A stretch of 64,000 nucleotides of DNA from Symmetrospora coprosmae (Eukaryota; Basidiomycota; Cystobasidiomycetes; Symmetrosporaceae), in the NCBI GenBank assembly GCA_008802785.1, contig VUYT01000025.1, positions 186,001 through 250,000 of the forward strand. Direction: 5' to 3'. Positions 1 through 64,000 of the stretch are shown one piece after another. The position numbers and the translations under genes were made by a program. How positions within the stretch are numbered: position 1 is the first letter of the stretch; each line of letters starts with the position of its first letter. The notes beneath the pieces were generated by a model. It ran no database searches. It was given only the letters and a program-made list of their open reading frames with translations, and was not told where the DNA came from.

Positions 1-142
1 AGTTGGACTGAGTTGGACTGTGCCGACTTGGCGTCCACGCACTGCAGCACACCCTAGCAGCATATACACTGTGAACGGTATTGAAGGACGACGCGGGAAC
101 AGACGGACGCAGATGCAGGGTGGTATTACAAGTTCGCGCCGC

Positions 143-3100
143 TCATGCAATGGGCCCGTCGGTCTGTGGTACAGTGTTGGCAAGTCTGACGAGCAGCGCA
201 AGGAGCGCATTTGTTTCGCTGAACGCATGGAACTGGACCTTGTCGGCCATCTGCCGTTGGTTCTTGTGGCTGGGCAGATGAACGTTGCGGTATCGGAGGC
301 AGCGAGTCAGCGGGATCTGGACATGGAGCGAGGGCGTCTTCACTGGTCAACAGGCCACGCACAAGTGGATCTCGATCCTCGAGAGCGAGTCCTCTTCGCT
401 CGCCATGCTGACCATCTGCCAGTCCTCGCCCCGCTCTCTGGCTTCTGCCGTGGCCCGCGCAATCTTCGCAGCTGCCGCCGTGTACCGTGTCTTCTGCCCC
501 GCAAACACCGTAATAGCAGTCATGAGCCTGTTCTGCGTCTGGAGTCCCCGTCCGAGGCAGCAAAGTGAGATAACAACCCGCTGTGTCAGCTACCATCGCG
601 CACGACAGCTTTCTCCGGAAGAACGCACCTTGAGTAGGTCGTCGTTCGTCAGCATGCACTCCTTGAGGCACGAGTCGAGGAAGTCGTGGTGGTATCTGAG
701 GAGGCCGTCGACAGTAGCCACGTTCTCGAGCTTGGCCATGAGGGCCCTCCAATTGCCTTCAAGGACCTCTGCCACTGCGAACGCGTACATCTGCTGCACG
801 AACGCGAGCATGCGCGCACGGAGGGCAAACACGCGGTTCTTCCATTTCTCAAGCACGGGGTGTCCGGATCGCGCCCGCCACGCCGGAGCGCGCGCGTGCT
901 CGGCCCACGTCGCCGTGAGGAGCTGCTCGAGGTGCTTGAGCGAGAGCAGGTGCCGGAAAATGAGCTGGTACCGCAGGATGGCCTTCCGCGACACGACGAG
1001 CGACAGCGGGAACTGAACCGTGTAGTCGAGCGATAGCGCGTCAAACCCTGTCAGGGCACTCGCGCTCTTGTCGTCCTTCTTTCCACCGCTCGCCCGGTCG
1101 AGCTCCCTGATGGACGCGACTGACTCCGCCGGCAGCGAGAGCGCCTTGAGCGAGCCGACAGACTCCATCGGCATGGACAGCGCGTCCCCTTCGTCGCCTG
1201 CCCAATTGCCCAGCGCGCCTTTTGTCTTGACAATGTTCATGAGCCACTCCGAAAGCGTTGAAGTGCTCATGGCAACTTTGACATCCTCCTTGTACGGGTC
1301 TGCCCCGCTCGCCGAGCCAGGGTTGCGGATGGCCACGTCGAGCAATGACTGCAGCTTGGACAGGCTGACATGCCGCGCCTTCTTGGTGAGCTCCGCCTGC
1401 GCCAGATCAAGAAAGTGCGTGAACGAGTCGCCGTGGTCGAGGAAGAAGTGGTGCTTGAGCGAGCGCAATCGGGGAAAGAGCGACTGCTGCGTGACGAGCA
1501 GCTGCAGCAGCGCCGTGTTGGCAGAGAGATACGCCGAGTCGATCTTTGCCGCAAAGTCTGCCGAGTTGATCCTGACGAGCTCCTCCGGATGCGTGCCGCG
1601 CGATCCGGACAGCTGGCTCGCCTGCCTAGCCATGATGGCTCGCAGATCGTCTCCGGTCGCGCTTCCACACTCCCGAATCACATTGAGGTATTTACCGGCC
1701 AGCAGGATCTTGAGCTTCATCCTTTCCAGGAAGCTAGGCACGATAGCTCCCCCGCCTAGGCCGGCGCCCCTCTTTTCCGCACGCGTCCGCGGCGGTGCCT
1801 GATCCAGCCCATCGATGGCCATCGTGCCGAGCAGGCCACGTTGGTCCAGAGGACCTCGCTCGTCGCTTCTCGGCCCTACCGAAGAGGACGACGCCAGGCT
1901 GACGTCCTTAAGCGTATACTTGCGCTCCCAGTACTCGTCCGTGTAGTCCTGCTCCAGGGACGAGCGGTCGACGGATCGGCTCTCTCGGATCATGAACTCG
2001 TCGTGCGGATCCGATAGCTGGCCTGTGCCTATCCATTTGACAAGCGTCTGCGCGTATGGCTGAGATGCCCGCAGGAGGAGGTCCGCGTACAGCGACAACG
2101 CGATTGGATCGCTTGATGATGATATGAGTTAGTGTCTCCACAGCTTCTCTATCGTGCAAGCCGCCGCACTCACCCGGACGTCCGCTGTAAGCGCTCGTCA
2201 ATGACTGCCAGTACTTCTCCCCCCTTGACGGTGCCTCCAGCCGCCCAGCCGCCAGTCTTGCCGCTACTATCTCCTCCATTCATAGCCTTCATGGCTTCCC
2301 GAAGTGCCGCGCCTCCGCCAAAGCGGTCATCGTCGTCGTCGTCCTCGTCCTTCGACGCGTCCGCGTCGTCCAGATCTCCGGACGCTTCCGGGTCCGCAGG
2401 CGTCGCCATGAGGTCCATGGCAAGGGTGTGGCCCAGGAAGAAGCGGTGCAGCATGGGCTGCACGTACACGTAGAAGCGCTGCAGCGAGAATGAGGGCGAC
2501 GAGGCGAACTGCTCCTCGAGCTGTGCAACAAGGACGAGGTAGTCCTGCAGGAGCAGGTCGCGCATCCCGCTGCATAGAGCGTGGTACGTGAGCCCGCAGC
2601 TGAGGTGCTGATGAACCGAGACGAAAGAGTCGATTCCCGCGTAGTACGTCGCCAGAGGGAGGATTCGATAGACTAGATCCTGAAGAGACGGGTCTGTGCA
2701 GCGGTGCAGACGACTGATGCTCAGCAAGTCGATACGGTAAGCATGCTATATGCGGGAGCGCGCACCAATTCGTTCGTCTACCACAAACTGCATTCCATGC
2801 TCTTCTTCGTGGCTCTCCTCCGGCGTGTCAGTGGCACGCACGATGAACTGCCCTTCAATGCCCTGTGGAGATGGGCCGAGCGGAGAGCATGCGTTGAGAC
2901 TGAGATTGAGGAACGAGCGTGCAGCTAGGTGGTCCAGCGACCCACCATAAGAACGCTCAGGAGATCCTCAATGAGCAGCGCCTCTTGGATTTCCAGACTA
3001 GCGGCGCCAAGGTCTTCCGTAGATTTGTAGCCCTCATCTTCCTCTTGATCCTCCTCATACTCGGTATACTGCTTGAGGTCAGCTTCATCGTCTTCGTCAT

Positions 3101-3900
3101 CGTCCACCGGCAGGCCGTTGCCATTCCCCGCTGGCGACGAGCCAGCTATGATCTGGCGCAGGCGCGTGCTTGTCAGTCGCTCCTTTGCGGCTTCTGTAGG
3201 CAGTGGTCGTGCCTTGCGAGGTGATGAAGCAGCTCCATCTGACCGTGTCGTCCGGGCCGTTGTTGTCGTTGCCACGCGCGAGTTCAGCGGTGCGTCCATG
3301 AACGAGGCTTCGGCGATGAACGAGGCTTCGGGGATGGCGGAGGCTGCGTAGACGGTCAGCGTGCTTCATGAGCGCACTGTCATCACACATGGGCACGCGC
3401 TCACCCCTCCCTTTGCCCTTTCCTGCATGATCGCGACTGCTCCTGACGCGTTCGCGTTCGCCTCCGTTGCTCTGGGCCTTGCCATTGCGCAGGCCGAGGA
3501 CGGGTGCGGACGCAGAAGGGCGCATATCATCGTTGGCGCTCCCGCTTCCATTCCCGCTCCCGTGCATCGACAGCCTGCTGCTGCCCCTCTGGACGCTCGC
3601 TATCGTCTCGCTGAGCCTGTCGACCTCCTTGGCCGACAGCCCGAGACTCCGCGTCGAGGTCGACGCTGAGGTCCGCGGCGGTGGTGGTCCTGCTGCGCCG
3701 GCTGCGGCATATGCGCGATAGCTGCCCGTGACGCTCGCGCTCGCAGGCCCCGGTGTGAACGGCGGGCCTGCAGCTCTGCCGTTGCTGCTGCCGTCGCCCC
3801 GAGACGGCCCTTGCTGCTGCTGCTGCTGGATGCGGCTTCCGTATCCTTCGTCGCGCGTCACGCGGGAGGATGGGCGGGACATGGCGATGCGAGCGAGCAA
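143..3900 (-). CDS. GCP2: Gamma-tubulin complex component 2 (Spc97/GCP2)
   Basis: Part of the gamma-tubulin small complex that nucleates microtubules at the spindle pole body. Seven exons fit in phase: 3900-3405, 3343-2946, 2862-2766, 2693-2174, 2111-629, 538-413 and 316-143, giving about 1,097 aa. The first 250 residues are disordered (Gln run, Ser/Gly-rich). The GCP signature then begins across the exon 2/3 junction (EALLIEDLLSVLM then GIEGQF), followed by DPSLQDLVYRILPLATYY, LCSGMRDLLLQDYLVLVAQ, and SLYADLLLRASQPYAQTLVKW with SDPHDEFMI. The C-terminal gamma-tubulin-binding half follows. The order and motifs are those of GCP2 rather than GCP3. Two ATGs lie at the start (3900 and 3882); either could be used. 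The last two introns are inferred from phase only, so the C-terminus (ends TDGPIA) is less certain. Confidence 0.9.
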
Positions 3901-4145
3901 CCGCGTGTGTGTATGCGTATGTGTAGCCGCAGCAGACCGTGTGCTGCTTCTTGCTCGGCTGCAGCGATGCGTTCGCTCTCTATCGCAATGTAAACACGCG
4001 CTCGGATGGGCAGGAGAGAGAAAGAGGTGTCATTTGCCAGACGCAACTAGAAGTACACCGAGAACTCATGCAGACTGCTGCAATGGTGAGTAGGATACGA
4101 CGAACGATGCGAGGTATATAGCTATGCTTTGCCATCTGCGGCGCA

Positions 4146-4903
4146 TCACTTTGTGCGCGCGGGTTGCTGCTGCTTTGCTGCTTCCCGGTCGCGCGTCGAA
4201 AGCTTTAGCTGGAGGAACTCGACGACGACCTGCCGGTTCTCGTTCTTCTTCACTATCGTAGGCTCGAGTGCGTCCAGGCTTCGCCTCAGCTCGAGCATCT
4301 TTGTGTTGTAGAACACTTTGGCGTCTTTGGTCGTCTGCAGGCGTTGACGCCGACACACGTGCAGAGGACGTCAGACGTGCACGCAGAGAGGCCAGAGCAG
4401 CAGCAGCAGCAGGGCAGTGCCTACCGCTGCACACTGAGATGACCCACCTTCTCAACGTAGTACCGCGCGCCAACGTCGACCAGCACATTGTCTGGATCCG
4501 CGAGGCGTCCAGGCACATAAAGCGAGCTCGTCAACGGGACGAGGAGCGGTTTGGCTGCTCCGAGCGGAGGGACATGAGTCAGATGTGCGCGCAGCGGCAT
4601 GACGAGCCAGGCCAGAAGACCACACACAGGCCTTTGCCGGGCTGATCGAGTCGAGGCTCGTCTTCGCCTCGCTGAACTTGGCCTGTGCCTGCTTGAGCGC
4701 CCCGAAGGACTGCGTCAGGTGTTGGATCTCCTGCGGTGAGGGGGTTCATCAGAGGGGGATGCGACCGAGAGCAATGTATCGCCGGCTTCCAGACGCACCT
4801 CGTCCAGCTGCTGCTTGATCTGCGAGAGCTGCTCAATGCTGAGCTCCTCGAGCGGGATCTGCTGCTGCTGCTGCGACGCCTGCTGAGCCGCGGCCGCCGA
4901 CAT
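4146..4903 (-). CDS. PFD5: Prefoldin subunit 5 (alpha-type)
   Basis: Subunit of the hexameric prefoldin chaperone that passes unfolded actin and tubulin to CCT in the cytosol. Four exons, 4903-4799, 4730-4628, 4557-4448 and 4334-4146, join in phase to 168 aa, a normal length for the family. The protein begins MSAAAAQQ with a Gln run, then a coiled coil ([15 protein letters not shown]). The diagnostic beta-hairpin stretch is [15 protein letters not shown] followed by [13 protein letters not shown], then the second coiled coil ([20 protein letters not shown]). It sits next to GCP2 on the same strand, a functionally tidy neighbour since both serve tubulin, but no co-regulation is visible. Confidence 0.95.
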
Positions 4904-5742
4904 TGCTTCTCTGCGGGGGTTTCCTGATCCGATACGGGTGCGTTGGTGCTCCTCTACTGCTTGGCCTTATTGCTCTGCGTGCAATTGTTGGCCTCAATGC
5001 GAGAGAGGGAGGGATGAAGGGAGGTAGCAGCCGAACTGCGCGGAGGTCGACACATCTCCCTCGAGACGGAGAAGCGGCTTTCCTCTCCTCGGACCCGATA
5101 AAATAGACATGGAAACCTGAAACTGTGCATCCGAGCACTTGAGACTGATGCTGACAGAGCGGAATCGCCCCTGACTCGCTTGGCTGGAGCAACGAAGCGT
5201 CTGAACAGGCTATAATACGCAGCACTTTGATCCGGCTGCTGATCCTTCCGACTAACAAGGCCGAACTGCTTCTCGCAACGTAGGACGGACAAGTCTCGAG
5301 CCCTGTGGACCTCTCATCAGAATCTCTGACGGCAGCACTCGATGCGCCCAGAGGTCAGCCCGCTGGGCAGCCGATTCCACAAAGGGTGATGGACGCCTTT
5401 GTGCCCGCGGCCGTCCAGCCAGATGGCGCAAAGCGCCCGCGCAGCACGTTGGCACGAGCTCTGAGCGACGCCAATGCAAGCAGCATATCAGCGCACTCGT
5501 AAGGACTGGACATACTGTGCAAGGGACGGCTGGCTCGCCCTCTCCACCATCCACACTTCACCACGCCGGCAACTGCCTGCACAGAGCCAGAGGCACATCC
5601 AGCCAAGCTGGTCTTGGTGGCTGTGTCGCCACTATCACCTTAACTTCACGGCGCTAGACCTAACGACGGGCTCGGGAAATAACCTGTTCGGCCGTCCTGA
5701 AGTGCAAAGGAGAAACGCACAGGCTCAAACTGCAACCCGCGC
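4904..5742. other. Intergenic, divergent upstream region
   Basis: Non-coding stretch between the prefoldin 5 start on the minus strand and the membrane-protein start on the plus strand. It presumably holds both promoters. I saw no convincing gene, RNA or repeat in it. Confidence 0.5.
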
Positions 5743-7514
5743 ATGGCGCCGGGAAGGAAGGGCGGGTCGCGGAGCGGGTCACGTAACACGTCGCGCCGCG
5801 GGGGGCGGGCGCGTGACAAGTACGCGGCGGATGATGATGATGATGTGGAGTCAGAAACGACGGCCAGTAATCTTCCATCGTACTCTTTCGGAGGGCGATT
5901 CCTCCTTGATCCGAGATCCGAAGGATGGGTGCCCTTCGAGGGCAAGGGCATGTCATGTAAGTTTCAAGGCCTCCCCGAGGCCCCTGCCGCAGTGCCCTCC
6001 ATCCGCGAGCAACAGGAGGCGCCCGCTAGTGATCTGTCGTGTGCTAACTAAGTTGCCCTCGAACTCGGACTCTTCAGCGGAGATCACTGCCTATGGATTC
6101 TACCTTATCGGTTGGGTGGCGCTTTGGGCGTGCTCAGTGGGGACCGTCGCCACGGCGAAAGAATACCGCGAGGCGTACGTCAAGACGCCAAAGACCGACA
6201 TCTCGACCTCGCAAAAGCAGATGATGGAGACGGCGGACTTTCTGTGGATAGGTGAGCCACCTGTCAGTCCTCTGGACCGGGCGAGCGAGCTTTCCGGGTT
6301 GCTGAACAGTGCGCCGTGTCGACAGGCCAGCTCATCCTTGGTGTCGTCATCGGTGGCGTGAGTACCGAAAGAGGCCTGGAGAGTATGTTCGAACGCGGGC
6401 AAAGCGTGGGCCACTGACGTGCCGGTCGCTGCGCAATCGCACCATCGCTGCTTTGCAGGCCTACATTGTCGGAACGCTGGTAGCGACCTATAGAAGAGTG
6501 ACGGCAGACACCAGCAGCTGGCAGATTCATGAAGTCGACTATGCGCCAAACAGGCGTGGCATTCTCCAGAACAAGCGAGACAACTTGAGAGAGGAGGCAT
6601 TCAAGTCACTGGCCAAGAAAGGCTCCATCTTCTACATTGAATTCTTCTACGTGCAGCTCATGTTCTGGACATTCGTCGGAAGCGGCTCGTGGGTCGCAGC
6701 GGTGAGTTGGGACCGTGGTGCCTTGCATCACGGGCGCCAGAGCTAAGATCCGCTCGCTCTCGTATTATACAGAACGGATGGCGCAAAAAGTCAAACAAGA
6801 ACGGGCGCGGCGAGTGGTACGCCATGAAGTGCACCAAGGACACCTTGGAGTTCTGCGACCAGATTAGCAAGATGGGTGAGCTGGAGCCGGGCATGCTGAG
6901 CTAGAGCCGGTCTGACTACCTCCATTGCCATCCTCAGGCTACGTCTGCATAGCGGGAATGGTCGCGTCTGGTTTCGTGGTGGCTGTGAGTGACTACCTCT
7001 CTGTTCTGAGCTGCATGGCGGCCAGCCGCCTGCAACTTGAGAGCTGGGATGCCAGACCCGTCGAGGTGGGCTAGAGCTGATAATTCGCCCTTCTGGTTGA
7101 TTCCAGATGCTCTGGTACATCTGGAACGAGTGGAAGTCGGCGAGGAAGCACTTTGAGTTTGCATACGGTGACATTGGCGAAGGCGGCGATTCGCCGGCAC
7201 CCCAAGTTGAGGAACTTGATGATCCGCAAGACGGTACGCAAGGCGTAAGGCGCGGGGCACGGAGACCTCCGCCTCGTCGTCCACCTCCAGCAGCGCGTCG
7301 GGGCGGCCGTCAGCCCATGGGTCGAGGAGGCGGTGGTGGAGGCAGAAGTGGAGGCGGAGGGCGCGCTGCATTGCCTGATTACAGAAGTCGATCTCGGTCG
7401 CCCTACGACGACGGGGATTCAGACGATGATGTTCCTCCGAGAGGCCGTTCACAATCTCGGTCGCGTGGCCGGCCGCGGCGAGACAACCGCTACGGCGACG
7501 ACGAGTACTACTAG
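5743..7514 (+). CDS. Unknown four-helix membrane protein with Gly/Arg- and Arg/Ser-rich tail
   Basis: Not recognised. Seven exons (5743-5956, 6078-6251, 6326-6357, 6459-6701, 6773-6875, 6938-6984, 7107-7514) join in phase to 406 aa. The N-terminus is basic then acidic (RSGSRNTSRRG, DDDDDVE). Four hydrophobic segments follow: FYLIGWVALWACSVGTV, LILGVVIGG-AYIVGTLV, IEFFYVQLMFWTFVGSG and CIAGMVASGFVVAMLWYIW. The cytosolic-looking tail is Pro/Arg, then Gly-rich, then an SR-rich segment (RSRSRSPYDD, RGRSQSRSRGR) ending DDEYY. The four-helix plan recalls small fungal membrane proteins, but no family motif lets me name it. The 32-nt third exon splits the second helix. The RS tail is unusual for a membrane protein and could be a phosphorylated docking region (inference). 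Confidence 0.8.
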
Positions 7515-8075
7515 CGGATTGGCTGGTATGCCTTCTCCTGTATGGCTAGCGCACTTCCTCCCGCTCTCAGCGGCCTTGCCGACCGTAATCTGTCGTGGGT
7601 GGAGACTTGGGCCATGGCCCTGTATGGCGCTCCGTCGAACACCTCGAGGCATTCGCAGTCATTAACGGAGCAGCTGAGGTACCAGCAGGCGTGGCATCCA
7701 GTCAGAAACCCGGCTGAACGGTGCCTGGCGGCGGACCGCTCGCCGTGAGCGGACCAGTACGAAGTAACTCGTAAGGCAGGCCACATCTCCACGGGACAGG
7801 TGAAGAGGGGCACGCGCACTCTCCTAAGATAGTCTTAGTCGTACGCGGATCGTGTGCAGCACCCGCGCAGTCCACGTCCAGTGTTGATGGTAATAGGCTG
7901 GACCTTGTGGGGCAGATATAGGATCTCTCCGGGCTCAGTGCCATTTCGGCTTTGACCAACTGAGGCTTCTGCGCGTACCGACCTAGCGCTTACCTGCATG
8001 ACTAAGTGAGCGGTGTCGAAGCAAGACTGCAGAACGGTCGCCAGTCCGTGTCGTCGTTTCGGAGAGACCCGTTCA
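7515..8075. other. Intergenic, likely promoter of the HAD phosphatase gene
   Basis: About 560 bp between two plus-strand genes. No coding signal or repeat seen. Confidence 0.45.
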
Positions 8076-9367
8076 ATGACCCTCCGTATACCCCTCACGC
8101 GCAGAGTCAAAGCCCTCCTCGTCGACTTGTCCGGTCAGCACTGGGCCTAACCCAGAAGCTCGATTCCGCCTTCACCGACGGCCGGCAGCTCCTGACCCTT
8201 CTGATCTTGTCTGCAAACAGGAACGCTGCATGTCGGAGATGAGGCAACCCCGGGTGCTCTCGAAGCGTTGAGGAGGCTGCGAGCGGCGGGTATCCCCGTA
8301 CGGTTCTGCAGTAATACCACAAAGGTGCTGATGATGCACGAAAGCTGGCTGCTCTGTCAAAGGCTCACGATCCAACATCCTTGCTCCTCCTTCGGCTACT
8401 TTCTTACAGGATGGCTCAGAAGCGCTGCAAGATCGCCTGAAGCGGATTGGCTTTGACATCGCCAAGGATGAGGTACTGATGCCTGGCTTCTTCCGCGAGC
8501 TCTGGCAGCCCGGGCGGATACGTCTCATGCCGATTCGTCATTCCGTTCCAGATCTTCACGAGTCTGTCCGCCGTCAAGCTCCTTGTTCAGCAGCGGAAAC
8601 TCCGGTCAGGCCTGCCCAAGCCTCACGGCCCGTTGTCTCAGCTCCACCACACTGAATCGCTTTGGTAGCCCACTGCTCTTGCTGTCAGATTCTGCCCTCG
8701 AGGACTTCGCAGACACGCCATCGAATGACCCGAATGCAGTGATAGTGGGGCTCGCACCGGACAAGCTCGACTACGGCAATCTCAACGCTGCATTTCGACT
8801 ACTGACGAGAGAGAACGTATCTGAGAAGGATGCCAAGCCTGCCTTGGTAGCCACGCATCGCGCGCTGTACTTCCGTGATGCAGACCAGGGGCTGAGCCTG
8901 GGTCCAGGTATGCACAGTACATACCTGCATACGGACTCTCTGGGTGATCTGACTTATCGCAGTGCTGGTCATGTACAGGCGGCTTCATTACAGCTCTCGA
9001 GCAGGCATGCGACATAAAGGCTGAGGTGGTCGGCAAGCCGACGAGGTCTTTCTTCGAAATCTGTCTCCGCTCTATGGAGGAGCAGGGCATACACGAATCC
9101 GACTGGCCAGATGTAGCAATGGTGCGTGTCTCAGATACTGTAGCAGTGGCTGTTCCCGTAGCTCGGCCAATGAACACTGCTTTCTCTCAACAGATTGGCG
9201 ACGACTATCGCAATGATCTCGGCGAAGGCGTGCAGGAACTGCATCTGAGACGCTTCCTGGTGAGAACGGGCAAGTACCGCGAAGGGGACGAAGCGCGGCT
9301 AGAAGCGGGATTCGCCGGCTGCTTCGACAGCTTTGCGGATGTCGTCGATGCCATCCTCGGACGATGA
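8076..9367 (+). CDS. HAD-family phosphatase, LHPP/HDHD2 type
   Basis: A class C2-capped haloacid dehalogenase phosphatase, like animal LHPP (phospholysine/phosphohistidine inorganic pyrophosphatase) and HDHD2. Seven exons (8076-8133, 8221-8324, 8410-8472, 8552-8604, 8669-8907, 8979-9121, 9194-9367) join in phase to 277 aa, a typical length. Motif I reads [18 protein letters not shown]: the nucleophile Asp is present, but the second acidic position (usual DxDG or DLSG) is Ser, as in LHPP/HDHD2. Motif II is FCSNTTK. The cap region has [15 protein letters not shown]. Then come [13 protein letters not shown], the motif III lysine in [11 protein letters not shown], and motif [14 protein letters not shown]. 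The motifs fix the exon joins. The substrate cannot be read from sequence. Confidence 0.93.
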
Positions 9368-9584
9368 CGGTAAATCACCTGCGGAGTGACGCTATGCGAT
9401 ACAACATGGCCTGCTCGAAGGAGTAACTAGCGCCGCCTGCCAGCCCGCTCTCTGTTCATAGCGGCTATCTGCGCTTCGCTCTTTTTCAACCGGCGCGGAT
9501 TCCGGTCCTTTTCGCTCTCGAGGGCGTCCTGTGGTTGTCACGACAGCATAATTAGCCAGTGCGCACACTGTAACAGACGAGCTG

Positions 9585-11781
9585 TCAGGAAGAATGACGC
9601 ACGATATCCTCCGGGGTGAGAATCTCGACATGCGGGCCAAACATCTTGGCTTCGTTCCAATCCCGCCAGACGGACTCGAGCTTCCTCGGTCCGCCCAGCC
9701 CGCGCTCCCGCAGTGTGGCGTTGGCTCCCTCTGCCGTGCTCCTGCCGAGGAGGCCGAGCTCGAGGACGTCTTTCTTGAGCCGGAGCAGCTCCTCGTGGAC
9801 CGCGTTCGAGACGAGCATGACGGCCTCTCCGCCCAGCCCGAGGTCGGCGCACATCTGCTTGGCAAAGTCCTCAGGAGTGAGCGAGGACGTCAGGTCCCAC
9901 TCTACGCGGTCGACGAGATGCAGCGTCCCAATCTGGACGTCAATGTTCAGGATGGCGCGAATGTCGGCCTCGTGCGCGTCGGCCTCCTGTTCGGGAGTCA
10001 GGAGGCTGACCTCTGCGACGCCCGTGAACTCGTCAAGCTGCGCGCGGATCTGCTGCGAGATGGCGCTGCTGTACGTCTCGCTCTCAATCTGCGCGTCGTA
10101 GCAGAAGATGCGCGCAAACACGTCCGGGGTGATGCTGCGCTCGCGCAGGTTCCACGTAAAGGTGTCGCGGATGCGTACAGTGTCCGTGTCGAGGTCGATC
10201 CGGATCGGCACGTACAGCGCCTTGTCCTGTGCGCGCACGCGCAGCTCGTCCTCGCTCACGTACGGGATGATGTGCCGCACCGCCGGCTGGACGAGGATGA
10301 GGTCGCCCGGCGGGTCCTGCCCGAGCCACGACTTGCCGCCCCCGCCCACGTCCTCGGTCCCGTCTCTGTCCCGCTTGCGCTTCTTCTGCGCGGAGGACGA
10401 CGACGCAGCGCTCGGTGCCGGGCTCGCCAGCGCAGCGATTGACACGCCCGAGCGCTTCAGGGCGCGGTTGGCGCGCGAAGCCTTCTGCTCCTCCTCGCGC
10501 GCGTCGTCCTCGTCGCTGCCTTCCGATGAGCCCTCTTCGGACGAGGACGGTGCCTCGGGAATGTCGGTCCGCTCCGAGTAGTCGACTTTCGCCCTGGCCC
10601 GCCGCCCCGAAGCGGTCACCGTCGCTGCGCCGATATCCTCCGAGATTTCGCGCTTCTTGTACTTTGTGGGCTTGGACGCGGACGGCCCTTCGCGCAGGTT
10701 GGCAGAAGCGAGCGAGGCCGACACGACGTTCCCGTTGGACGTGATGGGCTGCATCAGGCTCGTCAGGCCGAGCTTGAGGCGGGAAGGGTAGGTCGTCATG
10801 TATCCAAAGCCGGTCGAGACTGGGTAGAACGGCGGGAGCGGGTCCTTTGTCTGCGAGACTGGGGTGGGCGCGGGCACCTTGGGTGCGCGCAGTGCTGATG
10901 CTGAAGGGTTCAGCGAGGAGCCGGTACGGAGAGGCTGGGATGGGATACCGGTCCGCGGTGGGCCGTTGATGGTGGGCGTTCCACCAGGCCCCTGCTGCGT
11001 GGCGAGATACGGCGTGGACACTGCAGGCTCTGGTTTAGGGATCTGCTTGTGGTGAGAGCGCTTCGGCTGCTGCTCGGGTTGCTGACCATGGGCCTGCTGG
11101 ACGCGCTGGTGAGGCGCCTGCGGGTAGGGTTTCTGGGAGGATGGCTGCTGCTGCTGCTGCTGGGCTTGGGCGGGTCCTCCAGTAGCGGCCGGCGTCGATG
11201 CAGAGGCGCCTTTGAGTCGCTTCTTTGCGGCCTCCTTCTCCTCTGGTTTCGCGTCGCGCGCATACGGGATGTAGTTTGGCGCTCCTGCGGCTGGGGTGAC
11301 GGGTGCCGTCTGCTGGCCCGGGTAGCTCTTTGCCGCAGACGTGGGCGCCTCCTGCTGGTGGGGGTACTGCTGCTGCTCTTGGGCATGCTGCTGAGGATGT
11401 GGCTGTGATTGCTGCTGCTGCTGCTGCTTTGAAGCTCGATGGGCCTCCGTCACGAGCTTCTCCAGGGCTGTCCTGAATGCGGGCTCATTCTTGCCGTGGA
11501 CTCTTCGGAGGTTGGTGACGCTATGGAGGATATCGCAGCAGAGGTTAGAGATGCGTCGTCTGTACGCTGTCCGCGCTACCTAGATATGCATGCATGCCCC
11601 CGCCCTCACTTCTCTGGCCACTGCCCGCCCACGGCCACGACCCTGCGACGCCGACGTCGACGAGCAATGGGGCATGGGGTAAAGGTGTCAGTCGGCGAGT
11701 GTTTACAGGCGTAGACGCGCGCACACACACATACCTCGCTATGTATTCCTCGAGTCCTGCAGAATACCTCACTGCGCTCAT
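9585..11781 (-). CDS. SNF5: SNF5/SMARCB1-type chromatin remodelling subunit
   Basis: Core subunit of a SWI/SNF- or RSC-type remodeller in the nucleus. Two exons, 11781-11735 and 11559-9585, join in phase (about 673 aa), with an intron of about 175 bp just after EEYIA. The N-terminal half is Gln/Pro/Ala-rich with a CAG-type Gln run. The SNF5 domain shows both repeats: YVPIRIDLDTDTVRIRDTFTWNL with ITPDVFARIFCYDA, then LNIDVQIGTLHLVDRVEWDL with LTPEDFAKQMCADLGL. A preceding segment FGYMTTYPSRLKLGLTSLM resembles the conserved start of Snf5/Sfh1. I cannot tell Snf5 from Sfh1. The first exon is short and its start ATG (11781) is the least certain part. The start lies about 100 bp from the divergent F-box gene. 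Confidence 0.9.
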
Positions 11782-11882
11782 CTTCTGGAATGTGTTGGCG
11801 TGCTGGAGAGGAGGGATCCCCTCTAAGGACGGATGGACGCACAGCAACGGCTTGTCCTCCTGACCACCAACAGCATATCACA
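11782..11882. promoter_or_regulatory. Compact divergent promoter between SNF5 and an F-box gene
   Basis: Only about 100 bp separate the inferred start codons of the minus-strand SNF5 gene and the plus-strand F-box gene, so both 5' UTRs and core promoters must share or overlap this stretch. No classical TATA element is obvious. If SNF5 has an extra upstream exon the interval would change. Confidence 0.45.
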
Positions 11883-13309
11883 ATGGTGCTCATCATCAAG
11901 AAGAAGACAAAGCGCAAGCTGCGACGCGCAGTCACCCTGCCCAGTCTGCCCCCCGAGGTCCTCTCGCTCGTCTTTGCGCAGCTGGTCAATCTCCACAGGG
12001 ACGACAAGGCAGAGGCGAGGGAGGCCGAGCGCAGGCTACAGCCAGGATGGAACAACCTCGAGGAATCGGTCGCCGACTTTGACGGCGATGCGTCCATTGT
12101 CCTGCCCTGCGTCTCCGTTTGCAGAGCCTGGCAGGAGGTGCGCGGACGTTGCGCGGATGGCGACATGGATAGACACGGATGCTCACTGCCATATCCCTTC
12201 TCTACCTACTTCCCTGCCTGCAGCCCGCTCAGACTGTTCTCTACCGCGGCACCATCCACGTCAATGCGACCTCCCCCTCCACCGAGCTCCTCCTCCTGTC
12301 CGCCGTCCGCAGTCCCCTGCACGCAAGCTGGATCAGATCGCTCAGCGTTGGGATGCCCGTCGACGGCTGGTACTGCTCAGACCACTACTCAAAGATGGTC
12401 ACGCACCCCATGTACGAGTCGCGCTCGCTCATGCTCGTCGACCTCCTTGCGCTGTGCGCGCCCACCCTGCTCCACCTGCGCGTCGGCTACCTCGCACCCA
12501 TCGCGCGCAAACCCCTCTTTGCCGCCATCTCGCAGTGCCTGCAGCTGCGCACCCTCAAGCTTCCCCGACGGCTGGGAAGCAAATTCAAGCTCGACTCGCG
12601 CGCCGTCGCCAGCATCACGCAGAACCTCGTCCACCTGCGCGCCCTCTCCCTTGCCAGCATCTCGTACAGGCACAGCCGCTTCCCCGTGCCCATCGTCAGC
12701 ATGCAGGCCCCTATATCGTCTCTCCATCTCTGGCACGTCCCGCTCACCAACTCGGCCGTGACGGCCCTGCTCACCGGCCTGTCTGGGACGCTCACGGACC
12801 TCCGCCTGCAACAGCCCTGGTACGGCGACGACGAGGCAAAGGCCTCCGAGCACGCAGAGCCGCCATACTGTACCGTCGCAGCGCTCGGCGCCGGCCTCAT
12901 CCTCTGCACAAAGCTGCAGCACCTCACCGTGCGCCTCTACCACGAGCACGACTACCTCGCCACAAAGCCCGCCGCGCTCCCCGCGGGCATATTCGAGGCG
13001 ATGACCGAGCTGGCCGTGCTGTGCATCACGGGGTCGGTCGTGCCGCTCGGGGCGATGCGCCGGCTCCCGTCCTCGGTACAGCAGCTTGACGTCCAGCTCG
13101 CGTGCCACAAGGGCGAGTACGAGGCCGCGCCCGTCTACGAGACGATCAGGCGGGTGATTGAGGAGAAGGAGCACCTACCGAAGGACATTGTTGTGCGTGA
13201 TGCGCTGTGCGAGGCCACCGAGCAGGATCCCTGGGCCACGTCGGTCGTCAAGCAGATTGCGAGAAAGTGCAGAAAGATGGGAGGCGAGTTTACCTATCTC
13301 AGCTACTGA
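11883..13309 (+). CDS. F-box/LRR-like protein (first of a tandem pair)
   Basis: Probable substrate adaptor of an SCF ubiquitin ligase. Two exons, 11883-12137 and 12224-13309, join in phase to 446 aa. The F-box-like start is TLPSLPPEVLSLVFAQLVN, ending with VCRAWQE just before the intron. The second exon begins PAQTVLYRGTIHV, as expected after an F-box, and continues as Leu-rich repeats (LVDLLALCAPTLLHLRVGYL, LVHLRALSLASI, SGTLTDLRLQQPW). The next gene has the same layout and an intron at the same place (VCKRWSQ / SAQKVLYGSVQL), so the two arose by tandem duplication and have since diverged widely. The F-box is degenerate, so SKP1 binding is inferred. Confidence 0.8.
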
Positions 13310-13698
13310 ACGGGAAGGATGATGCGAAAAGATGACACAGGAGGACGACGCGGGAAGCAACAGAGTTCGAAGCATTAACACAACTTAGCGGAGCGCACTG
13401 GTAGCGCAGAAAGAGCGTCTTTCGGACAGCAGAGCAGCAGTGGAAGCGGAAGTTGAAGTTTGAAGTAGAAGTGGCAGTAGCGGACGTGGACGCAATGCTA
13501 TGCGTGTATCACGAGGAGTAGGTCTAGCCAGCATTCGGCTCCACCATCTTATCCAATCAAGTGACTGCGTTTCCGAGGTGGATATAGAGGATCGGAAGGG
13601 CCCGAGGCGCTGCTGCGGAGGCGCCTCTCTCCGTCTCACCAACTCGACAGCATCGCCGTATCGCGCCTCAGCCTGGTCCTCGCGCTCACAAGCGCGTC
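13310..13698. other. Intergenic between tandem F-box genes
   Basis: About 390 bp. It holds the 3' end of the first F-box gene and the promoter of the second. Nothing else seen. Confidence 0.5.
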
Positions 13699-15218
13699 AT
13701 GTCGAGAATGAGCATCGCTCAATCACTGCCATCCGAACTGCTCGAGCATGTCTTCCAGGCCATGGTCGACGCGCACAGGGCGGAGGAGCGATCCTCCGTT
13801 GCCCGAGTGTACGAGCCTTACGAGGACCGCTCCGTTGCGCCATACTTGAAGTCTTTGGAACTCGGCTTTGCCGGCTCTTCCTCTGTTGTACACGCGTGTG
13901 CATTGGTCTGCAAGCGCTGGTCCCAGTGCGTTCTCGAGCGGAAAACGCCAGCGGAATTACTGTACGTTGGCTCACGCAAGGTTGAATTTGGGCCTTCAGG
14001 TCCGCGCAGAAAGTCCTCTACGGCTCCGTCCAGCTCAGCTCCTGCGTATGGGTGGTGGAAGAAGTCCAGGACACCCCTGCGTCCCTCTTCTATGCAACCG
14101 TCTCGCGTCGACCCGACCTCGCGGCACTGGTGACCTCGCTGCACCTGAGATCACTGACGAACTCCGAGAGCAGTGAAGAGGTGGAGGCAAGCATCACTCT
14201 GGCGAACATTCAGGTCGCAGTCCTGGCCTGCTGCGTCAACGTCAGCCACCTTTTCCTCCAGGACATGTCGAGAGCATCCAAAGTCCTCCTGCTGCGCACC
14301 ATCCATCAGTGCAAGCGGCTGCGTACTCTCAGCAGCCGCGATACCTGCCATGTATACTCCATGAGCCTCACCATCGCCGACTACGACGAGATTCGCAGGC
14401 ACTGCACTGACCTCGAGGTGGTCAGTCTGTCAAACGCGGCCCACGACGACCCGGTCATCACGCATCTGCCTGACTGTCCCATGCGCATCAAGCGGATCGA
14501 TCTCGACAGCATGTACATGTCCGACACGCAGTTCATCGCTCTCATGACATCCCTCGCACCAACCTTGGAGAGCCTGCGCATTGACCACGAGGTCGACAAT
14601 ATCACCTACGGCCGAGACTGGTATTCCTACGACGCCCTCGTGAAGGGTCTCGGCATGCTACGCCAGCTCGCACACCTGTACCTTCACAGAAACCAGAGCT
14701 ACGGGCACATTGTTTACGACTCGACCTCGCCTGCCCTGCTCGAATCTCTAAAGCAGCTGCGAACTCTATACATTACGCCGGATACCTTCCCATACTCGGG
14801 CTTGGGTCACCTGTGCTCGACAAAGCTAGAAGGAATCCATCTCGCAGTTCGCTCTGGCATTACCTACCCGGCCGTTGATGGCACCCAGATCGCAGCGGGT
14901 GTGCGCGACATGCTTGCTCGGCCAGCGACATGCCCGATCCGGCTCAGCATTGACCACGAGATCACACACTACGACGATCCTGAAGACCCTGTAGTCGAAG
15001 ACGCTGCCGTCAGACAGCCCGTCGATGCGGACACCATTAGCGCACTCACCGACCTGTGCGCAGCTGCTGGCGTACGCTTCCAGTACTATTCGTACCACCG
15101 AGTCATTCCGGTACAGCCGGAGGAGGAGGACGAGAGTGACCCGGACAGTGATGAGGCAAGCGATGAGTCTCTCATTGGGCATGTTGACGGTACCGATATC
15201 AACAATGGAGACGAGTAA
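13699..15218 (+). CDS. F-box/LRR-like protein (second of a tandem pair)
   Basis: Two exons, 13699-13925 and 14000-15218, join in phase to 481 aa. The N-terminus has an F-box-like segment (SLPSELLEHVFQAMVDAH) ending in CALVCKRWSQ. The second exon starts SAQKVLYGSVQLSSCVW and carries Leu-rich repeats (LVTSLHLRSLTN, LMTSLAPTLESLRIDH, MLRQLAHLYLHRN, LRTLYITPDTFPYSGLGHL). The tail is acidic (EEEDESDPDSDEASDE). The intron falls at the same point as in the upstream neighbour, which supports tandem duplication. Two in-frame ATGs occur at 13699 and 13708; I used the first. The substrate is unknown. Confidence 0.8.
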
Positions 15219-15592
15219 TTGGGCATGAGCCTCGCGCGGGTCTAGAGCAGGATCACGTCCTCCGCGGGGAAATCTCCATGGCCAATCCCGGCACAGGGCG
15301 GGATGCACGAACTGTACTCGGCTCTCGAAGTAGGAAAGCGGACTGGGCCTATGGGCGGCCGGAGCGGCGCAACCGCGTGCCAAAGCTGATCACCGGTGGT
15401 GGCAAAGCATGCGATAAAGGGTACCGGCACGGTGGACAAAGGCTGTGGGATAATAATCTAAAGGACGGTGACCCCTTCACTCTGATGGTTGTACACGTAG
15501 TAGGCTCACAGTTGCGGCTTAACAAGTTCCTCGCTACCAAGCCCGGTCTTAGCCTTTTGCGCACAGGCATCAAGCGAGCTCATCCCACAACG
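15219..15592. other. Intergenic
   Basis: About 370 bp between the second F-box gene and the secreted-protein gene. The frame of the next gene stays open upstream through most of it, but without a better start. No other feature seen. Confidence 0.4.
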
Positions 15593-16512
15593 ATGCTTTT
15601 CCCATCGGACTCGATTTCATCTCACTTGTCAGTCTTCTGCATTATCGCGTCAGCCAGCCTTCTCCTAGCACAGTCGACCCCGGCCGGCATCACGCCACTC
15701 TCAAGCGTCAAGCGACAGGTGTTCACGTCCATCGATGGCGACGGGTGGTACTCGGCACTACCAGCAGCGAATATGATTCCCGTTAATGAGCTCGCAGGTA
15801 GCGGGCTACCGGCGGACTGCCAGGCTGTCGTGGATTTCGAAACAGACCCTTCAGCGACAACCCCGGCGGTCTTTACGACGTTCAAGATGCAGTTCGACGA
15901 TTGCCCGACGAAGGAAGTCGTGATCTGTATGGCGCCTGAGTGAGCTGCGGTGAGCCTTCACAGCAGCAGCCTGGCGATAGCTAATGCGGCCGATGTGCAG
16001 CGCCGAAGAATCGCTCGAAGACGTTGTCAAAGGTCTCTCGCATATCCCCGTCGGACTGCGGCAGCACCTGAGCAGCATCGTTATGCTGCACGAGTCGCGG
16101 CTGAAGCGCGCCTACGTAATCGGGCAGAGCGTGGCTATGCGCGGGAGGCCGCTGCTGTCCGACTATGTGCACATCGCGGCGCGGCTGGCGCTGAGCGAGG
16201 AGGAGACATCGGAAGAGTGGCGAGCTGCGGTCGACAGCGACTCTTGCGTGCTGGACCCCTACGCGCAGCAGGGCTACGAGTCGGTGGGTCGCGTTCGCGC
16301 CGAATCTGCCGAGCTGGGTGCCATGCTGACTCGAATCGCAGGCTCTCGGAGAGACGGTGGTCGTGCATCTGTACGCGCTCAAGAGGGGCAACTTCCCACA
16401 GGGCAGCGGCGACATCGGTACATGCATGTCGAATCAGCTGGACCACATCAGAAGCCTGCCGGGCATGAACGAGGTGACGGCAATGTGGGAGGGCGGGTGC
16501 TCGGCGTCGTGA
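15593..16512 (+). CDS. Secreted protein of unknown function, possible Kex2 processing
   Basis: Not recognised. Three exons, 15593-15939, 16001-16283 and 16342-16512, join in phase to 266 aa. The N-terminus has a signal-peptide pattern: a short polar start, then a h-region LSVFCIIASASLLLAQ with a plausible cleavage after it. A dibasic SVKRQ about 17 residues further on fits a Kex2 propeptide site. Cysteines are spaced through the mature part (PADCQAV, DDCPTKEVVICM, SDSCVLD, IGTCMSN, GGCSAS), as in disulfide-bonded secreted proteins. The middle is predicted helical (EESLEDVVKGLSHIPVGL). No transmembrane segment follows. It could be an effector or a cell-wall protein; nothing in the sequence decides. 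Confidence 0.7.
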
Positions 16513-17130
16513 CCGGAAGGGGCCTTAGGGGATAAGAACACCAGTGAGCTCGGACAAGGCGGTCAGTGCGGGAAGAGTTCGGCTGGGTTGGGGGCAGAGT
16601 ATCCCTGGCCTCTAGCGATGGTCTGCCGGGGTCACCGAGGCGCGCAGGACAGACCCAGACCGGCATGAGGCGAGCATTGGCAGTGCTGAACCTGGGGCAG
16701 CGTGTATACAGAGATGTCAGTGTGTGAGCGGACTCTGTTCATAAGCTCGAGCAAGTATTGCGGTCTTGTCAGGGCTTTGGCAGGATTGCAAGCGGTGACT
16801 GCCCCTAGCATTGACCGGCACCCGAGGAGCTGATTCCGCACTGACTGCCCCTAGCCTGCCTTTGACCGGCAACTGCACACCATCCCAACCACGAAATCGT
16901 CTGCTTTGTTGCCTGCACGATAGATCAGCGTCTCCCCTACGACTGCGTGCTTGTCCCATCCGTCCGCCTCCTCGGCAGCCCGCGCAATCGCTGTCGCCGT
17001 CCCATCAGTCGTAGCCCAACGCCCTCGTGACAGCATTGCGCGAGGCAAGTCGCAGGCCTATACACCCGCGCAGACATATACGCTCTGAGCGCGTGCGCAT
17101 ATCAGCAATACCGACCACCCGCGTGTGTCA
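16513..17130. other. Intergenic upstream of the ING gene, with a partial direct repeat
   Basis: About 620 bp. It holds two copies of a 13-mer (gactgcccctagc, at 16797 and 16843), each followed shortly by ttgaccggca (16811 and 16862), and a possible small minus-strand gene described separately. Confidence 0.4.
16717..17036 (-). CDS. Candidate small protein, unrecognised
   Basis: Low-confidence two-exon model (about 17036-16880 and the end at 16717) giving some 68 aa. The first part reads AEEADGWDKHAVVGETLIYR followed by AGNKADDFVVGM, which looks protein-like rather than random. A donor gtgtgc and an acceptor acaag join it in frame to TAILARAYEQSPLTH and a stop. It would start about 95 bp from the divergent ING gene. 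It may be a chance open frame. Confidence 0.25.
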
Positions 17131-19497
17131 ATGGAGGATGCAGCGCACATCCTCTCCGAGTTCCTGTACTCCATCGAGAATGTCCCAGGCGAGACGGCGT
17201 TCCTGCTCGAGGAGATAGGGCATATCGACACCAAAGTCCAAGGTGGGTCCTGGCGTCCTGATGACGACAAAGGCGGTCCGATTCTACCTGAAAGCTGACT
17301 CTGTGCTTCTCCTCATGTTCTCCCTGACCTCTCTCGGCTCGCTGCACGCGCCTGCTCCCTCCCGGACCGACACGCAGAAACGCGCCAGGCCATCCAGAAG
17401 CGCGATGTGGGGAGCATCCAGAAGCACATCAAGGCGCACGGCCTGCTCAGCGACAACCCAAAGGAAGGGCAGCTCGTCGGCAAGATCCGGAGCGACTTTG
17501 CCCGGATATCAAAGCTGTCGGACGACAAGGTCGCCCTCGCCGAGCGCGGAGTGCGCCTCCTCGACAAGCATGTTCAGAAGCTCGAGGCAGAGTTCGAGCG
17601 CCTCAAGGATATGGGATACAACGTAGGCGACCTCCTCGGTCCCAGCAGCAACAGCAACAGTGCCGCTGGTGCTAGCGGTGCCGCTCCGAACGCTGCCGCC
17701 AACCAGCCATTCCCCGTTCTTGCGGGCGCGTCAGAGGGTGGCAGCGTGACGAAGAAGCGCAAGCTTGCCCCCGTCAACGCCGGTCTGCAGCTGCATGGGA
17801 CGCCTGGCATGGGAGGCTTCGGCGGGGCAGGGACGCCTACCTCGGCTCAGCAGATGCAGCAGGGCAATCCTTTCGCGGCATCACCTTCGCACGCACACAA
17901 CCAGATGGGTACGCCCACGCAGGGGAGCCAGCTCACTCCTCAGCAGCAACAGCAGATGTACCAGGCCGCACTGGCCCAGTCCTCTGGCGCCGGCTTACCG
18001 TACGGCCCAAGCGCAGGGCAGCAGTACCTGAACAGCAGCCCCAACGGCATCCAGCAGCAATTCACTCTGCAGCAGCAACAGCAGATGCAGCAGTTCCAGA
18101 ACGCGTACTCGAATATTGGGCAGCTGGCTGGAGGCGGGGGAGCAGGAGGGAGCAATGCGTCTCGCCCACACCGGCCCAGCCGACTATCAACCTCCTTCTC
18201 TGCCTCGGGAGCAGGGCCACATACTCTCATTCTACCATCCACGTCTGCCGCTCACTTGCCCCCGGGCGCGCAGACACCCACTGGAGCCGACGGGTCTGCA
18301 TCTACCGGCTTGGTTGCGTCAGGATCTGGCACGAGCCTGTCTGGCCTCGGAAACTCCACGGGCGGTGGAGCAGGCACCAAGCGTGGCCGGCCGGCCGGAG
18401 GTCCAGCTTCTGCCACGTCTGCCACGGGCCCCGGTGGGTCTGCGGCAGGCGGTCCAAAGAAGGCCAACAAGAAGAAGCGGATCCAGATTTCGGACGAGGA
18501 GAGCATCGGGTCGGCTGTGGACGGGGTCACGAGGAGCATGACTGACGGAGGCGACTTTGATGCCGAGGGCGAGGACGACGATGGCGATGGCGACGAGAGC
18601 GTCATGACCGTGGCGTCATCGCTTCCCGGGCAGAAGAGGGGGCCGGGCGGGCAGAAGGGCGCGTCGTCGCGGGCCGGGACACCGCTGGGGCACAGTGTGG
18701 GCTCGCAAGCAGGCACAGGCGGTACTGGCGGAGCGCAAAAGATCCGGCCGAGCGGTGCCGGCGGGCAGAAGCAGACAAAGGCGCAGCTCCTGCTGCAGCA
18801 GCAGCAGCTCCAACTCCAGCAACACTACATGCAGCAGCAGCAGCAGCAACAATTGCAAGGCGGATACGCGTCGCCGCAGTATCAGCAACTCTTGCAGGCT
18901 GGCATGAGCGGGCGCCTTGGGCAGGCGGGCGGGGACGAGGACGCGGACGGCGAGGAGGAGGTCGATGCAGAGGGCGAGGAGGACTGGACGCACGAGGGCG
19001 AAGAGCTGAACGCGGACGACCCGTCGCTCTACTGCTTCTGCCAGCGGGTGTCGTACGGCAATGTGCGTTGCTGTGCGGCTTGTTCGAGGCTTGAAAGTGC
19101 CGTCTCGGCTGACACGTTTTTGCATGATGCTTCCCGGCAGATGATCGCGTGCGATAACGACGACTGCAAGTACGAATGGTTCCATTGGGCGTGCGTGCGC
19201 ATCACGAAGCAGCCGGATGAGAACCAGCAGTGGTTCTGTCCGGACTGCAGGCCGCTCATGCAGGGCCCGGCCAGCAGTGGGGGCAGCAACAGCAACAGCA
19301 ACAGCAACAGCACTAGCACCAAGGCTCCAGCTTCGGCCGGTGCGGGTGGCACCAAGGCGCTGATGAGCAGTACAAGCGCAAGCGGAGGAGCGGGAGCGGG
19401 AGCGGGCCCATATGCCGAGCTGCAGGCGCAACAGAGGGAAATGATGCTCGCTGCTGCTGCTGCCGGTGGCGGCGGTCGGGCGAGCAGGCGGGGTTAG
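17131..19497 (+). CDS. ING-family PHD-finger chromatin reader
   Basis: Inhibitor-of-growth protein, a histone H3K4me3 reader of histone acetyltransferase or deacetylase complexes (the Yng1/Yng2/Pho23 class). Three exons, 17131-17242, 17378-19062 and 19141-19497, join to 717 aa. The ING N-terminal helix pair is clear (AAHILSEFLYSIENVPGE, then ETRQAIQKRDVGSIQKHIK, FARISKLSDDKVALAERGV). A long Gln/Gly/Ser-rich linker with several CAG-type Gln runs and a basic patch (KKANKKKR) follows. The C-terminal PHD finger is YCFCQRVSYGN / MIACDNDDCKYEWFHWACV and WFCPDCR; the aromatic pair expected to bind H3K4me3 (Tyr and the Trp of EWFH) is present. It is far longer than yeast Yng2 because of the linker. 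The intron inside the PHD finger is 78 nt and open in frame. Confidence 0.93.
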
Positions 19498-19918
19498 CTA
19501 GCTGGGAAGGCGACCTCTACCTCTGGGCTTCCTGGCACTGCATCGTTCCTCGCCCTATGCTGTGCTGCGATAGTGTTCTGCGCAGTTGTGCCAATCTAAG
19601 CTATTGTGGATCTGCGGCATGCACGCCTCCCCACTCATCGATGATGTCGCCGCGGCTATGCGACATTGCCTCCTTGCATCCGCACCACCACGACATCGCA
19701 GCAATAGCAATAGCGCAACTGCAGCGAGCCAGCAGTCACCGCTGGCTATCACAGCACCGGGCAGCACAACCAGCGTGCTCATCTCATTCGTCGTCGTCTC
19801 GGAACGCCCATCCATCCATCCATCCAGGACATCGGAAAGTAGGATGCCATCAGGACCTTAGCTCGACGTCTCGGCCAACGTGGGAAGGGATAGCGCGCAT
19901 CGCAGGAGTCTCGACATC
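19498..19918. other. Intergenic
   Basis: About 420 bp between ING and the TRP-like channel gene. It contains a short ATCC microsatellite near 19808. No coding signal. Confidence 0.5.
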
Positions 19919-22900
19919 ATGCTCCGTGGCATCGTGCGCACGCCGCTGCGGTTGCTGCTGCTGCTCCTGTTGGTGGTGCTGCCGCAGCACGTCCAGCTCT
20001 TTGCGACGGCGCAGGTCCTCTCTGCCCAGTTCACGCCCTGCCTGCGTTCAGCAAGCCAAGCACCGCCAGATCAGCTCCTGAACATATCGCGCGTCTATGC
20101 GCAGTGGGACAATGGCCAGCAGTCGCCCGGGCAGATGGTCGGGGGCGGGATGAACGCCGAGGACAATGCGAACGGCCAGGCGCTCCTTCGCCTCGTCGCC
20201 CTAGCAGAGACTGGAGTCCAGAGCGAAGGGTTCAGTAATGAGACCAACTACCTCGGTGGGGTGGACACGCAGTCCTCTTCTCGACTCGCTTCAGGAACCT
20301 GCCAGAGCTGACACGGCTGTTTGGGCTCCCTTACCATGTTGGACTTCTCGCAGCCACACTGATCGTAGAGACGTCAATCCTGTCCTTCATCCCTTACTCG
20401 AACCAGTCCTCGCTCTGCTCGAGCATCATCACGGCCGGCGAGTCGCTCGTCTCGGAGAACAACAACATTTCGGCTTTGAGCTTTCCAAATCCTGGAGGAT
20501 GCCCATATGGCCCCGGACCCGTGCTCATCGGGTACGAGATTCCGCTCGGATCGATAGGGCTGGACGATTACTACCCGCTGTCGACGCTCTCGACGCGCCT
20601 GCGCATCCTCGACACGTCCGTCCCGCCGCTTCAGCTCGCGTGCGTCGATGTCTACACGACACCATCCTACACCGCCACAAGCGCAGAGGGCGTCTCGGAC
20701 GCGTCCGATACAGTCTTCACGCTCCTCCTCTGGCTGCCGGTCGCGGTGCTCATCGCGTACATCGTCGCCAACGTCATTGCGCGCTTCTACGCCTCGTGGA
20801 GCACAGTCAAGCGTGACCGCGAAGCCGCCATCGCCGCTTCACTCAACGATGCAAAAGCCGCTGCCTCTCGGTCCTTCGTGGCGCAGGCACGCAGTGTCAT
20901 GCTCGAGTTCGCAGTGGGACGCAGCATCGTTCGGAGCAGGAGCTTGACGCGTTTTGCGACCCCTGGCGTCGGGGACGTCCTTGGCACCTTTCAGTGGATC
21001 GCGATGGTCGGCATGTGCTCCGTCATCTGGCAAGGCTTTGCCTACCCGATCTTCTCCAGGCTGGGTTGGAGCATGCTCGTGTTCAGTGCGTTGGCGTGGT
21101 GCAGCTGTGAAGACGGTCGCAGCGCCTGCTGACCCTCTGCCCGGAACCCTACAGACACCACGATCCTGACCCCTACGGAAGATCACACTGATCCAACCTA
21201 CTCCTCCGATCGGTACCCGCCCTCCGTGTTTCAATTCAACTCGGAAGACCTCTTCACAGACCAGAACTCGCCATTCTACTTCTCGCAGCGCCAGGTGCAC
21301 AGCAACCTGCTCAACATTCCGTCGACGGGGAGATACAATAGCACACGGGTCACGAGCGCGGAGTTCTACCCGTCAGAGAATGAGCTTCAAGGGTTGGCCT
21401 CATTTTCAGCCATCCTCGGCTTCCGGCCTCAGGATCTTTTCGCGAACAGCACGATCTTCTTTGCCTTCTTGCTGGCTGCCACCGTGCTCTTCACCTTCAT
21501 TCTTCCCGTCGCGCTCGTGACGATTCTGCGCGCCGTCCGCGGCAAGCCAAAAGCAGGGAGCGGACTGTATGCGAGCCCGACTGCTGGAGAAGGACACTCG
21601 CGCTCCAGCAGCCGAGATGACGGGGTCGATGGACCTGTGGGCGACCTGACGGCAATTCAACTGGCGAAGCATCGCTTCAATGCCCTGACGGGCGGGTCAG
21701 GTAGCGGCAATGGGCGAGGCTCCCGCGGAGCCGACACGACTGTCAGCGAGGACACTGGCGAGCGCAGCTTTGCCAAGATCAGCGGAAAGCATCTCGGCTC
21801 GGACGAGCCGTTCGGCGGCCCAGACAGCCCCGCCGCACACACGGGATACCTTGAATCGCTCCGCTCGCCGAGCCGGCAGCAGCATGGCCAGTCTGGTCAT
21901 CGACAGGGGATTAACCGCTGGTGGGCAGGCGGCGACAAGGAGCAGCGGCATGCTGCCCAGGCGCAGCAGGATGCCTATTACGAAGGCAATGACTCTGCCT
22001 CCACCAGCGATGTGCACCGGTCTTCGGCCGTGCTCTACTCGGTCGCGTCGTGGTACTCGTTCTGCCTCGGCTCCATCGCCCGCCTGCTGCTCTTCTTCCA
22101 CCTGCCAATCACCATCTTCTCGGTCTACACCATGTCACATGCGAATCGTACTTCGTCCGCCATCGAGGTGGCGTTTGCGACCATTGTCTTCCTGGTGTTC
22201 TCCATCGGACTGCCCATCTTCTTCGTCCTCCGCATCAGACGCACAATGACGCGGTATCTCCAAGACGACACCAATACACTTCTCGCCTATGGCCCGCTGT
22301 ACAATACATTTGTCCAGGACAGCTATACGTTCTCTGCCGTTCGCTTCACCGCCAATCTCGTCGAGGCCTGTGTCGTAGGGGGGTCGCAGAACAGGGCCAC
22401 GGTACAGGCTGCGGTTATCTTAGCCGTCGAGATCATCGAGACGCTCATTACAGTGCGTGAAAGTGCGCCGCTCTCTACCTGCACGCTCGCGCTGATGCTC
22501 CCTTTCGCCTTAGTCCATCTGGCTGCCATGGGGCGAGGGCGCTGCCCAGGGCCCGCTACAGTTCATCATGAGCGTGACGCGCATCATCACCGCCGTCCTG
22601 CTTATTGTCATCTCGCCCGCGGTGCGAATGAGCTTCACGGCGCGCGGCTGGATCGGCTACGTCATCATCCTGGTGCAGGCGCTCGTGGTTGTGCTCCTCC
22701 TGCTCGTCCTCGTCTGCAAGCTCGTTGAACTCGTCTTCCGCCTGATTGGGCGGGTCGAGTTCGATGAGAGCAGGAATCCGAAGGCGGGCGGTCTGCTCGG
22801 AGCGTTCAGAAAGAAGGGCGTGCTCGGCTTCAAGCGGAGGAACACGCAGCGCCACCGGCGGCCAAAGAACCGCAGCGGCGATTCGGGGCAGCGCACGCAC

Positions 22901-24277
22901 TATCCGCAGCAGCAGCGCAAATCTGGCCTGGGCTACGATGAGTCGCAGCAGACTAGCACGGCGGTCCAGGGCGGACCGCGACCTAGCCAGGCCACGTACC
23001 GCTCACACCGCTCGCAGGTCTTTTTCGGCGATGGCGATGGCTACTTCAACGCCTCCGTGCCCGTTCAGCCACAGCAGCAGCGACGACCGATGCGCTATCT
23101 CCAGGAGCATGATGAGGACGATGAGTACATCATGTCGGCCTTCAGATCTCGCCCGGCCAGCATGGGCCATGCACATGACGGCTTCGCCGACCCAGGATAT
23201 GTCGCCCCTGGCTCGTACTCGGCGCCACCTGGTCACCAGGGACCGCCCATCCCGTCTCCGACCTCCCCAGGGAGCGTTGGCAGCGGTGGGGGCGGGGCAG
23301 GCGCGGGCGTATTCCAAGTCATTCGGGGCGGACGAGCAACAGATCAGTCGCCATATGCCCTCGCTGGGAGTGCTGGTACTCGGGAGCAGAACATGAGCTT
23401 GCCGCCAGGCGCTGCGGGCTATCCCTCCGGGGCTGCTGGCACTGCACCAGGAGTTCAAATGGGCGACCGAGATGTTACGGACCGGAACAGGCCGGGCCAG
23501 CACCGCGCCCGAGCGGCTTCGCAATCTGCTGTCGTGGAGTTCTTCAATACCGATGGAGAGGTATCTCCCGGCGTCACCAGTCTCACTTCAGGCGAGCAGT
23601 ACGCACAGCCGTACCGCAACACCGGAGCGGCGTACTTTGCTCATGGCGCATCTGGTGCGGCCACTAATGGTGTCAGTGCTGCAGAGCGCGAATCGCGTCG
23701 CCTGTCGGCGCCGTTGCCTACATCGCCTATGAGCGCGTCCAGACCCTCCTCGTCTCGGCGTCCGATGAGTATGGGCGGGGACGGCGCTGTTCCACCTCTG
23801 GCATGGCGGACGTCATCGTCAAATGCCGTCGGCACAGCTAGCGGCAGCGGACATGGCCATGGGCAGCATCAGGGCTCGAGCAGCGGGCACGGCAATGGCT
23901 TCTTTACCAGCTTGTTCAAGGGCGGCAGCCGGACGGGCAAGGAGGGGGATGACTGGACGGACTCGGACGACTCGGATGATGACGAAGGGCGCGGCACAGG
24001 AGGAAAGAAGGGCAAGCGGCGCTGGCCGTTTGTGTCGTCGAGGGGCAAGCAGCAGCGGGTCGGCAGGACGAGCGCGACGGAAGGAGAGCGAGTGCCGCTC
24101 GAGACGATGCGGGGTGAGGACGAAGAGCAGGAGGCGCTGGACGAAGAGGCTGCTTGGGCAGCGGCGGGCACGGATGGCGAGGGCGACGACGATGCAGATG
24201 GCGAGACCTCGGCACCGACGACGGGAAAGAGCTTTGTCGTCATCCGTAAACCCATGAATCAGAATCAGCCTCGCTGA
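19919..24277 (+). CDS. TRP-like ion channel with ML-like N-terminal domain
   Basis: Fungal TRP-like membrane protein (the family that includes Pkd2-like and FLC proteins). It starts with a signal peptide (RLLLLLLLVVLPQHVQL) and a lumenal ML-like domain with paired cysteines (FTPCLRSASQ, SSLCSSI, GGCPYGPG, LACVDVY). About nine hydrophobic segments follow, from VFTLLLWLPVAVLIAYIVAN to RGWIGYVIILVQALVVVLLL. A polar cytosolic loop of about 140 residues lies between segments. The C-terminus is long, disordered and acidic/Ser-rich. Clear introns: 21086-21154 and 22453-22513, both in phase. The first intron, near 20230-20290, must shift the frame but its exact ends are unclear (the best phase-fitting candidate is only 38 nt). 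Ion selectivity cannot be inferred. Confidence 0.85.
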
Positions 24278-24469
24278 TCACCTAGGTGCCACCTCCCCTG
24301 CCCCTCCTATAGATGTAGATTCTGCTTGTTCCCTTCTCTGTCTCTTCTTAAGTCGCAGTTACACTTCTAGCGTTGCAGTAGCCTAATTAGTGCATGTATC
24401 GATACACGGATCTAGAGTGGGGTGTCCTTCTTCGCCCAACACAACCCCGGTAGCCTCGGTTGTCGGAAT

Positions 24470-25247
24470 ATGAGCCTGGATCTGCCAGAAGATCCCTACC
24501 ATCGCACAACACCAGATGGCGACCATGTTGCGCTCACGTACCTCCCGCTGGACGAACTGCACGAGCTTAACCGCGTCCGCTGTCCGAGTGCAGGCGCGCT
24601 CTGCAGCTTTATCGGGACGACGCGGGACACGTTTGGCGGTCAGCGCTTCCCGCGTTCTGATGAGATGACTGTGCTCTGCTTGCTAACGCCCTCGACGTCC
24701 TTGACCTTCTCCCACGCGTTTCATCGCCATCTTCACGTTCGCCTCGCTGACCCTCCCCACGTCAGGCAAGACGGTCCTCGAGCTCGAATACGAGGCATAC
24801 CCCAGCATGGCGCTCAACACAATGATGCACATCACACGCGAAGCGCGCGAGCTCTCGCTCAGCGGCGCCTTCTCGTTCGACTGGCCGTCGCATCCGGCTC
24901 CGCGCGGCGGGCCAGCCGCATCTGCTACTTCAACATCTCCCTCAGCACCGCTCATCGACCCGCCGAAAGCTGACCTGGTCCCGCAGCTGCACACAATTGC
25001 CTCGCTGCGACAGGCCATCCACCTCACACGCATCTCGCTCGTCCACCGCCTCGGCACCGTCCCGCCCGCACAGAGCAGCATCAGCATCCACGTCTCGAGC
25101 CCGCACCGCAAGGAGGCGTTCCGCGCGTGCGAGTGGATCCTTGAGGAGGTCAAGAAGCGCGTGCAGGTCTGGAAGCGCGAGGTGTACGCTCCTGTGGATG
25201 GCACGGGCGAGAGGGAGAAGGCCTGGAAGGAGAACTTTCCGGCATAG
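24470..25247 (+). CDS. MOCS2B: Molybdopterin synthase large (catalytic) subunit, MoaE/MOCS2B
   Basis: Converts cyclic pyranopterin monophosphate to molybdopterin together with the small thiocarboxylated subunit, in cytosolic molybdenum-cofactor synthesis. Two exons, 24470-24638 and 24766-25247, join in phase to 216 aa. Family motifs: GALCSFIGTTRDTFGGKTV (substrate loop, split by the intron), LELEYEAYPSMA, LTRISLVHRLGTVPP, VSSPHRKEAFRACEWILEE and the C-terminal catalytic region KKRVQVWKREVY. An insertion of roughly 40 residues (SGAFSFDWPSHPAPRGG and on) separates the N-terminal half from the VHRLG motif and is longer than in bacterial MoaE. Confidence 0.95.
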
Positions 25248-25357
25248 GATGTCCAATGCGAGAGCATATCGTGTCAATCTCATTGAGTACTGCATTCATC
25301 TGTGCTCCTTCTATGCTACACGTTACTGGATATGCGCTTGTTCGACCTGACGCTCTG

Positions 25358-28111
25358 CTAGTCGCCGCCCGCGCCAGGCGCGCCCTGCCGCCACACAAGC
25401 ACCTCATAATCATCCTGCACCTTGACTTCCTCTCCACCGAACGGTATCCGTGCGCCCATCGTGTTCGGGCCCGTGTATCCAACGCAGCGCAAGCCCTCGT
25501 GCCATGCGCACGCAAAGTACAGTGGAGTGCGTCCATCTCGCTCCATGCCCGCTGCGACGGGGACTTGGAGAGGGAACAGGTCAGGAATGACGCAGTTTGA
25601 TCAGCTGACGTCTGCAACCATCTAGAGCGGCACCTAAGCCAATCGAGCTCGACCCACTCGCATCCGCTGGCATTGCCGAGTTGCTGATCCGAATCCACTT
25701 CATCGTCTCCCTGTTCTCCAAGAACGTCTCGTACCGATCACGCTCAGTCAGCGCAACCTCCTTGCCCTCCCACGCAACTCTGACCGGGTTCTTGAGATTC
25801 GGGCAGACTTTGGCGGGGAGGATGGCGCCGCTGACGTGGTGGTGGATGCCGAGGAAGACGGGGTGTCCGTCCAGGTCGCGCGTCGTGGCGAGCAGCGCTG
25901 GGTAGCTCGGCACAGCGTTGCCCTGGCGCAGCTGGCGGTCTGCGAAGCTCGCAGCGGGCGGGATGTCCGGCAGCGGCGTGGGCATGAGCGGGGGAGGGGG
26001 TGGAGGCGCGTCAGTGGTGAGATCCGTGATCTTGTCGCCGAGATCGTTGAACCCTTTCTTGATGCTCGAGAAGAAACCGCCGCTCCCACTGCCGCTGCCG
26101 CTGCTCTGGTTCTGGTGTGATTTCGGAGGGGTCGGCGGGGCGCCCTGCAGCTTGCGGGGAGGAGGGGGACGCGGTGGATCGCGCGCGAGTTCGGCATTGT
26201 ACCAGTCCCGCACGTGTGCCTCGACAATGTCCTTTGCACATACAACGCACGCCCAGTCGTCTGCCCGGACGCGGGCGCGCATGTGCTGCCCTGGGACGCC
26301 CTGCCATGGCGCGCGCAGCATCCCCTGCTCCTCTGCGCCGACGACGATCGCAGCGGGAGATGCAGCGATCGCATACTGCATGACGGCGTGGTACAGCCCG
26401 TCGATGGAGAGCTTCTTGTGCGTGCGCACATAGTAGTCGAAGGATCTGATGCGCTCCACGTCTCCGTTGAAGAGGTGTGGCATGAACGTCCCCACGGACT
26501 CTGGGTCCGCCGACGAGCCAAACAGGCTGCCGAACGTCGACGCTAGGATGCCCTGCGACGGAGGCATGGTGAAGTCTTTCAGGCGCTTGAACTCGCGGGC
26601 GTTGCGTTCTGGCAGACCAACGAGGAGAGACGAGACCATCAGCTGCAGAGTCGGCAGGCCGGACCTCGTCGTGAGATCAGCACGCACGCTTGATAGGTCC
26701 ACAGAAGGCGAGGAGGTTCGTGCAGAAGCGCTCGGAGCAGATGGCGCACGTGTCCTGCGGGTACTGGCGCCTGTCGCGCTTCGGCATGAGGTTTGGCCTC
26801 TTGCAGTTGAAGCACATGCAGTGTGCCTCTGGGAGGGCGTCCGAGCGGCGGGGGATGGGTCTCTCGCCGTTCTGCGAGCCGAGGAGAACGAGAATGCGCG
26901 GGTCGGGAATTGGGTGCTGGCACACGTACCCGAACGGGTTGTGCACGTCACAGGTCGGGCAAGGGAAGAAGTACCGCAGCATGAGGTTGAGCTCGTCGAT
27001 CGGATTCATCATGACTGTGGGCCGGACGGCCATGCTCAGCGGGCCGCCACGCATCCCTACGGGGCCCAGGAGGCCAAAGTCGGGCTGGATTCCCGGTTGA
27101 CGCCTTCCGACCGTGTTCTGATTCTGCGCGCCAGTGCCTGCGGCAGGCGCAGACCCTGAGCCTGCAGACGGCGACATGGCCCCTCCGCCCTGGACGAGGT
27201 CGATCGTCGATCCGGGCGTATATATCCTGCGCATCTCTGCCTTCTCCTCCTCTGTACGGTCCAAGGTGGGGTCCATGCGGATGAGGACATCTCTGAGCGA
27301 GTTGTGGCCATGCGAGTCCTTTGTGCTCCGAGCGCGCGCGCGGCAGGTCGGGCATTCCGGGTTGGATGGGTGCGTCGCGACCCACTGTGTGAGGCAGCTC
27401 CCGCAGAATGTGTGCAGGCAGTCGAGGACCGAGACCGGCTGGTAGACAATCTCGCGGCCTGCATGGCGAGCAGTGCGGGAATGTGCGGGGGAGATGGAGG
27501 AGCGGGACGGGACGAAGGCCGAGCGAGACACGTCAGACGGACACCTCCAGAACCACTCGTTCAACCTGATGCGTGCTCACAGATGACTGCCAATAGCGGC
27601 CAGGGTCAGTAGGCGTGTGTTCAACACGGTCAGCGCGAGAGCTTGGCGGCGCTACTGGGAAGCCCGGAGACCTGAGGGCGAACTCACGGCACTCGAGCTG
27701 CTCGGACAGGGACTTTGTGAGATCATTCCCTTGACCTTGCGATAGTCCAGTAGCAGCAGCGGATAGGGCCGCACCGCTCATTGGCGCTGTTGCGGGGTCT
27801 GACGTCGATGTACCAGGAGGTGCAGCTGCCTCTGCCAGGGTGGCCGCTGCCAATGCTGCTGTTGCCTCATCGACCTGCCCGACACCAGACGCTGCGCTTG
27901 ATGCATTCAGCGCAGCCGTCACTGCCTCGTGGGCAGTCGTGGCTGTTGCTGTCGTTGCCGTCGTCGCTGTTGGAGGTGCTTCCCCACGCCGCCTGGCCTG
28001 CGCTGCGGCTGCTGCTCGCTCTGCCCTTTCCCGCTGCGATGGCTGCACATTGTCGTCGCCATCGTCGTCGTCCTCGACGAGATCACCATCAGGGTGCTGC
28101 CTCTCTGCCAT
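25358..28111 (-). CDS. CHFR-like RING E3 ubiquitin ligase with C-terminal DM9-like module
   Basis: Probable ubiquitin ligase. Five exons, 28111-27688, 27586-27581 (6 nt), 27458-26688, 26608-25619 and 25563-25358, keep phase throughout (798 aa). The N-terminus is acidic/Ala-rich with no FHA domain seen. The RING is LECLICREIVYQP, LDCLHTFCGSCLTQW and CPTCR; its second Cys exists only if the 6-nt exon is used. A Cys-rich domain like that of CHFR follows: FPCPTCDVHNPFGYVCQHP, HCMCFNCKR, DTCAICSERFC, then DDWACVVCAKDIVEAHVRDW. After a Pro run, the last 170 residues carry a DM9/DUF3421-like repeat (AVPSYPALLATTRDLDGHPV, GGEEVKVQDDYEVLVW). The 26687-26609 intron inside the Cys-rich domain was chosen by phase and is the weakest join. 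Confidence 0.8.
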
Positions 28112-28430
28112 TGTCGTCAGTATGTATCGGTGCGAACGAGGTAAAGGTGCACGATGACGCCACCCACTCCGACGAGGCCTTCCGAGCTGGGATGGCAGCA
28201 CGGAGACGGTCAGCATGCAGCAGTCCTGCATCATCAGGCATACCGACGCTGATCAGCCGTGCTGGCTGGCTGGCTTCCTCTCTGGCTGGTCCCATCGATC
28301 TCGCCGCTGTCTTCGGCCCCGCAGAGATGCCGACGATGAGGAGGAGGAGCACATGCTCTTTCCTTCTCTCCCATCCACATCATATAGCAGTCCACATACA
28401 CACAAGCTACATACACATCAACCCGCTGAC
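28112..28430. promoter_or_regulatory. Divergent promoter region between RING ligase and aldo-keto reductase
   Basis: About 320 bp between two divergent start codons. No repeat or coding signal. It probably holds both promoters. Confidence 0.45.
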
Positions 28431-30000
28431 ATGCCCTGGGAGAGCATCAAGTCAGTCCTCGTCGAGCTGGCTCTTTCGGGCGAGCGAGAAGCTGGCAAGT
28501 TCGCATGGCGGATCCTCACGGGCTGACCCGGTGCACTTCTGTGCTCTTCTTTCCTCTCTTCCTCTCTCCGTCTCCGTCTCCGTCTCCGTCTCCCGATCCT
28601 CTCCCCTCTCTCCATCCCGCGCGCCCTGCATCTCCGCCGTCTGCTGCCTCCCGTCCCGTATTGTACCCATTCGCCACCTGTCGATCCCCGCTCATCATCC
28701 ACCCTCGTCCAGACTCAACACCGGCCGCGAGGTGCCAGGAATCGGATTCGGGTCCGCCGGTGTATGCCTTGATTTCTTCCTTCAGAACGCGCAGTTGACT
28801 CGTAGTGACCTGCCAGGACCTGGAAGATCCCTCCCCCCAACACAGCCAGCAACGTCGATACGGCGTTTGATGTCGGGTTCTCACATGTCGATACCGCGCA
28901 GGCCTATGGTGAGTGCAGCTGCCTAGCGCACATTCCGTTACGCTCAAGGCGCTGAAGGAGTCACCATGTACATCACAGGCAACGAGAACGAGGTCGGTGT
29001 CGCACTCAAGGAGAGCGGGCTGAGCAGGTCCGACATCTGGGTCACCGTGGGTGTCTCTCCCTACTACCCTTGTACCGCCCTCTACGCACAATTGACAGAC
29101 ACTCGCATGCACAGACAAAATGGTCCGGCCGTCCCTGGGGCAACGGCGAGTCGATCGACCCGGCGACCTCGCTCGACGAGTCACTCTCCAAGCTCGGCCT
29201 CAAACACGTCGACCTGTACCTCGTGCACACGCCGCGCCTCTTCGGCAGCCGCGACAACATTCGCCACGGATGGAAGGAGATTGTCGCGCTCCAGAAGAGC
29301 GGAAAGACAAAGAGCATCGGCGTCAGCAACTTTACCCTCGACGACATGAAGGAGCTCATCGAGGGCGGCGAGAAGAGGCCAGAGATCCTGCCGGCTGCCA
29401 ACCAGGTGTGTGCAATCTTGTCGTGCTTGAACTGGTTGTCGGTCCGTGCTGACCGCAGCACGCCTCGACCCGCAGATCGAGCTCCACCCCTACGTCTGGG
29501 ACGCATACAGGGCGAACGTCGAGTACTGCCAGCGCCACGTGAGTGTGCCCGAATGATCAGCGACACTTCTCTTTATTGCTTAGCGAGATGCAGAGCGCTG
29601 ACACTGGATCACTATTCAGGGCATCGCCATCGAGGCCTACTCCCCACTCAAGCCGCTGACGACCTACCCCGGCGGGCCCGTCGACAAGCCCATCGCGGAA
29701 ATCGCGCTGCGCCTGAACGTCAAGCCCGAGCAGGTCCTGCTCGCATGGATCAAGTCCAAGGGCGCGATCGCACTCACGACGTCACGAAGCAAGGAGCGGC
29801 TCGAGGCGTACGTCGCTGCGGGAGACGTGCAGCTCACGGAGGACGACACGCGCGCTATTGAGGCGGCTGGCAGGAAGGGCATAAAGACGGCATTCCGCAA
29901 GTGGGCCGGCAATATCGCTTACTTTATGGCTGCCTCTGCGGTGGGACAGATCCTCGCTTCGTGCGGGTCGAAGTACATCAATGAGGGCAAGCTCTGGTGA
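28431..30000 (+). CDS. Aldo-keto reductase
   Basis: NADPH-dependent oxidoreductase of the AKR superfamily. Seven exons (28431-28450, 28713-28759, 28846-28908, 28979-29046, 29115-29405, 29476-29538, 29620-30000) join in phase to 310 aa. The 20-nt first exon codes only MPWESIK and is fixed by phase and by the same arrangement in the second AKR gene at 52.2 kb. Catalytic tetrad: Asp and Tyr in HVDTAQAYGNENEVG, Lys in VTTKWSG, His in DLYLVHTP. Further motifs: IGVSNFTLDDMKEL, IELHPYVW, AYSPLKPL and VLLAWIKSKGAIALTTS. The last 30 residues contain a hydrophobic stretch (IAYFMAASAVGQILASC), which could be a tail anchor or pack on the barrel. The substrate is unknown. Confidence 0.93.
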
Positions 30001-30578
30001 TTGCTGGTCCTCCCACAGCGCAGACAGTCTCGTACGCAGGCTCATCTCGAGCATTGCAGCTTTGTGCAGTGTGTAATCGATCAACTTTGAGCGATGAGTA
30101 CTATCTGTACCCGATCCTCATGTCCTACATGTGACATGCAATTCTTTCAGGCTTGCATGCGTTCGTCAGCGGCTCCAGTGGGCGCAACCCAAGCTCAACT
30201 TCACCCTTCGTGTGAGCTACCCGTGATAACCTTCCTCCGCCCTTGCACGGGCCGGGTCGACCGGCATATGTCATAACTCCTCATGTACAGACCACTGCCA
30301 GCGGCCCTACTTCCGCACTTTAGGGACCAGGATCGACGCATTGGATTGACGAGCTGGATCACAAGTACAGAAAAGGACTCGAACTCGCTCACATTACCGG
30401 CCATTTGCGGTGTTTAATAGCTGTTGTGACTTCGATGACTCGGCAGGAGGTGGGATCTGACAACAAAACTGCGTGGTATGCAAGGCGGGTGAGTGATGCG
30501 GTACAGATCGGATGCTACGGAAGAAGAACGGAGTCGCTAGCGAAGCGCGGTTATGCTGGCTCGCGAGATGGGTACAGG
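30001..30578. other. Intergenic at left edge of the zinc-finger cluster
   Basis: About 580 bp between AKR and the 3' end of family copy A. No feature seen. Confidence 0.45.
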
Positions 30579-31736
30579 TCAAGTCTTGCGGCTCGGCGAG
30601 CCGGAGTTTTTGACATATAGGTCCGGCAGCTGAGGACACTTGGCGCCTTTGTGGATCTTTCTAGCACGCATGCATCGTTCCGCATAAGCCTTCTGGCCGC
30701 CAGATGTCGGGGGTTTCGGTACGTCGGCGATCACGTCCTCCCCGCAGCTTCAATGTCAGGAGTTGGGGCGCCGCATTTAGCGAGGATATTACATAAATGT
30801 GTGCAGAAGGCAGAGAACTCACTGTTTGCAGCTGCACGCACCACGACATGCCTCACTATAGCATTAGCTCGGGAAGTACTGTCCACTGGAGGCGGGTGTC
30901 GCACTTACGTCTTGCCGTCCTTATGGAATCCCTGATGTATCACTTGTAAGTGACCGTAGACATGGCTCTTGAGGCCGTCCAGATCTCCAGTTATTTTATC
31001 ACTGGATGAGAGTCTGCACATCAGCAACTGCGTCATCATCATGTGTCGCGTATATGTTAGGCCTACCACTCCTCGTGCCTGCATCTGGGTGAGCACAGTC
31101 AAGTTCAGCCATTGAAGCTATGCCAAGCATATATGTGCGCATTTTTGCACACCTGTACTTTGTGAGAGACACTCGCTTCCGCTTTGCTGTCGTATCAGCT
31201 GGGGGCTCAACGGCCACCGTTATCCAGTAACACGAGGCGTCCGTGTTCGTAATGGTTTCTCCAGGTCGATCGGGCAGGTCTTCCTTCTTAACGGGCCTGA
31301 ACGCCACTCTCATTTCAGGGTCTGGAAGCCGAGCTGGGCGGCTGCCGCTTCGCCCGGACGCGACTGGCGGGAATATCGGGCCACGCGGCTTGGGTGTCGC
31401 GCTCGATTGAGGACGGGCAGGCTGAGTAACCATACTAGGCTGAGTGACCATACTAGGCTGAGTGGGTGCCGAACCTTTGGCAGTGCTGTTGCTGCCAGAC
31501 GGCTGCGACGGCCGTGACGGAGGGTTGGGCACGCGACTGGCAGTCGAGCCGAAGGCTCCATCATACACCCTGAGCGGGTCCTTGTAATCACGCCGAACTC
31601 GCGTTGGCAGATTCACTGAGGGGAGTGGTGACAACGGTACCTTGGGCTTCAGGCGATAAAAATCGCGATTTTCATGGCGGGTGCTCGACGATGATGTGAC
31701 AGTTTGGTGCACTGTGGGCTTGTTCACTCGGGTCAT
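30579..31736 (-). CDS. Zinc-finger family, copy A
   Basis: Member of a five-copy family not known to me. Exons 31736-31153, 31084-31067 (18 nt), 31001-30909, 30831-30823 (9 nt) and 30747-30579 join in phase to 290 aa. It starts MTRVNKPT, then a Ser/Pro/Arg-rich disordered part with a near-perfect repeat (PSMVTQPSMVTQP). A conserved block follows (RPGETITNTDASCYWITVAV), then a C2H2 finger: YRCRHEEC-D, twelve residues, HVYGH, then VIHQGF. A second knuckle reads CKHCGEDV, and the tail is ERCMRARKIHKGAKCPQLP. The 18-nt exon encodes exactly the C-x4-C turn; the 9-nt exon encodes C-K-H. A nucleic-acid-binding role is inferred from the finger only. The upstream block at 31797-32090 is shared with the other copies. 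Confidence 0.72.
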
Positions 31737-31796
31737 CTCGTCAGGTGCGTTGGCGGTAAGCAGCGCGCGAGGGTGGGGTAAGAAAGGAAGTGGGAG

Positions 31797-32090
31797 TATC
31801 GACTGGTGCAGAAGTAGAGGCAAGAGCAGGTCCAGTCCAAAGCGGGCGATTTCATAGCAGGGCGGGCATAGCATTCGAGAGAGGGGTTGTTGTCCAACTT
31901 GGGCACCTACAGTCGTGGCAGTGTAGATCCTGGGCCCGACTGAGCTCCTTACGAGGAGTCAGCTGCTGCGCGGAGCGATCTAGACCTGTGCCATTGACGA
32001 CAAGGGAAGAGAGGGTGGGAAACACGGAGGTTCGCTTTGGAGGAAGCGCATCAAGGGTGTGGCGAACAGGCCGGAGGGAGGATGGACGGG
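31797..32090 (-). repeat. Family upstream block, copy A
   Basis: Upstream block shared by all five zinc-finger genes. It includes a ccaccctc stretch, a ctgccacgactgta segment, and a TATA-like gctatgaaatcgcccgc segment about 115 bp before the ATG, followed by ctttggactggacctgctct. This copy has diverged at the TATA-like site (tatgaaat). Confidence 0.7.
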
Positions 32091-32528
32091 GTCGAAGAAT
32101 GGGGATGCAGCATGACGCTTGAATCAGGGCCAGCTATTTCGCGATGTCGCTTCGTTGGTTGTGGGTATATCGCACAATGTGTGTGGGTGTCTATAGCAGC
32201 GTTGCGCGCCACAGGACGACCGTCGACCGCAGCGACTGCACGACATATCGTCTGCAATAGCGGTAGTGGCGCAATTTGCGGCCAGTAAGCCGGGCACCTT
32301 ATTACGTCGTCGCCGTCTACGTCACGGACTCGCGCTCATTCTATGGCGTGTCTGCGAATCTCAATGGCACTCATCGATCTGAAGGTTCGGCAAGAGGAGG
32401 ACTCGCCGACAACACTGCGTGATATCCAAGGCGCGTAGGTGATGCGATACAGAGAGGGTGCTACGGGATGGGGAAGAACTCGTTAGCGAGGCAGGGATGA
32501 TGGCTCGCGAGATGGGCATGAATGGAGT
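32091..32528. other. Spacer between family copies A and B
   Basis: About 440 bp between the upstream block of copy A and the 3' end of copy B. No gene or terminal repeat seen. Confidence 0.4.
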
Positions 32529-34040
32529 TTAGCGGCTCGCAGGGTTGGAGCCACTCTTATATAGGCTCGGCAGCCTGGGACAGTTGGCGATCTTGTGTAA
32601 GTATCGCGCCTGCCTGCAGCGGCCATTATAACGCTCTCGGTCTGCGGACCCTTGTGCTGGCTCTACGCGGACGCACGAGTCCATCCCACAGCTACAATGG
32701 CAGGAGATGAGATGCCGCATTCAGCCAGAGCCCTCATGCCAGTTCGCGGGGGGCGAATAGCTTACTGCTTGCAGCTGCATTTACCATGCGCCATGCCGAT
32801 CAGATATGTTACTGCGCCATCAGCTTGGTGATTGGCCCCTATAGGCGGGTACCGCACTTACGTATTGCCGCCGTAAGCGAAACCCTCATGCACTACCCCT
32901 AAATGCTCGTAGGCATGGCTCTCGATCTCTCTTAGAGAGCCATAGAGACGGTCACTGCTTGAGCTTCAGAATCTACACATTAGCGTCTGCGTATGACGAC
33001 GCATCTCGTACAGGTGACAGACCTACCATCCCACATGCGTGCACCTGGATGAGCACAGTCAGTTTATAAGTGTGCAGCGCGCATGTCTTCATATCTCTTG
33101 CTCACCTGTACATAGTCTCGGTTTTGTTACGCCGCTTAGCCGAGCTGCTTGACCCCTTGTCAACCCTGACGTTTACCCAGTAGGCCGAGAGGCTCGTATT
33201 CACGATGGTCTCTCCGGGTCGCTCGAGATTCTCCTTTGCGCCGAAGAGAAAGACCTTCGTAAAGACTAGATCCTGACCTTGAGCCTGGCGGCTGCCGCTC
33301 TTGGCAGTGTTTGGCGATGGGGATCTTGACGAGACGCTGTGCGCCGACCCAGAGTCACGCATGAGCCCCTGGGCAAGCAATCCGGCTAGCCCATACGAGA
33401 AGCGTGCTGCGTTGGTGGCCACGATCATGGGACCGGGACTGCCCACTCCCGCTTGACGCGCTTCGACACCTTTGCCTTTGTCGGCAGGATCCGGCGTGGG
33501 CGACCTCGACGAGTCCCTCGACGACTCATAGTATGGCGCAAAGACCTGCCGTCTGATCCGGTTGCTCATCGCTGTGGCTGGCATAGTCCTGCGATGAGAA
33601 AGTGTGTTTGTGGTAAGAAACTCAATGCTATTGTCGACCATACTCAGCAAGATCATTGCTCGCTCACGGTTTCTCGGCAAGTCTCTTTTCGATTGCCAAC
33701 CGCCTTGTGGCATCCTGTGTCTTCCGCTGATCCAAAATCTGCCTAGCTGATGGCCGATTAACGAGGTTCGGTACGCCGTTGCTGACTTGTCCACTGCGAG
33801 AATATCAGTGTCAGTACAATCACCAAGAGCTGGGTCCGCTCATCGTGGATGTGCGCTTACCTGTTGCCAGCACTGCTAACAGCCTCAACAGCCGTGTTAT
33901 GCGTTATCTGACGTGCGCGCTGTCCGCCTGTACGTCTGATGGCGGACAACTACATCAGCCATAAGACGTATCATTTGTCTTACTCCTTCGCCTCGTCGAG
34001 CTTACTCGGTAGGTTTGGCAGGACCGCCGACCCGCGTCAT
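32529..34040 (-). CDS. Zinc-finger family, copy B
   Basis: Exons 34040-34006, 33872-33861 (12 nt), 33793-33668, 33588-33106, 33044-33027 (18 nt), 32954-32862, 32774-32766 (9 nt) and 32691-32529 join in phase to 312 aa. It starts MTRVGGPAKPT. A charged helical segment (RKTQDATRRLAIEKRLAEK) precedes a low-complexity part containing KGVEARQAGVGSPGP, shared with copy D. The conserved block RPGETIVNTSLSAYWVNVRV leads to the finger CTHVGCD with twelve residues to HAYEH (C-x4-C-x12-H-x3-H), then VVHEGF, CKHCGMD and the tail RCRQARYLHKIANCPRLP. All eight exons are in phase and no stop interrupts, so the copy looks intact. Confidence 0.75.
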
Positions 34041-34108
34041 GTTGTCGAGCGTGTCGTCACTTTTTGCAGACGAGGAGGAGACTGCTGCAAAGGGAGGCTG
34101 ACGAAGGG

Positions 34109-34399
34109 AAGATATCGACCGATGCAAATTAAGAGACAAGAGCAGGTCCAGTCCAAAGCGGGCGATTTTGTGGCAGAGCCAGCACAGCACTCTCGAGCGG
34201 TCTCTTGTCCGTCTTGATTATCTAAAGTCGTGGCAGTGCAGCTCCAGATTCCGATTTAGCTCGAATTCCCAGAGGGCCAGCTGCTGCGCCGAGCGATCTA
34301 AGTCTGTGCCTGCAGTGACAAAGGAAGAGAGGGTGGGAAGAGTGGACGGTTCTTAGATGGAGTACCTGAAGTGTGTGGCGAATAGGCTGGAGGGAGGAT
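34109..34399 (-). repeat. Family upstream block, copy B
   Basis: Same block as in the other four copies, here with cacaaaatcgcccgctttgg about 130 bp before the ATG and the ccaccctctcttcc segment further upstream. Confidence 0.7.
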
Positions 34400-34745
34400 G
34401 GACGGCGCGGAGGCGAAGGACGAGGCTGCCGCATTGCGCTTCCATCATGGTTGGATGTTTGCTGTTTCGCTTGTCCGCTGCAATATATCGTACGAATCTG
34501 CGCGCGGGGTCTTGCGAGCCAAGGGCCGTCCGCGGCAGCGACCGCATGAAGATGTCGCCTAACGAGCACGAAAGCGGGAACGCTGCAGTTGTTGCGGTTG
34601 CGGTTGCGGTACAGTGAGCTCGTGTGCTCGCAAAGCGACCAATCGCCCTCCTGTCGGTTCCCTGTGCGAGCCAGCCGGAGCGCGTCATCGTCGTCGCCGT
34701 CCATGTACGTTGTCCTGTTTTTGCTCTTGACCCAAGACGACGGCG
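34400..34745. other. Divergent region between copy B and PUS7
   Basis: About 350 bp upstream of PUS7 and beyond the copy B promoter block. It contains a short GCGGTT microsatellite near 34595. No gene seen. Confidence 0.4.
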
Positions 34746-37627
34746 ATGGACGCATCAGCACCAGCAGAGGCCTCTGCGCCAGAAGTAGGAGCAGAGCCAT
34801 CGCAGCAGCCTGCATCGCGACAGCGTCCAGGGGAGGAGCCGGCGCAGTCGTCCGTAGCCAAGGAGGAGCCAGAGGCTGATTCTGCGCGACCTGCAAAGAG
34901 AGCCCGCGTGGACGAGGATGCCACGATGGGAGAAGCGACGACGGCAGATGCAGCAGCGACGGGGACCGTAGATGCTGCGTCGACTGCATCCACATCTGCT
35001 CCCGCGACCGAGTCCGCCGCGCTGAACCCGCAGTCGCTTGCTTACCGGATGGCCCAGTTCAGCGCCAACAGCGAAACGTCGTCCGAAGCCCTCGTCGGCA
35101 TCACCGCGTATGTCAACCCAGACCTACCGCCTTTCACGAGCGCCATCATCAAGCACCGCTTCACCGACTTCTTGGTCTGGGAGATCAGCAAGGACGGCGA
35201 GGTCGTCAGGCTCAAGGACATCAGCCGGCCCATTGCTGCACCGCTGCCGTCCGAGGAGAAGGAACAAAAGGAGCAGCAGGGAGTTGCAAGCACGTCGGAG
35301 AGGGCAGAGGATGCATCAGATGCGACAAAGCTACAGTCGGAGCCAAAGCCAGAGCCGGCGGGCCCACCCACGCTCGAGAGCCTCCTCTCGGCGGAAAAGC
35401 TCAAAGAGCTCGACGAGTTCGTCAAGAACGGCAAGCAGAAAGGGGCAGAGATGCAGTCTGATGTATGTGCACGCTCCCACTGCTTGTGTGTCTCGAGGCG
35501 CGCAGCGAGGAGCAATGCAGCCGTCTCGTCTAATGCGAGCGATGTTGACTCGCTGTCCGCTCGTGTGACGTCTCTTTCAACTATCCAACCATACTATCCT
35601 GTACATGCAACCCACAGCCCATCAAAGATAAGGAGCAGCGCAAAGCCTTCCACAATGCTGTCCGGGAAGCACACAGCGGCAAGCTTTCGACAGAAGCGAA
35701 AGAGGATGGGAGCATCCGGATAACGTGGTCGAACGGGGGAGGTAGAGGTGCGTTGCCGTCATCTGATATCTACAGAGAGCCACATGCATTGGAAGGCAGC
35801 ATCCGCTGACGCCATCCACGCATCTGAATGTCCCAGACCGACGCACTACGCGGCCACCCAAGGCGGACCAGCGCAGCCTTCCGCCGTACATCCGCTTCAC
35901 GCTGCACAAGACGAACCGCGAGACGCAGGACTGCATTTCCCAGCTCGCCTCGCGGATAGGCGTCGCGCCAAAAGACCTGGCTACAGCAGGAACGAAGGAC
36001 AAGCGGGGCGTGACGACACAGCATGTCACGGTCAGGCGTGGACGGCGGACGGTCGAAGAGCTCTGGGATCAGGTGAACGGGCTGCACCACGGGCGGTCCG
36101 AGAGCGCATTCACTCGCGGAGGCGGGAGAGGCGGGCGTAACGGGCGCGGTGGGGGACGGGGCGGCGGCGGGTTCATGGGACGAGAAGGCATGATGCCGCG
36201 CGAGCGAGGAGATCGCGGTCTGCGCATCGGCGACCTGCAGTACGTTGACAAGCCGCTCGACCTCGGCATGCTCGACGGGAACCGGTTCGGTATTGTCCTG
36301 CGCGATGTACAGGCGCCCTCGATGGACGTCATCACAAGCGCGCTTACCACTCTGAGAAGCACGGGATTCATCAATTTCTACGGCATGCAGCGTTTCGGCA
36401 ACTCGAGCGTGCCCACTCATCTCGTCGGGCTGGCACTGCTCCGTACAGAGTGGAAGGAGGCTGCGAGGTTGATCCTCCATCCGCGCGATGGAGATAGCCC
36501 GGACATCATCGAAGCGAGGAAGCTGTGGACAGAGAAGCGGGACGCGCGAAGGGCGCTCGATCAGCTGCCTCGCTGGCTTGTCGGTGAACGGTGTCGTGAG
36601 TATTGCTGACCCCGTCATTCGCGGCACTCTGCTCATCATCGGCTGATTTGCTTTACTCTGCACGTCGTCTTATGCAGTCCTCGAGCACTACGTGCGACAC
36701 GGCGACTCCAACCAGATGGCAGCGCTGTCGACGATCCCGAAGAACCTCCGGATGATGTACGTGCACGCGTACCAGTCGTACCTCTGGAACTCCGTGACGT
36801 CGGAGCGTGTGCGGCTGTACGGCTGCAATGCGCCAGTTGCCGGTGACTTGGTATTCGATATGGAGGCTCCCGCGCCTGCCGAAGCGTCTGCGCTTTCCGG
36901 CAAGATTACTCAGGACAGCGTGAAAGCGCACGGAACGAGCAAGACACCCAAAGTTCGGGTGCTCACGCAAGAAGAGGCCGAGAGCGGCAAGTACACTATC
37001 CACGACGTCGTCTTGCCACTCCCCGGCTACAGCATCACGTATCCTGGCGGCCAGCTGGGAGCCATGTACAGGGAGATGATGGCTGCAGACGGTCTCGACG
37101 CAGACAACATGTTCCGGACGCAGAAGTGAGTTCCATCTCATCGTCCTTCGCAGGGCACGACTCGCTGATACCACAACCTTGTCAACAGGGAGTTCTCGCT
37201 TGGCGGAGCATACCGCAAGATCGTCCTGCGTCCCTCGAACCTCACATGGGAGTTGCTGCCATACACGGATCCCAATGCAGATCTCACACAGCCAGACGAG
37301 GACGCTCTCTTGGGGATGCCAGCACCCGTACCCGACAGCGACGGCCCGCTTCTTGCGCTACGGCTCGATTTTGGCCTCGACACTGCTGCGTATGCGACAA
37401 TGGCACTGCGCGAGGTGCTCAAGAGCGAGACTGGGAACGTCGAGCAGCGCAAGATGACAGAGGCAATGCTGGACAAGGTCGCTGCCGCGAGAGGCGGATC
37501 GGACACTCGGGACGATAACAAGAAGGATGAAAACGGGGAGCATGCGCAGACTGCGGACGAAGCGTCTGTGCAGTCGAACGAGCCGGCATCAGACATCCCG
37601 GCGGACGTGGCAGAGCCATCGCAATAA
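34746..37627 (+). CDS. PUS7: tRNA pseudouridine synthase, TruD family (Pus7)
   Basis: Makes pseudouridine in tRNA, U2 snRNA and other RNAs. Five exons, 34746-35462, 35618-35747, 35837-36595, 36678-37125 and 37189-37627, join in phase to 830 aa. The N-terminal 100 residues are disordered. TruD features: TDFLVWEISKDGEVVRLKDI, PPYIRFTLHKTNRETQDCIS, the catalytic motif AGTKDKRGVTTQ with its Asp, LDGNRFGIVLRDV, GFINFYGMQRFGNSSVPTHL, NLRMMYVHAYQSYLWN, LPLPGYSITYP, and REFSLGGAYRKIVLRP-like at the last exon. A Gly/Arg-rich insert (TRGGGRGGRNGRGGGRGG) interrupts the fold after the catalytic motif. The gene is a single conserved housekeeping gene set in the middle of the zinc-finger cluster. Confidence 0.95.
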
Positions 37628-37821
37628 AAGTCGTGGTCACCTGGTGGCGTTTAGACCCTGCGCGCAGCCGCACACTGGCTCACAAGTGTTCGTGACTGTG
37701 ACAGCTTGCACGGAGCTGACTATCGCTAGGATCACTGGGCTCCGCTGGCCTGTGGCCCATCCCTTCCCCTCTGCGCCAGCGGCGGGCGGAGTGCTGCACT
37801 CGATTCACTTGGCTCCAGGCC

Positions 37822-38097
37822 TTCCGCCACACCCTTGTTCTGCACTCCCTGAACCGGTCTCCGCTTTTCCCACCCTCTACTCCTTTGTCGTCGCCTCCGC
37901 AGGTCCAGATCACTCCTACACGCACAGCAGCTGACCTTCTGGGAATTCGAGCTAAATCGGACACTGGAGCTGCACTGCCACGACTGTAAGATGGCCAAGT
38001 CGGACAAGAGACCTCTCGAGAGTGCTGTGCTGGCCTCGCCATAAATCGCCCAATTTGGACTGGACCTGCTCTTGTCTCTAAGTCTGCATCAGCCGAT
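37822..38097 (+). repeat. Family upstream block, copy C
   Basis: Shared upstream block with ccgcttttcccaccctc, gaattcgagctaaatcggac, ctgccacgactgtaag and a TATA-like ccataaatcgcc about 135 bp before the ATG. The 37628-37821 stretch before it is the 3' flank of PUS7 and shows nothing else. Confidence 0.72.
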
Positions 38098-38176
38098 ACT
38101 GTACTTACCCTGCCCCAGCGCCCCTTGAAGCCTTCCCCTACTCCTCGCCCGCCAAGACTCAGCATCACTTGACAAC

Positions 38177-39562
38177 ATGACACGAGTCGGTGGAAGTGCT
38201 GCTAGACCTACCGGGTAAGCACTTTTAGAAGAAGGTTGCGGTATACGTACGACGCCTGGCTAAGGCATCGCGCTCCACCAGCTCTACCGCCGGGCAGCGC
38301 CGAAAGGGCCACCGTCTCGACAACAATATCATCGCCCCGTTCCGGCCGCCTGCTCTTCTCCCCACTCTCCAGGCTCCTCCCAAAGGAGGCAGGGTGAAGG
38401 CCTATACGCTGGACGACGCCCAATCTCGCGCCCACCCGAACGTATTGCCTCCGCCAGCGTATGCTGCGCCCACTTACTCGTATGGCTCACGCAACCTGCC
38501 CAACGAGCACCGACCTCTTCACTATGCGTGGGTCACGAAAGTACCCGCAATAATATCAACTGCCTTCTGATTCGCCCAATACTTGCAGCCCGAAGGTCCC
38601 AGCTGGATTCTTCCACAAGCTCTTCCCGCCCGCCATGGACAGCACAAGCGCTAACAGTAGCCCAAGCCGCTCAGCATCACCGCTCCGACACGACGACGAT
38701 AAGCAGCGGGCGAACGCCACAGTCTATAGGTCATCGAGCAGCGTCTCAATGAGATCGTCCTCGCCTCGAGACACCGCCCAGCGCCAAATTCGGGGAAGGA
38801 GCCCAGAGCCCCGCGGAGAGAGCGCCAGCAGTGGTAGGGTCCCGGCTTCGATCGGAGATCCGGAGATCCGGAGATTAAGATCGCGTTCAAAGCCATCAAG
38901 AACGAAGACATACGTGAGCGAAAGGGAGAAAAGATCGTCAATCGGAACGCCTCGACATACTGGATGACTGTAGCCGTTCCTACGCCACCCGGTTCGAGAA
39001 GTAAGCGCAACACTATCGGTAAATACAGGTGAGCAAGAGTGCCGACACATACGCTAGGCGTACCTATGATGGCTAACCATGACTGTGTCCACTTAGATGC
39101 AAGCACGAGCGTTGGTAGGCTTACGATTTACGAGATTCGTGATTATGACGCAGTCGCTAATGGGCATCTTCTCTCCCCAGTGACTATTTCCATGAATCTC
39201 CGCATAATATCAAGAATCACGTCTACGAACACATGGGCGTGGAGCATCAGGGTTTCACCCCTGAGGATATGTACGTGGAATACCTGCTTGTAATGAGCGT
39301 CAATTCCAGAGCTAACGTAATAACAACGCATGACATGGCGCATGCGGGCATGTAGCTGCCTACAGTGAGTTCATTGCCTTCTGCAGGTTGGCATATCAGG
39401 TTTGGCTGACTTTGGCGATCCCACTCCTCGCATAGCTGCGGGCAAGATGTGACCGCTAAGGTGGTCAAAACAACATTGAAGGATTACAAGCAGCGGTGCT
39501 ACGTACAGCGATACCGTCACAAGAGCTCACTGTGTCCCAAGCTGCCGAAACTCAAGGAATAG
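38177..39562 (+). pseudogene. Zinc-finger family, copy C (frame-shifted by an 8-bp duplication)
   Basis: Exons 38177-38214, 38282-38527, 38589-39028, 39097-39114 (18 nt), 39181-39270, 39356-39364 (9 nt) and 39436-39562. It starts MTRVGGSAARPTG. The third exon carries a perfect tandem 8-bp duplication, ggagatcc at 38854-38861 and again at 38862-38869. The frame before it ends shortly after; the frame after it encodes the family block (KIAFKAIKNEDI, KIVNRNASTYWMTVAV), the finger CKHERCD...HVYEHMGVEHQGF, CLHCGQDV and the tail YRHKSSLCPKLPKLKE. Discounting one copy of the 8-mer the total is 320 codons including the stop, so the lesion is recent or an assembly slip. All splice sites remain intact. 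No short intron of normal size bypasses the lesion. Confidence 0.65.
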
Positions 39563-40056
39563 GCTCTCACGCTTCAAGCCACAAGACGTGATCCGTACCC
39601 ATCTCGCCATAAGGAATTCCTTCGTATCGCTCATGATCCCACCTCATCCCATAGCACCTGCATTATACCATATTAACCAACCCACCATGCATATCGCGCA
39701 GGCTTGTTGACGGCTCCTACCTCTTGTCGAGCACCCAAATGGATGAGCGCCATTGAGAATCGCATATACGCCATATGCATGGACGTGAGCGAGTCCGTGA
39801 CACAGACGGAGATAGCGACGACGTGTGCTGGACACCCTCTCGCCAACGGAGCACTCCATTTACCAGTGCTGACCCCTGCAGTGACGAAGTAGCGGCCACT
39901 GGCGCAGGCTGCCGGCAGTTTCATCACCTGAATCGAGTCATGGCAGATGGGTGTTGCCGACGCAATGGCATACATCGAGTGGAGGCGACTTCATTTGGCG
40001 GGGGTTGGAGCCGATTACAGACACATGCAATCCTTAAGTCTCACTTCAGCCACTGC
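39563..40056. other. Spacer between copies C and D
   Basis: About 490 bp after copy C and before the upstream block of copy D. No gene, inverted repeat or recognisable element. Confidence 0.4.
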
Positions 40057-40328
40057 GCCACACCCTTGATCCGCCCTCCCTAGGCCTAAAGCGACCTCCG
40101 CTTTTCCCACCCTGTTCCCTTTCTCGCAACCTCTTCAGGTCTAGATCGCTTTGTACAGCAGCTGACCCTCTGGGAATTCGAGCCAAAGCAGACACTGGAT
40201 CTGCACTGCCACGACTGTTGGTGGCCAAGTCGGACAAGAGACCTCTCGACAGTGCTGTGCTGGCCTCGCTATAAAATGGCCCGCTTCGGACTGGACCTGC
40301 TCTTGCCTCTCAATCTGCATCGGTCGAT
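40057..40328 (+). repeat. Family upstream block, copy D
   Basis: Shared block with ccgcttttcccaccctg, ctgccacgactgt, a clean TATA-like gctataaaatggcccgc about 120 bp before the ATG, and ttcggactggacctgctctt. Closest in sequence to the copy C block. Confidence 0.72.
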
Positions 40329-40388
40329 AACTGCCCTCCTTCAGCCTCCTCCTCGTCGCCTGCCAAAGCTGACCACCCGCTCGACAAT

Positions 40389-42000
40389 ATGACACGAGTC
40401 GGCGGGAGCGCTGCCAAACCTACCGAGTAAGCTCGACAAGGCGAAGGAGTGCGGTAGCTCTTATGTCTCATGGCTGACGTAGTTGTCCGCCATCAGACGT
40501 ACGGTCGGACAGCACGCACGAAGTATCTATTGAGGTTGTTAGCAGTGCCGGCAACGGGTGAGCGCACATCCACAATGAGCGGACGCACCTGTTGGTGCTT
40601 GCACTGACCTACATTTCCTCGCAGTGGACAAACCCGCAATAGCGTACCGAACCTTCTTAATCGCCCAACAGCTAGGCAGACTTCGAAACAGCGGGAGGAA
40701 CAGGATGCCGCAAGGCAGTTGGCTCTCCAAAAGAGACTGGCCAAGCAGCGGTAAGCGAATGATGGTCTTGCTGAGTACTGTCGAAGGGTAGCATTGACCA
40801 CATGTAGACTTCATCCACGCAGGACCATGCCGGCCCCAAAGCTGAACGACCTTGTCAGACGGCAGATCTTTGCGCCATCCTATGACCCACCGAGTGACTC
40901 GTCGAGGTCGCCCACGCCGAACCCTGCTAACAAAGACAAAGGTGTCGAAGCACGTCAAGCGGGAGTGGGCAGTCCCGGTCCCAATACCATGGCCAGCATG
41001 GCAGCACGATTCTCGTATGGGCTAGCCGGATTGCACGCCCAAAGTCCCTTGCGTAGCTCTACGCCGCCGAACGGCGTCTCGTCAAGGTCCTCCTCACTCG
41101 AGAAGCCTGCTAACAAAGCCGGAAATCCCCAATCGCGTCGTCAGATACCAATGCCTCGTTCCCATCCTGAGCGCGTTCAGGCCGACGTACCGAGCTCATC
41201 CTACGGGGGGTCCGCGCCAGGCCAGTCGCTAAACTCGCCACCACCCGGGAGGAAGACGGCTTATGTAGGCAGGGCTCCGCGAGGCCCTTCGCGCAAATGG
41301 AAAAAAGTATCTTCAGATGTACCGGCGTTGAAGATCGAGAACGAATTTCGTCGAGCCGCTGACGGACGCTCGCTTTGCGAAACGAGCAAGCGCGAAGGCT
41401 CTAGGAAGGATAACAAATACTGGGAGAGGTTCGAGACGACATCCTCTACCGGCGTACCTACCTGGCGTCACATGTAGGCGGAGCTCCTCTCTGTCCGTCG
41501 ATACTTGAGAGCTGAAGACCTTGCGACTTCGCGATACTAGGTGCTTGTTTGCAGACTGGTAGGTCGGGTTTCGGGGGATGAAGTGCGTGTTGGACAGGTC
41601 TCAACTGACCCAGCCTCGCAGTGGAAACACCTATAAGCAAAAGGAGGATGCGGTTGTCCACGCCTGCAGCCATCTGGGGGTCAAGCATCGAGGGTTCCAG
41701 GGGGAATGGGGAAATGTGTAAGTGACTCATCACGTATGCATGCCGACGGCTGACCATTGGATCGATGAACTGATGCTGTCTCGGATTGCGTCTACAGCTG
41801 TCTCCAGTGAGTGGACTGGTCCGTGAATGCCCTGGCTTTGTGCTAATTTACGTGCCGTGCCGCCCGGTATCAGCTGCGGAGAGGACGTGAGCGGGATCGT
41901 CAAAGTTACTGACAAGACCCGCGTAGGTAAAGCGATGGCTCGTTCTCGCAGCATTCATAAAGGGAGCTGCAAAGCTGTCATGCAGCTTCTCGATGCGTGA
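40389..42000 (+). CDS. Zinc-finger family, copy D
   Basis: Exons 40389-40426, 40546-40557 (12 nt), 40625-40750, 40823-41473, 41541-41558 (18 nt), 41622-41717, 41798-41806 (9 nt) and 41874-42000 join in phase to 358 aa. It starts MTRVGGSAAKPT; the charged segment is KQREEQDAARQLALQKRLAK, and KGVEARQAGVGSPGP is shared with copy B. The finger reads CLFADC then twelve residues to HACSH, then LGVKHRGF, so the C-x4-C-x12-H-x3-H ligands are kept although the usual extra His after the first Cys is Phe. The second knuckle is CLHCGEDV. The tail ends SRSIHKGSCKAV and lacks the final CPxLP. The YW block before the finger is poorly conserved. Confidence 0.7.
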
Positions 42001-42577
42001 GGGGACCATGGCCACCACATTACGTTCTGGTGGATCTCAAGCAAACGTTCACCCTGGGCAGCAGCAAGCCCGTGAGGTCGTGTCTTCCTTCCCTTCAGTC
42101 TTCTGTGCGCCTTTGCCGTCGTCGCAAGGTTTCCCGCTGTCCATGTATTCCGAACCATGATCGTTGAACATTCTGAATACAACCTGGGCGTCTCACGCAT
42201 AGGCAAGCGAGTGCGGAGCACTGGCATGCTACGGGGAATCGTATTCTCAGCGCCTATTGCTAGTCTCTATGTGGGGGTATTCTTTTTCACTGATGCTACT
42301 CGTTCACCCCTGACTCTTTCAAATCTGCAGGACCGCGTCTGGTCCATCGCAGCAAGTGGTAGACCCGGTACCGCGGCGACCCCGGCATCTAGAGCGCTCC
42401 CGTCACGACTATGACCCTTCGTCGGACAGCGACACAAACGGTCGTCGCACGCCTGATGACCCATCTCTCGAGGTGCCAGATTCCATCCGACCCGTCAGCG
42501 GGTACTTCTGCCGGCGCAAATAACAAGACAAGGCACCTGTTCGTATTGCGCTGGGAGCACTGCACTGTACCCGGCTC
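42001..42577. other. Spacer between copies D and E
   Basis: About 580 bp with no supported gene or repeat. Confidence 0.4.
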
Positions 42578-42865
42578 ACACCACCCTTGCCGCCACATCC
42601 TGGATTTAGCCTCCCTGAACCCGACTCCGCTTTTCCCACCTTCCCCTTGTCGCCAACTTCACGGATCTAGATCGCTCCGTACACGCACAGCAGCTGACCT
42701 TCTGGGAATTCGAGCTAAATCGGACACTGGAGCTGCACTGCCACGACTGTAGATGGCCAAGTTGGACAATAGGGCCGGCCTCCTGGATGCTGTGCTGCCT
42801 CTGCTATAAGAGTGCCGTTTTGAGATGCAAATGCTCTTGCCTCTCCCTGCATCACCCGACATTCG
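42578..42865 (+). repeat. Family upstream block, copy E
   Basis: Shared block, very close to copy C over ctgaccttctgggaattcg and the ctgccacgactgtag segment, with a TATA-like gctataagagtgcc about 120 bp before the ATG. The part after the TATA-like site is the most diverged of the five. Confidence 0.7.
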
Positions 42866-42924
42866 TCTCCCTTCGACATCTCCTCTTAGCTCTGTGCTGC
42901 ATCATCTGTGCGTTATCTGACAGA

Positions 42925-44285
42925 ATGACGCGAGTGCACAAATCCACTGCGACTGCAGGCGGCAAGACCGACCGACGCTCCGACCTCAGCTGTGCTGAAC
43001 GTCAACGTCTGCAACATCGAAGGTTGCTACCACCACGTCCATTACCGAACCTCGGGCTGCCTGCTACCCCGAAAGGAAAGATTGTGGCTTATGCTGAAAC
43101 GTACGCCCGGGGCCCGACTGCGATGCCGAACCCTCCCGCTCGTCCGCCCGCCAACCGCAGCTCTCTCGTAGTTGCTTCACCTGCTCGGATCCCATCGCCT
43201 GTCCGATCTCCACTCAGCGGATCGCCTGCGTCTGGAGGCTCGACTGTCCGGCCATCTGCCGCTACAGACACGCGGATGCAGAGTCCTAACAAGGTTGGCG
43301 GAACAACCACCCCGCGAGACCTGGACCAGGTTAAGAGCACCGCGTCGCCCAAGACGCCACCGAACGCAAAGCCACCAAAGTCGCCCAATGGAGGTCCGTT
43401 GAGGGTCCAGTCAGGCGACACGCACGGTAAAGGCAAGGCTGCTGCGCAGCCTCGAGAGTCAATCTCCCCTGCACGGCCCCTGCCAGCGACACAGGCAGCC
43501 AACAGTGCCGCGGAACCCCGTCTGTGCGGATTGCAGGGTGCTACAGTATCATTCAAGGCCATCGCGGACCCAAAGATCGTGCTCAAGGAGGACGAGAAAG
43601 ATGCTGATCTCATCGAACACAAGCACTATATCTACGTTCCGTACAAACATTTATGGTAGTAAGTCGAAAATGCCGGCATGCACAAACTGGCGAGCATACC
43701 TGGCTGATTGAATCTCGCTGCCACTCGAATAGCTGCAAGCATATGAATTGGTGAGACGCTCTTCACAAAGATGAGGTGTATGAAGCTTGCTGAGCTGTCG
43801 GGCGGCGCCTTTCTCGCTCGCTGACAGCGCTACGGCGAGCAAGCCCTGGAGCACGTCCGACAATTCGCACATGGCTACACACTACCATCAGCACATTGGC
43901 GTGGAACATAAGGGTTACGAGTGGCAAGGCGGCTTAGGCCAATGCATGTGAGAGAGCCTTTTCTGGACGCGTAAGTGGAACGAAAGCTGATATATCACCG
44001 TCCCCGCCTCCTACATCTGCGTATGCCAACGGCAGATGCCGACAGTGAGCAGATCTAACAAGCCGTCCAAGGCAACACGATCACACACACGCGCTTCTCA
44101 CTGACATGCTTCGATTGATGCCACACCGCATCAGCTGCGGTGTTGATGCGCACGCACAGCAGCCTACAAAACGGCCTACAAAACGGTCTAGGAACCGCAC
44201 TGAGCATTCGGATGTAGTGCGGAGGTTGCGCAACTTGCGCCACAGGCACAAAAGCCGCTGCCCAAAGCTACCTCCGCTAGATTGA
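42925..44285 (+). CDS. Zinc-finger family, copy E (most divergent)
   Basis: Exons 42925-43658, 43733-43750 (18 nt), about 43828-43947, 44036-44044 (9 nt) and 44135-44285 join in phase to about 343 aa. It starts MTRVHKSTATAGG; like copy A it has no intron near the start. The long first exon is Pro/Ser/Lys-rich. The block before the finger is altered (VSFKAIADPKIVLKEDE, HKHYIYVPYKHLWY). The finger begins CKHMNC but the spacing to HYHQH is longer than twelve by this splice choice. Then come IGVEHKGY, CRHCGVD and the tail RHRHKSRCPKLPPLD, nearly identical to copy C's tail. A 12-bp tandem repeat gives KRPTKR in the last exon. The third-exon acceptor is uncertain. Confidence 0.62.
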
Positions 44286-45628
44286 TGATAGTGCTGACAG
44301 CAGTCGCGAGCTGCTAAGACAGATACGCAAATAGGTTCCCACCTCCTTCCCTGGCCCAGGACAATGATGCTTTTCTATCATCTAAACTCCCTCTTGTCTC
44401 CAGCTGATCCCAACCCACCTTGCGCGAAGATGCCGAACTCAATGCAGCTACTGTATGGGGAGGTTTCCTTCACTAGGCAAGTGCCTGATTGGCATGACAT
44501 ATCGCTGCTTCATTACTCTCCCTTAACGCTACAATCTTGCATCCACTGGGGATCGCGAAGTGTATGTCCTCCCGCACATCTTGTCCCTCATTCCGACGCA
44601 ATGGCCGCTGTTGGATTGCTCGTCTTGCCTACGTCTAGTTCCGGTGCGACTGGCCCTTCTGCTATTCTCGTGCAGTCTGAGAAATGAGCCAGGACGTGAG
44701 CATAGCTCGCGCATGGTCTGCTTGGAGTCCCGGACGCACGAATCTCTGTAGATCTTGGGTCGAGCGGTGCCTGGCAGAAGTAGCCCATCTTCTGGATGGC
44801 TGCAAAGAGGGTGACAGAGTTGAGGAAGACCTGATGCGGGAGAAACCGACAGGTGGTTCAGCACCAAAGCGTGGAGCCGGATGTGAGAAGCGTCTCCGGC
44901 CTCGAAAGCACCTTGGTACAGTTCTGGCCGCCGCCGGGCAGCTTCCTGCAGAGATCGCTCTGCATCAAGCGCGAGTGACATCGCATCAGCATAGGTTGAT
45001 ACATCTAGGAGCACGACGCGCGCGCACCTCCTTTGCATCGCGCTTCGAGTCGAAAGTGACGTTGGTCGAGCTGCGGTCCGATGACGGTGGGATGGAGCTC
45101 AGGAACGACTGGACCTTCTGGAGCTCCTTTGGGTCGGGCGAAGGCGTGGAGCTGGACATTGTGGATGAGATGCGGTTGTTGCTCGATGCTGCTATGCTCT
45201 GTATACCGATCGATGGTCGTGCTTGATGGGAGGAAGCAGACCTGACGCAGCTCGGCCGTCGTGGACGGACAGCCGCCTCTCTGGCTTGTCTTCGCTCGAC
45301 CCGGCAGCAGCGGCAATAACGGCAGCAACGACAGCATCACCAGCTCCAGGAGCAACACATACGCGTGCTTTCATTCCAGACGGAGCGAACGCTCTCGCTT
45401 CCATGGCTCGATAGGCCCATCTGGGCGTCGCCCGCGTCACGCAGCAGGTTCGCCACTCCCTACGCGTTTGGCCTCTACGGTGTTCGCACTCATCGAAGGA
45501 CTCGATAGCCAGCTGCAGGGATGCCTCTCGGACTCACGCGTGCGTTCTGGAGCACGGTGGCCATGGGATTCAGCTCTTGTGTGAGCGCGAACTGACGTCC
45601 CTGACCACATCCTTCATCCCTCCGCTGC
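44286..45628. other. Long intergenic stretch with a weak minus-strand gene candidate
   Basis: About 1.3 kb between copy E and WSS1. A minus-strand ATG near 45157 opens a polar frame (PKELQKVQSFLSSIPPSSD) with a possible donor at the end of DAKE and downstream open exons near 44870-44950 and 44590-44790 (IQKMGYFCQ). The exon phases could not be settled and no family was recognised, so I do not call a gene. Confidence 0.3.
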
Positions 45629-47880
45629 ATGCCAGGCCTCAATGAGCGCACCCAGCGACCGAACCAGAACATCAACTTCATCAAGACTGGCGAGAAGGAT
45701 GGCCCGGACCAGGCCATCGCGCAAGACATCCTCGAGCGCGTGGCCGCGCAGAGTGCGTCGACCCTCGAAGCGCGACCGAGACTGCCTAGCTGAGGCGCAC
45801 TCTACGTTGTGGCAGTGTCACCCATCATGAAGGAGCACTACCTCCTCGTCAACTCGCTAGAGGACTTTCCTCCCAATCGCGAGTTCTGGGGAGTAAGTTG
45901 CCGGAATACTACCCTTTACGACCTCGACAAGTGTCGCTAATCCAGCCAACGTGTGCGGTACAGCGCAACTTCAATGCAGGCGAATGCATCCAGCTCGTCC
46001 TCAAGTCGCCCTTCAGCGGTCGATGGCTGCCGTACTCCTTCATCTGCCGAGTCATGCTGCACGAACTGGCACATGTGTGTATGCTCGCATAGAGCTCTCT
46101 TGGACAAATCCGCTCAGGCTGACATACGGCCCACGCGTCTGTCCGCAACTGTTCATCGATAGAACAAGCAGATGAACCACTCGAAAGCCTTCCACGCCGT
46201 GCGCATCGGCTTCACCGAAGAGCATGATGGTGCGAGCTCAGCAGCCAGCACCTACTCTCGCACGGCACTCCGCTGAACCAATCTTGCCCACGCACAGCCC
46301 TCACTGCCAAAGGCTACACCGGCGAAGGCTTCTGGAGCCGCGGCCAACCGCTCTCCGCCGACTACACGGCGAACCGCGAGCTGCTCGAGGACGAAAAGCC
46401 GACCAATCTGTGCGGCGGCGCGTACCGCAAGAAGCACCGGCGGGCGAACACGGCCGCCGAGGCGGGGGAGAAGCGCAAGGTGACGTACGCAGAGCGACAG
46501 CAGAGGAAGAAGGAGCGGCTGTTTGGAAAGGACGAGGGCGCTGCGCTTGGAGCGGACATGCGCACGCGCCGGGACTTGGAGAAGGACAGCGCAAAGAGCA
46601 AGGGAAAACAAGCGTCGGCCAAGGCGAGTGCGGTAAGGCCGCGCGTCGCACAGAGCCAGAGGGGGCGCGACTTGCGAGCCGAGGCGGCTGTCCGGAGAGC
46701 CGAGGAGCAGAAGAAGGCGGAAAGGCTGGCCAAAAAGGAGGAGGAGGACGGCGACGGCGAGCGCGACTTCTTCGGTCGCCCGCGCCACGAAGGTAGCTCG
46801 AGCTCGAGTTCGGGCTCGAAAGCCAAGCGCAAGAAGCGCGAGGACTCGGACGATGACGAGGCGAATAGCAACGCGGACGATCAGCTCACAACAACGGACG
46901 AAGAGGACGAGAAGAAGGCCGTTGATGTGGGGATGGGCGAAACGCTTGTCAAGGTCGAGGAAGGGCAGGAGGAGGACTGGGAGGCCGAGCTGGAGCGCAT
47001 GGACATTGGCTGCTCCACGTCGAGGAACGGGACGACCAGCAGCAGTACCGGTCTGGGCTCGCGCGACGCTTCCTCCGGACCGGCCAGCAACGGTCACCAG
47101 AGATCGAAGGCTACCGTCCGAGCGGTACAGCAGGACGATAGCGCGACAGAGGACTCGGATATCGAGTTCCTTGAGGAGGTCCGACCGAGTACAAAGGCAC
47201 CAGAAAGGTCGAGTGCGGTTGGGCCCCAGCAGAAGAAGACGAATGAATCGGCTGTCAAGAACGGCAAGGCGGGCTATCCGAGCAATGCGACAGGATCGCC
47301 TGTTCCGAGCTCAAGCAAGAATATCAAGCCTCGCTCTCGCTCCTCTTCCTTCACTCTCCCGCCGCCACTGAGATCGCAGGCATCCGCCAGCGCCGGCTCC
47401 CCTCGCCGCCACGCATCTCTGCCTAGGAGAGCAGCAGAAGTGGTGTCGGGGGAGTACGCGCACGTCGGCATACAACGCATGCTCGCGCGAGCCGAAGCGC
47501 AACCTCAATCTGGGCGAGCGGCACCTTCTGCGGACACTCCCATCATGGCGAGCATGCTGTCTGAAATAGAGGCCGAGTCGGCGCATGAGGAAACTGTCTG
47601 TCGCGCATGCACCGTGCCGAATGACGGACAGAAGGCACTCTGCTTTGTGTGCGGGAACGTCCTTCGACCCGAGCGGACGCCGAATTGGCGTTGCTCGGAG
47701 GGCGACTGCGCTCACAACATCAATTACAGCGTGAGTAAAGCCGAAGCTGGGTGTCTGTTGCCGCCGAGGCTGCGCCTGGCTGACCTCGGTCTGCCCCTGT
47801 CATGCTTCGTTCTCGGGGATACGCAGAACCCGATGGACGCCGGCGTGTGCGGCTGCTGCGGTGCTCGACGGGCAGGGTAG
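45629..47880 (+). CDS. WSS1: WLM-domain metalloprotease (Wss1 type)
   Basis: DNA-dependent metalloprotease that digests proteins crosslinked to DNA, the fungal counterpart of SPRTN. Exons 45629-45752, 45816-45892, 45964-46074, 46163-46229, 46298-47730 and 47827-47880 join in phase to 621 aa. The WLM domain opens GLNERTQRPNQNINFI, then SPIMKEHYLLVNSLEDFPPN, and the zinc site MLHELAH + NKQMN + H spans an intron. It ends LTAKGYTGEGFWSRGQPLS. A long Lys/Glu/Ser-rich region with DSDIEFLEEV (a possible SUMO-interacting stretch) follows. The C-terminus has Cys knuckles VCRACTVPNDGQKALCFVC and a RanBP2-like finger NWRCSEGDC...CGCC. The last intron is 96 nt and open in frame. The start ATG is the nearest upstream one; a short 5' exon is possible. 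Confidence 0.9.
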
Positions 47881-48693
47881 GCTTCGCCCGGCACATCTTG
47901 TTCCTTCCTTATCTCTGCTCAGCGCCTTCAGCGGATATCTCCCTCCTTCCACATATCGCATACGGATGTCAGGCAAGATCCGGCGGCCGGTCTTGCAGCC
48001 TGACGCCGACCTACTCGGCTCGACTCACGCAGGACACGAACGCCAGGCTCAGTACGCAGTCAGTCTTACGTATCTCCACCCTCCCTCAACAGCGGCTTCT
48101 CCTTGGACATCCTCCCCTCTGTGGCATCTACCTGCACGCACATCAGTCTCCCCATACCCTCTTCTTTCGCACGCCCCGTTCCGCAGCAGGACTTGACAAC
48201 CGCAGATGTAGCTTAGTCTCTCTCTTCTCGCGTGTCTGTGCATGCAAATCCTCATTGCTTTGCCGTACCGTCGCATGGTCTGAAGCTAGACGCGCTCTCG
48301 CAGGGTCAAGTCGCCCTAGCCGACCCTTGCTCTTTCTCTCCCTTTGCGCTTTCCGCATCTTCTGGGGCACGGGACCTGCGACGGCATAGCAGAAAGGAGG
48401 GGAGCACATCCTCGTCCGCTCCTTGCTCGCGTGGCTTGCCTGTGTCTGTACAGCTGCTCCATCCTCCTCAGCTGGATCCCATCGCTTTCATCCATCACCT
48501 CTCCTCGAAACGAGCGTGACGGTACGGACCGGACGGACGGACGCTTCGGATATTGACATCAGCGAGAGCATTGGTGCAATCAGTACGTTCGGATCACTGC
48601 TATCCTCAGCTTGAGGTCCTGTCCTGGCTGCACTGCGTGTCTGCCAGCTCCGCGACTGAATGTGACCATCTTCTGCCATCCAGCAGCCATTCC
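47881..48693. other. Intergenic
   Basis: About 810 bp between WSS1 and the third F-box-like gene, pyrimidine-rich on the plus strand. The next gene's frame is open for some 140 nt upstream of its chosen ATG. No other gene supported. Confidence 0.45.
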
Positions 48694-49878
48694 ATGACCA
48701 TGACCATGACGAACGCGACTTCGGCCAGCCTGATTACCCTGCCAGACCATGCTCTGCAGGACATTGCGACGTACCTCGTCCCTGTCGGAACCTCGTGGTC
48801 GCAGATTAAGAAGCACATCATCACCCTGCGACTCCTCCACCCCCGGTTCACCTGGGCACTCACATCCTCCCTCCTCGAGGATGTCACCCTCGACCTCCAG
48901 CCAGCGGACCCGACCAACAGCCAGGGTTTCCTCGCATTCCGCCGCTCCATCTCGAGCAACGACTACCCGACGCGCCGCCTGAGTCTCGTCCAGGGCCCGC
49001 GCCCGCCCGTAAGCCGGACCAAGAAGGGCAAAGAAGCGGCGATGGAGCACGTCCTCGAGCAGAATGTCGCGACGGCCAACAAGCACCTGCTGCAGAGCAT
49101 CAACGCGTGCAGGAACGGGCTGCAGCAGCTGAGCGTGCGCATCGACGAGAGCGGGAGCCGCCGCCTCGACGGGTTCAGCTACCTCGCCGAGCGGGGCACA
49201 TCCTTCTTCGCCCTGCCGTACCTCCACACGCTCCGCATGCGCGCCGACCACGTCAACGGCCTCCTCCCCGCCCTGTGCACCGCGGCGGGCGAGAACCTCC
49301 GCACCCTCGACCTCGACCGCGCAGCCCTGCCCGAGTCGCCCTGGGTCAGCAGAAAATACTTTGTCGAGTCGAGCCCGTTCGCCTGCGCAAAGAATGTCAG
49401 CCTCGACACGCTCATCCTCCACAATGTCGCATGGTTCGCCGACCAGTTCAACCTCACCCGCTTCTTCCTTGCACCGAAACACCTCGTCATCTCGTTCGAC
49501 CTGTCGCCCGGGCAGAACAAGGACGACATCCTGTGGGGCATCGCGTCCTTGCCTACGTGTGGGACGACCGAGCGCCTCGAGAGCGTCACTGTCGTGTCCG
49601 ACGAAGGCGTCACCAAGAAGGACGGCGAGGAGATCCTGAAAGCGCTGCGAGCCGTCGCCGTAGAAGCGGGAAGGGAGCCTCTCCGGATCGACTGGCCCAA
49701 GATGAAAAACGGTAAATCAAACAACAATAGAAAGCGGAAGAAGGCTACGGCGCAGAAGCAGGCAGCAGCAGCGGCAGCGGCAGCAACAGGCGATGGATCG
49801 TCTGCGAATGGCGACTCGCTCGTTGGTTCGCCCGTGGAGGACATAGCAGCGGGTGCGGCTGCCATGTCACTTCGCTGA
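48694..49878 (+). CDS. F-box/LRR-like protein
   Basis: Single exon, 394 aa from the ATG cluster at 48694 (MTMTMTNATSAS). The N-terminus ITLPDHALQDIATYLVPVGT resembles a weak F-box, followed by LRLLHPRFTWALTSSLLEDV in place of the usual receptor-binding end. The middle shows Leu-rich spacing (YLHTLRMRADHVNGLLPALC, NLRTLDLDRAALPES, LDTLILHNVAWF). The C-terminus is basic then Ala-rich (NNNRKRKKATAQKQAAAAAA). Unlike the tandem pair at 12-15 kb it has no intron at the F-box junction, so it is not a close paralogue. Function is inferred only from the layout. Confidence 0.7.
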   Translation: MTMTMTNATSASLITLPDHALQDIATYLVPVGTSWSQIKKHIITLRLLHPRFTWALTSSLLEDVTLDLQPADPTNSQGFLAFRRSISSNDYPTRRLSLVQGPRPPVSRTKKGKEAAMEHVLEQNVATANKHLLQSINACRNGLQQLSVRIDESGSRRLDGFSYLAERGTSFFALPYLHTLRMRADHVNGLLPALCTAAGENLRTLDLDRAALPESPWVSRKYFVESSPFACAKNVSLDTLILHNVAWFADQFNLTRFFLAPKHLVISFDLSPGQNKDDILWGIASLPTCGTTERLESVTVVSDEGVTKKDGEEILKALRAVAVEAGREPLRIDWPKMKNGKSNNNRKRKKATAQKQAAAAAAAATGDGSSANGDSLVGSPVEDIAAGAAAMSLR

Positions 49879-50498
49879 GCGCGAACTGTCATCCGACAGC
49901 CGCTACCGCCTGCTGTGCCAGAAGAAAGCAGACTGCGGGCTGCCGGATCAAGAGAAGGTTGCTCGTGATTGCTTGGATGCTGATCTCTGCATTTCCGCAC
50001 GCCTGTCCATCTTGTACCGATACCTTCGACACGCCCACCTGGTCTATCTGTTATCCATAGCCGAGCCCTATGACAGTCACGCATTTTCCGATATTTCCGA
50101 TGTCGGCCGGCAAATATACACGCGCTTCGCTATCGATGGATTACTCGATGGCACATCGCTCGCGTCTGCGCCTCGAGGTCATGAAGGCGTTGGGCGCCGC
50201 CCCAGCCCCCTGCATTACGCAGAGATGGAGGCCTTGGAAGCGTTGGAGGCTTTGCATTTGGCAGAGGATGAGTAGGCGATTGTGGACGTTCGAAAAGGAA
50301 GCGCTGGACTGGCTCGATGTATCCACGATAGAGGCGATGTGCCAAGCGATATTAGCGTGTGTCTGCATGCCAGAGCGCGCCAATGCCATCGCATTGTGTG
50401 TTCATTCCCCGCTATCCTGGGGGGGTGGCAATTGATACATGTCCATCTTGCCGTCCAATCCTCCTTGCCTCCGCGTTCGCTCCAACAATCACGAAAGC
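49879..50498. other. Intergenic
   Basis: About 620 bp. Nothing supported beyond flanking UTR and promoter. Confidence 0.45.
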
Positions 50499-52023
50499 AT
50501 GTCCCTACGCCGCGAGCGTCTCAGTGAGACGATGGAGGTATGTTTCGCAATGCGACGGCCCGCATAACTGCGCGCGCGCTGACCCCGGAGAGCCCCGACG
50601 CGTCGGATACCGGGCACCGGCAGAAAGCCATTCGACAGGCGAAAGCGCAAGCGCCCCTTCCCGCAACGAAAGCTCCGCGGCCTCGTCAGAATAAGCACTA
50701 CCACCCGGATGAAGGCCCGCCTGAGCTTCGGTGGACGCTTGGCCGTCCTTCCGGCTCTGGCTCCGCGTCCAAGCTGAAGAGCTCGCGGCGCGCCCAGCTC
50801 GACGCGAAGGAAGGCGACTCGGAGGATGAGATGCTAGTGCGGCGAGGGTCTGCTTCGCCAGTAGCATGCATAGGTATGCGCTCATGCGCGTCACGCTCCG
50901 TCCTCAGATATCGCAATCCCCCTCGCCGCCGAAGGCACCTTCGCCTGGACTGCGCGGGTCGGCTCAACGGGCCCGGCAGATACCGTTGCCTGACAAGACT
51001 CGTACTGCTGGAGCCGGCGGTGATGCTGCCAGACAACAAGATTCCAGTATACGCGCATTCCCTGCCGGCGCAAAGGCCACGACCGCTTCGACTTCCAAGG
51101 TCCCCCTCGAGGCCGCTAGTAGAGAGAAGCGCAAGCGCGCTGAGGCGGCCGCTCTAACGACAACAACAAGCGTGCAGGATGCTATCGGTGGAGGACGCTC
51201 GGCAAGCCGTCTCGCGCCCCCTAGTCCAGACCACACCCCGGTGCGACGCATTAGGCGCCAGCGCGAGCACCCAGGATCTGCCGAAGTGCATCATGGGCGC
51301 AGTGTTACCCCATCGACAGCAGGTCAGGATGGAGACATAATCGAGGAAAGTTCGCCGGAAACGGCCACCGGGGAGGACGAAGCGAGCAGAAATAATGGAG
51401 ACACCGCCTGGCAAGATACTGCCGACGATCTCTCACAGGCCATTCACTCTCACTCTCGCGAGAGAAACGGCAAGCGGACCCGAACGCGGTGTCCCAAACA
51501 CAACGGCCAGCCACCGGCGCCGGTCGATCTAGGTAGCTTAGCAGACGGCCGCGAGCACCCAGAATCACCGGAGCCTGCAGATCGATTTTACAGGCGAGTG
51601 AAACGCGAAGCGCCCGACGAGACCCTCCACGAGGAGATGGCGCCTACACCGGAGTCCATGCCCGCTGCTGTACCACCCCAGGATCCTCCTCCACCTCGCG
51701 CAACGAGTCAAGCTGTCCGCATAGACAGGCAGCAGCAGTCGCTGTTAGCACATTCACGCGATGATCCCGCAACCGCACCCTTGGACGTCTTCTTCACGGA
51801 AGCTTGTCGCCCGGCGCTTACCGGGCAGGTTCGAGCAAGCACCGTCGCCATCTTTGCGGACTTGGGCGTGAGCACACGAGAAGAACTCTACGTCCTGGCG
51901 ACCATGCAGCGCGAGGGACAGGACTGGTGGTTCGGGAATGCTCGAGAGAAGGGCCTGTCTGCCCTGTGGGAGGGCGTAATCAGATGCGGCCTCGCCACAT
52001 TGGTGCAGCAAGAGATGCGGTAG
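50499..52023 (+). CDS. Unknown basic, disordered protein with conserved-looking C-terminus
   Basis: Not recognised. Exons 50499-50537, 50591-50836 and 50908-52023 join in phase to 466 aa. Most is low complexity, rich in Arg, Pro and Ser with several basic clusters (SREKRKRAEA, VRRIRRQRE, NGKRTRTRC), suggesting a nuclear protein. The last 75 residues look folded: PLDVFFTEACRPALTGQVRA, VAIFADLGVSTREELYVLAT, WWFGNAREKGLSALWEGVIR and LATLVQQEM. The alternation of helices there could be a small protein-interaction domain. The second intron (donor gtgcgg) was preferred because the alternative donor nearby breaks the frame. Confidence 0.65.
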
Positions 52024-52225
52024 TTCAGTTCCCGTCGTATGCGGGTCCCTCGATGCTTGAGTAGGAAAACTTCGCTTTTCTTGCCCCCTCCGCTTCCCAC
52101 GCGACGAGCACAGCTTCGCGTCGGCCACGTTCGACGGTATGGTCGGTCGCGGACGATTTGGAAGCACTTCTCTTGTCCTCGAAGCAACTCCTGGAGCAGA
52201 AGCGTCATCAGGCAGCCCTAGCACG

Positions 52226-53563
52226 ATGATCAGTAGCTCCGGCGCTGTCCGGTCAGTGCTCGAACATTGGAAACAACCGCACTGGCGAGGTGCTAATGAG
52301 CGCATCTACTCGCCCTGCCAGCTTGTCAGACGGGACGGACATGCCCGTCTTAGGCTGGGGAAGCGCATACGTGAGCTGGCGGCGTGTAGGCCCTGTCTGA
52401 AGCAGCAGGAAGCGAGCTGAGCTGGGTCGTTGATTAAACGCCCAGATTCCCCCCGCTGATACGGCTGAAGCGGTACGGACGGCTCTACGAGCAGGCTTCA
52501 GGAGCATCGACACCGCTCAATGCTACGGTGAGTAAGTACATGGCTCGGCTCACACTCCGCAAGTACCTGACGCATGCTCTCGTTTCAACAGGCAACGAAG
52601 CGGAGGTCGGCGATGGCATCCGTACATCTGGCGTTCCACGGGACGATGTATTCCTATCTGTGAGTCGTTTGGCGCCTGCTGTTCGCGTGAAGCGCCTGAC
52701 GAGCGCTTTGACCGACCTCGCACAGACAAAGTGGAGTGGCGAGCCTATGGGCGATCCGACAATGGGACCGGCTGCATCGCTCCGCCAATCTCTGCAGCGG
52801 ATGAAGGTATCCTACGTCGATCTCTACATCATCCATACTCCGAGGCTGGTGCGCAATGGCTCGATGCGACAACGGTGGACGGAAATGCTTGAACTGCGCG
52901 AGGCCGGTCTCGCACGGAATGTCGGAATCAGTAATTTCTCGATCGAGGACCTGGCGGAGCTGCAGGATGCTATTGCGTCTTCGAAGGTGGAGCGACCAAG
53001 CGACCAATGCCAGTCACCGCGCAGGTGTGGATCAATCCGATTCTTTGGCGAGCAGCCAAGCCGGTCGTCGAGGCTTGTCAGAGCGCGGTGAGTGATCACA
53101 GCACCGGACACCCTGAGCGCTGATTGAGAGGGGAATGATTGACAAAAGCTCGTCTCGCATTCGTGCCCAGCGCGTCCTTGTGCAAGCAGTAGCTGTGCTT
53201 GCATCATTGCGTCAGCCTGATGCGGCTCACCTTAACGACACTTGTAGCGGGCTTGCCGCGCGCCTCAATATCCGCGTCGCGCAGGTTCTCTTTGCTTGGG
53301 CGAGGAGCAAGGGCGGGGTCATCGTAACGTGAGCATCTCGAAACAGGGCATGCGGGAATCTAGTTCGGACTGCCGAGCACACGGCTAAATGGTCCCGCTC
53401 CCTTGACCTTGGCAACAGGTCGAGCTGCAAAGAAGAACGACTGCGAGGATACATGGCAGTCGCTGACGGTCAGCTACGTGCTGAGGACATCTCGGATATC
53501 GAGACGGCGGGCTTTGAGGTGTCTGAGCTTCGCCACAAGGCGATGCAGGTATGCAGGACCTGA
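52226..53563 (+). pseudogene. Second aldo-keto reductase, frame-shifted by an 8-bp duplication
   Basis: Paralogue of the AKR at 28.4 kb with matching intron positions in its first half: exons 52226-52251, 52322-52370, 52446-52527, 52592-52659 and 52726-53087. Motifs: LSDGTDMPVLGWGSAY, AVRTALRAGFRSIDTAQCYG, TKWSGEPMG, DLYIIHTPRL, NVGISNFSIEDLAEL. Within exon 5 an agcgacca octamer is tandemly duplicated (52991-53006) and shifts the frame; the frame after it encodes VTAQVWINPILWRAAKPVVE, matching the family. Downstream, LAARLNIRVAQVLFAWARSK and CKEERLRGYMAVADGQLRAE are recognisable, but the join around 53088-53250 could not be resolved in phase. Likely a decaying copy, unless the octamer is an assembly error. 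The exon 6 and 7 model is tentative. Confidence 0.6.
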
Positions 53564-53827
53564 GGGCATTCTCCGCTTTGCGTCTTGGTCTTGACCTGTA
53601 GCGTGTCCGTGCGGTCCTTGCGTATCCTTCCTCTGTTCTAAGTAACCTGAGGTATCGCGGATTGTGGCGATGGGCGCGATTGGACTGGCTTGCCTGGACC
53701 ACCATTTGCACCTTGCAGACGCACTGCCCACACTCGAGTCTCACATAGCAGCCATGGTACGCTACGCTCATGCAGCTGAGGCTCGCCTGGAGCACGCTGA
53801 GCCTGGCTGACGCGCGCTCGCGCTTCG

Positions 53828-54607
53828 ATGGTCCAGGAAGGACACGTCGATGCAGCGCGCAAGTACCTCGAGAGCGACGAAGGGCAGAAATTCGAGGCAT
53901 CGCTGCAGAAGGAGTTCCTCGGCAACAAGCAGGACGCTGGACCTGCTGGAGCATCGTCGAAGGGAGATTCGAGCGATCCATCAGCCGCGTCGGCGTCCAC
54001 GTCCAGCGGGAACGCGAGCCAGGTCAGCGGAAACGCCGGACAGGGCGAGGACAGCACGAGCGGGATGAACAGCGGTGAGCAGCAAGGCCATGAGGAGATC
54101 TGCGAGCGATGTGACGCTTTGATGGGCGTGCAGGCCCGCTCGCGGAGTGGTGGAGCTGTTGGCATGCGGGGACGCTCGAAGGCTGACCTTGTGCATGTAT
54201 GTACGCTCCACCCATAGCACCGCCTGAGAGGCTGAACACGAGCGATGGTGTGCATTCTAGTCCGCGTCCGCGTCTATGCTGCCGTATTGGGATAGACCGC
54301 TGAGCCTTGTGCCTTCGCTACGTCATCAGAGGGCGTGTCGGACAAGACGGCAAACTACAACGCTGCGAGCCGCCAGCAGGCAAAGAACGAAGGCGCCTAC
54401 ACAGAGGAGGACAGTGAGTTCCCTTGCAACAAGCTGCTACCTTTGCCCTGTTCTGGCTCGCGGGCGCGCACGAACTGACACGCCGGTCCGACATTCACCA
54501 CAGCTTCATCGTCGGGTGGTTACGGTACCAACGCTTCAGGAGACTCCTTCTCTGCGGCCAACCAGAGCGGCATGGGCGACAACAGCACAGGCCAGTTTGG
54601 TGCGTGA
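53828..54607 (+). CDS. Small Ser/Gly/Ala-rich protein, unknown
   Basis: Exons 53828-54074, 54330-54413 and 54504-54607 join in phase to 144 aa. The N-terminus is a charged helix (MVQEGHVDAARKYLESDEG, then FEASLQKEFLGNKQ). The rest is low complexity (DPSAASASTSSGNASQVSG, TANYNAASRQQAKNEGAYTE, GGYGTNASGDSF) ending TGQFGA. No domain recognised. An alternative reading through the first donor gives ICERCDALMG, which looks less likely because it must then use a weaker junction. It may be a stress-type disordered protein, but that is a guess from composition. Confidence 0.6.
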
Positions 54608-54746
54608 GGTGCTGCTGTCTCGTGCGAGACCCGTAGAGGCCAATAATACGAGTCGCCGGAAGGGACCAAGATGTATGCAATTGACGGGCACAGAGTTCTA
54701 CGATACACGACGTGGAGCGCTTTTATGTTCCTTTCCAAGATTCGCC

Positions 54747-57700
54747 TCACTGGTTGACGGCGAGCAGCGCATTGGCCGCCCGCTCGAGATTGAACTGGTT
54801 ATCCTCGAGCGCAGCGATAGCCTGGCTCCGCTTGAAGCCCATGTTGACGAGCTCCTTGACAGCGGGCAAGTCGCCGGATGTATCAGCGCCCTCTGTAGGA
54901 TCCTGTCGGCCGCTGCGTCGTGCGCTGCTGGGCGTGCCCGTCGGTGTGCCGCGCCGGTCTGGGATGGCCGGCGCCTGGCGAGACTGCGACTGTGACTGTG
55001 CGCGCGGCGGAGTGGGCGGGATGGCAGACTGGCGCGGTTCCCGCTGCTGAGACTGAGATTGCTGGTACGCCGACGCGGGCGGTGGGCCCGGCGGCGGAGC
55101 GTACGAGGGTGCAGGCTCACCCGGCGCAACGGGCGGCGGATTGCTGGCGCTGCTCGTCACGACGGGCGTAGACGACACGACGTGCATCTGCGGCTGACCG
55201 TCTGCGGACATCGAGTACGTGAACGGCGCCGCACCAGCTGGGAGACTGCTGCTGCTGAAGTCCGAGCCAAAGCCGGAAGCATTGCCGGCGTTGCTACCGT
55301 TGTTGTTATCGGCGGTGGTGCTTGCAGACTGAGTGGGCATCGGCGAGCTGAAGAAGTCATCATCGAACCCGACTGCAGCGGCTGAAGGCTTGCTGCTTGT
55401 CCCAGTGACGCCCGTTGCCGATGTAGTCGCGGGCACACCGAATGCATCGTCAAACGCGTCATCAAAACCGCCGGATCTGCCGCCGCTAGGACCCCTCGAA
55501 TGCGATGGTGATGCAACAACGCCGACCGGCTCGGTCGCCTTGCCCACGCCTGCACTCGTGATGGTATGCGAGAACGTCTGCTTGTCAAAGCCAAAGTCGT
55601 CGTCGAAATTGTCGTTAAACGTCGACGAACCGGCCGCGTGTGTCGACTGCAATGTCCCGCTGGCTTGGGCTGAGGGCTCTTCCATGCGTGCTCTAGATCA
55701 GGACAGGGAGCATGTCAGCTTGCCTATCGACCGCTATACAATGCTTGGGCGGCACGCACGGAGCAAGATCCTCAAAGTCATCAAAATCGTCCGTCTCCGC
55801 CTGAACAGCTGAGCCCGCTGCAGGGGCGGGTCCTCCAGCCGTAGGCACAGCAGCGAGGAAAGCCTCCTCGCGCGCAGGGCTGTCGCTCGAGGTCCCACGC
55901 GATGGCTGAGCTGCTTCAGTGGCAGATGCGAAGGTATCGTCAAAGCCAGTGCTGGTGGCGCTTTGCGGCTGTGCGCTGCTGTTCAGCCCTGCTCCGGGGC
56001 CGGCAGTGACCGGCAAAGGCAGCTCGCCCGGCTGTACCTGAGGCGGCGACGAGAAAGCCGCGATTGCAGGCGATGTCGACGAGTGGGGACCTGCAGAGGT
56101 GGATCGAGCGTCCTCGAATGCCTCGTCGGCGTCTCCGACCGATGACCCGGCGGAGCCAGTGCCGCTCGCCGGGAAGGCACCAGGGAAGGGATCGGATCCT
56201 TTGACTGCGCGGGCGGGCCCTGCCTCCGCGGTATCCTCGGGCTGTGCCGCCTGGTCTTCACCGGCCGGTACGGAGCTTGAGTCCCCGAACGGCGAAGGAT
56301 CATAAGGGCTCTGCCCGTAGGGCGTGGTGGAAGCCGGAATGGCGCTCGGGCCACCCCGACCGCCGTCTGAGCGCGCGACAATCCCTCCTGCCACAGACTC
56401 GTCGCTTTCCGAGTCCGAGTCGTCGTCATTGTCCGCAATTTCCATGTCCTTGATCGGAGGCAGATCAGCAGAGCCGTCTCCGACCTCATCGCCGCTGTCC
56501 GAGCCGTCATCGTTGATTGCACGAGACTCGTATGCTTGTGTAGAGGCAGGTGCGGAAAGAGTGATGCTGCTGTCCTGCAGATCTCCCTCGCCGCCCTGCA
56601 CCTCGCGGCCTTTACCCTTGTCCTCTGCAGTGAGGGCCCCAGTCGGCGCATCCGTGACCGAAGCCGGCGAAGTACTCTCTTCGCCCGATGCGAGCGCATA
56701 TACGCCAGCCGCGGCAGCACCGATCGCAGCGCCAGCCGCTCCGACGACAGCAGCGGCGGCGGCGCCCACGCCGCTATCGGCTGCGGCCTCTCCCTCTTTG
56801 GCGTCAGCAGGGACCTCTCGCTCCTGATTGTGGGGACCAGCCTGCTCGCCTGACGCTACAGCAGCAGCGGGCGCAGCGTCAAACTTTGCAAAGGCGTCAT
56901 CGAATGCCGTATTCGCTCCAGGAGTCGGCTCTGCGCCTCGCAGCACACCGACGGTGGCGGCCACAGGCTGCTGCTCGAGCTCTTGCTGAGTCGGCACAGC
57001 GCCCGTGGAGACGGGCTCAGAGGACGCTCCGAATGCATCGTCAAAGCCCGACATCGATGCTGGCTGCTGGGTCTGCTGAGGCTGGGCAGACGAGCCGAAA
57101 GGTGACGCTGCGCGGGGAGAGGTAGAGACGCCAAAGGGGTCGAGCCCCTCTTCGGCAGTTTGTTCGTGCGACGTAGGCGCCGAGTCGAACGCTGCCAGTG
57201 GCGAGGGAGCCCGAGCTGCAGCCGCGACGGGCGCCGCCAGTCCGCCAGTCGCAAAGAAGGGGTTCATCGAGCGCTGGCTGCCGACCGAGGGAGCGGGCGA
57301 TGCCACGTTCGATGCGGGGAGAGGGACAGCGCTCGGACTGGCGCGGTTGCTCTGCGCCTGCGACTGCAGGGAAGCGAGTTCGGCAGCCGTGGCCGAGGCG
57401 TCCTGCTTCTCCTGCTCAATGGCGCTGCGCATCTTATCGCGCTCGCTTTCTGCCGTGCTTGCCTGCTTCCTGTGCACGGCGAGCAGGCCCTTCTGCTGCC
57501 TCGCCTCCTTCTTGAGCTTCTCGAGCTCCGTCTTGAGCGCCGCGACCTCGTCGTTGGTCGTTTTGAGCTTCTTGCCGAGGTCGCGCACCTCCTCTTTATC
57601 CTTGAGGATGCCCTGCTCGAGCTCAATCTTCTGCTCACGGGCGGCCGACAGGTCGCTCTCCGCGGAGATGGTCTCGCTGCGGAGGCGTTTGAGCTCGTCG

Positions 57701-60237
57701 TTGCCCGTCTTCTGGCGCGCCTCGAGGTTGCTCAGATTGGTCGATTCAACGTCATACGCCGCCTTCGCCTGCGCAAGCTTCGTGTTGAGCTCGTCAATCT
57801 CGGCATCGACTTTCGCCGTGCTCTCGCTCAGCGCCGTGCGTTGGTCTCTGAGACCAGAGGCGCGCTGCTGCGCCGAAGAGACCTGCTTGCGGAGATCATC
57901 GAGCTCGCCCGAGCGGTCTGGAGCCTGCTCTTGCTCCTGTGCGCGGGATGCAGAGACAGAGGCAGGCGCAGGTGCAGCGGACACATCGTCGTCGTCGCTA
58001 TCGTCATGGAAGTTGGTCTCGAACGTGTGTCGGCTTGCGGCAGGTGCAGGTGCCGGTGCTGGCGCAGAGAGCACGCTACCGCTCCTGGACGACGGAACGG
58101 GCGGCGGTGGCGAGCGCATGGCGGTGCCGCTGCGCGCTGAGCCGCCGGTAGGGGTCGGCACGATGGGTGCTGGAAAGCCGCGTGCGACCGAGCCGCCAGT
58201 GCGCTGCGGCTGCATGGGCTGCATGGGCGCAGGTGAGGTGACCCGCGCTGGCTGCTGCTGCGGTGACGAAAAGGACGACATGGGCTGGAAGGCCGACGCT
58301 GCGGTGGCTGCGGGCAGGACGGGTGCGCTGGGTTCGTCGTCGTCGTCCATGAGGGAGAAGAGGTCCTTCTGGACCTCGCTCTCTGTGCACAGTGGGTAAG
58401 AAAAGACATGTCAATTAGCGCGCTTCATCTACGAGAGACGTCTGGCTCCCCAGGCTATTCGATCGCAGGAGAGGTCAACTCACGCTGAGGGCGCTGCTGG
58501 ATCTGCCTGACCTGGCTACGCATAGCAGGCGGAATCATGCTCTCTTCGAGGGTCTGGGGGACCGGCTTTCCTTGCAGAGCATCCATGATGAGGCGTCTCG
58601 CGACGGCAAACTCGGCTGCATTGAGGTTCCCTTCCTTTGTGAGGTCAGCGAGGTCCCAGATGCTCGCGAGCGTGTCCTCCGGCAGGCCCGACTGGATGAA
58701 GAAGGGGACAGCCACGTCGCCCGTAATGTACCCGCTGCGCGCCGTGTCGAGCATGCTGAAGAACTGGTCCGACTGCGCCTTCTCCGCGGGCGAGATGGCC
58801 CAGGCCGCCCCGCCGGCGCCAGCACTTGAAAAGCCAGAGAGAGAGCCCTGCGACTGCGACGCGCTCATTCCGCCCAGTGGTCCGCGCTGTCCCTGACCAG
58901 TGGCCTGCGGGTACAGTGGGCCAGCGGCAGATCCGCCCGTCATTTGTGCTCGAAGCGGGCTGCTGGGCAGCACGCCTGCTGCGCCACCCGGAGGGGCGGC
59001 AGCTGCTTGGGCGTAGACGCTGACGGGCAGCGTGTCTGGCAGCGAAGGGAGTTTTCCGCTCATGGTGGCGTTGATCAGAGCCATGGCAATGGTGAAGTCG
59101 GTAGCATCGAGCGAGCCGCGGGACTGCGTGTCGGAGAGGTTCCTGATGAGCGAAGCAGCCCGTCAGCCTCTGTCTACGCAGTTACTGTGTCGTGCGTGGT
59201 GGATGCCCACCATATCTGGCCCAGTGTTTCGTTCGGCAGCCTCGATTTCATTAGGATGTCGCGGGCCTTGTCACCTGCAGGTAGGCAGCGCATTGCCTGC
59301 TTAGACGAGGCCTGCATGAAGACAGCTCTTCTTGGACTCTGGACGCACCATCGAGCAAGCCATTGACAGCTCCGCTGGTGTAGAAAAGTCTCGTGTACTT
59401 TGTCTTGTCCTCTGGGGATATCGAGATGCCCTGCTGCTGCTGTGGCTGCTGTGGCTGCCTGGACGCAGGTGGGGCAGGGCTAGCGGTGCCCTGCCGTGCG
59501 GGTGGTTGTCCCTGTCCCTGCCTTGAAGCTGAGACTCCTGGGATGGTCATGCCCTTGAAGACGGGGAGGGGCCCAGCTGCATGGTGGTCAATGGGTCAAT
59601 AGTGGAGACGAGCGATGACGATGACGCCGGTCAGGCTGGTCAGCAGGGTCGTCCGGCGGGACCGATGGTAGCAATACAGGGACATGGCCAGCATGGATGC
59701 CGAGTAGATGGAGAGAGAGAGACGCACCCTTCTTGAGCAGGGCCGGGTTTATATCCTGCACGCCGTGCTGAGCGTGCCCTATCATCCTGCACACGGCATA
59801 GAACTGGTCTTTAGTGAGGAACCCCGTGTTCTCGTCGTCGGCCAGCGCCCAGATCTCGCCCAGGATCTGCGAAGGCAAGCAGGCATGCAGGCAAGTCAGT
59901 ATGCCTGATCTGCTATGCCATGCCATATCGGCCCATCCCATCCCCTGCGGCCGTTCCAGGCTGGGCGGGGTCCTCGCATAGCGGAGACGAGAGCCATGTC
60001 GCCGGAGTCCATCGCACGCACCTGGGGAGGGAGCTGAGCTGCATCAAAGAACTCTACGGCCTTGTCTCCCGTGAGGACGCCCAGCTGCTCGCTGTCTGCC
60101 TTGTTGAAGAGATAGTCGAACGCCTTTCGCTCGTCCGTCCCTATCGAGATGCCTGTGTCGACCCCGGTCGCAGTCTCAGCGGGGGCAGGAGGATGGATGG
60201 GCTGCCATAGATTGGGGCACCTACCTTTGGCAGCCAT
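54747..60237 (-). CDS. EDE1: Ede1/Eps15-like endocytic scaffold
   Basis: Early endocytic adaptor that initiates clathrin-coated sites at the plasma membrane. EH domain 1 (AFDYLFNKADSEQLGVLTGD, then ILGEIWALADDENTGFLTKD), EH2 (KTKYTRLFYTSGAVNGLLDG, NETLGQIW, SDTQSRGSLDATDFTIAM) and EH3 (AQSDQFFSMLDTARSGYITG, LASIWDLADLTKEGNLNAAE) occupy 60.1-58.5 kb with several short introns. The long exon 58378-55763 holds a coiled coil (from DLRKQVSSAQQRASGLRDQR to KKEARQQKGLL) and an acidic Ser/Ala-rich region with repeated FDDAF-type motifs. After an intron the last exon ends with a UBA domain (AVKELVNMGFKRSQAIAALE). Total about 1,500 aa, normal for Ede1. The start ATG at 60237 (MAAKGRC) is divergent from GAR transformylase. 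Confidence 0.92.
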
Positions 60238-60428
60238 CCTGTGTATAGATTTGGGCCTGTGTAGATGCAGCTCTGTCTGCTATGCTGCTGCTGCTGGAGC
60301 TGAGGAGAGGAGAAGCTGCGACTGCGACTGCGACCGAGGCGGGGCGGGACCGGCAATGGCCGAAGGGACGGGACTTCGCCTGGATCCATCCATCGCATAC
60401 ACATATCATACCCACACACACACACAGC
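60238..60428. promoter_or_regulatory. Divergent promoter, EDE1 / GAR transformylase
   Basis: About 190 bp between two divergent starts, with a CA repeat (cacacacacacacagc) directly before the plus-strand ATG and gct/gctg repeats in the middle. Confidence 0.5.
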
Positions 60429-61348
60429 ATGGCGTCGTCGCCTACGTTCGCTTCCTCGTCCTCACCAACCAGCGCACTGCGCATCGCCGTCCTCATCTCG
60501 GGCTCCGGTGAGAAGCGGCTTGTCCCGCGAGCTTCCCATATACATGTTCACTGCTGCAACATGTGTGGACACGCTGACATCTACGCTTCATCCTCGCTCG
60601 CATCGCAGGAAGCAACCTGCAGGCCCTCATGGACGCATCCCTCCCCATTAGTTTCGTCCTCTCGAACCGCAAGAACGCGTACGGCCTGCAGCGCGCAGCC
60701 TCGGCCAACATCCCCACGGACGTCTTCTCGCTCCTCACCTACACAAAGGCGCACCCGGGCAAGACGCGCGCCGACTACGACGCCCTCCTCGCGTTCCGCG
60801 TCCTGGCCCACAAGCCGGACCTCGTCGTCCTCGCCGGGTTCATGCACATCCTCTCGGAGCACTTCCTCGACCCGTTTGCGCGCGCGAACGTCCGCATCCT
60901 CAACCTCCACCCGGCCCTGCCCGGGCAGTTCGACGGGGCGAACGCGATACAGCGCGCGTGGGACGCCTTCCAGGCGGGCGAAATCACGAAAACTGGCGTC
61001 ATGGTCCACGAGGTCATCAAGGAGGTCGATAGAGGTCAGCCCCTCGTCGTGCGGGAGATAGAGTGCAGGAAGGGCGAGTCCGTCGACGACTTGGCTGCGC
61101 GGATACACGCAGTCGAGCACGAGATACTGGTAGAAGCGACACGGAACGAGCTGCGCGATCTGGCACTCGTCCGGAAGCTTGAAGGCGCGACACTGGCGGA
61201 GATAGACCCGAAGGCGGCGAGGGAGGAACCCGGAGAACCGGAAGCAGGCTCGCACGAAGCCGCCGAAAGCACAGACCCAAGCACAACCGAAAAACCGCCT
61301 TTGGACCCGGAGATTGCGACAGGAGGAGAGGCAGTGACGCGGCAATGA
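60429..61348 (+). CDS. ADE8: Phosphoribosylglycinamide formyltransferase (GAR transformylase)
   Basis: Third step of de novo purine synthesis: transfers formyl from 10-formyl-THF to GAR. Two exons, 60429-60507 and 60609-61348, join in phase to 272 aa. PurN motifs: LRIAVLISGSGSNLQALMD (GAR-binding loop, split by the intron), ISFVLSNRKNAYGLQRA, DLVVLAGFMHILSEHFL, then ILNLHPALPGQFDG with the catalytic Asn and His, and TGVMVHEVIKEVDRGQPLV containing the second catalytic region (Asp of EVDRG). The C-terminal 50 residues are an acidic, disordered extension not found in bacterial PurN. It is a free-standing enzyme, as in yeast Ade8, not part of a GART fusion. Confidence 0.95.
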
Positions 61349-61837
61349 CATCGCACTAGGGGGGAACCGGACAGAGACCAGACAGCCAGCATGCAGAAGA
61401 AAAGAACATACCTGCGGCATTCGGCAAGGACCTCACTGACGTATTGCGCATGCCGTGGTCGTACTGACACTGCGCAGGTCGCGGGTACGAAGCAGTCTAG
61501 GTGTCATTGCCGACCTGCTGAGCCCGCCAAGGGTAGTTCATGCAGGCCAGACCATTCAGCATGCACACCCGCCACCAGATAGCGTCGATCTGCGACAAGC
61601 TTATGCAGCTGAGCCTGCGTTATGCACCGTGGCCCCCGCACACTGACGTGTCATCTTCCACTGATGCGGTAGATCAGTGCCTTCCCTTGTGCCGGAGCAG
61701 GGGTACAAATCCAGCGGCGCGCTCTTCCTTCTCTCCTCTCTTCTGCTCCCCGTCGCATAGTCCGTCTTGCCTGCACTTGACTGACCCTCTCTCCCTCGCT
61801 CCTGCGATGTAAGGAGAGCTACTGAAGTTTACGACTA
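61349..61837. other. Intergenic
   Basis: About 490 bp after GAR transformylase. No supported gene or repeat. Confidence 0.4.
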
Positions 61838-61879
61838 TTGGGTAGCCCGGAGCAGCGCAGCCATGCTGCCGTCTCATGG

Positions 61880-62950
61880 ATGGCTCAAGATGTTCGGAAC
61901 CCCAGGCCATGCGGGGTGCCGGACGACATGGGCCGCCCTCAAGTACATGGAATGATGAACGTTCCAGGGGGGTCGCACTCTGCCATGGGTTTCACCAACC
62001 TGTCCCGATTCATCCGCGACCACGACAGCGCGCAGCAAGGCGACCGCAAGGCGTATCCCGAGGAAGAATTGCCGCGCATTCTCACCATGTGCTCCTACAT
62101 CCATCAATGTTACAATCGAGAAAGCACGTGGGCAGGATGCGGCGCGTACTCGGTATCTTCGCAGGCTCCAAGCAGCGAGGTTGGCATCGAGGAATGCGCA
62201 ACTCTTCTGTGGTCATTGGAGGTGCCCAACGCCTGCATCGAGAAGCGCATGGGCAAAGGCGAGAAGCCTGCACCCCTGAAGTCGACCACATCCAGCGGGC
62301 TCGGTCTCATCCTGATAGACCAGGTCGCCGCCCCGCCTCACACTACGGCGAGCCACCGGCTCAACCTGCACCGCGCGATGGCGCCCACCACCTCGGTACC
62401 ACGGCGGAAACGCCGTCGAAACCTATTGAACATCGTCCGCAAGAAGGCGTGGGCGGTCACGAGCCTGGGAGTGCTGGAGCTCAACTTCGCCGAGACGACC
62501 CGAAGTCGAACTCTTCTCTGTCGACGACTGGCGCCCGTACTCTGCAGACGAGGTAAGACGAGAATACGTCCGCAAGAACGGACACCTCTTCGGCGACGCC
62601 ACCCCGCGCCTCGTCCATTGCATCGTGAGGCCGATCTTTCCATCTACCGCCGGGGCTCACGAGTTTCCCAGTGGTCAGGCCTGGTGGCGCTCTCGAACGA
62701 CTCCGACCTTAAAGCCATTCCCCTGCCCACCGAGATCCTCTCCGTCCTCTCCTATCGCCGCCTGCGCCCGGAGTCGCTCCAGCTCGAGCGCAAGCCCTGG
62801 GTCATGACCAACAGCGTCGCTCTGCACCGCTCCACGATTTTCCTCGAGCCTCGCATCATAGTTGTCGTCTTCGGCAAGCGGGGAATGAAAGCGCTCCTCA
62901 GCGAGCTTCTGCGCCCGCTACGCCCGAGAGCTCTGTCTGCCAGATGCTAG
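61880..62950 (+). pseudogene. Unrecognised coding region, probably interrupted
   Basis: A frame open from 61880 (MAQDVRNPRPCGVP) to 62950. Its two ends look coding (FTNLSRFIRDHDSAQQGDR; LVALSNDSDLKAIPLPTEIL and LRPESLQLERKPWVMTNSVA). In the middle, from about 62490 to 62680, another frame looks much more protein-like (ELFSVDDWRPYSADEVRREY, LFGDATPRLVHCIVRPIF), while this frame turns Arg-rich. That pattern fits frame shifts or unmodelled introns. After 62950 the adjacent frame reads DIGKVRFCASPNQARVALRQ. I recognise no family. Read as a decaying gene, or as one needing RNA data. Confidence 0.35.
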
Positions 62951-63399
62951 CGATATCGGCAAGGTCCGCTTCTGCGCGTCTCCGAATCAGGCCCGAGTTG
63001 CACTGCGCCAGCTGATGACGCTGTCCTTCGCACCTCCCCCAGCTCGCTGACATGTACATACAGTCTTCGTCATTGCCGAGACTCTCCCGGAACAGACTCG
63101 CGAGTCAGCCAGAGAAGGCTGCGCTCTGCCCTATCCACCAACTCTTTGCCTCGCCGGAAACATCGCACATCTCCGCTGTCTGTCTAACCCCTCTACGACA
63201 AAAGCGATTGCCTTCTCCTCCACGGCAAATGCGACAGCCTATCCGTCAACGGCAAGCTCTATGCCTGAGCTGCACGATGTTCTCGCTCACTTGCCGTCCT
63301 CCTGGACCGTCTGCGCGCGGTCGCAAGAATCGTGGGCTTCCTGGCAAAGTTCACGAATGACATGCGCGAAGCCGTCCTCTGCTCCTCGCCTTCTTCGAG

Positions 63400-63969
63400 C
63401 AGATGAGGGCGGCAAGCCTTACTGGCCAAGTCTCCAGGTCTGTCCTGTGCGGGGATTCTATCGCTCGCAGAAGCGACCTCTGCGACGGCGGTCAAGTCCA
63501 TCAACACGAAGGTCGAAATCAAAGCCGGTATGGGCATCTCCAAGGGGCGGAAGATGATAGTCAAGCCCAGGAACATCCAAGACGTGACCGCCCGCCTGCT
63601 TGTAAAGGGAACAAAGATGACAATAAAGAAGGAGTGGGAGTACGGCGAGATCGATGTATCCTGCGTCGGCAGAATATCTGAACCTTTTGCAGATGACCAG
63701 AGCGCTGATACACTAAGCAGGGTTGAATCACGGAGAAAATGTACGAGCTGCCCAGCGAGTACGGCGTCCCATGGAAGCAGCTTCCAAAAATTGTCAAGGA
63801 CGACGTCTATGCGCATTTGGGTGTGCTTGCGCGGACTAGCAGGGACGCGGCGACTACTGAGAAAGCGAGACCAGGTCGAGCAAAAAGCGGGATCCGGCAA
63901 TTCGACCAGACGAGGGACAGCAGAGAGCGGCTGCAGCATCGTCAGAGACCAAGGAGAAGGGCAAGGTAA
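63400..63969 (+). CDS. Candidate exons at the right edge, unrecognised
   Basis: Two stretches look coding: TAVKSINTKVEIKAGMGISK with GRKMIVKPRNIQDVTARLLV (63490-63650), and YELPSEYGVPWKQLPKIVKD with DVYAHLGVLART (from 63739). A plausible intron lies between them (donor gtatcc near 63655, acceptor near 63719). The upstream 62951-63400 stretch has short open frames in several phases and nothing firm. The gene could continue from the 61.9-kb region or past the end of the window. The product is unknown. Confidence 0.3.
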
Positions 63970-64000
63970 AGCAGAAGCGTCCCGATTGTGACGACAAGGG

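Follow-up and report, generated by a model that had tools for sequence, protein, structure and literature searches.

What do the five related zinc-finger genes on either side of PUS7 in the basidiomycete Symmetrospora coprosmae encode, and how did they come to be arranged in this way? The window analysed here, a 64,000-nucleotide stretch of contig VUYT01000025.1, contains all five genes (A to E), A and B being encoded by the minus strand and the other three by the plus strand. An earlier note on this DNA had described them as an apparently undescribed family sharing one order of motifs. Our analysis confirms part of that description: the five-gene family is real, while several of the motifs are not universal and copy C cannot be read in one frame from its start to its finger. 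The reading we favour, at a probability of roughly 0.55, is a lineage-specific cluster of five C2H2 nuclear regulators that arose by duplication around PUS7, followed by gene conversion.

Gene models and genomic setting

All five copies begin with MTRV and are directed away from PUS7, as the note had reported. PUS7 was also said to be single-copy, and the genome (20.05 Mb) indeed yielded no second PF01142 locus; the gene is probably a bystander in the cluster. The genes are as follows.

30579..31736 (-): gene A, 290 aa, 5 exons (31736-31153, 31084-31067, 31001-30909, 30831-30823, 30747-30579); frame complete, all introns GT-AG, single stop
32529..34040 (-): gene B, 333 aa, 8 exons (34040-34006, 33935-33861, 33793-33668, 33588-33106, 33044-33027, 32954-32862, 32774-32766, 32691-32529); introns GT-AG
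34746..37627 (+): PUS7 (TruD family), 830 aa, 5 exons; between B and C
38177..39562 (+): gene C, start part 38177-38214, 38282-38527 and 38589 onward open; finger part 38874-39028, 39097-39114, 39181-39270, 39356-39364 and 39436-39562 open
40389..42000 (+): gene D, 379 aa, 8 exons (40389-40426, 40483-40557, 40625-40750, 40823-41473, 41541-41558, 41622-41717, 41798-41806, 41874-42000); frame complete, introns GT-AG
42925..44285 (+): gene E, 343 aa, 5 exons (42925-43658, 43733-43750, 43828-43947, 44036-44044, 44135-44285); frame complete, introns GT-AG

The frame of gene B is complete with intron 1 ending at CATCAG, an acceptor chosen because the one that D uses would bring stops into B. In gene C the start part and the finger part lie in different frames, the finger half itself being complete, and an 8-bp tandem repeat at 38857-38872 probably caused the break, leaving C frameshifted. 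On paper 17 candidate introns exist in this gene; we favour a frameshift over a hidden intron because the start frame reaches a DPE-like motif, which in the alignment is carried by A without an intron.

At the sensitivity used, the family occupies a single locus: neither a sixth copy nor dispersed copies were found in the 20.05-Mb genome, in one-exon searches that may miss distant copies. A pattern match on contig C45 and a weak protein match on C16 were discarded as a sixth copy, as six-frame reading showed none of five finger or knuckle motifs in either. The nearer contig end is some 67 kb away from the cluster, and a subtelomeric array was rejected after TTAGGG-type arrays, the sole repeat tested, proved absent from the outer 1500 bases at either end.

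A classical finger followed by a second putative metal site

The alignment of the five copies (A4) has 17 invariant columns, ten of which are Cys or His (C27, C32, H45, H49, H54, C64, H66, C67, H98, C103). Classical C2H2 spacing (C-x2-4-C-x12-H-x3-5-H) is present in four copies, with E having x17, so the C-x4-C-x12-H-x3-H finger that the note had assigned to every copy describes all but E. The C-x-H-C-G-x-D and (G/Q)VxHxG(F/Y) motifs are in all five, as claimed. The other motifs are less widely shared: HK-x3-CPxLP is found in A, B and C, with HK-x2-CPKLP in E and HK-x2-C without PxLP in D; PGETIxNT occurs in A and B and not in the other three; and YWxxVxV occurs in A, B and C and not in D or E.

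Compared with solved C2H2 fingers, a profile built from all five copies' fingers gives matches to TFIIIA (E 1.7e-7), YY1 (1.9e-5), GLI (4.2e-5), WT1 (7.6e-5) and KLF5 (4.3e-4), and 41 of 47 among the matches listed are zinc-finger proteins by name. An earlier four-sequence profile, built from A, B, E and part of C without D, gave a best match of only E 0.05. By its profile match to classical C2H2 fingers, finger 1 is therefore not a new domain. As single sequences, none of the five finger regions passes the Pfam zf-C2H2 (PF00096) cut-off: two are listed at E up to 10, the best at 0.43, and the best single-copy score is 12.5 bits against a cut-off of 25.2. The family further departs from the classical proteins in having a single finger rather than an array, and in splitting that finger by introns, with the Cys pair on an 18-nt exon.

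No named family scores over cut-off in Pfam (all five finger regions) or NCBIfam (three of the five copies), in line with the note's view that no named family has this motif order; given the classical first finger, however, it is the second module and the arrangement alone that are unnamed. This module (C-x-H-C-G-x-D...H-x3-4-C) gave no credible match to any named family. From its invariance and spacing we propose a C-x2-C...H-x3-4-C metal site, and what the note had called a basic tail may be half of it. Pfam listed no WRKY, FLYWCH, BED or FAR1 zinc finger at E up to 10; because HMMER filters discard most matches beyond about 0.1, a remote kinship could have been missed. The weak Pfam listings DUF2002 (E 0.019), Prok-RING_4 (0.06), HVO_2753_ZBP (2.3) and Myticin (1.8), along with three NCBIfam rows (E 0.14-0.27), were taken as chance. 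Finger and knuckle of C align to positions 1-59 of 172 of PF17017 (zf-C2H2_aberr) at 15.9 bits, below the 27-bit cut-off, in a query with two incorrect knuckle residues; with corrected sequences one of five members is listed, at a best E of 0.12, and a PF17017 search of the genome at E up to 1 gave nothing in the window and three sub-cut-off matches on other contigs.

Under the preferred reading, each protein would combine a Ser/Pro-rich N-terminal half, probably disordered as judged by eye, with a C-terminal part in which the C2H2 finger (C-x4-C-x12/17-H-x3-H) is closely followed by the proposed second site. The N-terminal half would contact partners, and the C-terminal part would act in the nucleus, most likely by sequence-specific binding of DNA and less likely of RNA. 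The note's suggestion of a DNA- or RNA-binding module is thus plausible. Lone C2H2 fingers often bind protein, which counts against a nucleic-acid-binding role.

Putative metal ligands on in-frame microexons

The note had remarked that splice sites are kept, and this holds throughout: in all five copies the finger half is divided into exons in the same way. An 18-nt exon carries both cysteines of the C-x4-C of finger 1, and a 9-nt exon carries the C-x-H of the second module, again in every copy. Both microexons exceed chance in 20,000 shuffles per copy, with a search pattern defined post hoc on copies already inspected; the number of matching shuffles follows each exon.

31067..31084 (-): 18-nt exon of A, 3 of 20,000
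33027..33044 (-): 18-nt exon of B, 2 of 20,000
39097..39114 (+): 18-nt exon of C, 0 of 20,000
41541..41558 (+): 18-nt exon of D, 0 of 20,000
43733..43750 (+): 18-nt exon of E, 3 of 20,000
30823..30831 (-): 9-nt exon of A, 3 of 20,000
32766..32774 (-): 9-nt exon of B, 0 of 20,000
39356..39364 (+): 9-nt exon of C, 1 of 20,000
41798..41806 (+): 9-nt exon of D, 0 of 20,000
44036..44044 (+): 9-nt exon of E, 0 of 20,000

Skipping the 18-nt exon, the 9-nt exon or both keeps the frame, introduces no early stop and removes putative metal ligands in all five copies. Key metal-binding residues on such exons would make the finger easily switchable by splicing, and an extension of the preferred reading, which we hold only tentatively and consider rather unlikely, is that alternative inclusion turns either metal site on or off, giving binding and non-binding isoforms of each gene. 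Besides the presence of skippable, ligand-bearing microexons in every copy, both are retained in D and E although their introns are only 40-52% identical to those of the other copies, a range that itself overlaps shuffled controls (37-55%, two of the introns). Two short exons would both be multiples of three about 1 time in 9 by chance in unselected exons, so frame symmetry alone says little, and it may merely reflect a gene in which all introns are phase 2. The middle finger exon is likewise a multiple of three, and its skipping creates a stop only in E. Conserved microexons may, moreover, be constitutive.

A precedent exists in Trichoderma virens Xlr2, a fungal regulator in which part of the zinc-containing DNA-binding domain is encoded by a 20-nt microexon included in the absence of glucose (PMC11121469). 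The same study describes functional microexons as little documented in fungi. Xlr2 is a single Zn2Cys6 gene whose 20-nt exon is not a multiple of three (PMC11121469), whereas the present family pairs C2H2 with a putative second site in five genes, on two in-frame microexons and with a switch that is only predicted. Five paralogues with metal ligands on 18-nt and 9-nt exons make microexon control of zinc-finger activity testable; should the microexons be constitutive, the locus would be a lineage-specific C2H2 cluster of the ordinary kind whose exon structure is unusual.

Mosaic copies and competing readings

A promoter-like block lies upstream of each gene, here with its identity to the block of D.

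31797..31982 (-): upstream block of A, 77%
34093..34300 (-): upstream block of B, 84%
37924..38098 (+): upstream block of C, 89%
40142..40349 (+): upstream block of D, the search query; contains a TATAAAA-like box
42687..42853 (+): upstream block of E, 79%

A genome search found the block at these five sites only. A coding role was rejected on account of 1-base indels. Since the block is common to the genes, they are probably co-expressed, if it functions as a promoter.

The note had seen widely differing N-terminal halves beside a kept finger, suggesting fast-evolving partners, and for B and D the reverse is true. Their N-terminal halves are homologous (z 60; 61% amino acid identity over query residues 1-106), and promoter, introns and N-terminal half are common to both at about 80% DNA identity (81-86% in ungapped arms spanning introns; 82% over 273 bases), yet their fingers are 33% identical, within a range of 27-47% over the ten copy pairs. 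The finger half of B groups with A and C, not D. Identity of D to B and C minus that of A to B and C is +0.066 in the upstream block (95% interval 0.006 to 0.123) and -0.163 in the 3' half (-0.210 to -0.119). For the upstream block alone, B-D minus B-A identity has an interval that spans zero (-0.012 to 0.115). Between C and E there is a shared run of 31 polymorphic upstream sites, equalled in 0 of 5000 permutations; upstream runs at p<0.05 are absent in six of the ten pairs.

These are mosaic genes, for which duplication and gene conversion are the best explanation: tandem and inverted duplication around PUS7 would have founded the cluster, and conversion would later have exchanged upstream/N-terminal and finger halves among its members. 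With such mosaic halves the locus is also a compact example of regulator genes exchanging cassettes. Somewhat less likely even than the splice switch is a composite in which these fungal zinc-finger regulators hold the ligands of two metal sites separately on two in-frame microexons (6 and 3 residues), so that splicing could inactivate either site in all five members, and in which gene conversion reshuffles the upstream/N-terminal and finger cassettes inside the one cluster.

Constraint on the A, B and C finger halves appears weak. Ka/Ks there is 0.65 for A-B (interval 0.34-1.06, which includes 1), 0.43 for A-C and 0.44 for B-C, values that leave positive selection on the finger unsupported, and the exons there show no more conservation than their introns do (57-61% against 64-68%; Fisher p 0.33, 0.023 and 0.088). 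For the B-D N-terminal half the point estimate, given without an interval, is 1.08. Such neutral-looking sequence, together with the C frame break and the lack of PxLP in D, would fit a mostly decaying tandem array in which one or two genes work. Four complete frames of 5 to 8 exons, and the retention of microexons in the most diverged copies, make this improbable.

We judge it less probable again that the locus serves non-self recognition, drive or another conflict, the mosaic halves being specificity and effector parts. Clustered paralogues with mosaic genealogies, the B-D Ka/Ks and confinement to one locus would all suit such a role; no known incompatibility domain scores over the Pfam cut-off. 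A mating-type HD locus was rejected, as the three homeodomain (PF05920) matches are on contigs C11, C1 and C8 and the cluster is on C17. Descent from a mobile element, whether as its relics or as a domesticated protein, is rejected as very improbable: the repeated units in both orientations recall one, but inverted repeats of at least 14 nt framing the five units, dispersed copies elsewhere in the genome, and transposase or reverse-transcriptase domains by Pfam were not found.

Relatives and comparison with clustered families

The family is apparently undescribed, as far as limited searches go. In a protein database the family profile gave one weak match (E 0.093, 2% of query covered) among 8000 scored, and at E up to 10 the finger region of A matched none of 68 candidates. 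In a control search with PUS7 (best 120 of 1503 matches), the best named relatives were at most 49% identical and the best unnamed 65%, 60% and 58%; these low identities point to a poorly sampled host lineage, so the lack of family relatives says little. Among the papers listed in literature searches, no title or abstract opening dealt with such a family. One survey reportedly covers the C2H2 genes of 30 Basidiomycota (PMC12295980) and could hold relatives.

Among better-known systems, the mammalian and insect KRAB and ZAD zinc-finger families likewise consist of clustered, duplicated paralogues. Those proteins carry finger arrays and a common N-terminal domain, whereas the S. coprosmae proteins have one finger each and lack an N-terminal domain shared by the whole family.

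Gene structure and microexons

The simplest account of the five zinc-finger genes at 30579..44285, of which copies A and B (- strand) and C, D and E (+ strand) point away from PUS7, is that they form a lineage-specific cluster of C2H2 regulators maintained by duplication and conversion. Models for A, B, D and E were built by reading exons with phase kept between copies, and every intron in all four is GT-AG: gene A has 5 exons encoding 290 aa, gene B 8 exons (333 aa), gene D 8 exons (379 aa), and gene E 5 exons (343 aa). The window covers bases 186001-250000 of a 297,783-base contig. B and D have a common exon pattern (B, 35/75/126/483/18/93/9/163; D, 38/75/126/651/18/96/9/127), with the acceptor of B intron 1 chosen differently from that of D so that the B frame stays open.

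As predicted from these models, the striking part of the cluster is its microexon layout. An 18-nt exon carrying the C-x4-C of the C2H2 finger (finger 1) and a 9-nt exon carrying C-x-H, part of the C-x-H-C-G-x-D knuckle in the second module, are each found in all five copies, and the frame is kept in 5/5 when either exon or both are skipped; skipping the middle finger exon introduces a stop in E only. A splice-plus-ligand pattern, composed after the copies had been seen, occurs once per real stretch vs 0-3 times in 20,000 dinucleotide shuffles of each. Genome-wide (20.05 Mb, 77 contigs), the 9-nt exon with its next acceptor is matched at six places, five of them copies A-E, and at none in a reversed control. 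The sixth place was rejected as a further copy, having no finger motif nearby. The closest functional precedent that we met for the microexon layout is Xlr2 of Trichoderma virens (PMC11121469).

Copy C is split into an open start part and an open finger part that lie in different frames, and an 8-bp tandem repeat sits at 38857-38872, where the two frames disagree. We think that copy C is frameshifted, whether through a true indel or through a fault in the assembly. Reading the repeat instead as a piece of an intron seems less likely: although on paper the break could be spanned by any of 17 candidate introns (41-137 nt), gene A crosses the matching place with no intron.

Mosaic history of the copies

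The upstream block, a promoter-like stretch before each start, is 74-85% similar across all ten pairs, and the five places at which it was found in the genome all lie in this cluster. Within it, C and E have a run of 31 sites in common (0/5000 permutations); runs were also detected for B-E (p = 0.0006), A-B (0.0038) and B-C (0.029), p values uncorrected for ten pairs, and the remaining six of the ten pairs were not below 0.05 by permutation.

The earlier note had pictured constant fingers joined to variable N-termini, a description that is overturned for B and D, whose N-terminal halves align at z 60 and whose segments past exon 4 are only 41-50% alike (9-nt exon, 56%). Across the upstream block and the first three exons and introns, similarity between these two copies is 75-89%; over the whole of exon 4, the first part of which falls inside an 81% arm, it is 63%. 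Among the other N-terminal halves, A-E and C-E each reach z 3.7 (0/300 shuffles), and the remaining seven pairs give z of 2.5 or less. Used as a genome query, A also reached C (38% over query 108-196) and B (29% over query 39-198), both stretches taking in the YW block.

Toward the 3' end, finger-half introns are 64-68% alike among A, B and C and 40-52% alike in pairs that include D or E. In bootstraps, zero lies outside the interval of D-to-(B,C) minus A-to-(B,C) in both halves, with opposite signs, and outside that of B-D minus B-A in the 3' half only. The 3' flanks of A and B (30420-30600 and 32395-32530) are similar by eye, and the A flank also matches that of C (30563-30593 with 39577-39607), a likeness suggesting that the duplicated unit takes in the 3' flank.

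Constraint and domain identity of the finger half

For the N-terminal half of B-D, Ka/Ks is 1.08 over 133 codons. Finger-half Ka/Ks is 0.65 for A-B (0.34-1.06), 0.43 for A-C (0.21-0.84), 0.44 for B-C (0.21-0.85), 0.56 for A-E (0.26-1.01) and 0.28 for C-E, and is saturated in the other five pairs. Together with the observation that finger-half exons of A, B and C are no more conserved than the introns, these values indicate a weak to moderate constraint on the finger, acting mainly at the ligands.

The finger-to-tail regions of the five copies have 17 invariant columns, 10 of which are Cys or His. No Pfam family scored over its cut-off in any of the five finger regions, nor did any NCBIfam family in the three copies scanned. 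Against solved structures, a five-sequence profile matched 47 distinct sequences (E up to 10); of these, 41 are zinc-finger proteins by name (best, TFIIIA, 1.7e-7), and every match better than 0.05 falls on finger 1. The other six, over the second module, are ribosomal uL13 entries at 0.09 or worse, and were taken as chance matches. Solely from invariance and spacing, we propose a putative second metal site, C-x2-C...H-x3-4-C.

Neighboring genes and host lineage

Features around the cluster
593-2128, 9588-11579, 17299-19494, 60578-61345: familiar conserved genes, listed together (gamma-tubulin complex component, SNF5, ING, formyl transferase)
21133-22725: match to the TRP-channel family (PF06011, E 1.1e-19)
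28956-29858: aldo/keto reductase gene, on the left flank (PF00248, E 2e-13)
45790-46089: exon of a WLM-domain (Wss1-like) gene, on the right flank (PF08325, E 2.8e-9)

Among the 120 PUS7 protein matches listed of 1503, those with names belong, so far as a name can tell, to basidiomycete fungi and are at most 49% identical, and the host is thus probably a poorly sampled basidiomycete. Three proteins without a name in the same 120 reach 58-65%.
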